Part shown: in pieces, positions 1 to 64,000 of the stretch
Layout of the letters: every line of letters starts with the position of its first letter
How positions within the stretch are numbered: position 1 is the stretch's first letter
Translations under genes and position numbers: made by a program
The notes under the pieces: model-generated
Told to the model about the DNA's origin: nothing
The model's input: only the letters and a program-made list of their open reading frames with translations
Database searches by the model: none
DNA from: Mesorhizobium sp. WSM3859
GTDB lineage: Bacteria; Pseudomonadota; Alphaproteobacteria; Rhizobiales; Rhizobiaceae
DNA length: 64,000 bases
Assembly (NCBI RefSeq): GCF_002295065.1
Contig: NZ_NSGG01000002.1
Location: forward strand, 558,001 to 622,000
Reading direction: 5' to 3'

Positions 1-857
1 GACTTCGCGCCAAGCCGCAGGGCGAAGCTGCCGCAACCGGCAAACAGGTCCGCGACCTTCCTGGCGCGCGACAGATGCTGGCCGACAAGGCCGGCCATCG
101 CCTGCTCGGCGGCTTCCGTCGCCTGCAGGAAGGCGCCAGGCGGCACGGCGACGGCGACCGGTCCGAACTGCACCACCGGCTTCTTCGGCTCGACAATGAT
201 CTCACCGTCGACGGAAAGCCGCGCAAGGCCCTCGGCCATGACGAAGTTGGAGGCGATGCGGCGCTGGTGGTCGCCAAGCTTGCCGGCTTCATGGACGGCA
301 ATGTCGAGCCCCGAAGCAGTGACGGTCACCGTCATATGGAAGGCTTTCGGCGTGGCGCAGACCAAGTCAGCCAGGGCGCGCAACCTGTCGAGCGCCGAGA
401 CGATCGCCGGAAGCGAGATAGGGCATTCCTCGATCGGGATGATTTCCGACGACAACGCGCGCACGAAGCCGAGCAGCATGCCGGCCTCGGTACGCCTGGC
501 GCTGAAGGTGACGCGACGGCGGCTGTGTGGCGCGCAAGGCACCAGCGCGTCGATCTCGCAGGCGATGCCCTTGGTCTTCAGCGCCTGCACGACCCTCTCG
601 CGCTTCCATTGCTGGTAGGCTTCGGCCTCAAAATGCTGGAGCGCGCAGCCGCCGCATTCGGTGAAATGGCGGCAGGCAGGATCGATCCTGAGCGGCGAGG
701 CTTCCAGCACCGACATCAACGTGGCGCGGTCCTTCTGGCGCGCGGCGGTGACCGTTTCGCCGGGCAACGTGAACGGGATGAAGACCTCCCCGCCCTCGGC
801 ATTGGCGATGCCGTCGCCCTGCGAGCCCAGCCTCGCGATGGTGAAGCGTGTGCTCAT
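1..857 (-). CDS. RlmD/RumA-type rRNA (uracil-C5)-methyltransferase, cut at the window edge
   Basis: Reading leftward from an ATG at 857 gives 285 open codons running off base 1, so the C-terminal part is missing. Residues 62, 68, 71 (CRHFTECGGC) and 145 (EECPI) are cysteines in the Cx5Cx2C...C arrangement that binds the 4Fe-4S cluster in RlmD/RumA enzymes. A TRAM-like beta region precedes them and a SAM-binding DLFAGCGSF motif lies near residue 270. The family transfers methyl to C5 of a uridine in 23S rRNA (or tRNA for relatives). The start overlaps the tlyA stop as ATGA, so the two are probably translationally coupled. Which uridine is methylated cannot be told from this fragment. Confidence 0.9.
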   Translation of the reverse strand, partial: MSTRFTIARLGSQGDGIANAEGGEVFIPFTLPGETVTAARQKDRATLMSVLEASPLRIDPACRHFTECGGCALQHFEAEAYQQWKRERVVQALKTKGIACEIDALVPCAPHSRRRVTFSARRTEAGMLLGFVRALSSEIIPIEECPISLPAIVSALDRLRALADLVCATPKAFHMTVTVTASGLDIAVHEAGKLGDHQRRIASNFVMAEGLARLSVDGEIIVEPKKPVVQFGPVAVAVPPGAFLQATEAAEQAMAGLVGQHLSRARKVADLFAGCGSFALRLGAK

Positions 858-1627
858 CGGGATTTTGCGTCCTTGATCGCGGCAAGCAGGAACTCACGGT
901 TACCGTCACCGCCTTCGATCGGCGACGGATGGAGTCCCAGCACGCGCCAGCCGGGAATGCCGGCGAGCCAATCGCGCAGATTTCCGGCAATGCGCACGGC
1001 ATCGTCCGGATCCTTGAGCAGGCCGCCCTTGCCGATCGCCTCGCGCCCAGCCTCGAATTGCGGCTTGATCAGAAAGATCGCCTTGGCGCCCTCGCCCGCC
1101 AGTTCCAGTGCCGGCGGCAGCGCCAGCTTCAGCGAGATGAAGGAGACGTCGCAAACCAGGAAACCGGGAACGCGGACGCCTAGATCGGCTGCCGTCAGGT
1201 CGCGGGCGTTCAGCCCTTCGATCACCGTGACGCGCGGGTCGCCGGCGATGTCGGGGTGCAACTGGCCATGGCCGACATCGATCGCCGTGACATGCGCCGC
1301 GCCGCGCTCGAGCAGCACCTGGGTGAAGCCGCCGGTCGAGGCGCCGATATCGAGCGCCTCGCTGCCGGCAGGATCGAAGCCGAAACGGTCGAGGCCGGCG
1401 ATCAGCTTCAGCGCGGCACGCGACACGTAAGCCTGGGCCGGATCGTCGATGGCGACCAGGCACTCGAACGCGACGGGTTGGCCGGGCTTGCGCGCAACGG
1501 TGCCGTCAACCGTCACCGTGCCGCGCTCGATCGCATCGCGGGCGCGCGAGCGGCTGGCGAACAGGCCGCGCCCGACGAGCAATTCGTCGAGCCGCTGGCG
1601 CTGGCTTGATGGCAAAGGGGAACTCAT
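854..1627 (-). CDS. tlyA: TlyA family rRNA (cytidine-2'-O)-methyltransferase
   Basis: 257 residues, normal for TlyA. Residues about 10-70 form an S4 RNA-binding domain (RLDELLVGRGLFASRSRA), followed by an FtsJ-like Rossmann methyltransferase with the SAM motif ALDIGASTGGFTQ at residues 91-103 and an acidic DVGHGQL strand end at 117-123. The family 2'-O-methylates ribosomal cytidines (known from mycobacterial TlyA; substrate here inferred). The stop overlaps the start of the downstream rRNA methyltransferase by 4 bases, making a two-gene rRNA-modification unit. Dxs lies upstream on the same strand but is separated by two inserted small genes. Confidence 0.93.
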   Translation of the reverse strand: MSSPLPSSQRQRLDELLVGRGLFASRSRARDAIERGTVTVDGTVARKPGQPVAFECLVAIDDPAQAYVSRAALKLIAGLDRFGFDPAGSEALDIGASTGGFTQVLLERGAAHVTAIDVGHGQLHPDIAGDPRVTVIEGLNARDLTAADLGVRVPGFLVCDVSFISLKLALPPALELAGEGAKAIFLIKPQFEAGREAIGKGGLLKDPDDAVRIAGNLRDWLAGIPGWRVLGLHPSPIEGGDGNREFLLAAIKDAKSR

Positions 1628-1727
1628 CGGCCTTCATTGGCGAAAGCCGGCCGCGAACGCAATGGGTTGAATACCGCGCACGAGGCTGCAGAATGCCGCC
1701 ACGGTGGGCTGTCGATCGGAGGTATCG

Positions 1728-2129
1728 ATGCTGAAGGGGACCTGTCATTGCGGCGCGGCCCATTGGACGCTGGAGGGTGATCCCGGTGGAATCACCGCTT
1801 GCAATTGCACGCTTTGCCGCCGCTACGGCGCGCTTTGGGCCTATGACTATCTCGACGAACGAATTCACATCGCCGGGCCGCTGAAGTCCTACACGCGCGC
1901 CGAGGTGGCCGAACCCGCGCTGGAAATCCTGTTCTGTCCGACCTGCGCCTGCGTGCTCGCCTGGCGCGGCCTGCGCTCCGGCAAGAGCGGCCGCACGCGC
2001 ATCGCCGTCAATGTCAGGCTGGCGCCGCCCGAGGAGGTCGCCGACCTGCCGATCGACCATTTCGATGGGCTCGATACATTTGACGACTTGCCGCGCGACG
2101 GCCGCTGCGTGCGCGACATGTGGTTCTAG
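1728..2129 (+). CDS. GFA-domain (glutathione-dependent formaldehyde-activating-like) zinc protein
   Basis: 133 residues from the ATG at 1728, chosen because GGAGGT (1718-1723) sits just ahead of it; a GTG at 1704 has no such site. Cysteines at residues 6 and 8 (CHC), 25, 27 and 30 (CNCTLC) and 70 and 73 (CPTC) are the zinc ligands of the GFA/Mss4-like fold. The family name comes from a proposed S-hydroxymethylglutathione-forming activity, but most members have no proven function, so none is claimed. It is opposite in strand to its neighbours and its last 4 bases overlap the converging gene at 2126, suggesting a later arrival between dxs and tlyA. Confidence 0.88.
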   Translation: MLKGTCHCGAAHWTLEGDPGGITACNCTLCRRYGALWAYDYLDERIHIAGPLKSYTRAEVAEPALEILFCPTCACVLAWRGLRSGKSGRTRIAVNVRLAPPEEVADLPIDHFDGLDTFDDLPRDGRCVRDMWF

Positions 2130-2413
2130 AAAACGGTACGGGAGACGCGGCGCACGACGGCCGGCTTCGGGCCGTCATTGCCGGAGGCTTCCTTGTGCGG
2201 AGGCTCGGCCGGCACCGGCGCGGGTGGCGGGGCATCCGGCAGCACAACGAACTGCGGCCTCTGCTTGTAGGAGAAGCCGCCGCGGATGTTGCCCATCTTG
2301 CCGGCGACGATGTCCATCGCCGCCTTTTCGATATTGCGGTCGTAACGCGTCTCGGCTGCCACCGGCGCCGCCAAAGCCGCCAGCAAGGCCACGCCGCAAA
2401 GGAACGACTTCAT
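2126..2413 (-). CDS. Small secreted hypothetical protein
   Basis: 95 residues. The first 20 (MKSFLCGVALLAALAAPVAA) form a clear signal peptide with an AxA cleavage site before ETR. The mature part is short and basic, with a proline/alanine run (PDAPPPAPVPAEPP) in the second half, consistent with a periplasmic or envelope-associated peptide. I do not recognise a domain. It converges on the GFA gene with a 4-base overlap. The 150 bases between its start and the end of dxs are AT-richer than the surroundings and probably hold its promoter, but no clear -35/-10 pair is visible. Confidence 0.7.
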   Translation of the reverse strand: MKSFLCGVALLAALAAPVAAETRYDRNIEKAAMDIVAGKMGNIRGGFSYKQRPQFVVLPDAPPPAPVPAEPPHKEASGNDGPKPAVVRRVSRTVF

Positions 2414-2563
2414 TGTTCTTACCCCCTGCCCAGGACCAAGGTCTTAGCAGGGCGCCGTTGAAAATCGGCCAAGAGACAGGGTAAGCAAACCGCCAAACGG
2501 AAGCGCTAACAAATGGTTAGCATAGAAAGCCGGCAAATTGATTCAAAAAGCTAACGTCTTGAT

Positions 2564-4471
2564 TCAGGCGCGCTGCGCCTGAACACCATGGCCGAGCGTC
2601 GCGAAGACCGTGCGCACGATGCCGGCCGAATCCAGGCCGGCATCGGCATACATCTTTTCGGGCTTGGCGTGGTCGCTGAACACGTCCGGCAAGACCAGTG
2701 GGCGCACCTTGATGCCGCTTTCCAGCAGGCCTTCATGGGCGAGGAAATGCAGCACTTGGGCAGCGAAGCCGCCGATGGCGCCCTCCTCCACGGTCACCAG
2801 CACTTCATGCGAACGGGCGAGCCGCCGGATCAGATCCTCGTCGAGCGGCTTGGCGAAGCGGGCGTCGGCGACGGTGGTGGAGAGGCCCGCGGCGCCGAGC
2901 TCCTCGGCGGCCAGAAGGCAATCCTGCAGCCGCGTGCCGAAGGAAAGCAGCGCGACCTTGGTACCCTCTCTCACAACCCGGCCCTTGCCGATCTCGAGCA
3001 CCGAGCCGCGCTCCGGCATGTCGACGCCGACGCCGTTGCCGCGGGGATAGCGGAAGGCGATCGGGCCGTCGTCATAGGACGCCGCCGTGCGCACCATATG
3101 GCGCAGCTCCGCCTCGTCGGCCGCGGCCATGACGACGAAGCCCGGCAGCGTGGCGAGGAAGGTGGTGTCGAAGGCGCCGCAATGGGTGGCGCCGTCGGCG
3201 CCGACGTAACCGGCGCGGTCGATCGGGAAGCGCACCGGCAGTTTCTGGATCGCCACGTCATGGACGACCTGGTCGTAGGCGCGCTGCAGGAAGGTCGAGT
3301 AGATGGCGGCGAAGGGCTTGTAGCCCTCGGTGGCCAGCCCAGCGGCGAAGGTCACCGCATGCTGCTCGGCGATGCCGACGTCGAAGGTTCGCTTCGGAAA
3401 CACCTCGCCGAAGAGATCGAGGCCGGTGCCGCTCGGCATGGCGGCGGTGATGGCGACGATGCGCTCGTCCTCGCGCGCTTCCTGGATCAGGCTCTCGGCG
3501 AAGACCTTGGTGTAGGAGGGCGCGTTGGCCGGCGCCTTGGCCTGCGCTCCGGTGATGACGTCGAACTTGTTGACGCCGTGATATTTGTCGGCGGCGGCTT
3601 CCGCCGGCGCATAGCCCTTGCCCTTCTGGGTCACGACATGGATCAGCACCGGACCCTTGCCATTGTCGCGGACATTCTTCAGCACCGGGATCAGGTGCTC
3701 GAGATTGTGCCCGTCGATCGGGCCGATGTGATAGAAGCCGAGCTCCTCGAACAAGGTGCCGCCGGTGACGTAGCCGCGCGCATGCTCGACCGCCCGGGTG
3801 ATGGCGCGGTCGGCGCGCTTGCCGAGATAGGAGGTCAGCTTCTTGCCGAAATCGCGCAGGCCCAGATAGGCCTTGCCGGAGGCTAGCCTGGCCAGATAGG
3901 CGCTCATGGCGCCGGTCGGCGGCGCGATCGACATGTCGTTGTCGTTGAGGATGACGATGAGGCGGGCATCGAGCGCGCCGGCATTGTTCAGCGCCTCGAA
4001 AGCCATGCCGGCAGACATCGAGCCATCGCCGATGACGGAAATCACATTGTTGCGGCCACCCGAAAGGTCGCGGCCCATGGCCATGCCGAGGCCGGCCGAA
4101 ATCGAGGTTGAGGAGTGCGCGGCGCCGAACGGGTCGTATTCGCTCTCGGCCCGCCGGGTGAAGCCGGAAAGCCCACCTTCCTGGCGCAGCGTGCGGATGC
4201 GGTCGCGGCGGCCGGTTAGGATCTTGTGCGGATAGGCCTGGTGGCCGACATCCCAGATCACCCGGTCGTCCGGCGTGTTGAAGACATAGTGCAGCGCGAT
4301 GGTCAGCTCGACGACGCCGAGTCCGGCGCCTAGGTGGCCGCCCGTCTGCGACACGGCGTCGATGAGCTCGGCGCGCAGTTCGGCCGCAAGCTTCGGCAGT
4401 GCCCCCTCATCGAGCTTCCGCAGGTCCGCCGGGATGCGGACCTTGTCGAGCAGCGGCGTGTCTGGCTTCAC
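2564..4471 (-). CDS. dxs: 1-deoxy-D-xylulose-5-phosphate synthase
   Basis: 635 residues, full length. Condenses pyruvate and glyceraldehyde 3-phosphate to DXP, the first step of the MEP isoprenoid pathway and a precursor for thiamine and pyridoxal phosphate. The thiamine diphosphate/Mg site is visible as GDG at 148-150 with NNAG near 162; [10 protein letters not shown] (41-50) holds the conserved histidine; the catalytic glutamate lies in [10 protein letters not shown] of the central domain; a transketolase C-terminal domain follows. The start is GTG (4469-4471) with an AGGA about 9 bases upstream. ispE, polyprenyl synthase and ubiA elsewhere in the window use its downstream products. Confidence 0.97.
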
Positions 4472-4642
4472 TCGGGCGCGTCCTGCCTCAATTGATCGAA
4501 CACGGCGCTACCAGCAGATTGCGCCATAATCATGCGCGGAATAGGCCGCCGGCGGTCGAATGTAAATGCGCGTCAGTGACGCGCAGGCCCGTTTCGATGA
4601 ACATCGCAAACGTCTGGAAATTGGCGGAAACCTTCCCAGCGT

Positions 4643-4822
4643 CGTCATTCCAGGGCGAAGCAGGAGCGAAGCTCCGTCGCGGAGACCCTGGAATCCATGC
4701 CGTGACCTTGGCCGAAGAGTGCAGCGGAGCAGAATTCTGCACCGTTGCAACGCTTGGAAGTCACGGAATGGATCCTCGGGTCTACGCGCGTCGCTTCGCT
4801 CCTTGCTCCGCCCGTGGATGGA
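4643..4822. repeat. R1 MITE-like palindromic element, copy 1
   Basis: This occupies most of the 435-base gene-free gap between dxs and the pirin gene. The left arm begins CGTCATTCCAGGGCGAAGCA and contains CCAGGG...CCCTGG; the right arm begins near GTCACGGAATGGATCC and ends TGCTCCGCCCGTGGATG, the inverse of the left arm. The centre carries GTGCAGCGGAGCAGAATTCTGCACC-type dyad sequence (4720-4745). The same arrangement recurs near 14.9, 41.5, 54.8 and 58.2 kb, with a fragment near 11.7 kb. Open frames across it are artefacts of its symmetry. I see nothing else in 4472-4642 or 4823-4906. Confidence 0.85.
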
Positions 4823-4906
4823 GACGCGATCGATGTGTTCAGCCAATCGCCATGGCATACAACCTTGCTAACGCAGGCATGTCCGGGCGGTCGAAATTCT
4901 GCGCTA

Positions 4907-5827
4907 CTAACCTTCTGGCAGCGGGATGAACTCTTCCTCATCGCCGGGAACGATATCGAAGCGGCCTGTCTTCCATTCCTGCTTGGCCTGTTCGATGCGT
5001 TCCTTCGAGGACGAGACGAAATTCCACCAGATGTAGCGCTGAGAACCCAGCGAAGCGCCGCCGAACAGCATGAAATGCGCGCCGCGCTCGGAGGAAACGA
5101 CGATCTCCTCGCCCGGCTTGAACACGAGGAGCCGCTCGGCCGGGAAGACATCGCCGGCGATCGAGAGGTCGCCTTCCAGCGTGTAGATGGCGCGTTCCTC
5201 GGCATCGGCGGGAATCTGCACGCTGGCGCCCGCCGCCAGGCGCAGATCGGCATAAAGCGTGTCCGATGCTGTCGCGACGGGCGAGCGCAAGCCTGAGAAT
5301 TCGCCGATGACGATGCGGCCGCTGACGCCTTCGGCGTCGATCTCGGGCAAGCGGGCGACCGACGTGTTCGCGAACACCGGGGCGATCTCCTCCTTGCCGT
5401 CGGGCAGCGCCAGCCAGGTCTGCAGGCCGGAGACCGACATCGGCGCGCCGCGCAGTTCCTCGGGCGTGCGCTCGGAATGAACGATGCCGCGTCCCGCGGT
5501 CATCAAATTCACGTCGCCCGGCGCGATAACCATTTCGGTGCCGAGCGAGTCGCGGTGCCTGATCTTGCCGTCGAACAGATAGGTGACGGTGGAGAGCCCG
5601 ATATGCGGATGCGGGCGCACGTCGAGCGCATGGCCGGCACGCAGGATCGCCGGGCCCATGCGGTCGAAGAAGATGAACGGCCCGACCAGACGGCGCTTTG
5701 CCGTCGGCAAGGCGCGGCGCACTTCGAAACCGCCGATATCCTTGGCGTTGGGGATGACCATCAGCTCGATCTGATCGCAGGCGAAGGCATCGCCGGGTTC
5801 CGGATCGTTTCCGGGAAAAAAGCTCAT
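4907..5827 (-). CDS. Pirin family protein
   Basis: 306 residues with the two-cupin pirin layout. The iron site is complete: His73 and His75 (RPHPHIGLSTVTY), His117 and Glu119 (GRGIVHSER), the same spacing as the human pirin ligands. The C-terminal cupin contains FKPGEEIVVSSE and ends in PLPEG. Bacterial pirins include quercetin dioxygenases and proteins that bind pyruvate dehydrogenase; nothing here decides between these roles. It starts 9 bases after the end of the DUF2277 gene on the same strand, so the two are likely cotranscribed. The start ATG is at 5827. Confidence 0.92.
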   Translation of the reverse strand: MSFFPGNDPEPGDAFACDQIELMVIPNAKDIGGFEVRRALPTAKRRLVGPFIFFDRMGPAILRAGHALDVRPHPHIGLSTVTYLFDGKIRHRDSLGTEMVIAPGDVNLMTAGRGIVHSERTPEELRGAPMSVSGLQTWLALPDGKEEIAPVFANTSVARLPEIDAEGVSGRIVIGEFSGLRSPVATASDTLYADLRLAAGASVQIPADAEERAIYTLEGDLSIAGDVFPAERLLVFKPGEEIVVSSERGAHFMLFGGASLGSQRYIWWNFVSSSKERIEQAKQEWKTGRFDIVPGDEEEFIPLPEG

Positions 5828-5836
5828 GATGTTCCC

Positions 5837-6103
5837 TCAGGCGAAACGCAGCGCCGACCTGGCCTTCGCCTTGGCGGCCTCATCCTCGCGATTGCGCGGT
5901 TCCTGGCTGGTTTCGAGCGAATCGATCAGTTCGCGCGCGATCGCCGCGATTGCCTCAACGGCATGGTGGAAAGCATGCTCGTTGCGCTTGGATGGCTTGG
6001 TCGAGCCGCTCAGCTTGCGCACGAATTGCAGCGCTGCGTCATGCACCTCGTCATTGGTCGCCGGCGGCTCGAAATTGGCCAAGGTCTTGATGTTGCGGCA
6101 CAT
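5837..6103 (-). CDS. DUF2277 family protein
   Basis: 88 residues from the ATG at 6103, which has a GGAGG 10 bases upstream (6114-6118 on the other strand); a TTG 9 bases earlier would sit too close to that site. It begins MCRNIKTLANFEPPAT and has AALQFVRKLSG and KRNEHAFHHAVEAI, the pattern I associate with the short DUF2277 family, whose function is unknown. The N-terminal Cys-Arg-Asn is the most distinctive feature. It precedes the pirin gene by 9 bases on the same strand. Confidence 0.82.
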   Translation of the reverse strand: MCRNIKTLANFEPPATNDEVHDAALQFVRKLSGSTKPSKRNEHAFHHAVEAIAAIARELIDSLETSQEPRNREDEAAKAKARSALRFA

Positions 6104-6146
6104 GGTCTGCAAGCCTCCTGTCTTTCGTTTCCTCGATCAAGCACCG

Positions 6147-6315
6147 AGGTGTGTTGAGATTCAGGTCAGGCCGTGCCGGAGTCGAAGACGGGCGCGAAGC
6201 GACCAAACTGGATGGTCTCCGAGAACCGGAGCGGAGCGTACTTGAAGTACGTGAGCACCGGAAGCGCAGGAGGCCGCCATTTGCAGGCCGGCCTCACCTG
6301 AATATCAATACACCT
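6147..6315. repeat. R2 inverted-repeat element, copy A (uninterrupted)
   Basis: The ends are near-perfect inverted repeats: AGGTGTGTTGAGATTCAGGT (6147-6166) against AGGTGTATTGATATTCAGGT read on the other strand (6315-6296), continuing into AGGCC. The inside carries a GTACTTGAAGTAC dyad next to CCGGAGCGGAGC. The right end touches the xseB stop codon at 6315. A second copy lies at 14634-14853 in the opposite orientation. The size of about 169 bp and the terminal symmetry resemble a miniature inverted-repeat element; it codes for nothing. Confidence 0.82.
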
Positions 6316-6566
6316 CACTCGGCGTCGAGCGGCTCCGTTCCTACCGGCTTGCCGTCGCGCGACAGCCTGATCTTCTCGACCTTGTCCTCGGCCGCCTTGA
6401 GCAGCCGGTCGCAATGCGCCTTCAGCGCCTCGCCGCGCTCATAGATCTTGATCGACTGGTCGAGCGGGACGTCGCCGCGCTCCAGATCATCGACGATCTT
6501 CTCCAGCGCGTCGAGCGCCTGCTCGAAGCTCATCGCCTTGACGTCCTCATTGCCTTCCACTGCCAT
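6315..6566 (-). CDS. xseB: Exodeoxyribonuclease VII small subunit
   Basis: 83 residues, the usual size. The family core [16 protein letters not shown] and [18 protein letters not shown] (residues about 14-50) is intact; it forms the coiled-coil small subunit that packs on XseA to make the single-strand-specific exonuclease. xseA is not in the window. It starts 3 bases after the stop of the HDAC-like gene, so the two are one transcription unit. In rhizobial chromosomes xseB usually lies close to dxs, as here, although pirin and DUF2277 now lie between them. Confidence 0.93.
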
Positions 6567-6569
6567 ACT

Positions 6570-7496
6570 CTATCCCTTCATCAGCCGCCCGACATGGGCG
6601 GCGACTGAAAATGCCAGTCCCTGCAGATCGTAGCCGCCTTCCAGCAGGCTGACGAGCCTGTTGCCGCTGTGGCGGCCGGCGCGCTCCATCAGTTGCCCGG
6701 TCGCCCAGTCGAAATCGTCCTCGGTCAGGTTGATCTCGGCCAGCGGATCGCGGTGATGCGCGTCGAAACCGGCGGAAATGATGATCAGGTCCGGCGCGAA
6801 GGCATCGATGGACGGCAGCACGCGCGACAGGAAGGCGTCACGGAACAGATCGCTGCCGGTCCGCGGCGCGAGCGGCGCGTTGACGATGTTGCCGGCGCCG
6901 GTCTCGCTCTTCGCCCCGGTGCCCGGGTAGAGCGGCATCTGGTGCGTCGAGCAATAGAGCACCGACGAGTCGTCCCAAAAGATGTCCTGCGTCCCGTTGC
7001 CGTGATGCACGTCCCAATCGACGATGGCGACGCGCTCGGCCTGGTGCTTCTTCTGCGCATGGCGGGCGGCGATCGCCGCCGTATTGAACAGGCAGAACCC
7101 CATCGCGGTCGTCTTTTCGGCATGATGTCCCGGCGGACGCGCGGCAACGAAGACATTTGCGGCGCGGCCCTCGAAGACGTCGTCGACGGCGGCGTTGGCC
7201 GCGCCGATCGCCGTCACCGCCGCCTGCCAGCTTTTCGGGCTGGCGCTGGTGTCGGCGTCGATCGAGACGATGCCGCTCTTAGGGATCGCCGCGCGCACGC
7301 GCTCGACGAAAGTCTCGGGGTGCGCATAGAGGATGGTTTTCTCGTCGCCTTCCGGCGCCTTGACGCGGTCGAGCGCCGAAAACGCCTCGTCGTCCAGCAC
7401 GCGCTCGATGGCGCGCAGGCGGTCGGGCCGCTCGGGGTGGCCGGGCGGCGTTAGGTGTTCCAGGAAGATCGGGTGCGTGTAAAGACGGGTGGCCAT
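6570..7496 (-). CDS. Histone deacetylase family (acetoin utilization/APAH-like) hydrolase
   Basis: 308 residues from the ATG at 7496. The frame stays open further upstream to 7820, but that extension runs through the cobalamin riboswitch on the other strand and lacks family similarity, so it is rejected. Catalytic histidines lie in RPPGHHAE (124-125); the Zn ligands are Asp162 and His164 (DWDVHHGNG) and Asp245 (SAGFDAHH). The family deacetylates lysine or polyamines; the bacterial substrate is unknown here. xseB follows after 3 bases. No strong Shine-Dalgarno sequence precedes the start. Confidence 0.9.
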   Translation of the reverse strand: MATRLYTHPIFLEHLTPPGHPERPDRLRAIERVLDDEAFSALDRVKAPEGDEKTILYAHPETFVERVRAAIPKSGIVSIDADTSASPKSWQAAVTAIGAANAAVDDVFEGRAANVFVAARPPGHHAEKTTAMGFCLFNTAAIAARHAQKKHQAERVAIVDWDVHHGNGTQDIFWDDSSVLYCSTHQMPLYPGTGAKSETGAGNIVNAPLAPRTGSDLFRDAFLSRVLPSIDAFAPDLIIISAGFDAHHRDPLAEINLTEDDFDWATGQLMERAGRHSGNRLVSLLEGGYDLQGLAFSVAAHVGRLMKG

Positions 7497-7623
7497 GGCG
7501 CCTAATCTAGGCACCTGCGGCCGTAATGACCATGTTTGAAAAGCCGAATGGCTGGGGAAATTGCGCCAGCCCATGTCGTCCGCGCCATTGGCGGGTGCCG
7601 AACTTCGCGATAAGGTCATCCCG

Positions 7624-7777
7624 CTGCCTGGTGCCCGCGACGCGGGAGAATCGGGAACACGGTTGAACTCCGTGGCGTGCCCAACGCTGTGAGGGGGACC
7701 GCGCCGGCAAACGCCACTGTCGATGACGGGAAGGCGCCGGAGCGGGACGATCCCGAGCCAGAAGACCGGCCCGGCAG
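7624..7777 (+). promoter_or_regulatory. Cobalamin (adenosylcobalamin-class) riboswitch
   Basis: The sequence between the HDAC-like gene and bluB has the B12-riboswitch signature elements in order: GGTGCC (7630-7635), GAATCGGGAA (about 7648-7657), GCCACTG (7713-7719), CGGGAAGGCG (7727-7736) and GAGCCAGAAGACC (7755-7767). CTGCCTGG (7624-7631) can pair with CCCGGCAG (7770-7777) to close P1. It lies 55 bases upstream of bluB on the same strand. When B12 is bound, such elements normally reduce expression of the downstream gene. The rest of 7497-7831 contains no other feature I can support. Confidence 0.88.
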
Positions 7778-7831
7778 ACATGGTTATCCGCTTGGTCAGG
7801 CGGATGATTGCTTGTCGCAAGGGGAAAAGCG

Positions 7832-8563
7832 ATGACGGCAGCAGCGATCGCCGCGTGCGGCGACGACTTTGACCAATTGGCGCGCGACGCGGTCTATCGG
7901 GCGATGTTCACCAGGCGTGACGTGCGCAGCCATTTTGTCCCCGACGATCTTGACGACTGTGTGCTGGCGCGGCTTCTCAACGCCGCGCACCATGCGCCGT
8001 CGGTCGGCTACATGCAGCCGTGGAATTTCATCGTCATCCGCGATGCCGAGCGGCGCAGACAAGTGCGCGACCTGTTCCTCGCCGCGCGCGAGCAGGAACT
8101 GCCGGCGATCGAGGCGGAGCGGCAGGCGCTCTACCGCAAGCTGAAGCTCGAAGGCATCTGCGAAAGCGCGCTCAACCTCTGCATCACCTGCGACCGGCAG
8201 CGCTCGAAGGACTCGCCGCTCGGGCGCTGGCACAATCCGGAGATGGACCTCTACAGCACCGTCTGCGCGGTGCAGAATTTCTGGCTGGCGGCACGCGCCG
8301 AGGGCGTCGGCGTCGGCTGGGTGAGCATCATCGAGACGGAGGCGCTGAAGCGGCTTCTCGCGATCCCGGAGCATGTCACGCCGATCGCCTATCTGTGTGT
8401 CGGCCGCGTCTCGGAATTCGCACCCAAGCCGGATCTCGAGGCGCATGGCTGGGGCAAGCGCCTGCCGCTGCCCGAGCTGGTGATGAGCGAGACGTTTCGC
8501 GGCGCCGGCGAGGCGCCGCTCAAATCGGCGATAGCAAGGCTTGGCGGCCCCGGGAGGCCGTGA
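7832..8563 (+). CDS. bluB: 5,6-dimethylbenzimidazole synthase
   Basis: 243 residues from the ATG at 7832, preceded by AAGGGGA about 7 bases upstream; an earlier TTG at 7808 is less likely. BluB is a nitroreductase-fold enzyme that breaks down FMNH2 with O2 to form 5,6-dimethylbenzimidazole, the lower ligand of vitamin B12. The N-terminal half has NAAHHAPSVGYMQPWNFI and the middle has LGRWHNPEMDLYSTVCA, both typical of BluB and not of generic nitroreductases. Placement behind a cobalamin riboswitch supports the role independently. It converges with the next gene with no space between stop codons. Confidence 0.95.
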   Translation: MTAAAIAACGDDFDQLARDAVYRAMFTRRDVRSHFVPDDLDDCVLARLLNAAHHAPSVGYMQPWNFIVIRDAERRRQVRDLFLAAREQELPAIEAERQALYRKLKLEGICESALNLCITCDRQRSKDSPLGRWHNPEMDLYSTVCAVQNFWLAARAEGVGVGWVSIIETEALKRLLAIPEHVTPIAYLCVGRVSEFAPKPDLEAHGWGKRLPLPELVMSETFRGAGEAPLKSAIARLGGPGRP

Positions 8564-9547
8564 TCAGGCCGCTCGCGGCGTGTCCCAGCGCGAGCCGCCG
8601 CCGAAAGAGCCCAGCGCCTTGTCGCGCAGTTCCCTGAATTTGGATGACGCCTCCGCAAGCCGGCGATCCCATTCCGGATTAGGCGTCTGGCCTTCGATGG
8701 TTTCGAAATAGACCTGCATCAGCGATGCGATGGCGAATGGCTCGATGAAGGCGGCCTTGAAGGCCCAGGCAAAGACGATGGCCAGCACAAAGGCCCAGCC
8801 GGCTAGCTGTCCCGGCATGACCCACAGGATCGCGGCCGCGGGCGCCAGCATCAGCAGGAAGATGACGAAGGACACGCCCCACATGATCACCGCCAGCCAG
8901 ACGGCGTTCTTGACCATGTGCTTGCCGTTCTGCGCGTAAAGCACGACGCCTTGCCGCGCCGTCTCGAAGGGCGAGTTCGAATTGATGCGGATGTTGTAGC
9001 CGAGGATGATCTCGTCGACATAGGTCAGCGAGAGGCGAATGACCGTGTTGATGAAGCTGACGATGCCGCTTAGGCCTGGAATGGGCAGGAAGGCGGCGAT
9101 GCCGCCGATCAGGCCGGTGATGGCGCGGATGGCGCCCTTGACCAGCTGGTCGACGACGAAAAGGATGTTGGCCTCGGCAAAGCGCTGGGAGACCACTTCC
9201 TTGGCATAGGCGATCTGGCCCTGGCCGTCGGGGATATCGTGGCCATCGATCAGATGCACCATGACCGCGATATGGCCCGCTTTCAGCACATATAGGATGT
9301 ATTCGCGGATCCAGTAGACGGCGATCGACACGACGCCGAAGCCGACCACGCCGCCCCAGAGAGCGAAGGACATCGGGCCATCCGGATCGGTCGAGATATG
9401 GCCGACGCCGTAGCCGACGCTGGCGCCCGTGCCGGTCGCCATGATGTAGGCGACCGTGATGCCGAAATAGACGATCATGCGAAAGACGATAAACGGCCAT
9501 GTCCGCATCATGATGGACACCGACCGGCCAATGCTGAAGTCCCACAT
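8564..9547 (-). CDS. Multi-pass inner-membrane protein of unknown function
   Basis: 327 residues. At least six hydrophobic segments are visible: near residues 20-40 (FIVFRMIVYFGITVAYIM), 60-85, 130-150, 155-180, 215-235 (WLAVIMWGVSFVIFLLML) and 240-270. A polar C-terminal tail of about 50 residues (LAEASSKFRELRDKALG) follows. I do not recognise a named transporter motif. It converges on bluB and is followed upstream by a 130-base gap. The start is the ATG at 9547. Confidence 0.75.
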   Translation of the reverse strand: MWDFSIGRSVSIMMRTWPFIVFRMIVYFGITVAYIMATGTGASVGYGVGHISTDPDGPMSFALWGGVVGFGVVSIAVYWIREYILYVLKAGHIAVMVHLIDGHDIPDGQGQIAYAKEVVSQRFAEANILFVVDQLVKGAIRAITGLIGGIAAFLPIPGLSGIVSFINTVIRLSLTYVDEIILGYNIRINSNSPFETARQGVVLYAQNGKHMVKNAVWLAVIMWGVSFVIFLLMLAPAAAILWVMPGQLAGWAFVLAIVFAWAFKAAFIEPFAIASLMQVYFETIEGQTPNPEWDRRLAEASSKFRELRDKALGSFGGGSRWDTPRAA

Positions 9548-9621
9548 GGCCCCGACTCTCCACGCCCTAAGAGATGGCGCAGGAGGATGCGCTCGCCCTA
9601 TTGATTGTCAATCGCGGCAGG

Positions 9622-9650
9622 GTTGCACCGGCCCGAAACCGGTGCACAAC
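9622..9650. terminator. Hairpin between the TetR gene and the membrane-protein gene
   Basis: GTTGCACCGG and CCGGTGCACAAC pair around a short CCCGAAA loop. It lies 28 bases beyond the TetR stop codon, where a transcription terminator would be expected. No T-run follows on the minus strand, so it is either a factor-assisted terminator or only a small extragenic palindrome. Confidence 0.35.
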
Positions 9651-9677
9651 GTGGCGGCTTGGTTACCCAAGCGTGCT

Positions 9678-10271
9678 CTAAGGCTTTCTGCGCAAGCCTT
9701 CGAGCAGTAGCTTAAACGCCGCGATCGCCTTCCTCGATGTGGCTTCGGGATCCTTGGAATTGGCGATGCGCTGTGCGGCCTGGCTGCTGGCGCCGTTGAT
9801 CAGCCGCGCAACTGTCTCGGGATCGACATCGGCGACGACCACGCCCTCTTCCTGCAACGCGGTCAGGTGTTCGGTCATCGAGGCGATGCAGGCATTGGCG
9901 TTTGGCCACTGCGCCGGATCGCCGAGCACGGCCGGGCCGTCGCGGAACATGATGCGCTGGATCTCCGGCTCCAGCGCCATCTCGATATAGGTGGTGCATT
10001 CGTCGACGAAATGCTGCCAGCGGGTCGGCGCCTTCGACGCCGCCTCGTTGACCCGCAAGGCCATCTCGCCGTCGATCTCGGCGATCACCGCCTGCAGCAG
10101 CCCCTTCTTGTCGCCGAAATGATGGTAGAGCGCGCCGCGCGTCAGGCCGGCCGAGGCGGTGAAATCGTCCATCGAGGCCTCGGCATAGCCGATCGTGCCG
10201 AAGGCGTCGCGGGCGGCCGCAATTAGCTTGGCGCGCGTCTCGGCGATCATCTCCTTGCGCGGTCTGTGCAT
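9678..10271 (-). CDS. TetR family transcriptional repressor
   Basis: 197 residues. The N-terminal DNA-binding domain has the TetR helix-turn-helix: ARDAFGTIGYAEASMDDFTA, then GLTRGALYHHFGDKKGLL (residues about 43-60). The C-terminal domain (DECTTYIEMALEPEIQRIM, ITG-like helices) is typical of the YbjK/TetR_C groups that sense small hydrophobic ligands. It is divergent from an MFS transporter, and the 119-base gap holds three copies of one palindrome. The simplest reading is that it represses both itself and the exporter until an inducer binds. Confidence 0.92.
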   Translation of the reverse strand: MHRPRKEMIAETRAKLIAAARDAFGTIGYAEASMDDFTASAGLTRGALYHHFGDKKGLLQAVIAEIDGEMALRVNEAASKAPTRWQHFVDECTTYIEMALEPEIQRIMFRDGPAVLGDPAQWPNANACIASMTEHLTALQEEGVVVADVDPETVARLINGASSQAAQRIANSKDPEATSRKAIAAFKLLLEGLRRKP

Positions 10272-10287
10272 GCCCTGGCCCTATTCG

Positions 10288-10354
10288 CATACGCCTCGTA
10301 TGCCAATTGACATACGCAGCGTATGAACTATCTCACACTCATACGCAACGTATG
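10288..10354. promoter_or_regulatory. Three tandem palindromic operators between tetR and mfs
   Basis: CATACGCCTCGTATG (10288-10302), CATACGCAGCGTATG (10311-10325) and CATACGCAACGTATG (10340-10354) share the form CATACG-N3-CGTATG with both half-sites intact in every copy. Start-to-start spacing is 23 and 29 bases. A TTGACA -35-like hexamer (10307-10312) overlaps the start of the middle copy, so a bound repressor would block polymerase at the mfs promoter. The copies are also close to the tetR start, consistent with autoregulation. Confidence 0.85.
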
Positions 10355-10390
10355 TAGTTGTGGTATACACCCTTGTCGAGGAGCAGGATC

Positions 10391-11611
10391 ATGCGAAACC
10401 CCTACGCGGAAATCTTTCGGGCTCCCGGCACGAAAGCCTTTGCCGCGGCCGCCTTCATCGCGCGCCTGCCGATCGCCATGGTGCCGATCGGCATCGTGGC
10501 GATGCTGTCGCAGACGCATGGCGAATACTGGCTGGCCGGCGCGGTTTCCGCGACCTACGCGCTGGTCAATGCTTTTCTTTCGCCGCAAGTGTCGCGGCTG
10601 GTGGACCGGCGCGGCCAGACAGTGATCGCGGCACCGATGACGCTTGTCTCGGTGCTTGCCTTCGCGACGCTGATTATCGCGGCCAATCAGCACTGGCCGG
10701 CCTGGACCTTATTCCCGTCCGCCCTGCTCGCCGCCGCCATGCCCAGCATCCCGGCGCTGGTCAGGGCGCGCTGGACCGAGATTTTTCGTGACCGGCCGGA
10801 ATTGAACACCGCATTCGCCTTCGAGTCCGCCGCCGACGAGTTGGTCTATGTCGCCGGCGCCTCGCTGTCGGTGGGCTTGAGCGCTGCGTTGTTCCCGGAA
10901 GCCGGCATGGTGGTCAGCACGCTCCTTTTGGCGCTCGGCTCGACGGCATTCCTGCTGCAGCGCTCGACGGAGCCGCCTGTCCGCCCGGTCGAGCATGGCG
11001 CGACCGGTTCGGCGATCCGCCTGCGGCCGGTGCAGATCATCACCTTCGCGCTCATCTTCGTCGGCGCAACCTTCGCCACCACGGAAGTGACGACGGTTGC
11101 GATCACCAAGGCGCTCGGCCAGCCAGAGGCGGCAAGCCTGGTCATCGGGGTCTATGCGCTGGGATCCTTCGTGCTCGGCGTCATCGTCGGCGCGCTCAAC
11201 CTGAAGGCGCCGCTGCAGCGGCAATTGGCGGTGGCGGTCACCGTGATCGCGCTCACCACCCTGCCGCTGCTTTTCGTCGACACGGTGCCGACGCTGGCGC
11301 TGGCGGTCTTCGTCAGCGGCGTCGCGATCTCGCCGACCTTCATCACCGCCTTCGGCCTGATCGAACGCCACGTGCCGCCGGCGATGCTCACCGAGGGCGT
11401 GACCTGGGTGACGACCGGCATCGGCATCGGCATGGCGCTCGGCTCCTTCGCCGCCGGCTGGACGGTCGACACTTTCGGCCCGCAGAACGGGTTCTGGGTT
11501 TCAGTCGCGGCGGGCTCCATCGCGCTCGCCACCGTGCTTGCCGGCCAATGTCGGCTGGCGACGGACGATCGCGATGTGGATAGAGGCGAAGCGGTGATGC
11601 CTGCCAAGTGA
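10391..11611 (+). CDS. MFS family transporter, probable drug/metabolite exporter
   Basis: 406 residues from the ATG at 10391, chosen for GAGGAGCAGG just upstream; a GTG... frame extension to 10358 crosses operator sequence. The protein is hydrophobic throughout with about 12 predicted membrane segments and the loop motif LVDRRGQ (near residue 79) between segments 2 and 3. A charged C-terminal tail (DDRDVDRGEA) is cytoplasmic. Substrate cannot be told from sequence; pairing with a TetR repressor suggests efflux of a compound that is also the inducer. Confidence 0.88.
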   Translation: MRNPYAEIFRAPGTKAFAAAAFIARLPIAMVPIGIVAMLSQTHGEYWLAGAVSATYALVNAFLSPQVSRLVDRRGQTVIAAPMTLVSVLAFATLIIAANQHWPAWTLFPSALLAAAMPSIPALVRARWTEIFRDRPELNTAFAFESAADELVYVAGASLSVGLSAALFPEAGMVVSTLLLALGSTAFLLQRSTEPPVRPVEHGATGSAIRLRPVQIITFALIFVGATFATTEVTTVAITKALGQPEAASLVIGVYALGSFVLGVIVGALNLKAPLQRQLAVAVTVIALTTLPLLFVDTVPTLALAVFVSGVAISPTFITAFGLIERHVPPAMLTEGVTWVTTGIGIGMALGSFAAGWTVDTFGPQNGFWVSVAAGSIALATVLAGQCRLATDDRDVDRGEAVMPAK

Positions 11612-11674
11612 TGATTATTCGACCGTCCGATCATCATCGCAAACGTTGGCAGTCAGCCGGAGCCTCAACGACTT

Positions 11675-11729
11675 CGTCATCCACGGCGGAGCGACGCGAA
11701 GCGGAGCGCAGACCCCAAGGATGACGACG
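11675..11729. repeat. R1 element fragment followed by a degenerate 28-base tandem repeat
   Basis: CGTCATCCACGGCGGAGCGA (11675 on) and GCAGACCCCAAGGATGACGACG repeat the outer arm of the R1 element, but the centre and second arm are missing. Directly after, 11736-11819 reads as three diverged units of about 28 bases built on GGTTCGGGCAACCGCCTATG-like sequence (first two units about 21 of 28 identical by eye). The rest of 11612-11865 shows nothing else. Confidence 0.55.
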
Positions 11730-11865
11730 TCGCGTAGGTCTCGGCCAATCGCCTGCGTCGCGGAGGGTTCGGGCAACCGCCTATGTCGCCGAGGCTTCGG
11801 TCAGTCAGCGACACCGCGGGCTGCAACGCCGCCGTAGGGCCTCCCGCTCGTCAACCCTTCGACGA

Positions 11866-12966
11866 CTAAAGGATCTCGGTCTTGGCGATGTGGATGCCGA
11901 AGCCTTCGAGACCGACATAATGGCGCTCGCGCGAGGCGATCAGGTTGATCGAGGAGATGCCGAGATCCTTGAGTATCTGGGCGCCGAGGCCGATCTCGCG
12001 CCATTCGTTCTCGCGGCGGCGAGCCTCTTCGTGATCCTCGCGGTCGCCGCTCACCGGACGCTTGCGCTCCTGATGCGCGACGCCGACCGAGCCTTCGCGC
12101 AGATAGACGATAACACCGCGCCGGCGCTCGCCCATCGTCTTCATGATGCCGTCGAGCCGGTGGCTGGTGCCGAAGACGTCGGTCACGACGTCCTCCGGAT
12201 GCAGGCGCACCGGCACCTCCTCGCCGTCGCGGATGTCGCCGAAGACGACCGCAAGGTGGTGCATGGAATCCCATGGCAGCGTGTAGGTGAAGGCCTGCGC
12301 CTTGCCGCCGGGCGTTTCGATATCGGAACAGGCGACGCGCTGGACCAGCGTTTCCTTGCGCTGGCGGTAGGCGATGAGGTCGGCCACCGAAACCTGCTTC
12401 AGGCCATGCTCCTCGGCGAAGGCCTGCACTTCCGGCCCGCGCTTGACCGTGCCGTCGTCATTGACCAGCTCGGAGATGACGCCGACCGGCGGCAGTCCGG
12501 CAAGCTTGCAGAGATCGACCGCGGCTTCGGTATGGCCGGAGCGCATCAAGACGCCGCCTTCGCGCGCGATCAGCGGGAAGATGTGGCCGGGACGCACGAA
12601 ATCCGACGGGCCGACATTGCCGTTGGCAAGGTTGCGCACGGTGAGCGTGCGGTCGTCGGCGGAAATGCCTGTCGTGGTGCCATGCTTGAAATCGACGCTG
12701 ACGGTGAAGGCGGTGATGTGGGCGGAGTCATTGTCCGCCACCATCGGCGCGAGGTTGAGGCGCCTCGCATCCTCGCGCAGCATCGGCGTGCAGACGATGC
12801 CGGAGGTGTTGCGCACGATGAAGGCCATTTTCTCCGGCGTGCAGTGCACGGCGGCGACGATCAGGTCGCCCTCGTTCTCGCGCCCGTCATCGTCCATGAC
12901 GACAACGATCTCGCCGCGCTCGAAGGCGCGGATCGCTTCGACGATCTTCTTCTGGTCGTAAGGCAT
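11866..12966 (-). CDS. ribB: 3,4-dihydroxy-2-butanone-4-phosphate synthase with a degenerate GTP-cyclohydrolase-II-like domain
   Basis: 366 residues. The N-terminal domain (1-205) makes 3,4-dihydroxy-2-butanone 4-phosphate from ribulose 5-phosphate for riboflavin; its Mg/active-site loop MDDDGRENEGDL lies at 24-35 and RSGHTEAAVDL in the second half. The C-terminal part (about 210-366) aligns in pattern with RibA, but where RibA has three zinc-binding cysteines this protein reads RLHPEDVVTDVFGTSHRLDG with no cysteine. GTP cyclohydrolase II activity is therefore unlikely, and the genome should carry a separate ribA. aroC lies upstream on the same strand. Confidence 0.93.
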   Translation of the reverse strand: MPYDQKKIVEAIRAFERGEIVVVMDDDGRENEGDLIVAAVHCTPEKMAFIVRNTSGIVCTPMLREDARRLNLAPMVADNDSAHITAFTVSVDFKHGTTTGISADDRTLTVRNLANGNVGPSDFVRPGHIFPLIAREGGVLMRSGHTEAAVDLCKLAGLPPVGVISELVNDDGTVKRGPEVQAFAEEHGLKQVSVADLIAYRQRKETLVQRVACSDIETPGGKAQAFTYTLPWDSMHHLAVVFGDIRDGEEVPVRLHPEDVVTDVFGTSHRLDGIMKTMGERRRGVIVYLREGSVGVAHQERKRPVSGDREDHEEARRRENEWREIGLGAQILKDLGISSINLIASRERHYVGLEGFGIHIAKTEIL

Positions 12967-12986
12967 GGGCGCTCGCTTTGCTCGTA

Positions 12987-13076
12987 GGAAGTAGGCAGTA
13001 GGCAGTAGGCAGTAGAAGAAAGAAAACGGCTGTCTGGGGCGGTCTACTGCCTAGTCCCTACTGCCTACTGCCTTCC
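12987..13076. repeat. Heptanucleotide foldback array reaching into aroC
   Basis: The left arm (12987-13015) contains three to four units of GTAGGCA. The right arm (13044-13076) contains the inverse unit CTACTGC three times with one variant CTAGTCC. The arms can pair into a long hairpin around a 28-base loop. The right arm includes the aroC stop codon (13051-13053) and encodes its last residues AVGSRD. A second array of the same design, with a different heptamer, lies at 23253-23376. Confidence 0.88.
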
Positions 13077-14166
13077 CTGTCTGTCCTCTGTGCCGCAGAT
13101 AATGATCGGCAATCGCGCAGGCAACCATGGCCTCGCCGATCGGCACGGCGCGGATGCCGACGCAGGGGTCGTGGCGGCCCTTGGTCGTCACCTGGACATC
13201 CTTGCCGTCCTTGTCGATCGATTTGCGAGGGGTCAGGATCGACGAGGTCGGCTTGACGGCGAAGCGGGCGACGATCGGCTGTCCCGTAGAGATGCCGCCC
13301 AATATGCCGCCGGCATGGTTGGACAAAAACACCGGCTTGCCGTCATTGCCCATGCGCATCTCGTCGGCGTTCTGTTCGCCGGTGATGCGGGCGGCCTCGA
13401 ATCCGTTGCCGATCTCGACGCCCTTGACGGCGTTGATCGACATCAGGCCCGACGCGATGTCCTGATCGAGCTTGGCGTAGATCGGCGCGCCGAGACCGGG
13501 CGGCACGCCGTCGGCGACGATCTCGATCACCGCGCCGACCGAGGAGCCGGCCTTTCGGATGCCGTCGAGATAGGCCGTGAAGACCGGAACCGAGGCCGGA
13601 TCCGGGGTGAAGAACGGGTTTTCGGCGTCGCCGACGAAATTCCAGTTCCAGTTGGCGCGATCGATGGACTTCTCGCCCATCGAGACCAGCGCGCCGCGCA
13701 CCGTCATGCCGGGCACTATCCTGCGCGCCAGCGCGCCGGCCGCGACCCGCGCCGCCGTCTCGCGCGCCGAGGATCGGCCGCCGCCGCGATGGTCGCGCAG
13801 GCCGTATTTGACCTCGTAGGTGTAGTCGGCATGGCCGGGACGGTACTGGCGGGCGATCTCGCCATAATCCTTGGAGCGCTGGTCGACATTCTCGATCAGC
13901 ATCGACACCGGCGTGCCGGTGGTGATCATCGTCTCGCCGTCCTCGTCGAGGATGAAGCCGGACAGGATCTTCACCTCGTCCGGCTCGCGGCGCTGGGTGA
14001 CGAAGCGCGACTGGCCGGGACGACGACGGTCTAGCTCGGCCTGGATGTCCTCGCGCTTGAAGCGGATGCCGGGCGGGCAGCCGTCGACAACGCAGCCAAG
14101 TGCGGCGCCATGGCTTTCACCCCAGGTGGTGACGCGGAATAGGTGGCCGAATGTGTTGTGCGACAT
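13051..14166 (-). CDS. aroC: Chorismate synthase
   Basis: 371 residues. Converts 5-enolpyruvylshikimate 3-phosphate to chorismate using reduced FMN, the last common step to aromatic amino acids, folate and quinones. Family signatures are present: [14 protein letters not shown] at the N-terminus with the catalytic histidine, [10 protein letters not shown], and [17 protein letters not shown]. The C-terminus is unusual: the final AVGSRD is read from the heptanucleotide array that begins there, so the native tail was probably replaced or extended by repeat sequence. The start is the ATG at 14166. Confidence 0.97.
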
Positions 14167-14369
14167 GAAAAACGCCCTGCCCGGTGACGAAACCGGCTAC
14201 GGCTGCCTTCTATTGGCGTTTTCCACAGTGGTCAAACGGTGATCGGATGCATCAAACTGTGATGTGGCGGATTTAGTTTTGACACATTCGGTTGGTTTCT
14301 GCTCTCTTCCCATCCGCCGTTGAGGATCCGCCGCTGACGAGCCGGCGCAATAACCTAAAGAGGACGACG

Positions 14370-14633
14370 ATGCGTACCCTGATTGGCGCCGCCTGCGCCA
14401 TGCTGCTGATTTCCACCGCCGCCGCGTTCGCCGGCCAGACCGAAGGCCTGATCAAGAAGGTCGACAAGGACACGCTGACGCTGACGCTGGACGACGGAAA
14501 GGCCTACAAGCTCAACGCCGAAACCGATATCGACTCGCTGAAGCCGGGGATGGACATCGTCATCGCCTATGACGTGAGCAATGGCGAGAATGTCGTGACG
14601 GATATGCAGTTGCCCGACAGCGACCAGAACTAA
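14370..14633 (+). CDS. DUF1344 family small periplasmic protein
   Basis: 87 residues from the ATG at 14370 with AAAGAGGA ahead of it. A signal peptide of about 22 residues (MRTLIGAACAMLLISTAAAF) ends before AGQ. The mature part, TEGLIKKVDKDTLTLTLDDG...YKLNAETDIDSLKPGMDIVIAY, is a small beta-rich domain matching the DUF1344 pattern in rhizobia; its function is unknown. The stop codon directly abuts the R2 repeat copy B, so its transcript probably ends in that element's hairpins. Confidence 0.8.
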   Translation: MRTLIGAACAMLLISTAAAFAGQTEGLIKKVDKDTLTLTLDDGKAYKLNAETDIDSLKPGMDIVIAYDVSNGENVVTDMQLPDSDQN

Positions 14634-14853
14634 ATTCAGGTGAGGCCGGCCTGCAAATGGCGGCTTCCTGCGCTTCTACAGCGCCGCGCGTCCGGACGGA
14701 CGCGCAAAGGACGCTGTAGCACTTTAATTTGCGCATGATCCCTTTCCGAAAATCGTTTCTCGATTTTCGGGGTCATGCGCGTGCTCACGTACGAAGAGTA
14801 CGCTCCGCTCCGGTTCTCGGAACCCACCATTTTCGGCTCGGCCTGACCTGAAT
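14634..14853. repeat. R2 element copy B carrying a nested double-hairpin insertion
   Basis: The ends ATTCAGGTGAGGCCGGCC (14634 on) and GGCCTGACCTGAAT (to 14853) match copy A at 6159-6303 in inverse orientation. Between GCGCTTCT and GTGCTCACGT, where copy A is continuous, this copy has about 103 extra bases (14678-14780). The extra segment is two back-to-back hairpins: CTACAGCG...CGCTGTAG, then GCGCATGA...TCATGCGC with CCGAAAATCG inside it. Confidence 0.82.
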
Positions 14854-14924
14854 TCGCCGCGCCGCGAGGTTCTGGCCACCGCGCACCGTCGGTGTTTGGA
14901 AACTGGCCCGTACGCCCAAAGCTT

Positions 14925-15090
14925 GGTCATTCCAGGGCGAAGCAAGGAGCGCAGCGACGCGCAGACCCTGGAATCCATGCCGTTACGTCAGAGCTTTGCA
15001 GCGGTGCAGAACGACCTTTGTTCTGCACCGCTTTTGCTATTCGGCTGAGGTCACGGCATGGATCCTTGGGTCTTCGCTCCGGCCGCACCC
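14925..15090. repeat. R1 MITE-like palindromic element, copy 2
   Basis: The left arm GGTCATTCCAGGGCGAAGCA leads to GCAGACCCTGGAATCCATGC; the centre has GCGGTGCAGAACGACC...GTTCTGCACCGC as a stronger dyad than in copy 1; the right arm is GGTCACGGCATGGATCC and is shortened, ending about 5 bases before the stop codon of the phosphoglycerate-mutase-family gene. Together with R2 copy B it fills the gap 14634-15094. Confidence 0.8.
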
Positions 15091-15094
15091 GGAC

Positions 15095-15682
15095 CTACAG
15101 CCACTCCAGGCCGCGGCCCTGCAGCCGGAGCAGGCGGTCCTGCGGGATCTCCAGGGCGGCCGCGTCGTTCTTGGATATGCCTTCGACGAAGCGGAAAAGG
15201 CAGCGCATGACGCCGCCATGGGTGACGCACACCGTCTGCCGGTCAAGCGCGTCGAACCAAGGCTTCACCCGTTCGAGCAGCATCTCGTAGCTTTCCGCGC
15301 CCTCGCCCGGGGGCTGGAAATCCCATTTGGCGGCGCGGCGGCCACGCGTGGATCCAGGATGCCGGGCCTCGAGCTCCCGAAACGTAAAACCCTGCCATTC
15401 GCCGAAACTCAATTCCACCAGACGCGGCTCCGTCCGGTAGGCGAGCGGGTCGAGCCCCATTGCGGCGCGCATCAGTTCCATGGTTTCGCATGTGCGCCGC
15501 ATCGGACTTGCGACAAAGTCGAAATCCTCACCCTTGCCGATCATCGCGGCCAGGCGCCGTCCGTTGGCAGTGGCCTGCCGGCGTCCAAGCTCATTGATGT
15601 CGGTGTCGGCCTGACCCTGCAGGCGACGCTGGGTATTCCACTCGGTCTGGCCGTGGCGCGCGATGTAGACGAGCGGGTACAT
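15095..15682 (-). CDS. Histidine phosphatase (phosphoglycerate mutase) family protein
   Basis: 195 residues from the ATG at 15682; a TTG 12 bases upstream is an alternative start. The phosphohistidine motif RHGQTEWN is near the N-terminus, and the second catalytic histidine is in CVTHGGVMR near residue 158. The active-site glutamate region is ELSFGEWQG. Such enzymes remove or move phosphate on small molecules; family alone does not separate a mutase from an alpha-ribazole phosphatase (CobC-like) or other phosphatase. It follows fabI on the same strand across a 105-base gap holding an R3 hairpin. Confidence 0.88.
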   Translation of the reverse strand: MYPLVYIARHGQTEWNTQRRLQGQADTDINELGRRQATANGRRLAAMIGKGEDFDFVASPMRRTCETMELMRAAMGLDPLAYRTEPRLVELSFGEWQGFTFRELEARHPGSTRGRRAAKWDFQPPGEGAESYEMLLERVKPWFDALDRQTVCVTHGGVMRCLFRFVEGISKNDAAALEIPQDRLLRLQGRGLEWL

Positions 15683-15717
15683 CAGGTCTTCCAAGGTCGG
15701 ACGCTATTTGTTTTTGC

Positions 15718-15765
15718 AAGCAATTCCGGACGGAAAACCGCTTCGCACTTTTCCTGGACTTGCTT
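15718..15765. repeat. R3 hairpin repeat, copy 1
   Basis: AGCAATTCCGGACGGAAAAC, then CGCTTCGCACTTTTCCTGGA and CTTGCT. The outer CAATTCCGGA/TCCTGGACTTG and inner GGAAAA/TTTTCC segments pair. It recurs at 46837-46880 (inverse orientation) and near 53010-53056. Confidence 0.7.
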
Positions 15766-15787
15766 GGACGCTGGATAGGCGGAAAGA

Positions 15788-16606
15788 TCAGTCCTTGACG
15801 GTCGAGATATCCGGCGCGTCGACCGCCTTCATGCCGACGACATGATAGCCGGAATCGACGTGATGGACCTCGCCGGTCACGCCGCGCGACAGGTCGGACA
15901 GGAAATAGACGCCGGAATCGCCGACCTCTTCCTGAGTGACCGTCTGCTTCAGCGGCGAATTGTATTCGTTCCACTTCAGGATATAGCGGAAATCGCCGAT
16001 GCCGGAGGCGGCGAGTGTCTTGATCGGCCCGGCCGAGATCGCGTTGACGCGGATCTTCCTGGCGCCGAGGTCGACGGCGAGATAGCGCACGCTTGCTTCC
16101 AGCGCCGCCTTGGCGACGCCCATGACGTTGTAATGCGGCATCACCTTCTCGGCGCCGTAATAGGTCAGCGTCAAAAGCGAACCGCCGTCCGTCATCAGCG
16201 GCTCGGCGCGCTTGGCGATGGTGGTGAAGGAATACACCGAGATGTCCATGGTGCGCAGGAAATTGTCGCGCGTCGTCTCGACATAACGGCCGGTGAGCTC
16301 GTCCTTGTCGGAGAAGGCGATAGCATGGACGAGGAAGTCGAGCTTGCCCCAATGGCCGGCGATATCGGCAAAGACGGCGTCGAGGCTTTCGGAATCGGTC
16401 ACGTCGCAATGTCCAGCGACATGCGCGTTGAGTTCGGCCGCCAGCGGCTCGACGCGCTTCTTGAACGCCTCGCCCTGATAGGTCAGCGCGATTTCGGCGC
16501 CGTGATCGACGCAAGCCTTGGCGATCCCATAAGCGATCGACCGATTGTTGGCGACACCGAGGATCAGGCCCCGCTTACCGGCCATCAGGCCCTGTCCACC
16601 TGCCAT
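15788..16606 (-). CDS. fabI: Enoyl-[acyl-carrier-protein] reductase (NADH)
   Basis: 272 residues from the ATG at 16606, which has GGAGAG 7 bases upstream; an in-frame TTG 6 bases earlier is less likely. It catalyses the last reduction of each fatty-acid elongation cycle. The SDR-type cofactor motif is GVANNRSIAYGIA, and the catalytic Tyr-x6-Lys is in YNVMGVAK, the FabI spacing. The substrate loop AISAGPIKTLAASGI is intact. The DnaJ-like gene is upstream and the phosphoglycerate-mutase-family gene downstream on the same strand. Confidence 0.96.
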   Translation of the reverse strand: MAGGQGLMAGKRGLILGVANNRSIAYGIAKACVDHGAEIALTYQGEAFKKRVEPLAAELNAHVAGHCDVTDSESLDAVFADIAGHWGKLDFLVHAIAFSDKDELTGRYVETTRDNFLRTMDISVYSFTTIAKRAEPLMTDGGSLLTLTYYGAEKVMPHYNVMGVAKAALEASVRYLAVDLGARKIRVNAISAGPIKTLAASGIGDFRYILKWNEYNSPLKQTVTQEEVGDSGVYFLSDLSRGVTGEVHHVDSGYHVVGMKAVDAPDISTVKD

Positions 16607-16714
16607 GTGCAAGCTCTCCGCAAGAATATCTGCTTTGTGGAGAGCCCTATCGCACAGGCACAGAGCCCCTTCAAGCGCTCAAAAGACACTGTGACGGGAA
16701 CAAAATTCCCTCGA

Positions 16715-17644
16715 TCAGCCTTTTCGGCGGCGCATCAAGGCCTCAAGCTCGGCATCGCCGCCTTCCGGAAGCATCAGCCGCACATGGGCATAGAGATCGC
16801 CATGGCCGCCTGCCTTTTCCGGCAGGCCCCTGCCCTTGAGGCGCAGCACCTTGTCCGAACTCGACCATGCCGGGACGTTGACCGCGAGCTTGCCGGTCGG
16901 CGTCTCGACCGCCACCTTGGCGCCGAGCACGGCGTCGGCCAGATCGACGGGCAGATCGACATGCAGGTCGCGCCCCTCGATGCGGTAGCGCGGGTGCCGG
17001 CGGATGTGGATCTTGACCAGCGCGTCGCCCGGCTGGCCGGGTCCCTGCTCGCCCTGCCCCTTGAGGCGGATGGTCTGACCCTCTTCGACATAGGCCGGCA
17101 GCTTGACCGCCATCTTGCGCCCGTCGGGGAACATCGCCGTCACCTTCTCGGCGGTCGCGGCCTCCTCGACGGTGATGTCCAGGGTGACGTTGAGGTCGGC
17201 CGCCTGGGCAGGCTGGCGTCGGTCGCCAGCCCTGCCGCCGCCACGGGCGCTGGAAAAAGCATCGCCGAAGATCTGGCTGAAGATGTCGCTGTTGCCATCG
17301 AACGGATCGCCGCCCGGACGCCCGCTGCGGAATTCGAAATGCGCGCCGCCCGGGCCCTGCTGACGGCGGAAGCCCGCGAACGGGTCGCCGCCGGCCGCAC
17401 CCTCAAAGCCCTGGAATTTCGGCTTGCCGTCGGCGTCGATCTCGCCGCGATCATAGGCGCCGCGCGTCTTCTCGTCGCCGACGATCTCGTAAGCCTGGTT
17501 GGCGGCGGCAAAACGGTCCTTCGCCTTGGGATCATTCGGATTCTGGTCCGGATGATATTTCTTGGCGAGCTTGCGGTAAGCCGATTTTATGTCCTTCGCC
17601 GATGCGTTCTTGGCAACGCCCAGCACCTCATAGGGGTCGCGCAT
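16715..17644 (-). CDS. DnaJ C-terminal-domain co-chaperone without zinc finger (CbpA/class B type)
   Basis: 309 residues from the ATG at 17644 (a TTG 15 bases upstream is an alternative). Residues 1-65 are a J domain with HPD at 31-33, which stimulates DnaK ATPase. A glycine/phenylalanine-rich linker ([16 protein letters not shown]) follows, then two DnaJ C-terminal beta domains; no CxxCxGxG repeats are present, so this is a class B protein like CbpA rather than DnaJ. The client-binding part includes [18 protein letters not shown]. It lies between the lipoprotein gene and fabI on the minus strand. Confidence 0.93.
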
Positions 17645-17757
17645 GCTTCCTGCCTGCAAGAGAGATTGGAATTGTGGTCGCCCCCTATATGCGCTCGCAT
17701 AGGAAGAAATTCCAGTGGCGCAAGGGCAATTGGCCCGTGAAACTCAAAGCGCCCAAA

Positions 17758-18222
17758 TCAAAGCGCCTTGAATTCCTGCATGCGCCAGCCGCCGGCTCCG
17801 GCTAGGCAGAGTTCACCCTTGTAGAGCGCGACGCCGTCGAAGCTCTCGCGCGTGGCGCTGAAACGGCGGCAGGTCAGGCCGCCATCCGTCAGTTCCACCA
17901 GCTCGGTGATGGCGCCGCGCGAGCCGGTGCCTGCATTGGCCCATGGTACCGTCTGGCCGCCAAGCTCCTTGATGTCGGCGGAAGAAACCGCGTTGCCGAT
18001 GGTGGTCTGGTCGGAGTCCTGGTCGGAGACAGCCGGGACGGCTGGCGAGGACTGCGCGCTGGAGGTGACGATCGAGCGGTCGACCTCGGCCTTTTGCAGG
18101 CTGAACCCGCCGGCACCGCAGGCGGCAAGGGGAAGCGCCAACGTCAGCAGCGCAGCCTTGGCACTGGCCGAAGCGATAACGCTCCGTTGCCCGCTGTCAA
18201 AAGCTTGCGCGATACGCGACAA
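17758..18222 (-). CDS. Lipoprotein of the 17-kDa/RT0821 surface-antigen-like group
   Basis: 154 residues if started at the TTG at 18222, which has GGAGGA 9 bases upstream. The same frame is open back to 18435, but that stretch is antisense to pdxH. A basic start and hydrophobic run end in the lipobox LAAC with Cys35, so a lipid-anchored envelope protein is likely. The C-terminal half, [17 protein letters not shown], then [20 protein letters not shown] and GGWRMQEF, matches the pattern of small surface antigens in alphaproteobacteria. It is divergent from pdxH across only 40 bases. Confidence 0.78.
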
Positions 18223-18262
18223 TCGGCGAACTCCTCCCGCAATGTTAAAAATTTGGAAAACT

Positions 18263-18880
18263 ATGAACGAAACCGAGTTAACAAGCAGTGACTTCACCGA
18301 GGCCGGAGAGCCGTTCCGGCTGTTTGCCGCATGGCTGGAGGACGCGACCAAAAGCGAGCCCAACGATCCCAACGGCGTCGCCCTGGCGACCGTCGACGCC
18401 GACGGCATGCCGGATGTGCGGATGGTGCTGCTCAAGGGGTTCGACGAAAAGGGGTTTGTCTTCTACACGAATTTCGAGAGCGCCAAGGGCCGCGAGATTC
18501 TTGGCAGCATGAAGGCGGCGATGTGCTTCCACTGGAAATCGCTGCGCCGCCAGGTGCGCGTGCGCGGGCCGGTGGAGATCGTCAGCGACGCCGAGGCCGA
18601 CGCCTATTATGTAACCAGGCCGCGCGGCAGCCGCATCGGCGCCTGGGCCTCGAAGCAGTCGCGGCCGCTGGAGAGCCGCTTCGCGCTGGAGAAAGCGGTG
18701 GCCGAATACACGGCGCGCTACGCCATCGGCGAGATTCCGCGGCCAAAACACTGGTCGGGCTTCCGCATCGTGCCGCAGACGATCGAGTTCTGGCACGACA
18801 GGCCGTTCCGGCTGCATGACCGTGTCGTGTTCTCACGCAATGCCGCCGGCGGCTGGGACAAGACCAGGCTGTATCCCTGA
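18263..18880 (+). CDS. pdxH: Pyridoxamine/pyridoxine 5'-phosphate oxidase
   Basis: 205 residues from the ATG at 18263; an in-frame ATG at 18242 would add MLKIWKT but has no ribosome-binding site. Uses FMN and O2 to make pyridoxal 5'-phosphate. Family motifs: [18 protein letters not shown] and [15 protein letters not shown] (FMN phosphate binding), [11 protein letters not shown], and the C-terminal signature [11 protein letters not shown]...W.K.RLYP. Its DXP-derived substrate connects it to dxs in this window. The stop is 12 bases from the converging enoyl-CoA hydratase gene. Confidence 0.96.
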
Positions 18881-18892
18881 GGGACGACGCGT

Positions 18893-19645
18893 TCAGCTCT
18901 TCTTGCGGGTCATGAAAGCGGTCAGCGCGGCGCGGGTCTCTTCGGATGTGAGCCGCTCGCGGAAATGCTCGGCCTCGACCTTGATGCGGGCGATGAGCGC
19001 CTCGCGCGGCCCGCGCATCAGGTCGCGCGCGATCTTCAGCGCCTGCGGCGGCTTGGCGGCGATGCCGTCGGCGGCGGCCAGCACCGCGCTTTCCAGCGCA
19101 TCCTCGGCAACCACCTCATAGATCAGCCCGGCGGCCTTGGCGCGCTCGGCCGAAAAGCCTTCGCCGAGGCCAAGCAGCGCGAAGGCGCCCTGCCGTCCCA
19201 GCAGCTGCGGCGCGATCAGGCTGGAGCCGGCCTCCGGCACCAGGCCGAGATCGACGAAGGGCGTGCGGAAGAGCGTGCGCGGCGTGGCGAAGGTCAGGTC
19301 GCAATGAAGGTTGAGCGTGGTGCCGATGCCGACGGCGATGCCGTCGACGCCCGACACCATCGGCTTCTCAGACCTCGCCAGCGCCATCAGGAAATCCCAG
19401 ACCTCGTTGCCGCCCTCGCCGCCGGTGGCGATGACCAGGAAATCGGCGAGATCGTTGCCGGCGGAGAAGGCGCCCGGAACGCCGAGGAAAACGTGGACGC
19501 GGACCGCCGGATCGGCATCGCCTTCGGCAAGGGCGGCCGACATTTTTGCGTACATGGCGCGCGTCAGCGCGTTCTTCTTGTCCGGCCTGTTCATCCGGAT
19601 GATCTGCACGGCGCTCTGGCGCTCGACGACGATATGGTCTGTCAC
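18893..19645 (-). CDS. Enoyl-CoA hydratase/isomerase family protein
   Basis: 250 residues with the crotonase fold. The oxyanion-hole segments are GAFSAGNDLADF (about residues 58-69) and GIAVGIGTTL. Asp65 in the first and EAGSSLIAPQLLG in the usual second-acid region are nearer to the isomerase branch than to classical hydratases with two glutamates, so the precise reaction is uncertain. It lies 19 bases downstream of the acyl-CoA dehydrogenase gene on the same strand, so both probably act on the same acyl-CoA. Confidence 0.88.
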   Translation of the reverse strand: MTDHIVVERQSAVQIIRMNRPDKKNALTRAMYAKMSAALAEGDADPAVRVHVFLGVPGAFSAGNDLADFLVIATGGEGGNEVWDFLMALARSEKPMVSGVDGIAVGIGTTLNLHCDLTFATPRTLFRTPFVDLGLVPEAGSSLIAPQLLGRQGAFALLGLGEGFSAERAKAAGLIYEVVAEDALESAVLAAADGIAAKPPQALKIARDLMRGPREALIARIKVEAEHFRERLTSEETRAALTAFMTRKKS

Positions 19646-19664
19646 GATTTTTTCCTTGTGAACG

Positions 19665-21434
19665 TCAGGCCGAAATCAGCGCCTTGCCGGCGACGGCGAG
19701 GCTTTCGGCGCCGTCGATGACGCGCTCCTTCAGCGCGCGGGTCTCGCCAAGCAGGTTTTCGGCAAAGAAGCGGCAAAGCGCGATGCGGTTGCGGTCGGCC
19801 AGCCCGCCCTGCGCCAGATAGGCGCCGCCGGCGGCGAGCGAGATCAGGCGCAGATAGGGCGTCGCGCCGGCCATCGCGGCTTCGGCCTTGCCGTCGGCAA
19901 GCAGTTTTTGCAGGAAGCGCGTCGCCTCGTCGAGATCGGCCAGCGCGCGGTCGAGATTGTCGGCGGTGCGGCCGAAGCCGTCGATGTTGGAGGTGCGAAC
20001 GCCATCGGCGACCGCTTTCAACTCGCCGATATAGGAATGCACATGCTCGCCGCCGCCGAGCGGCAGCTTTCGCGCCACGAGGTCGATCGCCTGGATGCCG
20101 TTGGTGCCTTCATAGATCGGCGCGATGCGAGCGTCGCGATAAAGCGCCGCGGCACCCGTCTCCTCGATGAAGCCCATGCCGCCATGCACCTGGACGCCCA
20201 GCGAGGCGACCTCGACGCCGATATCGGTGGAGAAGGCCTTCGCGAGCGGCGTCAGCAGGCTGGCGCGGTCGTGCCATTTGGCTGCGGCCTCGCCCTCGCC
20301 GACACGCGCGCGGTCGATGGCATGGGCGCAGGCATAGCTGATCGAGCGGGCGATCTGGGTCAGCGCCCGCATGGTGAGCAGATTGCGCTGCACGTCCGGG
20401 TGATGAACGATCGGCGCCATGCCGGAGCCCGCATAGGCGGAAGCCTTGCCCTGGCGGCGCTCATTGGCATAGGCGATCGCCTTCTGCGTCGCGGTCTCGG
20501 CCACCGCCACGCCCTGCATGCCGACAGCAAGGCGGGCGTTGTTCATCATGGTGAACATGCAGGCGAGCCCCTTGTTCTCCTCGCCGATCAGCCAGCCGAC
20601 GGCGCCGGGTTTGGCGCCCTGGAAACCGTCGCCATAGATCATGGTGCAGGTCGGCGAGGCATGGATGCCGAGCTTGTGCTCGAGGCCGGAACAGAAGACG
20701 TCGTTGCGGGCGCCGAGCGAACCGTCGTCGTTGACGAAGAATTTCGGCACCAAAAACAGCGAGATGCCGCGCGTGCCGGCAGGCGCGTCGGGCAGCCGCG
20801 CCAGCACCATGTGCACGATGTTGTCGGTGAAATCATGCTCGCCATAGGTGATGAATATCTTCTGGCCGAAAATGCGGTAAGTGCCGTCGCCGACGGGCTC
20901 GGCGCGGCTGCGCAACGCGGCGAGATCGGAGCCAGCCTGCGGCTCAGTCAGGTTCATCGTGCCCATCCACTCGCCGGAGACGAGCTTTGCGAGATATTTG
21001 GCCTTGAGTTCCTCGGAAGCGTGCTTGTCGAGCGCCTCGACCGCGCCCATGGTCAGCGTCGGGCCAATGCCGAAGGCCATGGCGGCGGAATTCCACATCT
21101 CAAGTGCTGCAACGCCGAGCATGGTCGGCAGGCCCTGACCGCCAAACTCCTCCGGACCGGACAGCGCGTTCCAGCCGCCTTCGATCCAGCGCCGGTAAAG
21201 CTCCTTCCAGCCGGGCGGCGTGGTGACGACCGCATCCTTCAGCACCGCGCCATGCTCGTCGCCGATCTTGTAGAGGGGGGCGACCTCCTCGCTGGCGAAG
21301 CGGCCGGCTTCGGCCAGGATCGCGTCGACAATATCCTCGCCAAGATCGCCGAAAATGCCGGCGTCCAGCGCCGGCTTCAGCCCGGCCACTTGCTTGAGCG
21401 TAAAGGCGATGTCCTCGACCGGCGCGCGATACAT
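19665..21434 (-). CDS. Acyl-CoA dehydrogenase, long (about 590 aa) C-terminal-extended type
   Basis: 589 residues from the ATG at 21434, preceded by GGAGGAG at ideal distance. FAD-dependent alpha,beta-dehydrogenation of an acyl-CoA. Visible motifs are MNLTEPQAGSDLAALRSRA, KIFITYGEHDFTDNIVH, the GLACMFTMMNNARLAVG helix, GGMGFIEETGAAALYRDARI and the C-terminal EGTNGIQAIDLVARKL. Length and the extra C-terminal helical domain place it in the FadE/DmdC-like group rather than with 380-residue short-chain enzymes. Substrate is unknown. A 196-base gap beyond 21434 holds nothing recognisable apart from a weak R1-like trace. Confidence 0.93.
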   Translation of the reverse strand: MYRAPVEDIAFTLKQVAGLKPALDAGIFGDLGEDIVDAILAEAGRFASEEVAPLYKIGDEHGAVLKDAVVTTPPGWKELYRRWIEGGWNALSGPEEFGGQGLPTMLGVAALEMWNSAAMAFGIGPTLTMGAVEALDKHASEELKAKYLAKLVSGEWMGTMNLTEPQAGSDLAALRSRAEPVGDGTYRIFGQKIFITYGEHDFTDNIVHMVLARLPDAPAGTRGISLFLVPKFFVNDDGSLGARNDVFCSGLEHKLGIHASPTCTMIYGDGFQGAKPGAVGWLIGEENKGLACMFTMMNNARLAVGMQGVAVAETATQKAIAYANERRQGKASAYAGSGMAPIVHHPDVQRNLLTMRALTQIARSISYACAHAIDRARVGEGEAAAKWHDRASLLTPLAKAFSTDIGVEVASLGVQVHGGMGFIEETGAAALYRDARIAPIYEGTNGIQAIDLVARKLPLGGGEHVHSYIGELKAVADGVRTSNIDGFGRTADNLDRALADLDEATRFLQKLLADGKAEAAMAGATPYLRLISLAAGGAYLAQGGLADRNRIALCRFFAENLLGETRALKERVIDGAESLAVAGKALISA

Positions 21435-21630
21435 GTCTGCTCCTCCTCCGTCCCGGCCAATCGTAGTGCATGGCCGACGCGAAACCATGCGTCGATTTCG
21501 CGCCTTCTTTTTACGTAAACGTCAAACTTTGTCACGCGGATTTTGCATGGACGCCGTCATCCGCGGCGGAGCAGGACCCGGCGCCCAATCCATTCGAGGT
21601 CTCGTCACTGTTCAGTCGCTGACCGGTCCC

Positions 21631-23238
21631 TCAGCATATGCTGCGGCCTACCCCCTGCAGCGCCAGGAAGGCTTCGTAACGCTTGTCGTGCCAAGCGCGG
21701 ATGTCGCCCGACGCAGGTGTAAAAACGTCGCCAAGCCGGGACATGGCAGGCATGGCGCTCGAAAGGTCAGGGTAATGCCCGGCCGCGACGGCACCGAGCA
21801 TCGCGGCGCCCAGCAGCACCGGCTCCGGCGACTGCGAGGCGGCGACCGGCAGGCCGGCGGCGTCGGCGAGCAGCTGGCGCACCAGCAGCGACTGCCCGGC
21901 GCCGCCGCTGATGACGATGGTGTCGACGGCAAGGCCGGACGACGCCATCGCCGCCACGATCTGGCGCACGCCGTAGCCCAGACCGCAAAGCCCGGCCACG
22001 TAGAGGCCGACGAGACTTTCGACGGAACGGTCGGTGGCGAGCCCCGCAATCAGGCCGCGCGCGCCCGGATCGGCCAAGGGGGAGCGGTTACCGAGGAATT
22101 CGGGCACGACATGGATGCTTCCCGCGAGCTTGGCGGCCGCCGACAGGTCGGGCGAAGCCGCCGCGGCGGCCGCGGCCAGCCAGTCGACCAGCGATTTGCC
22201 TTCCGCCACGGCGCGCGCGGCAGCCTCGGCTTGCGCCGGGTGAAAATGCACCAGGAGATCGATGGCCGCGCCGGCGGCCGACTGGCCGCCCTCGCTCAGC
22301 CAGAACCCGGGCACCATGGCGGAGTAATAGGGTCCCCACACTCCCGGAACGAAGGCCGGCGCTTCGCTGCTTGCCATGGTGCAGGCCGAGGTACCCAGAA
22401 CATAGGCCATGCGCGAGGCGATGGTGCCGGCATCGCCGGCAGCACCCACCGTGCCGACACCGCCGGCATGGGCATCGATCAGCCCGGCGGCGACGACCGT
22501 GCCCGCGACCAGCCCCAACTCGGCCGCGGCCTTCTCCGTCAGGCCGGCGCCCACCGCCATGCCTGGGTCGACCACTTCGGTGCCGATACGGGCAAATCTC
22601 TCATCCGCAAGCTCGCCGAGCCCTACGGAATGAAAATAGCTGTCGTCCCAGCGCCGCTCATGGCCGAGATAGGTCCATTTGCAGGAAAGCGTGCAGACCG
22701 AGCGGGCAAGGCTGCCGGTGGCGCGCCAAGTCAGGTAGTCGGCAAGGTCGAAAAAATGCCGCGCTTTGGCAAAAGTCGCGGGCAGGTTTTCCTTCAGCCA
22801 CAAAAGCTTTGGCGTTTCCATCTCCGGCGAGATGACGCCTCCGACATAGTCGAGGACAGGATGGTGGCCGGCATTGATGCGTCTGGTCTGGTCGAGGGCG
22901 CGATGGTCCATCCAGACGATGATGTTTCTGTCGCTGTCTCCGGAACGGCCCACGGGCAGCGGCTCGCCATCGTCGCCGACCACCACCAGGGAACAGGTAG
23001 CGTCGAAGCCAATACCGCCGATCTCCCGGGGATCGACGCCCGCCTTCGCGACCGCCTCGTGCACGCTGGCGCATACCGCCTGCCAGATGTCGCGGCTGGA
23101 CTGCTCGGCGATCTCGCCAGGCTCGACGAAGAGCGCGATGTCGCGCTTGGCCGAAGCGAGCAACTCGCCGCGCTCGTCGAAGACGCCGGCGCGCGCGCTG
23201 CCGGTGCCTACATCGATGCCGAGGAAGTGGGAAGGCAT
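21631..23238 (-). CDS. FGGY family pentulose kinase, probable D-ribulokinase
   Basis: 535 residues. The N-terminal FGGY domain opens GIDVGTGSARAGVFDERG (phosphate loop) and contains WMDHRA; the C-terminal domain has GGAGQSLLVRQLLADAAG and PVLLGAAMLGA for nucleotide binding. WGPYYSAMVPGFWLSEGGQS is typical of the ribulokinase-like subgroup. It follows the ribitol 2-dehydrogenase gene across a heptanucleotide array. The joint route would be ribitol to D-ribulose to D-ribulose 5-phosphate. Other pentuloses (L-ribulose, D-xylulose) cannot be excluded from sequence alone. GAGG lies 7 bases before the ATG at 23238. Confidence 0.88.
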   Translation of the reverse strand: MPSHFLGIDVGTGSARAGVFDERGELLASAKRDIALFVEPGEIAEQSSRDIWQAVCASVHEAVAKAGVDPREIGGIGFDATCSLVVVGDDGEPLPVGRSGDSDRNIIVWMDHRALDQTRRINAGHHPVLDYVGGVISPEMETPKLLWLKENLPATFAKARHFFDLADYLTWRATGSLARSVCTLSCKWTYLGHERRWDDSYFHSVGLGELADERFARIGTEVVDPGMAVGAGLTEKAAAELGLVAGTVVAAGLIDAHAGGVGTVGAAGDAGTIASRMAYVLGTSACTMASSEAPAFVPGVWGPYYSAMVPGFWLSEGGQSAAGAAIDLLVHFHPAQAEAAARAVAEGKSLVDWLAAAAAAASPDLSAAAKLAGSIHVVPEFLGNRSPLADPGARGLIAGLATDRSVESLVGLYVAGLCGLGYGVRQIVAAMASSGLAVDTIVISGGAGQSLLVRQLLADAAGLPVAASQSPEPVLLGAAMLGAVAAGHYPDLSSAMPAMSRLGDVFTPASGDIRAWHDKRYEAFLALQGVGRSIC

Positions 23239-23252
23239 TGGGGAACCTCGGG

Positions 23253-23376
23253 GTGAATGGTGAAGTGGTGAATAGTGAATAGCGAATGGTGAATGGTGAA
23301 TGGTGAATGGTTAGTAGTGAGTAGTGAGTAGTGAGTGGATAACTTCCTATTCACTATTCACTATTCACCATTCACT
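23253..23376. repeat. Heptanucleotide foldback array at the dehydrogenase stop codon
   Basis: From 23253 to 23338 the sequence is almost entirely 7-base units: GTGAATA and GTGAATG, then GTGAGTA/GTGAGTG. The right arm 23347-23376 has four inverse units (TATTCAC and CATTCAC). The two arms can form a long hairpin with an 8-base spacer. The right arm begins at the stop codon of the ribitol dehydrogenase gene (23375-23377). It lies between two codirectional genes, as does the array at 12987-13076. Confidence 0.9.
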
Positions 23377-24103
23377 AAAGATCATTGCTCTGCGGCAGGA
23401 TCACCAGATCCCGGATGGTGATGTTTCTCGGCCGCGTCAGCATGAACAGGACGGCTTCCGCGACCTCGGTCGGCTGCATCAGCCCGCCGGCCGCCAGTTC
23501 GTCCTCGAGCTTCTGCTTCGGCCAATCGCTGATCAGCGCCGTCACCACCGGGCCGGGCGCCACAGCGCCGACGCGCAGACCGTGCTTGGCGACCTGACGG
23601 CGCAGCGTGTGGACGAAGGCCTGGATGGCGTGCTTGGAGGCCGTGTAGACCGGCTCCCAGACGACGGGCACCAGCCCGGCGATCGAGCTGGTGACGATGA
23701 TGTCGCCGGTCTTGCGTCCGACCATGTGCGGCAGCACCGCATGCACCGAACGGAACACCGAGTTGATGTTGAGATTCAGCATGCGGTCCCAGGCATCCGG
23801 ATCACCGTTGAGGATCTCGCCGCCGACATAGGAGCCGGCATTGGCGTGGAAGATGTCGAGCTGGCCGGCCTTGTCGAGGATGCCGGGCAGCATGGTCGCC
23901 ACGCTGGCGGGGGTGGTGAGGTCGATCACCAGCGGGATCGCGCCGTCGCCGAGCTCGGCGACGACCTCCTTCAGCCGGTCCTCGGCGCGGTCGACCAGCA
24001 CGACGCGGGCGCCGGCGGCAAGCATCGCCCTGGCGCATTCGAGGCCGATGCCCGATGCCGCGCCGGTGACCGCGGCGACTTTTCCCGAAAGATCTTGAGC
24101 CAT
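23375..24103 (-). CDS. rbtD: Ribitol 2-dehydrogenase (SDR family)
   Basis: 242 residues of a classical short-chain dehydrogenase: TGAASGIG (13-20) binds NAD, HANAG (86-90), catalytic Ser139/140, Tyr153 and Lys157 (YTASK). Large stretches such as [41 protein letters not shown] and [10 protein letters not shown] are what I recall of Klebsiella/Rhodobacter-type ribitol 2-dehydrogenases, giving more than a generic SDR call. It oxidises ribitol to D-ribulose. It sits 24 bases after the ABC permease gene and before the pentulose kinase in the same operon. Confidence 0.88.
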
Positions 24104-24127
24104 GTGTACCCTTCTCGTTTGAACGGA

Positions 24128-25378
24128 TCAGGCGCGGCCGTGCGAGGCACGGGAACGGCGCGCGAGGGAGTCGACGATCACGGCGATGGCCAGAACGGCA
24201 CCGGTGATCATGTATCGAAGCGACGAGGACAGATCGAGCAGCGTCAGCCCGCTGGCGATCGACTGGATGACGATGATGCCGAGCAGCGCGGAATAGGCGC
24301 TGCCGCGGCCGCCGAACAGGCTGGTGCCGCCGATGACCGCGGCCGCGATGGCGTTCAAATTGACGTCGCCGGTGCCGGCCTGCTGGCTGGCGGAAGCGAG
24401 CCTGGCGGCTGCAAGCACGCCGCCCAGCGCGGCGAAGAGCGAGCACAGCGCGAAGGCGCTGAGATAGATGGCGCGCACCTTGATGCCGGCACGCCGTGCC
24501 GCCTCGCGGTTGCCGCCGACGGCGGTCATCGAGCGCCCCCATTTGGTCCGGGTCAGCGCATAGTTCATAGCTACGACTAGGCCAACGAAGAGGCCGAACA
24601 TCCACGGGATGCCGCGTGACTGGTTGAGGTAGGCGACGATCAGCTCGAGGCCGATGGTTATGACGGCGACGCGCAGGACGAGCCCGGCCACGGACGGGGT
24701 CGACAGATTGGCCGCGCGGCGGCGCGCGAAGGTGCGAAGCCCGCTGACCAGCATCGCCAAACCCGGGATCGCGGCAAGCGTGTGCGAGACCCATTTCGGC
24801 ATCACCATCAGCTGGCCGAAATCCACCAGGGCCGAGCCATAGGGCAGGTTGATCGAGCCGGTGGAGCCGAGGATGTAGAGCTGCATGCCCAGCACCGCGA
24901 GCAGGCCGGCCAGCGTCGAAACGAAGCTCGGCATGCCGAGGCGGTTGAACAGCAAGGCATAGAGCGAGCCGATCAGGGCGCCGAAGGCCAGCGCGGCCAG
25001 GATCGCCAGCGCGACCGGCCAGCCCTGGTTGACCCACAGCGTGCCGACCATCGCAGAGGCGAAGCCGCTGATCGAGCCGACCGAGAGGTCGATCTCGCCG
25101 ACCATCAGCACGCAGACGATGCCGAGCGCGATGACGCCGACCGTCGAGCAATCGAACAGGAGATTGACCAGATTGCTGCTCGAAACGAAGACCGGGTTGA
25201 GGCTGGTGAAGACCGTCCAGATCACCACGAGGCCGACGATGACCGGCAGCGAGCCGAGATCGCCGCTGCGTACGCGATCGAGGAAGGCGCGAACCGCGCC
25301 GCCGATGCCTGCCTCATGCTTCACGCGCGCATCGGCGCGATCGAGCGCCAGGGGAGCCGAATTGCCTTGCTCCGTCAT
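24128..25378 (-). CDS. Sugar ABC transporter permease (CUT2/RbsC-XylH type)
   Basis: 416 residues with about ten hydrophobic segments, longer than RbsC (about 320) and nearer XylH. The family signatures VGEIDLSVGSISGF and the coupling loop GGNREAARRAGIKVRAIY are present, along with GGTSLFGGRGSAYSALLG. It forms the membrane channel of the pentitol transporter encoded by the next two genes upstream. Its start overlaps the ATPase stop by 4 bases (ATGA), so the two are coupled. The substrate is inferred from the downstream ribitol dehydrogenase and kinase. Confidence 0.92.
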   Translation of the reverse strand: MTEQGNSAPLALDRADARVKHEAGIGGAVRAFLDRVRSGDLGSLPVIVGLVVIWTVFTSLNPVFVSSSNLVNLLFDCSTVGVIALGIVCVLMVGEIDLSVGSISGFASAMVGTLWVNQGWPVALAILAALAFGALIGSLYALLFNRLGMPSFVSTLAGLLAVLGMQLYILGSTGSINLPYGSALVDFGQLMVMPKWVSHTLAAIPGLAMLVSGLRTFARRRAANLSTPSVAGLVLRVAVITIGLELIVAYLNQSRGIPWMFGLFVGLVVAMNYALTRTKWGRSMTAVGGNREAARRAGIKVRAIYLSAFALCSLFAALGGVLAAARLASASQQAGTGDVNLNAIAAAVIGGTSLFGGRGSAYSALLGIIVIQSIASGLTLLDLSSSLRYMITGAVLAIAVIVDSLARRSRASHGRA

Positions 25379-26205
25379 GGACGCTGCTCCCCCGCCTGTG
25401 CGCTGTGATCGCGTTCTGCCCGCAGCCGCTCGGCGCGGCGCGACACCGCGTTGTTGGACGCGCCGGTGATGGCGCTCACCAGGTCCTGGTTCGAGGCATC
25501 CGGCTCGAAGACGCCGTTGTTGCGCCCGAGCCTCAGCACCACGATGCGGTCGGCGACGGCGCGGACATCCTCCATGTTGTGGCTGATCATGACGACGCCG
25601 AGGCCGCGGGCGCGGACGCGGTCGATCAAGTTGAGCACTTCCGCCGTCTGCGCGACGCCAAGCGCGGCGGTCGGCTCATCGAGCAGGATGAGCTTCGGCT
25701 CGAGCAGCAGCGAGCGTGCGATCGCGACCGTCTGGCGCTGGCCGCCGGACAGCGAGGCGACCGCCTCGCGCACGCTCGGAATGCGCGCCGACAATTCGTT
25801 GAGCAGCGTCCAGGCGCGCATCTCCATCGCCACCTCGTCCAGCCGAAGCGGGCTGAGCTCGTTGCCGAGGAAAATGTTGGCGACGACATCGAGGTTCTCG
25901 CAAAGCGCGAGGTCCTGGAACACCGTGGCGATGCCGAGCGTCAGAGCCGCGCGCGGGTCGGGCAGCGTGACCGGCCGGCCGCGGAAATTGATCGTTCCCG
26001 AGCTCGGCTGATGCACGCCGGCCAGAATCTTGACCAGCGTCGACTTGCCGGCGCCGTTGTCGCCGACCAGGGCGACGACCTCGCCTGCATGGACGTCGAA
26101 GTCGATATCGGTCAGCGCCGAGACGGCGCCGAAATTCTTGGATATGCCGCGCAGGCTGAGCACCAGCTCGCCGACGGATGCCGACCCTTCAGGACTTTCG
26201 CTCAT
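25375..26205 (-). CDS. Sugar ABC transporter ATPase, single-domain CUT2 type
   Basis: 276 residues from the ATG at 26205 (GAGAGG 6 bases upstream). One complete nucleotide-binding domain: Walker A GDNGAGKS at 48-55, signature LSGGQRQ, Walker B LILLDEPTAAL, and the switch histidine in ISHNM. Most CUT2 ATPases such as RbsA carry two domains; this single-domain form resembles FrcA of fructose importers and must act as a homodimer. It overlaps the permease start by 4 bases. The tail past residue 230 is Ala/Arg-rich. Confidence 0.92.
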   Translation of the reverse strand: MSESPEGSASVGELVLSLRGISKNFGAVSALTDIDFDVHAGEVVALVGDNGAGKSTLVKILAGVHQPSSGTINFRGRPVTLPDPRAALTLGIATVFQDLALCENLDVVANIFLGNELSPLRLDEVAMEMRAWTLLNELSARIPSVREAVASLSGGQRQTVAIARSLLLEPKLILLDEPTAALGVAQTAEVLNLIDRVRARGLGVVMISHNMEDVRAVADRIVVLRLGRNNGVFEPDASNQDLVSAITGASNNAVSRRAERLRAERDHSAQAGEQRP

Positions 26206-26272
26206 GCGCCGCCTCTCTTGACAGTCGTTGCCTGGACATCCGGCCGCCCATGGGCGGCCGGATGCCACTTGA

Positions 26273-27355
26273 TCAGTTGGTGATGCCGAGCTTCTTGCAG
26301 CCTTCAGCATAGCGGTCGACGCAGAGCTCGGCCGCCGTGTTGATCTTCTTGTCGATGATCTCGGCCTTGAGGTTCTCCTGCGTCACGACAGCCGGCGTGA
26401 AGAGCTGCGAGGGCGTGTCGTAGAGCGTCATCTCGGCCTTCGGCGTCTCGCCCGACAGGAGCTTGACGGCGACGTTGGCCGCGGCGGCCGCGACAATCTC
26501 GCTAGGCTTGGAGATGGTGTTGTACTGGTCGCCGGCGATGATCAGTTGCAGCGCCGCGATGGTCGCGTCGTTGCCGGTTACCGGCGGAACCGGATCGACG
26601 CCCGCCGCCTTGAAGGCAGCGATCGCGCCGCCGCCAGTGCCGTCATTGGCGGCAACGACGCCGAGGATCTTGGTGCCGAAGCGGGTGATCTGGCCGCTCG
26701 CCCATTGCTGCGCCTTCGGCGGCGCCCATTCCGGCGTGTCGAACTCGGCCAGGATCGGGTAGCCGCTGTTGTCGAGGCCCTCATGGATGCCCTTCTTGAT
26801 CAGGCCAGCGGCGGCGTCGGTCGGCGAGCCGTTGATCTGCAGCAGGCCACCGCCGGCAGGATCGACCTTGAGCGCCTTGAGGTGCTCCACCAGCGAATCC
26901 GCAATCGCCTTGCCGATGCCTTCATTGTTGAAGGACACGTAGAAATCGGCGGGCGCCGTCGGGATGGGCCGATCATAAGCGATCACCTTGACGCCCTGGC
27001 TCTGCGCTAGCTTCACCAGCGAGGCGGCGGCGGTGGAGTCGACCGGATCTAGGACGATCGCCTTGGCGCCCTGCGAGATCACCGAATTGAACTGCTGCTG
27101 CTGGCGCGCGGCATCGGCATCGGCGTTCTGGTAGATCACCTTGCAGCCCGGGCACAGTTTCTTCATCTCGGCGACGAAGCCCGGATAGTCATGCTGTTCG
27201 TAGCGGGTCGATGCCTGGTCGGGCATCAGGAACGCGACCGTCGCATCGGTGACGGTGTCGGCGAGCGCCGCCGTGCTGCCGAGCAGCGAGACGGCGAAAA
27301 CGGCCGCGATGGTCGATTTCAAGGCAAACGGCGATTTCCAAGCATGTCTGGTCAT
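26273..27355 (-). CDS. Periplasmic sugar/pentitol-binding protein of a CUT2 ABC transporter
   Basis: 360 residues from the ATG at 27355 with GGAAGGGAG 8 bases upstream. A signal peptide (ALKSTIAAVFAVSLLGSTAALA) is followed by a type I periplasmic-binding fold: VAFLMPDQASTRYEQHDYPG, the hinge segment AIVLDPVDSTAAASLV, VIAYDRP and VVAANDGTGGGAIAAF. These are the features of XylF/RbsB-like proteins. It is the first gene of the five-gene operon running to the pentulose kinase, and the AraC regulator lies just upstream, so it should be the strongest substrate-inducible protein of the set. Confidence 0.92.
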   Translation of the reverse strand: MTRHAWKSPFALKSTIAAVFAVSLLGSTAALADTVTDATVAFLMPDQASTRYEQHDYPGFVAEMKKLCPGCKVIYQNADADAARQQQQFNSVISQGAKAIVLDPVDSTAAASLVKLAQSQGVKVIAYDRPIPTAPADFYVSFNNEGIGKAIADSLVEHLKALKVDPAGGGLLQINGSPTDAAAGLIKKGIHEGLDNSGYPILAEFDTPEWAPPKAQQWASGQITRFGTKILGVVAANDGTGGGAIAAFKAAGVDPVPPVTGNDATIAALQLIIAGDQYNTISKPSEIVAAAAANVAVKLLSGETPKAEMTLYDTPSQLFTPAVVTQENLKAEIIDKKINTAAELCVDRYAEGCKKLGITN

Positions 27356-27596
27356 TCGAATGTCTCCCTTCCGAGAAATGGTTTCACGAGGACCTGCGCG
27401 GTGAACGGCGCGCCAGGCCTTGACTGCATGTCGAACTGTTGAAAGGAGTATGATCAGTCGGCTGAGGATCGATCCGATCCTGGTAAAGCCGCGCAAACAT
27501 CCTCCTGAAGTGCTGGATTTCACAACAAACGATCTCCAGCACCGGGTGCCTTGCACCCCGCGTTCTTCCTTCCCTGAATGTCTCTTTGGTGTTGAC

Positions 27597-27616
27597 GCAA
27601 TTCCTTTTGGAATTGC
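27597..27616. repeat. Perfect 8-bp hairpin GCAATTCC-TTTT-GGAATTGC, possibly a shortened R3 element
   Basis: The stem is perfect with a four-base loop and TTTG after it on the plus strand. It lies 27 bases past the AraC gene's stop, where a terminator would fit, but no T-run follows on the minus strand. Both its left flank (TTGACGC) and its outer stem match the ends of the full R3 repeat near 53010. A second small stem, GGGTGC-CTT-GCACCC, lies at 27544-27558. The rest of 27356-27643 contains only the presumed operon promoter region. Confidence 0.5.
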
Positions 27617-27643
27617 TTTGAGCTCCTCCCGGTTTCCTCCCTG

Positions 27644-28528
27644 TTAGGCGGCAATCTCCGCGTTTATGTTCTCAGCCAGCAAGGCCCGGAAACGCGAAGG
27701 CGACATGCCTTTCTGCGCCAGGAACTGGCGGTTGAAATTTGAGATGTTGTTGTAGCCGGCGGCATAGCAGATCTCGGTGATCGACATCTGTGCCTCGCTC
27801 ATCAACAACTGGCAGGCAAGGTTGATGCGCAGCCGGTTGACATATTGCACCAGCGCCATGCCGGTGTGGCGGCGAAAGCTGCGCGAGAAGGCGCTCGGGC
27901 TGCGCCCGGCGATCTCGGCCAGCGTCCCTTCGCTGAACGGCTCGGTCAGGTGGCAATTGATGTAGGCGAGCGCCTGGTTGATGCCTGCCGACATGAAGCC
28001 GGAGGGGTCGGGCAGATAGCCGGCGCTGGCCAGCGTGCGGACGTCGCCGGCGCGGTTCAAGATGTCGAGCACGGCCATGAACAGCGACAGGCGACGCACG
28101 CCCTGCGCCTCGGTCAACTCCGCCAGCAGAGGCGCCGCAAGCTCGGCCGTCGCCGGCGAGAACAGCGCGCCGCGGCGGCTGGTTTCTAGGATGCCGGCGC
28201 AGGCGGCAAGTTCGGGCAAGGCGGCTGAAGCGCTGGCGATGAATTCTTCGGAGAACTGCACGACGCGGCCGCGCAGCGGCACGGTCTCGCCCGGCGGCAC
28301 GTCGCTGACCCAATTGTGCGGCAGGTTCGGCCCGGTGAGCACCAGATTGCCTGGCTCGAACTCGCCGATGAAATCGCCGACGAAATAACGGCCAGTGGTG
28401 GCGACGACCAGATGAAGTTCGTATTCGGGATGGAAGTGCCAGCGCACGGTGCGGAAAGGATAGCCGTGGGCCCAGGCCTTAAACGACTCTCCCTGTCTGA
28501 TCTGGACGACTTCCAGGTCCGGATTCAT
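27644..28528 (-). CDS. AraC family regulator, probable activator of the pentitol operon
   Basis: 294 residues from the ATG at 28528; an ATG 6 bases earlier is too close to the GGGGAGG ribosome site. The N-terminal half is a cupin sensor (WHFHPEYELHLVVATTGRYF, GDFIGEFEPGNLVLTGPNLP). The C-terminal hundred residues hold two helix-turn-helix motifs: LAEIAGRSPSAFSRSFRRHT and ITEICYAAGYNNISNFNRQF, the second being the AraC signature. It lies on the same strand immediately upstream of the transporter/catabolic operon, so control of that operon is likely but inferred. The gap 28529-28780 shows nothing else. Confidence 0.9.
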   Translation of the reverse strand: MNPDLEVVQIRQGESFKAWAHGYPFRTVRWHFHPEYELHLVVATTGRYFVGDFIGEFEPGNLVLTGPNLPHNWVSDVPPGETVPLRGRVVQFSEEFIASASAALPELAACAGILETSRRGALFSPATAELAAPLLAELTEAQGVRRLSLFMAVLDILNRAGDVRTLASAGYLPDPSGFMSAGINQALAYINCHLTEPFSEGTLAEIAGRSPSAFSRSFRRHTGMALVQYVNRLRINLACQLLMSEAQMSITEICYAAGYNNISNFNRQFLAQKGMSPSRFRALLAENINAEIAA

Positions 28529-28780
28529 GTTCATTTTCCTCCCCGCGCGGGTCCGGTCTTGTGACCGGTTGCTGCGCTTCGTCAGGCGGGCCCGTCTCTT
28601 CCCACTGGCCGCCATGATTGAAAGCTTAGGCGGCAATTGAAGCCCCTGCCACCACGGCTTGTCCACCCGACCGATACTTTTTTGACGTTCCGGAACGGAC
28701 CGAAGCACTCCGATGTTGTGAAAGCACTTCCTTAACCATAGCGGTTCAGGATCGTTCCCTGGTCAGTGGGGACACCCTGA

Positions 28781-29941
28781 TTGAAAAAGCCGGCGCGCAC
28801 TCTTCGCCGCCTGGCGCTGATCGCTGCGGCGGTTGCGCTGGGCACGGCGGCAAAGGCCTCGGATTTCTCCGAGCCGTGGAAGAATGCCGACCGCCCGCTG
28901 GTGATCGACGCCTACGAATACAACTCGATCGACTGGCAGCAGCTTATCACCGACAAGCGCGTCGCCGGCTTCATCAACAAGGCGTCCGACGGGCTGCCGC
29001 CGCCTTATTTCTGCCTCGGCGCCGAGGCCGACGTCAAACTCTGCAAGGCGCAGTGGAAGCGCTATGCGGTGACGCGCGAATTGTTCCAGACGCGCAAGGT
29101 GGTGGCCAAGGCGCTCGGCCTGAAATGGGGCGCCTATCACCTGGCCCGTCCCGGCAACCCGGTCGAGCAGGCCAACAACTTCATCGACTTCGCCGAGCCG
29201 GCGCCCGACGACTTGATGGCTCTCGACATTGAAGGCATCGACCCGACGCAATGGATGTCGCTGGAGGACGCCGAGGAATTCGTGCGCCAGGTGCATCGCC
29301 GCGTCGGCCGGTTCCCGGTGCTCTATGTCAACGGCAAGACCGCCCAGTACATCGCCGACAACCGTTACCAGTATCGGCTGCTGTCGCGGCTGCCACTCTG
29401 GTATGCGCGCTACAAGCCGGACATCGACGTGCATTTCCCGATGGGCAACTGGCAGGGCTATGCGCTGTGGCAATTCTCGGCGCAGGCGAATTGCGGCCGT
29501 TTCCGCTGCCCCTACCGCGTGCCCGGCACGCCCAACGACATCGACGTCAGCGTCGCGCCGATGAGCGCTGATGAGCTGCGCCGACAATGGGCCTCTGGCG
29601 GACTGCTCGACGTGCCGGCCGACTATCTCGCCTCGATCCCGGTGCCGCTCTCGCGCGAAAAAGCCCTCGCCGGCAAGGTGACCATCACCTATGCCGATGT
29701 GGCGACGCCGCCGACCGTGGAAGAAATGGTCGCGGTGCTCGGCGCGCGCTGGGAGAAATTCCGCGACGGCTTCCGCATGCCTGTCGTGAAGACAGTGCCG
29801 CGGCGCCCGGGCTTCGGCATCGTGCAATATGTCGCCTGGAAGCGGACCGAGCAGCGCACGCCCGAGCAGATCGACGCGGCCTTTGCCGCCGCCGATCCGG
29901 TCAAGACCGCGTCGACCGCTCTCGACCACAGGCGGCACTGA
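28781..29941 (+). CDS. Secreted GH25 (lysozyme-like muramidase) family protein
   Basis: 386 residues started at the TTG at 28781, with TGGGGA 8 bases upstream and a lysine-rich signal peptide (KKPARTLRRLALIAAAVAL) directly after it. The GH25 barrel is visible as VIDAYEYNSIDWQQL (first acidic residue Asp43), GFINKASDG, LKWGAYHLARPGNP, LMALDIEG (catalytic Asp and Glu pair) and LWYARYKPD, ALWQFS. It would cleave the peptidoglycan glycan backbone in the periplasm or outside. The tail after residue 280 is unlike known cell-wall-binding repeats. The neighbouring regulator gene converges on it. Confidence 0.82.
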   Translation: MKKPARTLRRLALIAAAVALGTAAKASDFSEPWKNADRPLVIDAYEYNSIDWQQLITDKRVAGFINKASDGLPPPYFCLGAEADVKLCKAQWKRYAVTRELFQTRKVVAKALGLKWGAYHLARPGNPVEQANNFIDFAEPAPDDLMALDIEGIDPTQWMSLEDAEEFVRQVHRRVGRFPVLYVNGKTAQYIADNRYQYRLLSRLPLWYARYKPDIDVHFPMGNWQGYALWQFSAQANCGRFRCPYRVPGTPNDIDVSVAPMSADELRRQWASGGLLDVPADYLASIPVPLSREKALAGKVTITYADVATPPTVEEMVAVLGARWEKFRDGFRMPVVKTVPRRPGFGIVQYVAWKRTEQRTPEQIDAAFAAADPVKTASTALDHRRH

Positions 29942-29951
29942 ATCCCAAGCA

Positions 29952-30827
29952 TCAGCGATGGTTGCCGAGGCTGGCGTACATGCCCGTGGTGCGGAACTGC
30001 GTCGGATTGATGCCGTAGCAGCGGCGAAAGACCTTGGAAAAATAGTTCGCGTCCTCGAACCCGCACAGCACCGCGACCTCCTTGACCGGCAGGAAATCGG
30101 CCTTGGTGAGCAGCTTCGCCGCGCGCTGCAGCCGCTGCTGCAGGACGAACTCCGCCGGCGGCAGTCCTTCGCTCTCGGCGAAGCAGCGCGAGAAATGGGC
30201 GCGGCTGAGGCCGCTGATCTCGACCAGCTCCGCCACCGGCAGCGGCTTGTCGAGATTGGCGTTGATGTGGTCGATGACCGGCTGCATGGCGCTCTGCTTC
30301 TCGGCGAAGGCATGCGAGCCGAAGACATCGTCGTAAAGCGCCATCGCCGCCTCATAGGCGATCGCCGACGCCGCGCCGGGCGAAGCCGCCCCCTTGATGA
30401 GCCGCAAGCTGCAATCGGCGAGATGATCGATGGTCGCCGGCTGCAGCCGGAACACCGGGCCCGAGACGCTTAAGATGGATTTGTGGATGCGCAGCGCCTC
30501 CTCGCCGTTCATCGAGATCCAGAAATATTCCCAGCGGTCACCCTTGGCCAACCAGTAGCGATGGTTGTGCGGCACCAGAACCAGCAGCGTGTCGTTCGCC
30601 TGCAGTCGATAGTTGCGGTTCTCGTAACGCAATTGGCCGGTGCCGCTGATTGTATGCTGGAGCACCGTGAACGGAGTCTGGCCACGCTTTCTTCCATCCC
30701 AGTCATAGGTTTCGTCCTCGCGCACCTCATAGCCGGTGCTTGTCGGCATGGCATGCAGCCGCTGGCGCCCGCGCGGCAGCGAAATCGTCCGCATCAGCTC
30801 CCCGTAGGCGATCAGGTCACGCAGCAC
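29952..30827 (-). CDS. agpT: AraC family regulator of the alpha-galactoside locus (AgpT-like)
   Basis: 291 residues. The N-terminal sensor half (TPFTVLQHTISGTGQLRYENR, ANDTLLVLVPHNHRYWL) is of the melibiose/MelR-RafR kind, and the C-terminus has two helix-turn-helix motifs, VAELVEISGLSRAHFSRCF and VKEVAVLCGFEDANYFSKVF, ending RRCYGINPTQFR. It is divergent from the GH4-transporter operon across 216 bases. In Sinorhizobium meliloti an AraC regulator, AgpT, controls the agp alpha-galactoside genes; the gene order here is similar, and the symbol rests on that similarity. Confidence 0.85.
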   Translation of the reverse strand: MLRDLIAYGELMRTISLPRGRQRLHAMPTSTGYEVREDETYDWDGRKRGQTPFTVLQHTISGTGQLRYENRNYRLQANDTLLVLVPHNHRYWLAKGDRWEYFWISMNGEEALRIHKSILSVSGPVFRLQPATIDHLADCSLRLIKGAASPGAASAIAYEAAMALYDDVFGSHAFAEKQSAMQPVIDHINANLDKPLPVAELVEISGLSRAHFSRCFAESEGLPPAEFVLQQRLQRAAKLLTKADFLPVKEVAVLCGFEDANYFSKVFRRCYGINPTQFRTTGMYASLGNHR

Positions 30828-30940
30828 AAAATTACCCTCGAAAGCATAATCCTTCTCTGGCGGCGCCCGCCAATAAGGGCATAATCCAACTTCTCAGAAC
30901 GCGATAGACCCGCGGTCGAGGAGCGGGCGGGAGGAGAAAG

Positions 30941-30957
30941 AGCCGGATTTTCCGGCT
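30941..30957 (+). terminator. Hairpin in the leader of the GH4 operon
   Basis: AGCCGGA-TTT-TCCGGCT is a perfect 7-bp stem followed by TTG, 87 bases before the first GH4 start codon. It has the form of a weak intrinsic terminator or attenuator; without a longer T-run its effect is uncertain. Confidence 0.4.
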
Positions 30958-31043
30958 TTGAGTGGCTGATGCGCGATGGCGCGCGGCCCAAATCCTCCTT
31001 TGTTGCTCCTTGCCTGGCATTCAGTTGGATCGAGGTGAAGGTG

Positions 31044-32510
31044 ATGAGCTTCAAAATCGCTATTATCGGCGCGGGCAGCGTCGGGTTCACCAAGAAGCTG
31101 TTCACCGACATTCTGTGCGTGCCTGAATTCCAGGACATCGAATTCGCGCTGACCGACATCAGCGAGCACAATCTTGGGATGATCAAGGCGATCCTCGACC
31201 GGATCGTCGAGGCGAATAAGCTGCCGACCAAAGTTACGGCGACCACGAACCGCCGCCAGGCGCTGGAGGGCGCGCGCTACATCATCAGCTGCGTGCGCAT
31301 CGGCGGGCTGGAGGCCTATGCCGACGACATCCGCATCCCGCTGAAATATGGCATCGACCAGTGCGTCGGCGACACGATCTGCGCCGGCGGCATCCTCTAC
31401 GGTCAGCGCAACATTCCGGTGATCCTGGACTTCTGCAAAGACATTCGCGAAGTCGCTGCGACCGGCGCGAAATTCCTGAACTATGCCAACCCGATGGCCA
31501 TGAACACCTGGGCGGCGATCGAATACGGCAAGGTGGATACGGTTGGCCTCTGCCACGGCGTCCAGCACGGCGCCGCGCAGATCGCCGAAGTGCTCGGCGC
31601 GAAGTCATCCAGAGAGCTCGACCATGTCTGCTCCGGCATCAACCACCAGACCTGGTTCATCGAGCTCAAGCTGAACGGCCGGCCGATCGGCAAGGACGAG
31701 CTGGTCGCCGCCTTCGAGGCCCATCCGGTCTATTCGAAGCAGGAAAAACTGCGCATCGACGTGCTGAAGCGCTTCGGCGTCTACTCGACCGAAAGCAACG
31801 GCCACCTGTCCGAATATCTGCCCTGGTACCGCAAACGCCCCGACGAGATCACGCGCTGGATCGACATGTCCGACTGGATCCACGGTGAGACCGGCGGCTA
31901 CCTGCGCTACTCGACCGAGACCCGCAACTGGTTCGAGAAGGAATATCCGCAGTTCCTCGAAGCAGCGTCGAAGCCGATCGACCCGGCAAAACGCTCCAAC
32001 GAGCATGCCAGCCATATCCTCGAGGCGCTGGAAACCAACCGCGTCTATCGCGGCCACTTCAACGTCAAGAACAACGGCGTGATCACCAACCTGCCGCAGG
32101 ACGCGATTATCGAATCGCCCGGCTTCGTCGACCGTTTCGGCATCAACATGGCGGCAGGCATCACGCTGCCGGAGGCATGTGCGGCCACCTGCATGGCCTC
32201 GATCAACGTGCAGCGCATGTCGGTGCATGCGGCGATCGCCGGCGACATCGACCTGTTGAAACTCGCCGTGCTGCACGATCCGCTGGTCGGCGCAGTGTCG
32301 ACGCCGGAAGAGGTCTGGCAGATGGTAGACGAGATGGTGGTCGCTGAAGCCGCATGGCTGCCGCAATATGCGCACGCCGTTCCGGCGGCGAAGGAGCGGC
32401 TTTCGAAAGCCAAGGTCAAGACCCGCGAATGGGCGGGCGCCGCACGGCGCAGCGTGCGCTCGATCGAGGAATTGCGCGCCGAAAAGGCGGCGCTGAAACA
32501 GGCCGGCTGA
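31044..32510 (+). CDS. Glycoside hydrolase family 4 enzyme, AgaL1-like
   Basis: 488 residues from the ATG at 31044 (CGAGGTGAAG upstream). GH4 enzymes need NAD and a divalent metal and cleave by an oxidation-elimination route. The NAD motif is AIIGAGSVGF at residues 6-15; the metal-binding residues are in GLCHGVQHG and CSGINHQTW. The first of these reads CHGV, whereas proven alpha-galactosidases of family 4 read CHSV as in the second copy at 38654, so its substrate may differ. It heads an operon with a binding protein, two permeases, an ATPase and the second GH4 enzyme. Confidence 0.85.
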   Translation: MSFKIAIIGAGSVGFTKKLFTDILCVPEFQDIEFALTDISEHNLGMIKAILDRIVEANKLPTKVTATTNRRQALEGARYIISCVRIGGLEAYADDIRIPLKYGIDQCVGDTICAGGILYGQRNIPVILDFCKDIREVAATGAKFLNYANPMAMNTWAAIEYGKVDTVGLCHGVQHGAAQIAEVLGAKSSRELDHVCSGINHQTWFIELKLNGRPIGKDELVAAFEAHPVYSKQEKLRIDVLKRFGVYSTESNGHLSEYLPWYRKRPDEITRWIDMSDWIHGETGGYLRYSTETRNWFEKEYPQFLEAASKPIDPAKRSNEHASHILEALETNRVYRGHFNVKNNGVITNLPQDAIIESPGFVDRFGINMAAGITLPEACAATCMASINVQRMSVHAAIAGDIDLLKLAVLHDPLVGAVSTPEEVWQMVDEMVVAEAAWLPQYAHAVPAAKERLSKAKVKTREWAGAARRSVRSIEELRAEKAALKQAG

Positions 32511-32609
32511 GGCCTAAAGGCAAGCAGGCCGGGTCGCAGGAGGCGGCTCGGCAAGAAATTCGCAAGAGGCGGGCAGCAGCAGACGTCCACAAACATCTGG
32601 GAGGAGACT

Positions 32610-34694
32610 ATGAGGACTTTTCGTAGAACTGGCATTGCCGCTGGGCTGATGCTCGGCGTTTCAGTCCAAGCACTCAACGCCTTCGCTTCCGAGCCGACGA
32701 CCCCGCCGCAGCCTGCGACATTCCCGGCCGAAGGCAAGATCCATTATGTGGCGCGCGACTCCATCCTGGAGTTCAAGGCGCTGCCCGAATATCACGAGCC
32801 GGACTGGGTGACCGAGAAATACGTCAAGACCGGCAAGCTGCCGCCGGTCAAGGACAGGCTGCCGAAGGAACCGCTGGTCTTCAAGACCGCCAACATGCCG
32901 GACGGCATCGGCGTCTATGGCGACACGATGCGCCATGTCATCGGCGGCCGGCCGGAAGGCTGGAACTACGGCGCCGGCCAGACGCAAGGCTGGGGCGGCA
33001 TCGACATCGGGCTTTCCGAATGCCTGACGCGCACGGCGCCGCTGTTCCAGGTCGAGGCCAAGGACACCGAGCCGCTGCCCAACCTCGCCAAGAGCTGGGA
33101 CTGGTCGAGCGACGGCCACAAGCTGACAATGCATCTGATCGAAGGCGCCAAATGGTCCGACGGCGCGCCCTTCAATGCCGACGACGTCATGTTCTACTGG
33201 GACGACGAGGTGGTCGATCCGAACGTCTCGCCTCTGAACGGCGCCACGCCGGAAACTTTCGGCGTCGGCACAACGCTGAAGAAGATCGACGACTACACGG
33301 TCGAGTGGACGTTCAAGGAGGCGTTCCCGCGGCAGTATCTCTATGCCATGGCTTACGGCACTTTCTGCCCCGGCCCGTCGCACATCCTGAAGCCGCAGCA
33401 TCCGAAATATTCGAAGAACACCTACGACCAGTTCAAGAACGCCTTCCCGCCGGAATATATGAACATGCCGGTGATGGGCGCCTGGGTGCCGGTCGAATAC
33501 CGGCCGGACGACATCATCGTCATGCGCCGCAACCCCTACTATTGGAAGGTCGACGAGAAGGGCAACCAGCTGCCTTATCTCAACGAGCTGCATTACAAGC
33601 TCTCGACCTGGGCCGACCGCGACGTGCAGGCTGTTGCCGGCTCCGGAGATTTCTCCAACCTCGAGCAGCCGGAGAACTTCGTCGCCTCGCTGAAACGCGC
33701 GGCTGACAAGAATGCACCTGCACGCCTCGCCTTCGGCCCGCGTCTCATCGGCTACAATCTGCGCATGAACTTTTCCGCCAATGGCTGGGGCAACCCGGAC
33801 GAACGCGGCCAGGCGATCCGCGAGTTGAACCGCAACGAGGACTTCCGCAAGGCCGTCACCATGGCGCTCGACCGCAAGGCGCTGGGCGACTCGCTGGTCA
33901 AGGGCCCGTTCACCGCCATTTATCCGGGCGGCTTCTCGTCCGGCACCAGCTTCTATGACCGCAAGTCAACGGTCTATTATCCGTTCGACCTCGAAGGCGC
34001 GAAAGCATTGCTCGCCAAGGCGGGTCTCAAGGATACCGACGGCGACGGCATCGTGAACTTCCCGGCCGGCACCGCCGGCGGCAAGGATGTCGAGATCGTC
34101 ATGCTGGTCAACAACGACTACACCACCGACAAGAGCCTTGCCGAAGGTGTGGTCGCGCAGATGGAGAAACTCGGCCTCAGAGTCGTTCTCAACGGGCTTA
34201 ACGGCACGCAGCGCGATGCCACGCAATATTCCGGCCGCTTCGACTGGCTGATCCGGCGAAACGAAACCGAGCTCACCTCCGTCGTTCAAAACACCGAGCA
34301 GTTGGCGCCAGTCGGCCCGAAGACCAGTTGGAACCATCGCGCGCCGGAAAGCGGCCAGGTCGACCTTATGCCCTTCGAAAAGGACCTCGTGGATATCGTC
34401 AACAAGTTCGTCTCGACGCAGGACAACGACCAGCGCGCCGAGCTGATGCGGAACTTCCAGAAGATCTCGACCGAGCATGTCTACAATGTCGGCCTGACGG
34501 AATATCCGGGCGCGCTCATCATCAACAAGCGCTTCTCCAACATCCCGCAGGGCACGCCGATCTTCATGTTCAATTGGGCCGAGGATTCGATCATGCGCGA
34601 GCGCGTGTTCGTCAAGGCGGACAAGCAGGCAAAGTATGAGTTGTTCCCCAAGGAATTGCCCGGCAAGCCTGGCGATAAGGGACCGATGGATTAA
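32610..34694 (+). CDS. agpA: Periplasmic alpha-galactoside-binding protein (oligopeptide/cluster 5 type)
   Basis: 694 residues; GGGAGGAG lies just before the ATG at 32610. A signal peptide of about 26 residues ends at AFA-SEP. The remainder is a family 5 extracellular solute-binding protein as used by dipeptide transporters: LPNLAKSWDWSSDGHKLTMHL, GAKWSDGAPFNADDVMFYWDD, and VTMALDRKALGDSLVKG. At 694 residues it is longer than DppA/OppA (about 540), as are sugar-binding relatives of AgpA. In S. meliloti AgpA takes up melibiose and raffinose; the same substrates are inferred here from the flanking GH4 genes. Confidence 0.85.
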   Translation: MRTFRRTGIAAGLMLGVSVQALNAFASEPTTPPQPATFPAEGKIHYVARDSILEFKALPEYHEPDWVTEKYVKTGKLPPVKDRLPKEPLVFKTANMPDGIGVYGDTMRHVIGGRPEGWNYGAGQTQGWGGIDIGLSECLTRTAPLFQVEAKDTEPLPNLAKSWDWSSDGHKLTMHLIEGAKWSDGAPFNADDVMFYWDDEVVDPNVSPLNGATPETFGVGTTLKKIDDYTVEWTFKEAFPRQYLYAMAYGTFCPGPSHILKPQHPKYSKNTYDQFKNAFPPEYMNMPVMGAWVPVEYRPDDIIVMRRNPYYWKVDEKGNQLPYLNELHYKLSTWADRDVQAVAGSGDFSNLEQPENFVASLKRAADKNAPARLAFGPRLIGYNLRMNFSANGWGNPDERGQAIRELNRNEDFRKAVTMALDRKALGDSLVKGPFTAIYPGGFSSGTSFYDRKSTVYYPFDLEGAKALLAKAGLKDTDGDGIVNFPAGTAGGKDVEIVMLVNNDYTTDKSLAEGVVAQMEKLGLRVVLNGLNGTQRDATQYSGRFDWLIRRNETELTSVVQNTEQLAPVGPKTSWNHRAPESGQVDLMPFEKDLVDIVNKFVSTQDNDQRAELMRNFQKISTEHVYNVGLTEYPGALIINKRFSNIPQGTPIFMFNWAEDSIMRERVFVKADKQAKYELFPKELPGKPGDKGPMD

Positions 34695-34807
34695 GCTTAC
34701 CTCCCCTGACCGAGAGACGTCCGGCCGCGCCGCGGTGCGGCCGGACAAGCGAAATCTCCGAACGCACCCCAGGGGAGCGGCGGGCAGACAAGAAGGCGGA
34801 CGATCCG

Positions 34808-35815
34808 ATGCTGCGATTCCTGCTCATGCGCATCGCTTCGGCGATTCCGGTTTTCGCGATCTTAAGCCTCGTCACCTTCGCCATCATCCAGGCGCCGCCG
34901 GGCGACTATGCCGACTACATCAAATCGCAGCTCATCAACCAGGGCGGCGCGTCCTACGCCGAAGCCGATGCGCAGGCGCAGGCCTACCGCGTCGAGCATG
35001 GCCTCGATAAGCCGCTGCCCGTCCAGTATCTCAACTGGATCGGCGGCATCGTCACCCGCGGCGATTTCGGCTACAGCCTCTATTACAACAAGCCGGTGGC
35101 CGACGTCGTGGGCGAACGCCTGCCGCGCACGCTGCTGCTCGCGCTGGTCTGCCACCTGCTCGCCTCGGTGCTCGGCATCAGCTTCGGCATATGGGCGGCG
35201 ACAAGGCAGTATAGCTGGATCGACTCGACACTTTCGGCGATCTCGTTCCTCGGCATGACGGTGCCGCGCTTCCTGATGGCGCTGATCATCGTCTATCTGC
35301 TGGTCTTCCAGTTCAACGTGTCGGAGATCGGCTCGTTCTTCTCGCCGCAGTATGGCGGCGCGCCGTGGTCCTGGGCGAAGTTCGTCGACCTGGTCAAGCA
35401 TGTCTGGCCGGTGGTGGCGATCGCGACCTTCGGCGGCCTCGCCTACAACATGCGCGTCATGCGCGGCAACCTGCTCGACACGCTGAACATGCAATATGTT
35501 GAAACGGCCAAGGCCAAGGGTCTGACCGGCGGCGCAGTGGTGATGCGGCACGCCGTGCCCAACGCGCTGCATCCGCTGGTGATGTATCAGGGCGTGGTGC
35601 TGCCCTATATGCTCACGGGCGAGATCGAGACGGCGATCATCTTCGCGCTGCCGACCGTCGGCCCGGCCATCGTCGGCTCCATGGCGGTCGGCGACGTCTA
35701 TGTCACCGCCACCTTCATGATGGTGCTGTCGGCGACGCTGATCGTTGGCAACGTCATCGCCGACCTGCTGCTCGTGCTGCTCGACCCGCGCGTGCGTCAG
35801 TTCGGGGAGCGCTAG
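34808..35815 (+). CDS. agpB: ABC transporter permease (DppB/OppB type)
   Basis: 335 residues. The N-terminus LRFLLMRIASAIPVFAILSLVTF and six hydrophobic segments match OppB-like permeases; the coupling loop is MRVMRGNLLDTLNMQYVETA with AKGLTGGAVVMRHAVPNALHP. The insertion GSFFSPQYGGAPWSWAKFVD between segments is typical of the long sugar-linked members. It follows agpA by 113 bases and its TAG stop is followed directly by the ATG of the second permease gene. Confidence 0.9.
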   Translation: MLRFLLMRIASAIPVFAILSLVTFAIIQAPPGDYADYIKSQLINQGGASYAEADAQAQAYRVEHGLDKPLPVQYLNWIGGIVTRGDFGYSLYYNKPVADVVGERLPRTLLLALVCHLLASVLGISFGIWAATRQYSWIDSTLSAISFLGMTVPRFLMALIIVYLLVFQFNVSEIGSFFSPQYGGAPWSWAKFVDLVKHVWPVVAIATFGGLAYNMRVMRGNLLDTLNMQYVETAKAKGLTGGAVVMRHAVPNALHPLVMYQGVVLPYMLTGEIETAIIFALPTVGPAIVGSMAVGDVYVTATFMMVLSATLIVGNVIADLLLVLLDPRVRQFGER

Positions 35816-36952
35816 ATGCTGGCGCGCGACCCCTCCCCGCCGCCACCGGCCGAAGGCGTGGCCATAGCCGAACCGGCGCACGCCAATGAGAGCTACATCG
35901 CGCTGGTCTGGCGCCGACTGAAGCGCTCCTGGACCGGCATGGCCGGGCTCTTCCTAGTCGTGCTTCTGCTTGTCATGGCTCTCTTCGCGGATTTCATCGC
36001 ACCCTCGGATCCGAAGGCGACCGATGTCGCTTTCGCGCCGCCGCAGGTGCCGAGCTTTCATGACAAGGACGGCAATTTCACCTTCAGGCCGAGGATCTAT
36101 GCGCTGGCCGACTCGGCCGACCTCGATCCGGTCACCTTCCAGCCGATCGTCGGCCCCGACTACGACCACCCGCGCCTGCTCGGCTTCTTCGTCGAGGGCG
36201 CGCCCTACAGGCTGTTCGGGCTGATCCCGGCCGACCGGCATTTCTTTGCCTCGATGGACGGCCAGCCGGTGCATTTCCTCGGCACCGACAAGTTCGGCCG
36301 CGACGTGCTATCGCGCGCCATCCACGGCTCGCGGGTTTCGCTGATGATCGCGCTGACGGTGGTCTTCATCATCACGCTGATCGGCACCACCGTCGGCATG
36401 GTTTCCGGTTATTTCGGCGGCAAGTTCGATATCTGGATGCAGCGCTTTGTCGAGTTGGTGCTCGCCTTCCCGCAGCTGCCGCTTTATCTGGCGCTGACGA
36501 CGCTGATCCCGGTCACCGCGCCGACCAATGTCTTCCTCGGTTTCGTCATCATCGTCATGTCGGCGCTGGGCTGGGCGCAGATGTCGCGGGAGGTGCGCGG
36601 CAAGACGCTGGCGCTGGCGCGCATCGACTATGTGCGCGCCGCCATGGCGGTCGGCGCCACCGACCGGCGCATCATCATGCAGCACATTTTTCCCAATGTG
36701 ATGAGCCATGTCATCGTCGCGGTGACGATCGCCATCCCGACCGTCGTGCTGCTCGAAGCCTTTCTCGGCTTCCTCGGCTTTGCCGTAAAGCCGCCGCTGA
36801 TCTCCTGGGGGCTGATGCTGCAGGACACGGCGACCTATTCGGTCATCGGCACCTATCCGTGGATCCTGTCGCCGGTCGGCTTCGTGCTGGTCACCGTCTT
36901 TGCCTTCAACGCGCTGGGCGACGGCCTGCGCGATGCCGTCGATCCGTATTGA
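35816..36952 (+). CDS. agpC: ABC transporter permease (DppC/OppC type)
   Basis: 378 residues. The N-terminal extension before the first membrane segment (WTGMAGLFLVVLLLVMALF) is typical of OppC proteins. A periplasmic insertion of about 120 residues (FHDKDGNFTFRPRIYALADS, HFLGTDKFGRDVLSRAIHGS) precedes the permease core. The coupling loop is MSREVRGKTLALARIDYVRA. Start and upstream stop codons are adjacent with no gap, so translation is coupled to the first permease. The ATPase gene starts 10 bases after it. Confidence 0.9.
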   Translation: MLARDPSPPPPAEGVAIAEPAHANESYIALVWRRLKRSWTGMAGLFLVVLLLVMALFADFIAPSDPKATDVAFAPPQVPSFHDKDGNFTFRPRIYALADSADLDPVTFQPIVGPDYDHPRLLGFFVEGAPYRLFGLIPADRHFFASMDGQPVHFLGTDKFGRDVLSRAIHGSRVSLMIALTVVFIITLIGTTVGMVSGYFGGKFDIWMQRFVELVLAFPQLPLYLALTTLIPVTAPTNVFLGFVIIVMSALGWAQMSREVRGKTLALARIDYVRAAMAVGATDRRIIMQHIFPNVMSHVIVAVTIAIPTVVLLEAFLGFLGFAVKPPLISWGLMLQDTATYSVIGTYPWILSPVGFVLVTVFAFNALGDGLRDAVDPY

Positions 36953-36962
36953 GGTGGCCGGG

Positions 36963-38633
<1,671 letters not shown>

Positions 38634-38653
38634 AAAAGTGCCGGAGGCTTACA

Positions 38654-40024
38654 GTGGCTAGAAATCCCAGGATCGCGTTCATCGGCGCCGGCTCGACGGT
38701 GTTCATGAAAAACATCGTCGGCGACGTGCTGCAGCGGCCTGCGCTGTCGGGCGCGACGATCGCGCTGATGGACATCAATCCGCAGCGGCTGGAAGAAAGC
38801 GCCGTCGTCGTCAACAAGCTGATCGCGACGCTCGGCGTCAAGGCGAAGGCCGAGACCTATTCCGACCAGCGCAAGGCGCTGCAAGGGGCCGACTTCGTCG
38901 TCGTCGCCTTCCAGATCGGCGGCTACGAGCCCTGCACCGTCACCGATTTCGAGGTACCGAAGAAATACGGCCTGCGCCAGACCATCGCCGACACGCTCGG
39001 CGTCGGCGGCATCATGCGCGGCCTCAGGACCGTGCCGCATCTGTGGAAGATCTGTGAGGACATACTCGCCGTCTGCCCGGAGGCGATCATGCTGCAATAT
39101 GTGAACCCGATGGCGATCAACACCTGGGCGATCGCCGAGAAATTCCCCACGATCAAGCAGGTCGGGCTCTGCCACTCGGTGCAGGGCACGGCGATGGAAT
39201 TGGCGCACGACCTCGACCTTCCCTACGAAGAAATCCGCTACCGCTCGGCTGGCATCAACCACATGGCCTTCTACCTGAAGTTCGAGCATCGCCAGGCCGA
39301 CGGCTCCTACCGCGACCTCTATCCCGATCTCGTGCGCGCCTATCGCGAAGGCCGTGCGCCGAAGCCGGGCTGGAACCCGCGCTGCCCGAACAAGGTGCGC
39401 TACGAGATGCTGACCCGGCTCGGCTATTTCGTCACCGAGAGCTCGGAGCATTTCGCCGAATACACGCCCTATTTCATCAAGGACGGCCGCCCCGACCTGA
39501 TCGAGAAATACGGCATTCCGCTGGATGAATATCCAAAACGCTGCATCGAGCAGATCGAGCGCTGGAAGGGCCAGGCGGAAGCCTACCGCTCGGCCGACCG
39601 GATCGAGGTCGAGCAGTCCAGGGAATATGCCTCCTCGATCATGAACTCCGTGTGGACCGGCGAGCCGTCGGTGATCTATGGCAATGTCCGCAACAATGGC
39701 TGCATCACCTCGCTGCCTTTCGACTGCGCGGCGGAAGTGCCGTGCCTGGTCGACGCTTCCGGCATTCAGCCGACTTACATTGGCGACCTGCCGCCGCAGC
39801 TGACGGCGCTGATCCGCACCAACATCAATGTGCAGGAGCTGACGGTGCGGGCGCTGATGAGCGAGAACCGCGAGCACATCTACCACGCGGCGATGATGGA
39901 CCCGCATACAGCGGCCGAGCTCGACCTCGACCAGATCTGGTCGTTGGTCGACGACCTGCTTGCCGCGCATGGCGACTGGCTGCCCGCCTGGGCGCGTGGC
40001 GGACGAAAGAGCGCGGCCGCCTGA
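38654..40024 (+). CDS. agaL2: Family 4 alpha-galactosidase, AgaL2-like
   Basis: 456 residues from a GTG at 38654, chosen for GGAGG six bases upstream. NAD-binding AFIGAGSTVF lies at the N-terminus; the metal and catalytic segment reads GLCHSVQGT with SAGINHMAF. CHSV in this position is the pattern of MelA-type alpha-galactosidases. The enzyme would hydrolyse melibiose/raffinose-type substrates inside the cell after import by the agp transporter. It ends 7 bases before the converging purD gene, closing the operon. Confidence 0.9.
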   Translation: MARNPRIAFIGAGSTVFMKNIVGDVLQRPALSGATIALMDINPQRLEESAVVVNKLIATLGVKAKAETYSDQRKALQGADFVVVAFQIGGYEPCTVTDFEVPKKYGLRQTIADTLGVGGIMRGLRTVPHLWKICEDILAVCPEAIMLQYVNPMAINTWAIAEKFPTIKQVGLCHSVQGTAMELAHDLDLPYEEIRYRSAGINHMAFYLKFEHRQADGSYRDLYPDLVRAYREGRAPKPGWNPRCPNKVRYEMLTRLGYFVTESSEHFAEYTPYFIKDGRPDLIEKYGIPLDEYPKRCIEQIERWKGQAEAYRSADRIEVEQSREYASSIMNSVWTGEPSVIYGNVRNNGCITSLPFDCAAEVPCLVDASGIQPTYIGDLPPQLTALIRTNINVQELTVRALMSENREHIYHAAMMDPHTAAELDLDQIWSLVDDLLAAHGDWLPAWARGGRKSAAA

Positions 40025-40031
40025 GGCCGGA

Positions 40032-41312
40032 TTACGCGCCGGCCTTCTCGCGTGCCACGGCCTGCCAGCCGATGTCGTGGCGATAGAAGCCCTGCGGCCA
40101 GTCGATGTGATCGATTGCCGCGTAGGCCCTGGCCTGCGCCTCGCCTACCGTCTTGCCAAGCGCGGTGACGTTGAGCACGCGGCCGCCATTGGCGACCAGC
40201 GCCCCGCCATTGACGGCGGTGCCGGCGTGGAAAATCTGGGCGCCATCACGCTCGGCCTCGTCGAGGCCGCGGATGACGGAGCCCTTTTCCGGCGTGCCGG
40301 GATAGCCCCTTGCCGCCATCACCACGGTCAGCGCCGCCGCGTCGCTCCAGCGGATCGACATGTGCGCGAGCTGGCCGTCGACGGCGGCGCTGAGCAGGAC
40401 GAGCAGGTCGTCCTTCAGCCGCATCATCAGCACCTGGCATTCGGGATCGCCGAAGCGGGTGTTGTACTCGATCAGCTTCGGGCCCTGGTCGGTAATCATC
40501 AGGCCGGCGAAGAGGATACCGGCGAAGGGCGCGCCGAGTTCGGCCATGCCGCGCATGGTCGGCTCGATGATCTCGCGCATGGTGCGCTCGGTCATTTCGG
40601 GCGTCATCCCCGGCGCCGGCGAATAGGCGCCCATGCCGCCGGTGTTCGGCCCGGTATCGCCGTCGCCGACGCGCTTGTGGTCCTGCGCGGTGCCGAAGGG
40701 GAGAGCCGTGGCGCCGTCACACAGGCAGAAGAAGCTTGCCTCCTCGCCGGTGAGATATTCCTCGACCACGACCTCGGCGCCGGCGGCCCCGAATGCGCCG
40801 TCGAAACAAGCCTCCAGCGCGGCGTTCGCCTCATCAGAAGTCATCGCGATGGTGACGCCCTTGCCGGCGGCGAGCCCGTCTGCCTTGATGACGATCGGCG
40901 CGCCGACTTTCTCGACATAGGCCCTGGCCGAAGCGAGATCGCCGAAGCGCCCATAGGCGGCGGTGGGGATGTTGAACCTCGCGCAGAGATCCTTGGTAAA
41001 ACCCTTCGAGCCCTCCAGCCGGGCCGCCGCCTTGGAAGGGCCGAAGACGCGGATGCCCCAGGCACGCAGGTCGTCGGCGATGCCCGCGACCAGCGGGCCT
41101 TCCGGGCCGACCACCACGAGGTCGATCTTCTTTTCCTGGCAGAAGGCGGCGACGGCGGAATGGTCGGCAACGTCCAGCTTCACCAGCTCGGCGACACGGC
41201 CGATGCCCGGATTGCCGGGCGCGGCATAAAGCTTCGCCAGCAGCGGCGAGGCGGAGATCTTCCAGGCGAGCGCATGTTCGCGGCCACCCGAGCCGAGAAG
41301 AAGAACGTTCAT
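40032..41312 (-). CDS. purD: Phosphoribosylamine-glycine ligase (GAR synthetase)
   Basis: 426 residues from the ATG at 41312 with AGAGGT upstream. ATP-dependent joining of glycine to phosphoribosylamine, the second step of purine synthesis. Signatures: [18 protein letters not shown], the ATP-grasp elements [14 protein letters not shown] and [29 protein letters not shown], and [16 protein letters not shown]. It stands alone between two units on other strands, so it is probably transcribed from its own promoter in the gap that also holds R1 copy 3. Confidence 0.97.
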
Positions 41313-41451
41313 GGCCACCTCTTGCTGATCGTCTCCCCCGACCCCGCTATTGGTCCGCGCGCGGCGGGTCAAGGCGTCTTGGCATTTTGGCGGCAATTGC
41401 GCACGGGAAAGCAGCGCAAACGCCGGGGATTGATTGAAGTCGCCCCAACCT

Positions 41452-41611
41452 CGTCATTCTATGGCGAAGCAAGGAGCGAAGCGACGCGGCGCAGACTTAG
41501 CCGGAGGATGCAAATGGCAGAGAATTCTGCACCGTTGCGGCGCTTCGAGGTCACGGAATGGATCCTCGGGTCTGCGCGTCCGCTTCGCTCCCGCTCCGCC
41601 CGTGGATGACG
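41452..41611. repeat. R1 MITE-like palindromic element, copy 3
   Basis: The left arm CGTCATTCTATGGCGAAGCA is more diverged than in the other copies; the centre keeps GAGAATTCTGCACCGTTGCG and the right arm GGTCACGGAATGGATCC...TGGATGACG. It fills the 311-base gap between purD and the PhyH gene together with about 140 bases of unremarkable sequence next to purD. Confidence 0.8.
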
Positions 41612-41623
41612 AGGCAGGGCCGC

Positions 41624-42418
41624 TCAGCTCTGATAGATAACAGGGAACCAGTCCTCGCGCAGCTTCTGGCCGGGCTTCATGTCGTGGCCCGGATAGGGCG
41701 GCGAGGTGCGGCCGGGACGCTCGACATAATGCGCGTCGTCGCCCACCCAGCGCAGCGACAGCGCCCGGCGCCGCGCCGCCGTCAGATTGCCGCGCGCGCC
41801 ATGTGCGGTGCGGAAATCGAACAGGATGGCATCGCCCGGCTGCATCTCCCATTCCAGCACCTTCATCGAAGGATCGCGGTCGGGATCGGGCACCGGCAAA
41901 TAGTCCCCCTCGCCGGCATAGAAATTGGCGTCGTTCAGCCAGCGCACCGGCAGCACCATCTTTTCCCATTTGTGCGAGCCGGCGATCAGCCGCAGCGTCG
42001 CCTCCTTCACCGGATCGATCGGGATCCAGAAGCTAACCGTCTGGCTGCCGTCGACAAAGTAATAGGGAATGTCCTGGTGCCACGGCGTCGGCTTCTGCGT
42101 GCCCGGCTCCTTGACCAGGACGTGGTCGTGGAAGAACTGCGCGCTGCGCGACTGCATGACGGCGGCGGCAAGCTCGGCGGCCGGCGATTCCCTGACGATC
42201 CTGACGAATTCCGGGATGCGCTCCCAGTTGCAGTAGTCGTCGAAGAAGCTGCCCTTGCCGCCGGCGATGTCGGATGCCGTGGCGCTGCGATTCTCGATAT
42301 TGCGTTCGATGCCGTCCGCGATCACGTCGACCCAGTCCTTGAAGGCGCCGCGGATGCAGACCGCGCCGTCGCGCTGGTAATCGGCAATCGTCGCGGCGTC
42401 GATTTTCGGGCTGGCCAT
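41624..42418 (-). CDS. Phytanoyl-CoA dioxygenase (PhyH) family protein
   Basis: 264 residues of an Fe(II)/2-oxoglutarate dioxygenase fold. The metal site is TPWHQD (His and Asp) and the distal His in FRTAHGARGN, with the 2-oxoglutarate-binding Arg in the C-terminal LRWVGDDAH region. The family hydroxylates acyl-CoAs, ectoine and many secondary metabolites, so substrate is open. It is divergent from a LysR-type regulator across 91 bases, the usual layout of a LysR-controlled gene. GDAILFDFRTAHG closes the beta-barrel. Confidence 0.88.
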   Translation of the reverse strand: MASPKIDAATIADYQRDGAVCIRGAFKDWVDVIADGIERNIENRSATASDIAGGKGSFFDDYCNWERIPEFVRIVRESPAAELAAAVMQSRSAQFFHDHVLVKEPGTQKPTPWHQDIPYYFVDGSQTVSFWIPIDPVKEATLRLIAGSHKWEKMVLPVRWLNDANFYAGEGDYLPVPDPDRDPSMKVLEWEMQPGDAILFDFRTAHGARGNLTAARRRALSLRWVGDDAHYVERPGRTSPPYPGHDMKPGQKLREDWFPVIYQS

Positions 42419-42477
42419 CGTGCTCTCCTGCTTGTTCGATGACCGACTATCGCAAGAGCGTCACATCACGTAAAATA

Positions 42478-42498
42478 ATAACTTGTCATTTCACTTAT
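42478..42498. promoter_or_regulatory. Possible LysR-type binding dyad between phyH and lysR
   Basis: ATAACTTG and CACTTAT flank TCATTT and give an imperfect dyad with an ATAA...TTAT frame, 12 bases from the lysR start. LysR-type sites are built on T-N11-A with weak dyad symmetry. The position fits control of both divergent genes; the sequence alone is weak support. Confidence 0.4.
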
Positions 42499-42509
42499 AG
42501 TTTTCATCT

Positions 42510-43421
42510 ATGAAGTTCTCGCTGACCCAATTGCGCTATGTCGTTGCCGTGGCCCGCTATGGCAGCGTGACCATGGCGGCCCAGGCGTTGAACGTTTCGC
42601 AGCCGTCCATCTCGGTGGCGATCGACCATGTCGAGGACGCGCTTGGCCAGAAACTCTTCGTGCGCCATCGGGGCAGCGGCGTTGCGCTGACATCCTTCGG
42701 CCGCAGGGCCGTCGCCAAGGCAAGGCAGGTGCTGGGCGAGGCGGACGAGCTGGCGGCGCTCGGATCGCGCGACGCCGATATCGGCGGCGAGCTGGTGCTC
42801 GGCTGCTTCGAGGACCTGGCGCCCTATTTCGCCCCGGCGCTGATGCGTGCCTTTGCCGAGCGCTGCCCGGCCGTCACCGTCGTCATCGGCCACGAGACCT
42901 TCGACACGCTGGGACGGCGCCTGGCCGACAGCGCCGTCGATCTCGGCCTCACCTACGATCTCGGCCTTCCCGGCCATTTCAAGCGCGTCCTGCTGCATGA
43001 ATTGCGACCGCACGCGCTTTTGCCCGCCGGCCATGTGCTGGCGGACAAGCATTCCGTCAGCCTGGCGGAGCTAGCCCAGCATCCGCTGATCACCACGGAC
43101 CAGCCGCACAGCTGGCAGCACATGCTGGACCTCTTCCTCAGCCGCGGTCTGTCGCCGGTCGCGCGGGCGACGACCAGCTCGTTCGAGCTGCAGCGCTCCA
43201 TGGTGGCCAACGGCTTCGGCGTCGCGGTCAGCTATACGAGGCCGTATGGCGACCGCAGCTATGACGGCCTGCCGCTGGTCTTAAAGCCTCTCTCCGACGC
43301 GCTGCCGATGCAGCGCATCATCCTGACGCATGACACGCGCCAGCGCCTGTCGAAGGCGGCCGTGGCCTTCATCGACGTCGCCAAGGCATGGTTCGCCGGT
43401 CACGATGTTTTCACCGCCTGA
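42510..43421 (+). CDS. LysR family transcriptional regulator
   Basis: 303 residues. The winged helix-turn-helix is at residues 1-60: LRYVVAVARYGSVTMAAQAL, NVSQPSISVAIDHVEDALGQ and KLFVRHRGSGVALT. Residues 90-300 are the periplasmic-binding-like effector domain (ELVLGCFEDLAPYFAPALMR). It is divergent from the PhyH dioxygenase gene, which it probably regulates along with itself. The N-terminal KFSLTQLRYVVAV and the SRGLSPVARATTSSFE region resemble regulators of amino-acid and quorum-type genes, but no ligand can be named. Confidence 0.92.
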   Translation: MKFSLTQLRYVVAVARYGSVTMAAQALNVSQPSISVAIDHVEDALGQKLFVRHRGSGVALTSFGRRAVAKARQVLGEADELAALGSRDADIGGELVLGCFEDLAPYFAPALMRAFAERCPAVTVVIGHETFDTLGRRLADSAVDLGLTYDLGLPGHFKRVLLHELRPHALLPAGHVLADKHSVSLAELAQHPLITTDQPHSWQHMLDLFLSRGLSPVARATTSSFELQRSMVANGFGVAVSYTRPYGDRSYDGLPLVLKPLSDALPMQRIILTHDTRQRLSKAAVAFIDVAKAWFAGHDVFTA

Positions 43422-43487
43422 GGTTTCGGCGCTTGAGCGACATTGCGGCCGCTTGACGGGGCCGCCTGCTGCTGCCACTCCAACGTG

Positions 43488-44471
43488 ATGGAAACCGTCC
43501 AGTCGAAAGCGATCCAGGGCCGTGTCGCCGACGCGCCGAGCGGCCATTGGGTCTACCGCGTGCTGCCGCGCTGGCTGTGGCCCTATGCGCAGCTGGCGCG
43601 CTGGGACCGGCCGATCGGCTGGCAGCTGCTGCTCTGGCCCTGCTGGTGGTCGGCAGCACTTGCCGCGGGCGCCTATCCGCGCCCGACCGACCCGCTGCTG
43701 ACGCTGCTTCCAGCGCCCTGGTACCTGCTTTTGTTCTTCATCGGCGCCGTCGCCATGCGCGGCGCCGGCTGCACCTATAACGACCTCGCCGACGAGGACA
43801 TCGACAATCAGGTCGAGCGCACCCGCTCGCGCCCGCTGCCCGCCGGCAAGGTGACGCGGCGCCAGGCCTGGATCTTCGTCATCATCCAGGCGCTGGTGGG
43901 CCTGGCCGTGCTGCTGCAGTTCAACAGCTTCGCCATTCCGCTCGGCGTCGCTTCGCTCGCGATCGTCGCGGTCTATCCCTTCATGAAGCGCATCACCAAC
44001 TGGCCGCAATTCGTGCTGGGCTTGGCCTTCTCCTGGGGCGCGCTGATGGGCTGGGCTGTCGAGTTCGGCGACATCGATGACCCGGCGATCATGCTCTATA
44101 TCGGCTCGATCCTGTGGGTGATCGGCTACGACACGATCTACGCGCATCAGGACAAGGAAGACGACGCCATCGTCGGCGTGCGCTCGACGGCGCGGCTGTT
44201 CGGCGACAACACCAAGATGTGGCTCACCGGGCTCTATGGCGGCGCGCTGATCTGCTTCGCCATCGCCTTTGCCTCGGCGCAGGTGCCGATCGTGGCGCTG
44301 GCCGGCCTGATCGCCGCCGGCGCGCATATGGCGCGCCAGATCATCCGGCTAGACATCAACAATGGGGACCAGTGCCTGAAGCTGTTCAAATCGAACAACC
44401 AGGTCGGCTGGCTGATCTTCCTCGGGCTGATCGGCGGGTCGGTGTGGATATGGCTGAAGCCGCTGGTGTAG
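43488..44471 (+). CDS. ubiA: 4-hydroxybenzoate polyprenyltransferase
   Basis: 327 residues from the ATG at 43488. Attaches a polyprenyl chain to 4-hydroxybenzoate in ubiquinone synthesis. Both magnesium-diphosphate motifs are present: NDLADEDID (first) and YAHQDKEDD (second), separated by the expected membrane segments; ARWDRPIGWQLLLWPCWW opens the first helix. About eight hydrophobic segments are visible. The polyprenyl donor would come from the synthase at 59234-60250. The lysR gene is 66 bases upstream on the same strand, with no sign of a shared function. Confidence 0.95.
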   Translation: METVQSKAIQGRVADAPSGHWVYRVLPRWLWPYAQLARWDRPIGWQLLLWPCWWSAALAAGAYPRPTDPLLTLLPAPWYLLLFFIGAVAMRGAGCTYNDLADEDIDNQVERTRSRPLPAGKVTRRQAWIFVIIQALVGLAVLLQFNSFAIPLGVASLAIVAVYPFMKRITNWPQFVLGLAFSWGALMGWAVEFGDIDDPAIMLYIGSILWVIGYDTIYAHQDKEDDAIVGVRSTARLFGDNTKMWLTGLYGGALICFAIAFASAQVPIVALAGLIAAGAHMARQIIRLDINNGDQCLKLFKSNNQVGWLIFLGLIGGSVWIWLKPLV

Positions 44472-44481
44472 CGGGCTTTTT

Positions 44482-44625
44482 CCTTCTCCCCTTGTGGGAG
44501 AAGGTGGATCGGCGCGCAGCGCCGAGACGGATGAGGGGTGTTCCAGCGAAGTGAGACGCTGGCTTTCTCTGGAGCACCCCTCATCCGTCGCCTTCGGCGA
44601 CACCTTCTCCCACAAGGGGAGAAGG
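44482..44625. repeat. R4 inverted-repeat element after ubiA
   Basis: The left terminus 44482-44540 contains CCTTCTCCCCTTGTGGGAGA, AAGG, the stem CGGCGCGCAGCGCCG and GGATGAGGGGTG. The right terminus 44575-44625 is its inverse: CACCCCTCATCC, GTCGCCTTCGGCGAC, CCTTCTCCCACAAGGGGAG. The middle is a small CCAGCG...CGCTGG hairpin of 34 bases. It has the same design as the element in glyS and the DUF559 cassette. It may also serve as the ubiA and DUF6101 transcription end. Confidence 0.85.
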
Positions 44626-44636
44626 GGAAGGTCGCA

Positions 44637-45203
44637 CTACTCCCTTGCAATGATCTCCTGGCCGTCGATGACAAGCCTCAGGCCAAGGTTGCCGGCCTTG
44701 CGGCGGGCGAGGAAGCGCGGGCGGCGCGTGGTGGAGACACGGCCCTTGCGGCGCTCCTGCGGCGTCCGCGCCTTGATGGCGGCGCCGAGCGATTCTTCCA
44801 GCGTACGGGCGATGCCGTCGGCCTCGATCAAAAGCATCGGCAGGCGATAGGCGTCGGCCCAGGCGCGCCAGTCGGCGGCGACGTCCTCAAGATCATCGGC
44901 GACCAGCAGCGGCACCGACAGCATCGGATCATTGTGCAGGAGCTCGAGCGTCACCGTGACGTTGCCGTCCGGATCTTCCAAGGCCCGCGCCGCGACGCCG
45001 CGGAACGCCTTGGCGGGCAGCGCGATGATCGCCGGCACGCCGCTCATCTCCAGCATGCGGCGGATGACGGCGCCACGCTGGTCGATGGTGAAGGTGACAT
45101 CGCCATAGTCGTCGCGCGTGGCATAGCTCACCATCTGGGGCAGGCGAAACGGGTCGAGACGCATGTTGCGCCCGGCCCAGACTGGCTTCAGTCCAGTGTT
45201 CAT
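44637..45203 (-). CDS. DUF6101 family protein
   Basis: 188 residues. Begins MNTGLKPVWAGRNMRLDPFR, with ATRDDYGDVTFTIDQRGAVI and a basic C-terminus (TRRPRFLARRKAGNLGLRLV). I associate this pattern with the DUF6101 family of rhizobia; function is unknown and no transmembrane segment or signal peptide is visible. It converges on ubiA across an R4 element and is separated from the upstream FAD oxidase by 185 bases in which GGGCCGGTTTTCCGGCC-like stems suggest a terminator. Confidence 0.7.
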   Translation of the reverse strand: MNTGLKPVWAGRNMRLDPFRLPQMVSYATRDDYGDVTFTIDQRGAVIRRMLEMSGVPAIIALPAKAFRGVAARALEDPDGNVTVTLELLHNDPMLSVPLLVADDLEDVAADWRAWADAYRLPMLLIEADGIARTLEESLGAAIKARTPQERRKGRVSTTRRPRFLARRKAGNLGLRLVIDGQEIIARE

Positions 45204-45388
45204 CGAATGTCTTCCCTGTTACTCCTGAGGGCCGTTTTCCGGTTCTCTCAGGGCCGGTTTTCCGGCCTCGTTATGGGAAGAAGCATTAGCGCTGGCTTCT
45301 TACCGTCGCGCTTAAGAAGTTCGGTTAAATTTTGCTGATCGGAGCCGATGGTTATCGGAATGCGACCGACCATCAGCTAGGGGAAGGA

Positions 45389-46822
45389 TCAGATAACCTT
45401 ACCGGGATTCATGATGCCGGCCGGATCGAAGGCGGCCTTCACGCGACGCATCAGGTCGATGGCCATCGGCGGCGCCGTGGCGATGAGCTCGTCGCGCTTC
45501 AACTGACCGATGCCGTGCTCGGCCGAGATCGAGCCGTGGAAGGAGCGCACGACATCGTGCACGGCCTTATTCATCGGGTGGTAGAGCTCGAGGAACGGCT
45601 CGTCCTGCCAGTCCACGGGGCGCGAGATGTTGTAGTGAAGATTGCCGTCGCCCATATGGCCGAAGCAAACCACGCGCGCGCCGGGGCAGACAGTCTCCAC
45701 CACGCCGGCCGCCTTTTCGATGAAGTCCGGGATCGAGGCGATCGGCACGGAGATGTCGTGCTTGATCGAGGCGCCCTCGGGCTTTTGGCATTCGGGCAGC
45801 GTCTCGCGGAAATTCCAGAAGGCATCGCCCTGGGCCAGGCTTGCCGACACCACGGCATCACCGACGATGCCTTGCTCGAGGCCGGCCGAAAGGATCTCCT
45901 CGATCAGCGCCTTGCCGTCCTCTTCAGAGCGTCCGGACGAGATCTGCATCAGCACATACCACGGCCAGTCGTCGGCCAGCGGCCGGGTGATACCTTGCCC
46001 GTGCTTCAGCGTGAAATCGTAAGGCCTTCTGGCGATCAGCTCGAAAGCGGTGAGCGAGGCGCCGGCCCTATCCATCGCCAAGGTGAACAACGAAAGCGCG
46101 TCCTTAGGGGACGACGGCAGGCCGGCAAAGGCGACCTCCCTGCCCTTCGGCTTCGGGAACAGCTTCAGCACTGCGGCGGTGATGACGCCGAGCGTGCCTT
46201 CGGCGCCGACGAAGAGGTTCTTCAGGTCGTAGCCGGTGTTGTCCTTCTTCAATTTGCGCAAATCGTCGAAGACCTCGCCGGTCGGCAGCACCACCTCGAC
46301 GCCGAGGCAGAGCTCACGCGCATTTCCATAGGCAAGCACGCCGGTGCCGCCGGCGTTGGAGGAGAGATTGCCGCCGATCTGGCAGGAGCCTTGCGCGGCG
46401 AGCGAGAGCGGAAACAGCCGGTCGGCGGCGTCGGCGGCCTCCTGCAGCGTCTGCAGGATGACGCCGGCCTCGGCCGTCACTGTGTTCGACAGGACATCGA
46501 TCTCGCGGATGCGGTTCAGCCGCGACAGTGACAGCACGATGTCGTGGCCGGATTTGTCCGGCACCTGGGCGCCGACCAAGCCCGTATTGCCGCTCTGCGG
46601 CACGATCGGCGTGCCGGTCTCGGTCGCAAGGCGCATGATGCGGCTCACCTCCTCGACGCTGCCCGGCCTCAGAACCAGCGATGTGCGACCATGCCAGAGG
46701 CCGCGCCGCTCGGTGATGTAGGGCGCGATGTCGGCCTGATCGCGCAGCGCATATTTGTCGCCGACGATTGCCGCGAAGCGGTCGATGACGGCAGGGTCGA
46801 GGTCGAAGGGCTGATCGTTCAT
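45389..46822 (-). CDS. FAD-linked oxidase (D-2-hydroxyglutarate/glycolate oxidase-like)
   Basis: 477 residues. N-terminal FAD-binding type 4 domain: SLVLRPGSVEEVSRIMRLA, VPQSGNTGLVGAQ and CQIGGNLSSNAGGTGVLAYG; C-terminal FAD-oxidase domain with VVCFGHMGDGNLHYN and ISAEHGIGQLKR, which hold the metal- and substrate-binding histidines of D-2-hydroxyacid dehydrogenases. The family includes D-lactate, glycolate and D-2-hydroxyglutarate oxidases; the sequence does not decide. It lies alone, with an R3 hairpin between its start and the converging side of sua5. Confidence 0.88.
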   Translation of the reverse strand: MNDQPFDLDPAVIDRFAAIVGDKYALRDQADIAPYITERRGLWHGRTSLVLRPGSVEEVSRIMRLATETGTPIVPQSGNTGLVGAQVPDKSGHDIVLSLSRLNRIREIDVLSNTVTAEAGVILQTLQEAADAADRLFPLSLAAQGSCQIGGNLSSNAGGTGVLAYGNARELCLGVEVVLPTGEVFDDLRKLKKDNTGYDLKNLFVGAEGTLGVITAAVLKLFPKPKGREVAFAGLPSSPKDALSLFTLAMDRAGASLTAFELIARRPYDFTLKHGQGITRPLADDWPWYVLMQISSGRSEEDGKALIEEILSAGLEQGIVGDAVVSASLAQGDAFWNFRETLPECQKPEGASIKHDISVPIASIPDFIEKAAGVVETVCPGARVVCFGHMGDGNLHYNISRPVDWQDEPFLELYHPMNKAVHDVVRSFHGSISAEHGIGQLKRDELIATAPPMAIDLMRRVKAAFDPAGIMNPGKVI

Positions 46823-46836
46823 GGGTCAGAACCTAA

Positions 46837-46880
46837 AGCAATTCCAGGAAAAGTGCGAAACGGTTCCGTCCGGAATTGCA
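46837..46880. repeat. R3 hairpin repeat, copy 2
   Basis: AGCAATTCCAGGAAAAGTGC, then GAAACGGTTCCGTCCGGAATTGC, the inverse orientation of the copy at 15718. It lies between the start of the FAD-oxidase gene and the end of sua5, a 76-base gap, so it may also overlap the oxidase promoter. Confidence 0.75.
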
Positions 46881-46898
46881 TCAAAACAAAGCGATAGA

Positions 46899-47927
46899 TC
46901 AGCCAGTCTTGCCGCGTGGCGCGGCAGCACGGGCAAGGCGGTCATTTATCGCCTCGCCCAGGCCCTCGAACGGGATCGGTTCGACAGCGATGGTCGTGGC
47001 GCCGCTGCGGTCGAGCGCCTGCATGGCCGCAAAAAGGTTGCTTGCCGCCTCGCGCAGGTCGCCTCTCTCGGAAAGATTGCGCAGCGCAACGGCCTGTTCC
47101 CAGCCCCAGGCGCGTTTGCCGCCGAAAGCGAGCAACGCCTCGCCTTCGGCAATCTTCTCCACGTTCAGCCGCATCGCCGCACCCGGCGCGTAATGCGAGG
47201 CGAGCATGCCGGGCGCTTCGATGCCGGCAGCGCCACGCACCAGTTTCGCGCCGGCCACCGCCTCGATCTCCTCGGCGCCGATGCCGCCGGGCCTGAGCAG
47301 CCGCAATTTGCCATGCTCGACCTTGAGAATGGTCGATTCCAGGCCGACGAGCGTGGCGCCGCCATCGACGACCAGCTTGATCCTGTCACCGAGATCGGCG
47401 GCGACCGCTTGCGCCGTCGTGCCACTGATCTTTCCGGACGAATTGGCGCTGGGGGCGGCGAGCGCCCGGCCGAGCCGCGCGATCAGCTCGCCGCCGAACC
47501 CGCGCGGCATGCGCAGCGCGATCGTGTCCAGCCCCGCGGTGACCAGCGGATGGATGCCGTTGTCCGCGCGCTGCGGCAGCACCAGCGTCAGCGGGCCGGG
47601 CCAGAAGGCTTCGGCCAATCTTGCCGAGAGCGGGTCGAAGCCGGCGATGCGGTCGGCCATCGCGCGATCGGCGACATGGGCGATCAGCGGGTTGAAGCGT
47701 GGCCGGCCCTTGGCCTCGAAAATGCGCGCAACGGCGACGCCGTTGGTGGCATCACCTGCCAGGCCGTAAACCGTCTCGGTCGGGATGGCGACGACGTCGC
47801 CGGCTTGAAGCAACGCCAAAGCCCGCTCAAGCGCCTCGCCAACCGCCAATATCTCAGCCAAATTCGCCACCAGTCCTGATGCATGTTGCCCAATAGTGTG
47901 CAGCGGTTTTGGGACAACAACATGCAT
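46899..47927 (-). CDS. L-threonylcarbamoyladenylate synthase, Sua5 type
   Basis: 342 residues from the ATG at 47927; a GTG near residue 20 is an alternative. Makes threonylcarbamoyl-AMP for the t6A37 modification of ANN-decoding tRNAs. The YrdC/Sua5 domain has IPTETVYGLAGDATN, RPRFNPLIAHV, RMPRG and APSANSSGKIS; the additional Sua5 domain follows with GMLASHYAPGAAMRLN. This two-domain form is the Sua5 type rather than the short TsaC type. The upstream 207 bases hold a palindrome at 47938-47981 and no gene. Confidence 0.93.
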   Translation of the reverse strand: MHVVVPKPLHTIGQHASGLVANLAEILAVGEALERALALLQAGDVVAIPTETVYGLAGDATNGVAVARIFEAKGRPRFNPLIAHVADRAMADRIAGFDPLSARLAEAFWPGPLTLVLPQRADNGIHPLVTAGLDTIALRMPRGFGGELIARLGRALAAPSANSSGKISGTTAQAVAADLGDRIKLVVDGGATLVGLESTILKVEHGKLRLLRPGGIGAEEIEAVAGAKLVRGAAGIEAPGMLASHYAPGAAMRLNVEKIAEGEALLAFGGKRAWGWEQAVALRNLSERGDLREAASNLFAAMQALDRSGATTIAVEPIPFEGLGEAINDRLARAAAPRGKTG

Positions 47928-47937
47928 GAAACAAAAC

Positions 47938-47981
47938 CTAAAGCGCGTCGATTGAATCCATTTCAACGCGACGCGCTTTAG
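47938..47981. repeat. Extragenic palindrome upstream of sua5
   Basis: TAAAGCGCGTCG and CGACGCGCTTTA form a 12-base inverted repeat around a spacer that itself pairs partly (TTGAATCC/ATTTCAA). It lies 11 bases ahead of the sua5 start codon on the plus strand coordinate, so it could influence that gene's mRNA leader. No other copy is seen in the window. Confidence 0.65.
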
Positions 47982-48134
47982 ACATGCCGGTCCCGTAATA
48001 CGGCCGCATCCATCGGGCAAGTGCGCGCATTGGCGATTTATCAATCCCTAAAATGTTAAGTTTCCGCGCAAGCCGGCTTCAATTTGCCGGCGTTAAGGTG
48101 CGGGCCGGTGGTTACGGGCTGGGGAGTTTTCGTC

Positions 48135-48668
48135 ATGCGTTTGCTCGGAGCGTTCGGCATAAGCCTTTTGGCAATGAACGGCGCGGCGCATGCTTCGTCG
48201 ATCGTCGCGCTCGGCGTCTCGACCTCGACGCCTTCAGTGGTCAAGTTGGACGCGATCGATCCGGCCAAGCTGTCGGCGCTCTCCGCGCCATCGTTGATTG
48301 CGCTCGGCGACTACCCCATGCCCGCCGTCACCGACGAAAAGGTCGCGGCTATTCCCGAAAAGCCCGGGCATCAGCCGGCGCCGATGATCATCCGCGGCGG
48401 CATTGTCGGCGGCGCCTTCGCAACGCCTGCCGCGACCGCATCGGCCAAGCCCGCAACGCCGGCAACCGCGGCCACCACGCCGGCGGCCACCACGCCGGCA
48501 AACGGCACTTCGCCGGCAACGCCTGCCGACGGCACCGCGTCCGCTTCGAACGGCAACGACAAGGCCGGCAGCCAGCCGACCGCTACAGCCAATGCGTCGG
48601 GCGGCGCGCAGCCACAGGCCCAGCCGCAAAATGCCCAGCAGCTGCCGCGCGTCGGCAAGGCGATGTAA
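48135..48668 (+). CDS. Secreted Ala/Thr/Pro-rich protein of unknown function
   Basis: 177 residues from the ATG at 48135, with GGGGAG 8 bases upstream. A signal peptide ends near AHA-SSI. Residues 25-95 look ordered (VVKLDAIDPAKLSALSAPSL), but from about 100 the chain is alanine/threonine/proline-rich with tandem TPAATTPANGT-like units, then a glutamine-rich tail ending QLPRVGKAM. Such composition suggests a flexible envelope linker or surface protein. No domain is recognised. It precedes the small secreted protein gene by 101 bases on the same strand. Confidence 0.68.
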   Translation: MRLLGAFGISLLAMNGAAHASSIVALGVSTSTPSVVKLDAIDPAKLSALSAPSLIALGDYPMPAVTDEKVAAIPEKPGHQPAPMIIRGGIVGGAFATPAATASAKPATPATAATTPAATTPANGTSPATPADGTASASNGNDKAGSQPTATANASGGAQPQAQPQNAQQLPRVGKAM

Positions 48669-48769
48669 ATCACACTGGACGCCATCCCGATATGCTAGGC
48701 GCTTGGCACTGTCCGAATCCCGTCATCGGGATCGGGCACGATAGCACTGGCATTTCAAAGGGGGGTTTC

Positions 48770-49159
48770 ATGACTGTTTCGAAAGCAATGGCCGTTGCCG
48801 GGCTGGTGGCGGCAACAGTGCTGGGCGCGGGTTCGGCGCGGGCCGACGATATGCTCGGCTCTTACGTCGCGCGGATTTCCGATCGCGATCATCGGGCCAG
48901 CGACGGCTATCCGCTGAGCAGCGCGGCGCAGATGGTGCGGCAAGACCGCGCCAACTGGCACAAGTTCCACCGGCGCGACGGCGACGACCAGGGCGATCCC
49001 TGGTTCCGCAGCGACGGCTCGCGCGCCGACCTGCAGCGCATGCTGGAACGCGGCGGCGCCATGAGCAGCGCCACAAGGCGCGCCATCGTCAATGGCGAAC
49101 CGTTGATCGAGGTGGATGTCTATTCCGACAGCGTGCGGGTCAGCATAGTGGAAGATTGA
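48770..49159 (+). CDS. Small secreted hypothetical protein
   Basis: 129 residues from the ATG at 48770, preceded by AAGGGGGG. A signal peptide (KAMAVAGLVAATVLGAGSARA) ends before DDM. The mature part is polar and rich in Arg/Asp (RQDRANWHKFHRRDGDDQGD), with a structured end (EPLIEVDVYSDSVRVSIVED). I know of no named family. A GC-rich stem GGGCGACGCG/CGCGCCGCCC at 49206-49232 after the stop may end transcription of this and the preceding gene. Confidence 0.7.
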   Translation: MTVSKAMAVAGLVAATVLGAGSARADDMLGSYVARISDRDHRASDGYPLSSAAQMVRQDRANWHKFHRRDGDDQGDPWFRSDGSRADLQRMLERGGAMSSATRRAIVNGEPLIEVDVYSDSVRVSIVED

Positions 49160-49256
49160 GAGGTCAATCTTCCTGGAGGACTGACGAGCCTAGCCTGACG
49201 AAAAGGGCGACGCGCTCAACGCGCCGCCCCTCATGCCTCACACGACAGGAGACGGC

Positions 49257-49580
49257 TCAGGCCGCTTCTTCTTCGTCATCATCTTCGTCGGCGTCCTCTT
49301 CATCCTCGTCGCCGTCTTCATCCTCGTCATCGGACTCGTCGCCCGAGGCCTTGGCTTCTTCGTCGGCGTCATCGTCTTCGTCTTCGTCGTCATCTTCATC
49401 CTCGTCTTCCGACTCGGCGTCAGTCGAGGCGATGGCCTCCTCTTCGTCGTCTTCGGAAGGACCGGCGGATTCGACCGCCGCCGCAGCGGCGTGGTCGAGG
49501 AGATTTTCGGAAGTGGATTCGATGCCCTCGGCGGCGGCCGGGGTCTCTTCAATCAGGTCGATATCGTCAACGGAATTCAT
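49257..49580 (-). CDS. Extremely acidic low-complexity protein
   Basis: 107 residues with a good ribosome-binding site (GGAGG, 6 bases before the ATG at 49580). The N-terminal third (NSVDDIDLIEETPAAAEGIE) is mixed; from residue 43 onward nearly every residue is Asp, Glu, Ala or Ser, ending in runs of DEDEDDDED. The complementary frames (a serine-rich one and a valine/phenylalanine-rich one) lack such signals and are taken as shadows. Function unknown. Its position after two secreted proteins and before glyS gives no clue. Confidence 0.7.
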   Translation of the reverse strand: MNSVDDIDLIEETPAAAEGIESTSENLLDHAAAAAVESAGPSEDDEEEAIASTDAESEDEDEDDDEDEDDDADEEAKASGDESDDEDEDGDEDEEDADEDDDEEEAA

Positions 49581-49743
49581 GGCATGCCTCCGTGTTTGGG
49601 AACGTATCTTTGTCCCATGCAGAGGTCATCGCCGTATGACTGTAAGCCGACTCCGGCGCATTAAATTTCGGACGCAAAATTGTTCAAGCCTGCCCGTACA
49701 CTAGCGAATACGAGCAGGCCTCAACCGCGCGATTTCTTCGCGG

Positions 49744-52053
49744 TCAGCCGACGATCTTTGAAAAATCCGCGACCTGATCGGTGGCGGCGCGGATGCGGGC
49801 AAGCAGCGCCAGGCGGTTGGCGCGCACGGCCTGGTCCTCATCATTCACGAGAACGCCTTCAAAGAATGAATCAACCGGTTCGCGCAACACGCTAAGGGCC
49901 AGCATGGCGCCGGAAAAATCTTCGTTTTGAATTGCTTGGCCGGCTTCCTTCTCGGCCTGATTCACCGCGGCATAGAGCTTCTTTTCCGCGTCCTCGCGGA
50001 ACAGAGCCGACTCAACGGTCTCGGCCACAGCCGTTTTCTTCTTCTCTTCCGCCGCCAGGATGTTGGCGGCGCGCTTGGTGCCGGCGAGCAGGTTCTTGCC
50101 TTCGTCGGTGTCGAGCAAGGAGCCCAGCGCCTCGACGCGGCGCACGATCTGCAACAGGTCGTCGGACTGCAGCGTGATGACGGCGTCGATCAGATCGTGC
50201 CGCGCGCCCTGGTCGCGGAGGTAGACCTTCAGGCGGTCGTGGAAGAAGGCAAGGAGGTCGGACGACTGATCCGCGCCGCCTTTGAAATTTGCAAAGGCCT
50301 TAGCGAAAACTGACGCCAGCGCCAGGCGAATCCGGTTCTCGATGAGGATCCTGACCACGCCAAGCGCAGCTCGGCGGAGCGCGAACGGATCCTTGCTGCC
50401 GGTCGGCTTCTCATCGATCGCCCAGAAGCCGGTCAGCGTGTCGAGCTTGTCGGCGAGCGCGACCGCGACCGAGACCGGATCGGTCGGCACGCGGTCGGAC
50501 GGACCCTGCGGCTTATAATGCTCCTCGGCGGCCGCGGCCACCGATGCGTGCTCGTCCTGCAGCAGCGCGTATTTGCGGCCCATGGCGCCTTGCAGTTCCG
50601 GAAACTCGCCAACCACTTCGGTCTGCAGATCGGCCTTGGCGAGCACCGCCGCGCGGGCGACAAGCGCGGTAATCTCCCTCCTTGAGGGGGAGATGTCGCC
50701 GAAGGCGACAGAGGGGGTCGTCTCACGTAGAATGCCGAGGCTGTCCGTCGTTGCGGAAGACGCTGGCGCTTCACGCGCGGCGACCCCCTCTGGCCTGCCG
50801 GCCATCTCCCCCTCAAGGGGGGAGATCGACTTCGCGACCACCGGCGCCAGTTCCTCGGCCAGGCGCTTGATACGCTCAACGCGCGCGCCTTGCGTGCCGA
50901 GTTTGGCATGGAAGGTCACGTTGAGATGGTCGAGCCGCGCCATGCGCTGGTCGAGCGGCTTCTTCAGATCCAGGTCGAACTTCGCCGCTGATACGCCCAG
51001 TTGATCGAGATCTGGCAGGTCGCTTTGGTCGGTCCTCCAGAAATAGAGCGCATCGGACAGGCGCGCCCTGACCACCTTGCCGTTGCCGTAGGCGATCTCC
51101 TTGCCGCCGCCCTTCGCCTCGATGTTGGCGACCAGGATGAAGCGATTGGACAGATCGTCGGACGCGCCCTGTGGCCGGGTGACGAAGCATTTCTGGTTGG
51201 CGCGGATGGTGAGGCGGATGACCTCGCCCGGAATGGTGAGGAAATCCTGCTCGAACTCGCCCATCAGCACGACCGGCCATTCGACCAGGCCGGAGACTTC
51301 CTCCAGCAGGCCCTCGTCCTCGACGAGGTCGAGGCCGTTGGCGAAGGCAATGTTGCGGGCATCGGCCAGGATGATCTCCTTGCGCCGGTCCGCGTCGAGC
51401 ACGACCTTGGCCGCTTCGAGCTTCGCCACATAGTCGTCGAAGCGGCGCACGGTGATCGGGCCCGGCGCATGGAAGCGGTGGCCATAGGTGATGTTGCCGG
51501 CGCGGATGCCGTCGATCTCGAAATCGACCACGACCGGCTCCTCGGTCTCCGGGCCGAAGGTGCAGACGATCGACTGCAACGGCCGTACCCAGCGCAGCGA
51601 GCCGGGCTTCGCCGAGGCCGGCCCCCAGCGCATCGATTTCGGCCAGGGGAAGCTCTTGATGATGCCCGGCACCAGCTCGGCGATGATCTCTTCGGCCGCC
51701 CTGCCCGGCTTCGAGATGTGCGCGAGATAGAAATCGCCCTTCTTCGGATCGGAATGGACATGCGCCTCGGCGATCGATGACAGGCCGGCCTTGCGCAGGA
51801 AACCCTGCACCGCCTGCTCGGGCGCCGTGGTCGAGGGACCCTTGATCTCCTCGCGAATGTCCTTCGAGCGCGCCGTCAGGCCGCGGATGTCGAGCGCCAG
51901 GCGCCGCGGCGTCCAATATTCGCGCGCCGCCTCATAGGTGAGACCCGCCTCGACCAGACCGTCGGTCAGCATCTTCCTGAGGTCGCCGGCAGCCTTGCGC
52001 TGCATGCGGGCTGGAATCTCTTCCGAGCGAAGTTCTAGAAGCAGGTCAGGCAT
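49744..52053 (-). CDS. glyS: Glycyl-tRNA synthetase beta subunit carrying an in-frame repeat insertion
   Basis: 769 residues; E. coli GlyS has 689. N-terminal [16 protein letters not shown] and the central catalytic support domain ([19 protein letters not shown]) are normal, as is the C-terminal anticodon-binding part. Around residue 410 the protein contains [20 protein letters not shown], continuing to [12 protein letters not shown], which is a translation of an R4 repeat (50672-50826) without stop codons. The insertion sits between [12 protein letters not shown] and [20 protein letters not shown], which would otherwise join. The start codon is 11 bases from the DUF559 cassette, and GGGAG inside or at the cassette end can serve as its ribosome site. 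Pairs with glyQ, 1 kb upstream. Confidence 0.95.
50672..50826. repeat. R4 inverted-repeat element inside the glyS coding sequence
   Basis: Left terminus 50672-50720: ATCTCCCTCCTTGAGGGGGA, GATGTCGCCGAAGGCGAC, AGAGGGGGTCG. Right terminus 50781-50826, inverse: CGACCCCCTCTGGCC, TGCCGGCC, ATCTCCCCCTCAAGGGGGGA. The terminal 46-49 bases match over most positions. The 60-base middle codes for part of the GlyS insert. Edges are set by symmetry, so the exact in-frame length of the insertion may differ by a base or two. Confidence 0.88.
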
Positions 52054-52064
52054 GATTAGGCTCC

Positions 52065-52585
52065 CACCCTCCCCTTGATGGGGAGGGTCGGCGCGTAGCG
52101 CCGGGGCGGGGTGACGGCCTCTCAGCCGCCAATACCTTCGGCACCATCGCGCAGATGCAGGTGTGATTTCCGTTCTTCCACCGCCGCATAAATTGTATCG
52201 AGCACGGAATCCAGTTCGTTTTTTATCTCATGGTTCCAGAAGCGGACGACGCGATAGCCCTGGCTTTCAAACCATCGTGTTCGAACTTCATCATGGCGAA
52301 GTTGATCATCGGCACTGTGGTGGGAGCCATCCACCTCGATAATCAATTTCAGCCGATGGGATAAGAAGTCGGGGTAATAGGCGCCCACAGACGCCTGTCG
52401 GCGGAAATGTGTCCCTTCGACCGGGATGCGCCACAGGTGCCGCCACAGCAGTCGTTCTTCGTCCGTCATCGAGGCGCGAAGCCTTCGTGCGGACTGCAAC
52501 TTGAAACGGTCAAGTTTTGGCATAGGGAAGCGCCAGTCACCCCCACCCGCCGCTTCGCGGCGACCTCCCCCATCAAGGGGGAGGT
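52065..52585. mobile_element. R4-type cassette: DUF559 gene between 49-bp inverted repeats
   Basis: The left terminus 52065-52113 reads CACCCTCCCCTTGATGGGGA, GGGTCGGCGCGTAGCGCCG, GGGCGGGGTG. The right terminus 52537-52585 is its inverse: TCACCCCCACCCGCCGC, TTCGCGGCGACC, TCCCCCATCAAGGGGGAGGT. Each terminus holds two stems (CCCC-TTGAT-GGGG and CGGCGC...GCGCCG) and a G-run, as in the two gene-less R4 elements. The DUF559 gene fills the space between them. The cassette separates glyS from glyQ. No target duplication is obvious by eye. Confidence 0.75.
52122..52523 (-). CDS. DUF559 (Vsr/very-short-patch-repair-like endonuclease fold) protein
   Basis: 133 residues from the ATG at 52523. An open frame continues upstream to 52619, but there it translates the inverted repeat, so it is rejected as coding. 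Motifs of the PD-(D/E)xK-like DUF559 fold: [20 protein letters not shown] (Asp, then Glu-x-Asp), [19 protein letters not shown] and [10 protein letters not shown]. The family resembles Vsr and other small endonucleases; no activity is proven for rhizobial members. The gene runs from one inverted terminus to the other of a 521-bp cassette. Stop and termini are only 8 bases apart. Confidence 0.86.
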
Positions 52586-52775
52586 AAGAGCGCATAGCAA
52601 CTCGGCCGGCCCCTGTCACCCTGCATGCCGATCCCCATTTCGATCGATTTCAGGAAATTTTCAGGTCTTCGTCGGGACCGGGCGGGTCCACCCGTCCTAA
52701 GTGCAGACACCCCATGAACCGAACACGGCGCTGAAGCGACACACGCTCAGGCGGAGACCTATTGGCTGAACGACA

Positions 52776-52958
52776 ATGAAGACGGCATCGAGAACCCTGC
52801 AGATCCTGGCGCTCAGCGCCTGCTTCGCCGCCCAGATGCACGGCGTGATCACGATGCCGGGGGTGAGGCAGGCCATGCGCACGATCGACGGCGCGACCGC
52901 GCAGATCGTGTTGCCGGCCGGCGCCGCCACCGAGACCCTGAAAGCCGTACCGGCCTAG
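52776..52958 (+). CDS. Possible small secreted protein in the glyQ-glyS gap
   Basis: 60 residues, MKTASRTLQILALSACFAAQ then MHGVITMPGVRQAMRTIDG. The first 18 residues look like a signal peptide and third-codon positions are G/C-rich, but no ribosome-binding site precedes the ATG, and overlapping frames on the minus strand are equally long. It is kept as a low-confidence call. Apart from this, the cassette end and R3 copy 3, the 531-base stretch 52524-53054 shows nothing. Confidence 0.3.
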   Translation: MKTASRTLQILALSACFAAQMHGVITMPGVRQAMRTIDGATAQIVLPAGAATETLKAVPA

Positions 52959-53056
52959 AGCGATCCACCGTTTCACGGCAACGGTGAATTCGCTCTATCT
53001 TGTTTTGACGCGATTCCGGACGGAAAACCGCTACGCACTTTTCCTGGAATTGCTCT
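52956..53056. repeat. R3 hairpin repeat, copy 3, joined to a second hairpin
   Basis: The first stem is TAGAGCGA...TCGCTCTA with an inner CCACCGTT/AACGGTG pair (52956-52997). The second is the R3 unit, CGATTCCGGACGGAAAACCG, then CTACGCACTTTTCCTGGAAT and TGCTC (53010-53056). The element runs to within a base or two of the glyQ stop codon and is well placed to end glyQ transcription. Confidence 0.75.
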
Positions 53057-54002
53057 AAGCCGCCGCCAGCCCGCCTGCCCGTGTCTTCAGAAACGCCTCG
53101 CCGCAGGCTTTGGCCAGGTTGCGCACACGCAGGATATAGCTTTGCCGCTCGGTGACCGAGATCACGCCGCGCGCGTCGAGCAGGTTGAAGACATGGCTTG
53201 CCTTGATGCACTGGTCGTAGGCCGGAAAGACCATGCGGTGCATGGCCAGATTGTCGCTCGGCTTCGGCGTGCCGGCATCGAGCAGCGCCTTGCACTCGGC
53301 CTCGGCGTCCTCGAAGTGCCTCAGCAGCATCGCGGTGTTGGCGAATTCGAAATTGTGGCGCGAATATTCCTGCTCGGCCTGCAGGAAGACGTCGCCGTAG
53401 GTGACTTTCTCGGCACCCTCGCGGCCGTTGAAATTCAGGTCGTAGACATTGTCGACGCCCTGCACATACATGGCGAGCCGCTCCAGCCCGTAGGTCAACT
53501 CGCCCGCCACCGGCGCGCATTCGATGCCGCAGACCTGCTGGAAATAGGTGAACTGGGAGACTTCCATGCCGTCGCACCAGCACTCCCAGCCAAGCCCCCA
53601 GGCGCCAAGCGTGGGGCTTTCCCAATCGTCCTCGACGAAGCGGATGTCATGCAGCAGCGGATCGACGCCGATCGCTTCCAGCGAGCCGAGATAGAGCTCC
53701 TGCAGGTTCGGCGGATTGGGCTTCAGGATCACCTGGTACTGGTAATAATGCTGCAGGCGGTTGGGGTTCTCGCCATAGCGGCCGTCCTTCGGCCGGCGCG
53801 AGGGCTGGACGTAAGCGGCGTTCCAGCGCAGCGGACCGAGCGCGCGCAAGGTGGTGGCCGGATGGAAGGTGCCGGCGCCGACTTCCATGTCGTAAGGCTG
53901 CAGGATGAGGCAACCATAGTCGGCCCAGTAATTGTGCAAGGTCAGGATCAGCCCCTGGAAGGAGCGGCTGGGATGCATATGTGCGGGGATTTCGATGGTC
54001 AC
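53055..54002 (-). CDS. glyQ: Glycyl-tRNA synthetase alpha subunit
   Basis: 315 residues, the normal length. The alpha subunit carries the class II catalytic site: [62 protein letters not shown] and [18 protein letters not shown] are all intact. It forms an alpha2beta2 enzyme with GlyS. In most genomes glyQ and glyS are adjacent; here 1,001 bases containing the DUF559 cassette and an R3 repeat lie between glyQ stop and glyS start, so coordinated transcription may be affected. Confidence 0.97.
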
Positions 54003-54170
54003 GGCGGCCTCGGAAAGCGCAGGATGACGCTTCCCTAGTTGTCGAGCCGGCGAGCGTCAAGGCAGTGGCTCACGACCGGCAAGGCGGAAAGCTTTGCGGC
54101 AGGCTGGCCCATTGCCGTCGGGCGTGGGTCGCCGTTTGCTCCGTTCCACGTCAATGACAGAGGTTTCGCC

Positions 54171-54632
54171 ATGTCCGGTCAACTTACCGTCCGCCCTGTC
54201 ACAAGGCAGGATTACGAACAGTGGCTGCCGCTGTGGGACGGCTACAACGCATTTTACGGTCGCTCCGGCCCAACGGCGCTTGCCGGCGAGATCACGCAGA
54301 TGACCTGGTCGCGTTTCTTCGACGCCTATGAGCCGGTGCATGCGCTGGTGGCCGAGCGCGAAGGCAGTCTGCTCGGCCTCGTCCACTATCTCTACCATCG
54401 CTCGACGACATCGATCGCGCCGAGCTGCTATTTGCAGGATCTCTTCACCACGCAGGCCGCGCGCGGCCAGGGAGTCGGCAGGGCGCTGATCGAAGGCGTC
54501 TACGAACGCGCCGGCCGAGCGGGCGCGAACCGCGTCTACTGGCTGACGCATGAGACGAACCACACGGCGATGCAGCTCTACGACAAGGTCGGCGAGAAGT
54601 CCGGGTTCGTGGTTTACAGAAAGATGTTCTAG
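54171..54632 (+). CDS. GNAT family N-acetyltransferase
   Basis: 153 residues from the ATG at 54171, with CAGAGG 6 bases upstream; the open frame to 54039 is rejected. Acetyl-CoA-binding motif A is LQDLFTTQAARGQGVGRALI (R/Q-x-x-G-x-G/A) and the substrate part contains DGYNAFYGR. The C-terminal HTAMQLYDKVGEKSGFVVYR is motif B. The substrate is unknown. It lies alone on the plus strand between glyQ and the R1 element, divergent from glyQ across 168 bases. Confidence 0.9.
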   Translation: MSGQLTVRPVTRQDYEQWLPLWDGYNAFYGRSGPTALAGEITQMTWSRFFDAYEPVHALVAEREGSLLGLVHYLYHRSTTSIAPSCYLQDLFTTQAARGQGVGRALIEGVYERAGRAGANRVYWLTHETNHTAMQLYDKVGEKSGFVVYRKMF

Positions 54633-54742
54633 CTCCTGGATTCAGGGATTTTAAAAGTCGCTTTGGTCGCGGGGCGAGATCTTCGCCGGTGACTTCCCTG
54701 AAATCGGCACAAAGCCGAGGATTGGCCGAAGCCGCTCGAACC

Positions 54743-54924
54743 TCGTCATTCCAGGGCGGAGCAGCCGCGAAAGCGGCGTCGCGGAGACCCTGGAATCCAT
54801 TCCGTGACCCTGATCGAAGGGTGCAGCGGAGCAGAATTCTGCACCGCTGCAGAGTTCGAAAGTCACGGATGGATCCTCGGGTCTGCGCGCGTCGCTTCGC
54901 TCCTTGCTCCGCCCGTGGATGACG
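54743..54924. repeat. R1 MITE-like palindromic element, copy 4
   Basis: Left arm CGTCATTCCAGGGCGGAGCA; the centre is GTGCAGCGGAGCAGAATTCT followed by GCACC; right arm GTCACGGATGGATCCTCGGG then GCTCCGCCCGTGGATGACG. This is the clearest full copy and best shows the arm-centre-arm layout. The remaining parts of 54633-55044 contain no gene. Confidence 0.86.
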
Positions 54925-55044
54925 ATCGCGATAGGCGTCTAGGCCAATCTCCAAAGTGGGGTCGAACCTACCCAAGCTCGGCCGAGCCGAAACGAAAAAC
55001 GGGGCTCGACGAGCCCCGCATTCTTGAACGTCGACGAAAGTCGC

Positions 55045-56820
55045 TCAGCCCTTCGGCGCGGGCGTCGGGTCCGGCTTCACCTTCGGGGTTTCCTGCGCGG
55101 TGTTGGACTCGATCGGCGGCAGGCCCTTGAGCAGCTTCCGCTGCAAGGTGGCGAGCACATCCGGATCGGGCTTCAGGTCGCGCGCCTGGGTCCACTGATA
55201 GGTGGCCTCGAGCTTGCGGCCGACGCGCCAGTAGGCATCGCCGAGATGGTCGTTGAGGACCGGATCCTCCGGCTTCAGCGAGACGGCGCGCTCCATCTCG
55301 CGCACGGCGTCGTCGAAGCGGCCCATGCGGAAGTAAGCCCAGCCCAGCGAATCGACGATGTAGCCGTCGTTCGGCCGCAGATCCACGGCCTTCTGGATCA
55401 TCGCCAGGCCTTCCTTGAGGTTCATGTTCATGTCGACCCAGGAATAGCCGAGATAGTTCATGACCTGCGGCTGGTCGGGCTGTAGCTCCAGCGCCTTGCG
55501 GAAATTGGGTTCGGCCTTCGGCCATTCCTTCAGCCGCTCATAGGCGATGCCGCGCTGGTAGAAGATGTTCCAGTTGGCTGCGGTCGGCGTCTTCAGCTGC
55601 TCGACGGCCTTGTCATAGAGATTGGCGGCCGAGCGGAAATCTTCCTTCGAGCCATAGACGCCGCCAAGCGCCAGATAGGCGCGCATGTCGGCCGGGTGCT
55701 TGTCGAGATAGGCCTTGAGGTGGGAAATCGCCTCGTCATGCTTGTCGAGATCGGCAAGGTTGAGGCCGATCTGCAGATCGGAGAGCTCTTTCAGCGGCGA
55801 GGATGCCGGAATACGGCGGTAGAGCGCGACCGCGCCCTCGCCGTCCTTCAGCTGCTCGGCAACGGCGGCAAGCTGCACCAACGCGGCGTCGCTGTCCGGC
55901 TTCAGCGCCAGCGCGTATTGCAGGTAAAGCCGCACGAAAGGCTCGCCGCCGCCGCGGTTGAGCGCGGTGGCAAGGTCGAGGAGGATTTCGGACGCGCCGT
56001 CGGCCGGGCTGGCGACCAGCGGCTCGATCTTGTCGCCCTTGGCGATGGGGTCGCGCAGCGTGGTGATTTCGAGCTTGCCCGGGGCGAAGGCTTCGGCCTG
56101 GTTCAGCACCGCCTCAGCCTTCGACTTGTCGCCCTTGCGGGCGAGGAAGGAGGCATAAGCCTGGGCATTGCGCATCCAGGTTTCGGGCGCGGAGCCGCCG
56201 GCCGCGGTGTCGGCAAGCGTGGCGGCGTAGATCGCATCGGCCTTGTCGCCGAGGCCGGCGGCATCGGCGATCAGCGCGCGGTGGAACGACTTGAACAGGC
56301 TGAACCAATCGGGGCCTTTCAGCTTGTCGATGGCATCCATGGCCTCGGACGCATTGCCGGCGCCCTGCTTGGCCCAACCGTCCATGACGCCGGAGAGCAA
56401 CCGGTCGAGGTCGGATTCGAGCGACAGCTTCAGCCAGTACTGCGCCTTGGCATAGTCCTTCTTGTGGAAGGAATCGATGGCCAGCGCCAGGCGCGAGAAG
56501 CGCTCGACATCGGGCACTTCCTTCAGCTTGTCGGCATAGACCAGCGATTCCTCGAACCGGCCCTGCGAGACAAGCGCCAGCATCAGGCTCTGCTGCAGCT
56601 CCTTGTCGTCGGGGGCAAAGGCCAGCGCCTGCTTGTAATAGGCGATCGCGTCGTCGAGGTCGTTGTCGCTTTCGGCGATATGGGCCGCAAGATAGGCGCC
56701 CGAGAAAGACGTGATCTGCAGCGGTTTGGCTTCTTCCTTGGCCTGGACCGGCAGCACCCAAAGCGCCACTCCGGTCAAAAATGCCAGCCTCGTCAGCCAG
56801 CGCGCACGTCCTTGCCGCAT
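55045..56820 (-). CDS. Tetratricopeptide-repeat protein, exported
   Basis: 591 residues from the ATG at 56820. An N-terminal signal or anchor (LTRLAFLTGVALWVLPVQA) precedes long arrays of TPR helices: AYLALGGVYGSKEDFRSAAN, AEPNFRKALELQPDQPQVMN, DGYIVDSLGWAYFRMGRFDD and EDPVLNDHLGDAYWRVGRKL show the WLGP-type TPR consensus. The C-terminus is proline/lysine-rich (TPKVKPDPTPAPKG). Likely an envelope assembly or scaffold factor; partners unknown. It lies upstream of nothing in operon distance and its promoter region (56821-57025) is shared divergently with no gene. Confidence 0.88.
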   Translation of the reverse strand: MRQGRARWLTRLAFLTGVALWVLPVQAKEEAKPLQITSFSGAYLAAHIAESDNDLDDAIAYYKQALAFAPDDKELQQSLMLALVSQGRFEESLVYADKLKEVPDVERFSRLALAIDSFHKKDYAKAQYWLKLSLESDLDRLLSGVMDGWAKQGAGNASEAMDAIDKLKGPDWFSLFKSFHRALIADAAGLGDKADAIYAATLADTAAGGSAPETWMRNAQAYASFLARKGDKSKAEAVLNQAEAFAPGKLEITTLRDPIAKGDKIEPLVASPADGASEILLDLATALNRGGGEPFVRLYLQYALALKPDSDAALVQLAAVAEQLKDGEGAVALYRRIPASSPLKELSDLQIGLNLADLDKHDEAISHLKAYLDKHPADMRAYLALGGVYGSKEDFRSAANLYDKAVEQLKTPTAANWNIFYQRGIAYERLKEWPKAEPNFRKALELQPDQPQVMNYLGYSWVDMNMNLKEGLAMIQKAVDLRPNDGYIVDSLGWAYFRMGRFDDAVREMERAVSLKPEDPVLNDHLGDAYWRVGRKLEATYQWTQARDLKPDPDVLATLQRKLLKGLPPIESNTAQETPKVKPDPTPAPKG

Positions 56821-57025
56821 CGTATCCCTTTCAGCCAGATGCAATCCCGCCCTTGGAGGACCGCCCCACAGACTCGAACTTTTCCGGTCAAAGCATGGCC
56901 TTTTTGCGGTCAGGCTTCAATCGGCAAGCGAATCACAATGCAATCATCCGGATTAAAAAACGATGCCGCGCCAACAAAAAGTCCCCTCGCATAGGTCCGG
57001 GACGCCGCATGTGGTACCGGGTTGC

Positions 57026-57442
57026 CTACAGACGCGTATCGCTGAACCCGTCGGCGGCAACGATGTCGCACAGGCCGGACCATTCGCAGCCGGAGCACGC
57101 CTGGCGCGTCAGGCCGGCGGAAAAAGCCTTCCGCATCCTTGCCAGTGCGGAGGCATCCAGCACGAACCGGTCTCCGGCCTGGATCGGCTGTCCGAGGAGA
57201 GCGCCGACATCGCGAGCCGCGACGTCATCCCGCCCGGCAGCGCTTTCGCCCAGGCAGTGCGGCTCTGACTCATTGAGCAGCGGGGCGCAGATGTCGTCCG
57301 GGCCGGAAACGATCAAAATATCCTCGCCGCCGGCCAGGCGCTTCACCACCACGTCATAATTGGCGGTGAAGGCCGGCGAGTAGCCCTTGCCGACATAGGT
57401 CAGCAGGCAGAGCAGATGATGGGCGCGCAGCCTGACGGTCAT
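57026..57442 (-). CDS. DUF1284 family protein
   Basis: 138 residues. Begins RLRAHHLLCLLTYVGKGYSP, with FTANYDVVVKRLAGGEDILI and a C-terminal CSGCEWSGLCDI, a conserved Cys cluster of the DUF1284 family that may bind an iron-sulfur centre. Function is not known. It follows bioY by 16 bases on the same strand, so it is part of the biotin-controlled unit, suggesting a link with biotin or with iron-sulfur enzymes of biotin metabolism. Confidence 0.8.
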   Translation of the reverse strand: MTVRLRAHHLLCLLTYVGKGYSPAFTANYDVVVKRLAGGEDILIVSGPDDICAPLLNESEPHCLGESAAGRDDVAARDVGALLGQPIQAGDRFVLDASALARMRKAFSAGLTRQACSGCEWSGLCDIVAADGFSDTRL

Positions 57443-57458
57443 CTGGTGTCGGGTCCGG

Positions 57459-58064
57459 TCATCTACCTGGCGACTTACCGGGGTCGGCCGGCCGGTTGCC
57501 CGAAAACAGCTTCAGCGTCGCCGCGCCCAGCGCCGACTTGAGCAGGCCGCCGACGATGAAGGGCAGGAAGCCGAAGGTGATGGCTTTCTCGGCGCCGATC
57601 ATGACGGCAAGCCAGGCTGTGCCCAGTACCAGGCAGAGCAGGTTGCCAATGAGCATGGCGGCGAAGGCAAGCATGACGCGGTTGCCGTTCCAGCCGCGCT
57701 CGGCCAGCCAGCCGACGACGGCGCCGACAACCGGGAACGAGAACAGGTAGCCGCCAGTCGGGCCGACGAAATGCTGGAGGCCGGCCGCCCCGCCAGCCAG
57801 CGCTGGAAACCCGGCCGCGCCTTCAACCAGCCAGGCGGCGATGGTGAGCGCGCCGAAGCGCCAGCCGTAAAGCGCGCCGACCAGCGTGACGGCGAAGGTC
57901 TGCATGGTCACAGGAACCGGCACCATTGGCACCTCGATATAGGAGGACAGCGCCAGGAACAGCGAGCCAAGAACGACGGCGCCGATCTGCCAGGCGAGCG
58001 AACGGCTGTGCAGCCGCAGTGGGCTGAAAGAGGGTTTTTGGGTGGAAATGGCTGCGTTGGTCAC
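57459..58064 (-). CDS. bioY: Biotin transporter substrate-binding subunit BioY
   Basis: 201 residues from a GTG at 58064, with GGGAAG 5-6 bases upstream; the longer frame to 58148 crosses the promoter. BioY is the S component of an ECF-type biotin importer and has six hydrophobic segments: LAWQIGAVVLGSLFLALSSY, MQTFAVTLVGALYGWRFGAL, GGYLFSFPVVGAVVGWLAER and MLIGNLLCLVLGTAWLAVMI are visible. The motif PVPVTMQTFAV is characteristic. Transcription is probably repressed through the BioR box at 58090-58099. bioM/bioN are not in the window. Confidence 0.94.
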   Translation of the reverse strand: MTNAAISTQKPSFSPLRLHSRSLAWQIGAVVLGSLFLALSSYIEVPMVPVPVTMQTFAVTLVGALYGWRFGALTIAAWLVEGAAGFPALAGGAAGLQHFVGPTGGYLFSFPVVGAVVGWLAERGWNGNRVMLAFAAMLIGNLLCLVLGTAWLAVMIGAEKAITFGFLPFIVGGLLKSALGAATLKLFSGNRPADPGKSPGR

Positions 58065-58089
58065 GGTGTCTTCCCTAGCTTGTGTGAAA

Positions 58090-58099
58090 TTATAGATAA
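58090..58099. promoter_or_regulatory. BioR operator at the bioY promoter
   Basis: TTATAGATAA matches the published BioR consensus TTATMKATAA in every position. It overlaps a TATAAT -10 hexamer read on the minus strand (58094-58089), 26 bases from the bioY start, so repressor binding would block the promoter. An identical site lies at the bioR gene. Confidence 0.9.
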
Positions 58100-58176
58100 T
58101 TTCTTTATTCGATCTATTATCGAATCCATATTTTCGCGACGATGGCAAGCATTGACCTGGAACGGGCCCCGCATTT

Positions 58177-58390
58177 CGTTATTCTAGGGCGGAGCAAGGA
58201 GCGGAGCGACGCGCGCAGACCCTAGAATCCATTCCGTTACGCGGGCCGAAGAATGCAGCGGTGCAGAAGGGACTGTCTCCGCCGGCGCACGGGTGCCATT
58301 GTCTGGATTGCCTCGAAGCTCATAGGTCACGGCATGGATTCCAGGGTCTGCGCGCGTCGCTTCGCTCCTTGCTCCGCCCTGGAATGACGA
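58177..58390. repeat. R1 MITE-like palindromic element, copy 5
   Basis: Left arm CGTTATTCTAGGGCGGAGCA; right arm GGTCACGGCATGGATTCCAG then GCTCCGCCCTGGAATGACG. The centre (about 58255-58320) is unlike the other copies apart from a short GTGCAGAAGG, so it has been replaced or has diverged. Another short R1-type palindrome, CATCCGTGGATG, follows at 58413. The gap 58065-58459 contains only this and the BioR region. Confidence 0.82.
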
Positions 58391-58459
58391 CGGTGCGGAG
58401 GTCGAGCCAACATCATCCGTGGATGACGACGTTGAGAGGCCTCGGTTGATCGCCGACTG

Positions 58460-59125
58460 TCACCCGACGATGGCGAAGGCGTCGCGGGTCCTGCCGGAGG
58501 CGGTCTTGACCGGTTTCTGGCCGATCCATTGCACGTGGCGGCCGAGCGTCGTGGCGGCGGATTCGGTGTTGCCTTGCCTCAGCGCGCTAAGGATCGCGCG
58601 GTGGTCCTGGTCGGTGCGGGTCTCCCACTCCGAGCGCCAGGCCGCAAACAGGAAGCGGGCACTGGCCGCGTGCAGGTCGTCGATGGTGGAGAGCAGGCGC
58701 GGCATGTTGCAGGGCGCCAGGATCAGCCGGTGGAAGGTGCGGTTGGCCTCTTCCCAGGAGCGGACGTCGCGGGATTTGTCGCCGGCCTTGGTGGCCTCAT
58801 CGGCCTGGTCGAGGATCGACGCGGTCAGATGCGGCGCGGCATGGCGCAGCGCCAGCACTTCGAGCGCGGCGCGCATCTCGGCCACTTCCCGGACCTCGCC
58901 GAGATCGAAGGACGCGACGCGCACGCCGCGCCTAGGCTCGCTGATCGCCAAGCCTTGAGCCTCGAGGCGGCGAAAGGCCTCGCGCACCGGGACATGGCTG
59001 GTGTTGAATTCCTCGGCGACATGGTCCTGGCGCAGCCGCGACCCGGGCTCGATCGCGCCCGAAATGATGCGGTCCGCCAGTTCCTTGCTGATGCGGACCG
59101 CGATGGTGTCTTCTGTGCTGGCCAT
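58460..59125 (-). CDS. bioR: GntR/FCD family regulator, biotin repressor BioR
   Basis: 221 residues. N-terminal GntR winged helix: LADRIISGAIEPGSRLRQDH, VAEEFNTSHVPVREAFRRLE and AQGLAISEPRRGVRV; C-terminal FCD helical domain with EMRAALEVLALRHAAPHLTA and ANRTFHRLILAP. The family alone covers many regulators, but identical BioR boxes at bioY and 3 bases ahead of this gene's own start identify it as BioR, the alphaproteobacterial regulator of biotin genes. It is next to bioY and separated from it only by the R1 element. Confidence 0.9.
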   Translation of the reverse strand: MASTEDTIAVRISKELADRIISGAIEPGSRLRQDHVAEEFNTSHVPVREAFRRLEAQGLAISEPRRGVRVASFDLGEVREVAEMRAALEVLALRHAAPHLTASILDQADEATKAGDKSRDVRSWEEANRTFHRLILAPCNMPRLLSTIDDLHAASARFLFAAWRSEWETRTDQDHRAILSALRQGNTESAATTLGRHVQWIGQKPVKTASGRTRDAFAIVG

Positions 59126-59128
59126 ATT

Positions 59129-59138
59129 TTATAGATAA
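59129..59138. promoter_or_regulatory. BioR operator at bioR itself
   Basis: TTATAGATAA, identical to the bioY site, ends 3 bases before the bioR ATG (59125). On the minus strand it reads TTATCTATAA. It must overlap the promoter or leader of bioR, consistent with autorepression; the very short distance also allows a leaderless or near-leaderless transcript. Confidence 0.88.
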
Positions 59139-59233
59139 TTTGCCGCGCCGCCCTTTGTCGAGACGGCCGGACCGGGATTCACAGGCGCGCCGCCCGGCGG
59201 ATGCCAGGCAGGCGCAGGGAAGGCTGAGCAGGC

Positions 59234-60250
59234 TCAGTTCACCCGGCTGATGCAGAAATCGATGACGTCGATCAGCGCCGACTTCTGCGGCGTCGCTTCC
59301 AGCGGCGCCAGGGCGTCGCGGGCGATCTCGCCGAAATGGCGGGCGCGGCCGATCGTGTCGGCGATGGCGCCGTGGCGCGCCATCAGGCCGATCGCCTTTT
59401 CCAGCCCGGCATCGTCGGTGACGTTCTCCTCGATGGCGCGCTTCCAGAAGCTGCGCTCGGCCTTGGTGCCGCGCCGGTAGGCAAGGATCACCGGCAGCGT
59501 CACCTTGCCCTCGCGGAAATCGTCGCCGACATTCTTGCCGAGATCCTTGCTGGAGCCGCCATAGTCCAGCGCATCGTCGATGAGCTGGAAGGCAAGGCCG
59601 AGATTCATGCCGTAGGAGCGCAATGCGGCGCGGTCGGTGCGCGAGGCCTGGGCGATCACCGGCCCGACTTCGGCGGCGGCCGAGAACAGCGCCGCGGTCT
59701 TGGCCTTGATGACGGCGAAATGCTCGTCCTCGGTGGTGTCGAGGTTCTTGGCGGCGGCAAGCTGCATCACCTCGCCTTCGGCGATGATGGAGGCGGCGGC
59801 CGACAAGATGTCGAGGGCTTCCAGCGAGCCGACCTCGACCATCATGCGGAAGGCCTGGCCGAGCAGGAAATCGCCGACCAGAACGCTCGCCTGGTTGCCC
59901 CAGATCATGCGCGCCGTCTTCTTGCCGCGGCGCAGCGCGCTCTCGTCGACCACGTCGTCATGCAGAAGCGTCGCCGTGTGCATGAACTCGACCGCGGTCG
60001 CGAGCTTGACATGGCCTTCGCCGGAATAGCCGAACATCTGCGCGGCGGCCAGCGTCAGCATGGGCCGCAGACGCTTGCCGCCGGAAGAGATCAGGTGGTT
60101 GGCGATCTCCGGGATCATCTCGACGTCGGAGCCGGCCTTGGACAGGATCAGCTCGTTGACGCGTCCCATGTCGGCGGCCGTCAGATCGATCAGATCCTTG
60201 ATGGAAGCGGGTTCCCGCTTGCCTTCGATGTTGAGAACGACACCCACCAC
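59234..60250 (-). CDS. Polyprenyl diphosphate synthase (octaprenyl/decaprenyl type)
   Basis: 338 residues from a GTG at 60250, with GGGAG 5 bases upstream; a second GTG follows at 60247. Makes the long isoprenoid side chain of ubiquinone. The FARM LLHDDVVD and the second Asp-rich motif LIDDALDY (chain elongation) are intact, as is GGKRLRPMLTLAA. The residues before the first motif (small side chains) suggest C40-C50 products, but chain length cannot be fixed from this. The larger frame to 60655 crosses the divergent DUF2007 start. It supplies substrate to UbiA. Confidence 0.95.
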   Translation of the reverse strand: MVGVVLNIEGKREPASIKDLIDLTAADMGRVNELILSKAGSDVEMIPEIANHLISSGGKRLRPMLTLAAAQMFGYSGEGHVKLATAVEFMHTATLLHDDVVDESALRRGKKTARMIWGNQASVLVGDFLLGQAFRMMVEVGSLEALDILSAAASIIAEGEVMQLAAAKNLDTTEDEHFAVIKAKTAALFSAAAEVGPVIAQASRTDRAALRSYGMNLGLAFQLIDDALDYGGSSKDLGKNVGDDFREGKVTLPVILAYRRGTKAERSFWKRAIEENVTDDAGLEKAIGLMARHGAIADTIGRARHFGEIARDALAPLEATPQKSALIDVIDFCISRVN

Positions 60251-60403
60251 GACAACTCCCGTCAATTTGACGCGTACCCTTGATCCCGCGCCGACTCTAG
60301 GGCGGCACAACCGGGCACGGCAAGAGGCGAATTGGCGCGGTTTGGCCGACGCTGTGTCCACCCGCACGTTTACACGAACGCCACAACCTGCGATTTTCGT
60401 TCC

Positions 60404-60628
60404 ATGATCGAGCTTGTCCGCACCAATGACGCCGTCGTGATCTCCTTTGTCGAATCGCTCATGCGCGACGCCGGCATCGCCTGTTTCGTCGCCGACCAGA
60501 ATATGAGCGTGCTCGAAGGGTCGATCGGCCTTTTGCAGAAGCGCGTCATGGTCGACGCCGACAAGGCCGATGTGGCGCGCCGCATCCTCAAGGATGCCGG
60601 CATCGAGAACGAGATCCGCCAGAAATAA
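60404..60628 (+). CDS. DUF2007 family protein (putative signal-transducing PII-like)
   Basis: 74 residues from the ATG at 60404; in-frame codons upstream (to 60332) lack a ribosome-binding site. The pattern MIELVRTNDAVVISFVESLM, GIACFVADQNMSV and RVMVDADKADVARRILKDAG is the DUF2007 fold, a small ferredoxin-like module. No reaction is known. Its stop overlaps the ATG of the methyltransferase gene by one base (TAATG), so the two are translated together. Confidence 0.85.
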   Translation: MIELVRTNDAVVISFVESLMRDAGIACFVADQNMSVLEGSIGLLQKRVMVDADKADVARRILKDAGIENEIRQK

Positions 60629-61419
60629 TGGCTGCGACGATCGCCCCAGATACACCGGCGCACACGGTCGATGCCTTCCATCGCGGCCGCTTCTGGCTGG
60701 TGCAGCCGAGCCGCGGCGGCCATCGCGCCGGCATGGACGCCATGATGTTGGCGGCCGCGGTGCCGTCCGGCTTTTCCGGCCGGCTCGCCGATTTCGGCGC
60801 CGGCGCCGGCGCCGCTGCCCTTGCCGTGCTGTCGCGGTGTCAGTCGGCGCGGGCCGTGCTCGTCGAGCGCTCGGCCGAAATGGCGGGATTCGCCGCCGCC
60901 ACGCTGTCGCATCCCGGCAATGCGCATCTCGGCGACCGCGCCTCGGTGCTGACGGCCGACGTGACGCTGACCGGCCGGGCGCGCACTGAGGCCGGGCTTG
61001 CCGACAATTCCTTCGACTTCGTCATCATGAACCCGCCTTTCAACGCGGCGCAGGACCGCTCGACGCCGGATGCGCTGCGCCGTCAGGCGCATGTGACGGA
61101 GGACGGGCTGTTCGAGCGCTGGATCAGGAGCGCTGCCGCCATCGTCAGGCCGCGTGGCGGGCTGGCCATCATCGCCAGGCCCGAGCAGCTAGTGGCCATT
61201 CTCGATGCGATCGAGGGGCGCTTCGGCGATGCCGAGATGCTGTGCGTGCATCCGCATCCGGAGGCGGCGGCGATCCGCATCGTCGTCAGGGCGGTGCTCG
61301 GCGGGCGCGGGAAACTGTCGATCCGCCCGCCGCTCGCCTTGCACGGGCCATCCGGAAACGCGCCGAGCGAGCGGACGGAAATGATCAACAACGGCCTGGC
61401 ATCGCTGTTCGGCGATTGA
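60628..61419 (+). CDS. tRNA1(Val) (adenine-N6)-methyltransferase-like (TrmN6/YfiC family)
   Basis: 263 residues, Rossmann-fold class I methyltransferase. The SAM motif is LADFGAGAGAAALAVLSR, and the adenine-specific catalytic motif NPPFNAAQDRSTPD (NPPF) lies near residue 135, as in TrmN6. Such enzymes methylate A37 of tRNA-Val. HRAGMDAMMLAAAV matches the N-terminal signature. It overlaps DUF2007 by one base upstream. The S49 peptidase gene follows 138 bases later. Confidence 0.9.
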   Translation: MAATIAPDTPAHTVDAFHRGRFWLVQPSRGGHRAGMDAMMLAAAVPSGFSGRLADFGAGAGAAALAVLSRCQSARAVLVERSAEMAGFAAATLSHPGNAHLGDRASVLTADVTLTGRARTEAGLADNSFDFVIMNPPFNAAQDRSTPDALRRQAHVTEDGLFERWIRSAAAIVRPRGGLAIIARPEQLVAILDAIEGRFGDAEMLCVHPHPEAAAIRIVVRAVLGGRGKLSIRPPLALHGPSGNAPSERTEMINNGLASLFGD

Positions 61420-61557
61420 TCCGGGGCTGGCGATGCGGCATTGCCGTTGGCCGGCAAATGCCTACATGGCAGGCAAGGTGACATCGCGCCCGAAAGACAT
61501 TACCGACGTGCCTGATCCTATCCTGCTCCTTTGCATCTTGTCCGGAGACACCCGTTC

Positions 61558-62415
61558 GTGAAACGCCTTTTCAACCGCCTGCTGCCGAAATCCTGGCGCT
61601 CGACAGTCGTCACCATTCCGGTCATCCGGCTGCAAGGCGCCATCATGGCCGGCGGCGGCCAGTTCCGGCCGAGCCTGTCGCTCGCCTCGACGGCCGGCCT
61701 CATCGAAAAGGCATTCGGCTTCGACGCGCCGGCGGTCGCCATCTCGATCAATTCGCCGGGCGGCTCGCCGGTGCAGTCGCGGCTGATCTTCAAGCGCATC
61801 CGCGACCTGGCGGCGGAAAAGAACAAGAAGGTGCTGGTCTTCGTCGAGGATGTGGCGGCTTCCGGCGGCTACATGATCGCGGTCGCCGGCGACGAGATCT
61901 TCGCCGACCCGTCGTCGATCGTCGGCTCGATCGGCGTGGTCTCCGCCTCGTTCGGTTTCCCCGAGCTTATGAAGAAGATCGGCGTCGAGCGGCGCGTCCA
62001 CACCGCCGGGCAGAACAAGGCCGTGCTCGATCCGTTCAAGCCCGAGAAGAAGGAGGACGTCGAGCGGCTGAAGGCGCTGCAGCTTGAAGTGCACGAGACC
62101 TTCATCGACCTCGTCAAGGAGCGGCGCGGCAGCAAGCTGAAGGACGATCCGGACCTGTTCACCGGCCTGTTCTGGACTGCCAAGAAAGGCCTCGAGCTCG
62201 GCCTTGTCGATGCTCTGGGCGATATGCGCAGCGTGCTCAAGACCCGTTTCGGCGACAAGACGCAGCTCAAGCTGATCACGGCGCCGCGCGGGCTGTTTGG
62301 ACGTTTCGGCTTGTTCGGCTCGCGCTTTGCAGCGCCCGATATCGCCGCGGCAGCCGCAAACGGCATCCTCGATGCGGCGGAAGAGCGCGCGCTGTGGGCG
62401 CGCTTCGGGCTTTGA
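61558..62415 (+). CDS. S49 (SppA-like) signal peptide peptidase, short form
   Basis: 285 residues from a GTG at 61558, where GGAGA lies 9 bases upstream; an in-frame TTG at 61531 is an alternative. The catalytic serine is in VEDVAASGGYMIAVAGDEIF, with the SPGGSPVQ loop before it; the general-base lysine is expected in AGQNKAVLDPFKPEKKED. Members of about 290 residues without an N-terminal membrane anchor occur in rhizobia and are probably cytoplasmic or membrane-associated. It degrades cleaved signal peptides or small membrane fragments in relatives. The small membrane protein gene follows after 85 bases. Confidence 0.9.
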   Translation: MKRLFNRLLPKSWRSTVVTIPVIRLQGAIMAGGGQFRPSLSLASTAGLIEKAFGFDAPAVAISINSPGGSPVQSRLIFKRIRDLAAEKNKKVLVFVEDVAASGGYMIAVAGDEIFADPSSIVGSIGVVSASFGFPELMKKIGVERRVHTAGQNKAVLDPFKPEKKEDVERLKALQLEVHETFIDLVKERRGSKLKDDPDLFTGLFWTAKKGLELGLVDALGDMRSVLKTRFGDKTQLKLITAPRGLFGRFGLFGSRFAAPDIAAAAANGILDAAEERALWARFGL

Positions 62416-62500
62416 AAAAGCCATGATTGCGGATAGCATGATCGCTTGACCGAGCCATTCGGCCGGCCTTGCCGCGAGAAGCGCGGGAGGAGTTTTAGAG

Positions 62501-62686
62501 ATGCCGCAGATCGTTTTCTTCGCTGTTGTCGGCGCCGCCGCCTACTTTGGCTACCGCGCTTTCGTGCGCGAGGCCGAGCGCGTGACGGCCAAGATCCGGC
62601 GCACCGAGAAACAGGCGGCGAACGGCACGATGGGCACGCTGGTCAAGGATCCCAAGACCGGCGAATATCGTCTCGCCAAGGACTGA
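62501..62686 (+). CDS. Small single-span membrane protein
   Basis: 61 residues with GGAGGAG nine bases before the ATG. An N-terminal hydrophobic segment (PQIVFFAVVGAAAYFGYRAF) is followed by a charged part VREAERVTAKIRRTEKQAA and TLVKDPKTGEYRLAKD, the usual form of a short conserved rhizobial membrane protein. Function unknown. An AAGGA near its stop codon (62678-62682) is well placed as ribosome site of the next gene. Confidence 0.78.
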   Translation: MPQIVFFAVVGAAAYFGYRAFVREAERVTAKIRRTEKQAANGTMGTLVKDPKTGEYRLAKD

Positions 62687-62690
62687 AGCC

Positions 62691-63605
62691 ATCTCGCCAG
62701 CAGCCGACATCCTGGAGCCCGGCACAGAGGTCCGGACATGGCTTGCGCCGGCCAAGATCAACCTGGCGCTGCATGTCACCGGACGGCGCGCCGACGGCTA
62801 TCATCTCATCGACAGCCTTGCCGTGTTCACCCGCTTCGGCGACCGTCTCGAAATCGAGCCGGCGGAGCATGACGAGTTCTCCCTATCCGGCCGCTATGCG
62901 GCCGGCCTGCCGCTCGACGACGGCAATCTGGTGGTGAAGGCGCGCGATGCCTTGCGCCGGGAAGCCGGCGCGCAGCGCACGCCGCCCGTCGCCATCAGAC
63001 TGGAAAAGAACCTGCCGATCGCGTCCGGCGTCGGCGGCGGCTCCAGCGACGCCGCGGCCGCGCTCAACGCGCTCGCGCGGCTCTGGAAGCTCGATACCGA
63101 CGACAATTCGCTGGCCCGGATCGGGCTTTCGCTCGGCGCTGACCTGCCGATGTGCCTCAAGGGCAAGCCGCTTGTGGCGAGCGGCATCGGCGACGAGGTT
63201 TCGCCGCTCTCCACGTTTCCGGCGCTTGGCCTCGTCCTGGTCAATCCGGGCATCGCCGTCTCGACGCCGGACGTGTTCAAGGCGCTCTCCCGTCGCGACA
63301 ATGACGCGCTGCCGCCGCTGCCGAAGCGCCTCGACTTCCACGCCATCCGCAACTGGCTGGAAACGACCCGCAACGATCTCGAGCCCCCTGCCCGATCGAT
63401 CCAACCCGCGATCGGCGACGCGCTGAAGGCGCTCAAGCGCGCCGACGCTGCGTTTGCGCGCATGTCCGGCTCCGGCGCCACATGCTTCGGCCTGTTCGAG
63501 ACCGGCAATGTCGCCAAGCGCGCGGCGATCGAGATCCGTGCGCGTCATCCCGACTGGTTCGTGGCCGCCACGCGCAGCATGGAGGTGAGCGATGGCGAAG
63601 CTTGA
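62691..63605 (+). CDS. ispE: 4-diphosphocytidyl-2-C-methyl-D-erythritol kinase, likely with a non-standard start codon
   Basis: 304 residues if begun at ATC 62691. MEP-pathway kinase downstream of Dxs. Motifs: TWLAPAKINLALHVTGRRAD, GYHLIDSL and the ATP loop PIASGVGGGSSDAAAA. In this frame there is a TGA at 62583-62585 and no ATG, GTG or TTG until GTG 62823, which would remove the essential PAKINL segment. An AAGGA 8 bases ahead of ATC 62691 makes this the best start; CTG 62712 is second. A single ATG-to-ATC change or a sequencing error would explain it. Stop overlaps moaB by 14 bases. Confidence 0.9.
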   Translation: MSPAADILEPGTEVRTWLAPAKINLALHVTGRRADGYHLIDSLAVFTRFGDRLEIEPAEHDEFSLSGRYAAGLPLDDGNLVVKARDALRREAGAQRTPPVAIRLEKNLPIASGVGGGSSDAAAALNALARLWKLDTDDNSLARIGLSLGADLPMCLKGKPLVASGIGDEVSPLSTFPALGLVLVNPGIAVSTPDVFKALSRRDNDALPPLPKRLDFHAIRNWLETTRNDLEPPARSIQPAIGDALKALKRADAAFARMSGSGATCFGLFETGNVAKRAAIEIRARHPDWFVAATRSMEVSDGEA

Positions 63606-64000
63606 CGAAAGCCGGCCCTTCATTCCGGTGCGCATCGCGGTGCTGACGGTATCCGACACGCGCAGCCTTGCCGACGACAAGTCCGGCCAGACGCTGGCCG
63701 ACCGCATCGCGGAAGCCGGCCATGTGCTTGCCGCGCGCGATATCGTGACCGACGACCGCGAAAAGATCCGCGACAAGGTTCTCAGCTGGTCGAAGGACGA
63801 CAATATCGATGTCGTCATCACCACCGGCGGTACCGGCTTCACCGGCCGCGACGTGACACCGGAGGCGCTGGAGCCGATCTTCGAAAAGCGCATGGACGGC
63901 TTTTCGGAAGTCTTCCACCGCATCTCCTACGACAAGATCGGCACCTCGACGATCCAGAGCCGGGCGACAGGCGGCGTCGTCAATGCCACTTTCGTCTTCG
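63592..64000 (+). CDS. moaB: Molybdenum cofactor biosynthesis protein MoaB/MogA family, cut at the window edge
   Basis: 136 residues are visible from the ATG at 63592 (GGAGGTGAGC upstream) to the end of the window. The fold signature VITTGGTGFTGRDVTPEAL and the N-terminal IAVLTVSDTRSLADDKSGQT place it in the MoaB/MogA group that binds molybdopterin. The family adenylates or inserts Mo; the distinction needs the missing part. It overlaps ispE by 14 bases and is likely cotranscribed with it. Confidence 0.93.
   Translation, partial: MAKLDESRPFIPVRIAVLTVSDTRSLADDKSGQTLADRIAEAGHVLAARDIVTDDREKIRDKVLSWSKDDNIDVVITTGGTGFTGRDVTPEALEPIFEKRMDGFSEVFHRISYDKIGTSTIQSRATGGVVNATFVF

Follow-up and report, generated by a model that had tools for sequence, protein, structure and literature searches.

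DUF559 proteins are widespread, and the family name still denotes a domain of unknown function. One member, Caulobacter VsrA, is proposed to act in mismatch repair, and in the absence of a cytosine methyltransferase it triggers an SOS response (PMC12907096). On the repeat side, Holder et al. (PMC4666352) describe BoxC/PIT/TM repeats in more than 260 genomes, with 23 copies in E. coli MG1655, among them five inverted pairs, which always combine two subtypes. Their loci are more rearranged between strains and have been tied to E. coli genome instability, triplex formation in vitro was reported for the E. coli sequence, and the authors report that they found no gene for mobility beside the copies in E. 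coli. A pairing of enzyme and repeat is known from RAYT genes and REPINs: in two studies (PMC8049555, PMC3733652), a vertically inherited, single-copy gene is flanked by palindromes, non-autonomous inverted pairs are served in trans with family-specific matching, and presence of the gene goes with more repeats. A literature search, with most subscription journals beyond reach, found nothing linking DUF559 or its E. coli member ycjD to palindromic or triplex repeats. Here we describe a strong association of DUF559 genes with paired repeats of the triplex kind.

The window, by which we mean the whole 64-kb stretch of Mesorhizobium DNA that was analysed, contains a DUF559 gene between glyQ and glyS (Table 1). 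The first-pass annotation had placed this 133-codon gene inside inverted termini at 52065-52113 and 52537-52585, positions that proved correct to within a few bases: the arms are inverted, 63 nt long and 78% complementary, and hold no gene other than DUF559. A longer form of the DUF559 frame (ORF 52122-52619) runs through the 5′ terminus. The parts assigned to the termini, namely a C-rich/G-rich stem, a second stem and a gene-facing G-run, were likewise found in both arms. The 3′ terminus has the stem CCCTCCCC/GGGGAGGG, a second stem and the gene-facing tail GGGCGGGG; the 5′ terminus has the stem CCTCCCCC/GGGGGAGG, a second stem and the gene-facing tail GGTGGGGG. The two arms differ from each other (5′ arm, ACCTCCCCC..GGGGGAGGT..GGTGGGGGTG; 3′ arm, ACCCTCCCC..GGGGAGGGT..GGGGYGGGGTG), and this left/right difference was seen again in relatives among printed examples of up to five per cluster. 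A strict scan of the 64 kb for a stem of at least 8 bp with a matching third strand returned five arms, four with a perfect fit and one with a mismatch, all within the three elements that the annotation had named; five block shuffles of the window, used as control, gave zero arms. Rfam at gathering thresholds had no match in window positions 40000-58000.

Table 1. Coordinates of the cassette, its neighbours and the gene-less elements in the window.
Feature	Position	Strand	Remarks
DUF559 gene, 133 codons	52122-52523	minus	
Cassette 3′ terminus (type B, right end)	52060-52122	+	fit 0.88: one third-strand mismatch
Cassette 5′ terminus (type B, left end)	52529-52591	minus	perfect triplex fit
glyS	49744-52053	minus	downstream neighbour of cassette; host of in-frame gene-less element
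glyQ	53055-54002	minus	upstream neighbour of cassette
Gene-less type A element	44482-44625		arms 44482-44537 (+) and 44578-44625 (-); 40-nt spacer
Gene-less type C element	50672-50826		in frame in glyS, codons about 408-461; minus arm 50784-50825

The arms share one architecture: a C-rich/G-rich hairpin, often a second hairpin, and then a G-rich strand able to form a third strand. In this gene-facing tail the stem's purine strand recurs in mirror image, with G for G and A or T for A. The triplex rule was perfect in 214 of 272 unique arms at DUF559 genes, while arms whose tails had been swapped between different stems satisfied it in 13.6 cases on average and 21 at most. Where stems were asymmetric, the tail was the mirror image in 202/254 and a direct copy in 31/254. 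Judged from their letters, the arms are repeats of the BoxC/PIT/TM type by the rule of potential intrastrand triplexes. As described for that family (PMC4666352), they combine a hairpin with a mirror-image purine third strand and form inverted pairs of two subtypes. In contrast to that family, the third strand is set apart from the stem by a second hairpin in the window's arms and in many rhizobial ones, and one arm pair here sits within glyS; the window's arms also fall outside the loop of 1-6 nt that, in the same paper, defined the BoxC/PIT/TM search. Short loops were found in many other alphaproteobacterial arms. The arms do not fit CGTC-tagged REPs as described in PMC3733652 (CGTC tag, stem beginning AT, tail CCA).

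Enclosure by such arms is common among DUF559 genes. The window's genome has five of them, four inside long inverted arms (67 nt, 93%; 40+30 nt; 73 nt, 95%; 63 nt, 78%); the fifth (L001) is without enclosing arms, and a type C gene-less element abuts it. A DUF559 match was present in 59/61 Mesorhizobium genomes, 243 matches in total. Our sample of Mesorhizobium loci plus 35 named loci was taken from the matches listed, so that low-scoring DUF559 genes are under-represented; 175 of 196 ORFs were kept once duplicates had been dropped, and 171 were testable. Whether most DUF559 genes in Mesorhizobium and its relatives have paired termini, a check proposed at the outset, could be answered in the affirmative for this sample, as 122 of the 171 testable genes among the matches listed were enclosed at an alignment score of at least 18. 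At the same loci and score, 8/1297 random windows and 1/282 other ORFs were enclosed, and PIN-domain genes from 30 of the genomes gave 0/29 at score 18 and 1/29 at 14. These controls bear on the simplest alternative, that the repeats spread by slippage or recombination and DUF559 is ordinary cargo caught in repeat-rich genomes. The repeats are indeed common, and collapse to solo stems occurs, but other genes of the same genomes are not enclosed and arm types go with nuclease clusters (see below); this explanation is already disfavoured, and we consider it highly improbable.

The pattern extended across the class. A DUF559 match was found in 51/142 alphaproteobacterial genomes, and enclosure was tested, the window's genome aside, on the best-scoring 49 of the 69 listed matches that reached an E value of 1e-20, two of the 49 being untestable: 27/47 were enclosed at a score of at least 18 and 43/47 at a score of at least 14. 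Random windows (0/335 and 10/335, respectively) served as the class control because just three neighbour ORFs were usable (0/3 enclosed). A phylum search together with E. coli added 24 loci, of which 12 reached score 18 and 13 reached score 14. Seven of these 24 are alphaproteobacterial; at the 17 loci outside the class, E. coli included, enclosure was weaker (8/17 at 18, 9/17 at 14 or above). E. coli ycjD itself is a DUF559 gene with one neighbouring repeat only, in the 3′ intergenic region.

Several arrangements of DUF559 genes were recorded along the way. The L001 site group has its DUF559 gene at one site in 32 Mesorhizobium genomes, and 2/32 score as enclosed. Two cluster-1 cassettes of the window's genome (L002/L003, G000:C2:10728 and 11803) are separated by about 1 kb and both have full termini, and DUF559 gene pairs at a similar spacing occur in two further genomes (G031 and G057).

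The window's gene is a member of PF04480 (DUF559; E = 1e-33, 115.9 bits against a cut-off of 20.6). In the profile search just DUF559 and nuclease-like models matched it, and no HUH tyrosine transposase did. The protein resembles Vsr-like nucleases (Vsr, I-Bth0305I and 3HRL) in fold, for 3HRL and I-Bth0305I, and in near-invariant acidic and histidine residues. It differs from Vsr itself in its profile score, which at 18 bits lies far below the TIGR00632 cut-off of 97.85 and outside Vsr membership. Across 172 DUF559 sequences there is almost no variation at the E, D, ExDGxxH, D and RxW positions, which look like parts of an active site. The nearest solved structure was 3HRL, by sequence and by fold, and the catalytic domain of the homing endonuclease I-Bth0305I was the second-best fold match (E = 7e-3). 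The AlphaFold model of the DUF559 protein is modest (mean pLDDT 69.8); given this and the I-Bth0305I E value, we take the fold search as support only, and the likeness to homing endonuclease genes is one of predicted fold only. Median dN/dS was 0.06-0.14 in all six DUF559 clusters and 0.06 in that of the window's gene.

A host role for such a protein is the main rival to mobilisation. On this view DUF559 would serve the host in repair or surveillance, either like Vsr or by resolving hairpins and triplexes, and the repeats would last only where the nuclease keeps them tolerable, lying at its gene for regulation or by selection. The Vsr-like fold and weak Vsr profile match point that way, as do the strong purifying selection on DUF559, the vertical inheritance of its genes and the mismatch-repair role proposed for the DUF559 protein VsrA of Caulobacter (PMC12907096). 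However, a repair nuclease leaves unexplained why the gene sits between two repeats that face each other and are mostly of its own subtype, and why gene-less type A elements contain both cassette ends. We regard it as unlikely.

Nuclease cluster and repeat type match largely type by type. At 60% identity the DUF559 sequences formed six clusters, with the window's gene in cluster 3 and its Rhizobium relatives in cluster 4. Among the matches listed, the enclosed genes in clusters 0-5 numbered 28/59, 34/40, 23/28, 20/23, 7/11 and 7/7. Within this same set, 25/28 enclosed cluster 0 genes had two type C arms; the 34 of cluster 1 had two type A arms in 23 cases, one in 6 and type C arms in 3; type B arms enclosed 19/20 in cluster 3 and 7/7 in cluster 4; and GGAGAGG stems occurred in 6/7 of cluster 5. 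Cluster 2 had several arm types. In the printed examples (up to five per cluster), clusters 3 and 4 share an asymmetry, a left-type end being paired with a right-type one. With one strict pattern, the cluster 5 repeats were not seen as an expanded family, their termini being almost without gene-less copies.

The match was also visible genome-wide, with cluster content per genome taken from the fetched loci and with 0 copies of the reversed-pattern control in every genome. After subtraction of a gene's own termini, the median number of type A arms was 13 in genomes with cluster 1 and 2 in those without (p = 7e-6), and type B arms numbered 6 with the glyS-linked gene and 2 without it (p = 6.5e-5); exchanging the two genes in these tests gave 0.61 and 0.09. 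Uncorrected tests also returned non-cognate links, of type A with cluster 0 (p = 0.009) and of type B with clusters 0 (p = 0.0003) and 2 (p = 0.013). In a joint regression (five clusters present), type A went with cluster 1 (p = 4e-6) and weakly with cluster 0 (0.02), and type B with cluster 3 (p = 0.002) and cluster 0 (p = 0.0015). Leaving out 8 early-branching genomes, clusters 1 (4e-6) and 3 (0.005) stayed and cluster 0 dropped out, while type B kept a weak link to cluster 2 (p = 0.03). On supported branches of the glyS tree, presence of more than 3, 5 or 8 type A copies went in the expected direction in 4.2, 3.4 and 2.1 of 7 independent pairs and in the opposite direction in 0.0, 0.2 and 0.5 on average (median p = 0.125 for more than 3 copies); for more than 4 type B copies the figures were 2.0 of 4 pairs and 0.1. 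The association in tree pairs thus goes the expected way, but the pairs are too few and it is not significant.

The two other elements in the window had been described as having the cassette's termini without its gene. The plan is indeed the same, but the terminus types are not the cassette's: they are those found mostly at DUF559 clusters 1 (44482 element) and 0 (glyS element), so neither element is a MITE of the glyQ-glyS cassette. The spacer of the first carries subterminal sequences of cluster-1 cassettes; the plus arm of the second has a broken stem and was missed by the strict scan. Gene-less pairs of the cassette's own type B lie elsewhere, both in the window's genome (e.g. G000:C4:53753-53853) and in relatives, and each of 14 such pairs printed joins one left-type to one right-type end. 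Gene-less elements usually outnumber gene-bearing ones, and their arms enclose about 11-103 nt. In the fetched loci, most of which surround DUF559 genes, neighbouring arms (those of gene-bearing pairs included) faced tail-inward rather than outward (44 vs 9, 40 vs 10 and 18 vs 3), with discrete spacers.

The parallel first drawn with a transposon and its MITEs gained support from the spacers. In all 22 gene-less type A spacers, a set that takes in orthologous sites, both ends matched those of gene-bearing spacers with values beyond the 99th percentile of a control (n = 1000; 99th percentile 0.59, maximum 0.77), although the weakest real matches, 0.64-0.77, lie inside the control range. Since both cassette ends are kept, these elements look like internal-deletion derivatives, and type A gene-less elements look, by this comparison, to be related to gene-bearing ones as MITEs are to transposons. 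Terminal inverted arms and short derivatives with both ends are what the system has in common with IS elements and MITEs; it differs in that DUF559, and no transposase, lies between the arms, and in that gene copies rarely move.

Gene-less elements turn over, and here the expectation of strain-specific presence and absence was borne out, for the glyS element and at sites orthologous to 44482. Among 61 genomes the glyS element was full-size in 17, shorter in 2 and absent from 42, which have a 15-nt gap; its length was a multiple of three in every case and the empty sites are in frame. A tree of 60 genomes (G033 left out) required 10 changes. At the site orthologous to 44482, as we read the alignments of 30 chosen genomes, nine have a type A pair, inverted in one and damaged in another; ten have a pair of the cluster-2 type, two a truncated one, four a solo stem, two another repeat and one an empty 15-nt site. 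By eye, no consistent target duplication was seen at the aligned junctions, including those of the in-frame empty glyS sites. At the remaining two of the 30 sites orthologous to 44482, L376 (G058) and L381 (G011), the hairpin is split by unrelated sequence, possibly insertion sequences.

The gene-bearing cassette has another history. Its gene adjoins glyS in 29/35 named rhizobial loci; in Mesorhizobium, Zhengella, Phyllobacterium and Notoacmeibacter its other neighbour is glyQ, and for the Rhizobium and Agrobacterium loci the stretch within reach showed glyS but no glyQ. Among testable Mesorhizobium genomes, 17/59 have the glyQ-glyS cassette, with glyQ and glyS 877-1022 nt apart where measured; without it the distance is mostly 366-527 nt. 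Of 8 cassette-free sites aligned, 5 contain a solo 3′ terminus, which looks like loss, and 3 have no terminus. To all appearance in sequence comparisons, the glyQ-glyS cassette is old, syntenic and under purifying selection. Gene cassettes in general formed 24 conserved site groups among the matches listed, and in 21 of these half or more of the genes were enclosed (for two of the 21, judged by subtraction from the cluster total); three groups (39 genes), including the 32-genome group, were mostly unenclosed. The suggestion of a recent mobile insertion does not survive the position beside glyS in 29/35 loci, the median dN/dS of 0.06 and the 24 site groups, and the comparison with empty sites between glyQ and glyS that had been proposed for it instead met solo 3′ termini at five of the eight sites. 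Recent insertion was accordingly rejected on synteny and solo remnants. Presence at every ortholog with ordinary gene-like divergence had been named as a sign against mobility; the gene is under purifying selection, at a median dN/dS of 0.06 for its cluster, and the cassette is present in 17 of 59 testable genomes and not everywhere.

Conserved sites also bear on a third alternative, in which a homing-type DUF559 gene inserts itself into repeat pairs that are already there; the repeats would be its target and would spread by other means. The homing endonuclease I-Bth0305I is its second-best fold match, and several genomes have many more type A arms than cluster-1 genes, the window's genome, for instance, 62 of the former and 2 of the latter. 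A homing gene, however, should be found in many different pairs, and the gene-bearing elements occupy few conserved sites; the repeats would still need a mobility gene of their own, and their number follows the gene. This alternative seems to us quite improbable.

In the glyQ-glyS gap, a further dispersed repeat family (AATTCCAGGAAAAGTG...; 46834-46889 / 53000-53057) has one copy in the window's genome. At that place G031 carries an insert that is not the same but looks similar; none is present at the other ten aligned sites.

Across genera, repeats and DUF559 occur together. Two triplex-motif patterns were counted in 142 alphaproteobacterial genomes of 140 genera; reversed patterns gave 0 copies, except for 4 in one genome. 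At least two repeats were found in 33/37 genomes with DUF559 (E of 1e-20 or better) and in 8/105 others, among which are 14 genomes with weak or partial DUF559 matches only (odds ratio 100, p = 2e-20). The exceptions are four DUF559 genomes that do not reach two repeats and eight genomes that have repeats but were classed as lacking DUF559. Removing two arms per gene left at least two repeats in 27/37 vs 8/105, and among genomes of at least 3 Mb repeats were present in 25/26 with DUF559 and 2/30 without.

In E. coli, the ycjD block matched over at least 80% of its length in 3362/5426 genomes. We took 60 rows spread over the ranking, dropped one partial record (H72), and counted match places, taken as the repeat and including one place at the ycjD/fabI site itself: there were 17-32 in the 37 rows with ycjD and 3-18 in the 22 without (p = 1.6e-10), a difference that does not amount to many independent events because E. 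coli lineages are few. Clean presence and absence of a ycjD cassette was considered and rejected, as two ycjD-less strains show no empty site beside fabI. In L363 and L364, which are without ycjD, a TetR regulator and RND efflux genes lie beside fabI, and the stretches end before sapF.

The reading we favour, and hold to be slightly better than an even bet, is that a Vsr-fold nuclease and triplex repeats form a pair like RAYT and REPIN with an unrelated enzyme; the action of the nuclease, and with it mobilisation, we infer by analogy. The window cassette would be one member of a two-part system of a small DUF559 nuclease and folding BoxC/PIT/TM-type repeats. An arm would fold in single-stranded DNA during replication or transcription, the nuclease would recognise its cognate fold and cut, and repair of the break would copy or remove the element. 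In this way the nuclease might spread or maintain gene-less elements in trans, while its own gene would stay mostly in place and be inherited vertically. The RAYT/REPIN features outlined above recur here: the gene is single-copy and vertically inherited, its matching repeats flank it, non-autonomous inverted pairs lie elsewhere, and its presence goes with more repeats. The differences are DUF559 in place of the HUH/tyrosine transposase, no GTAG-tagged REP, and an arm with a third-strand tail. A more far-reaching reading, which we put at a little under an even chance, would make triplex-armed DUF559 genes a new class of mobile DNA whose single enzyme is the Vsr-like nuclease, with BoxC/PIT/TM repeats as the non-autonomous form on which it acts in trans; as part of it, E. 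coli YcjD would act on E. coli BoxC.

The link offers a candidate enzyme for BoxC/PIT/TM repeats and a candidate substrate for the DUF559 protein. These repeats are abundant and long known, and DUF559 may be their missing mobility gene; scattered as they are through Proteobacteria, they would, if this is true, be the non-autonomous partners of DUF559 elements. After RAYT/REPIN it would also provide a second, independent example in which an enzyme maintained by vertical descent is coupled to a population of small palindromic repeats, a nuclease replacing the tyrosine transposase. The link makes the spread of triplex repeats testable in laboratory strains.

One more dispersed repeat family was noticed in the window. 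It starts TCGTCATTC and recalls CGTC-tagged REPs, which are without a known transposase; its copies stand in inverted orientation at 41451-41488 / 54888-54925, with further ones at 41549 / 54780 and 41584 / 54741.
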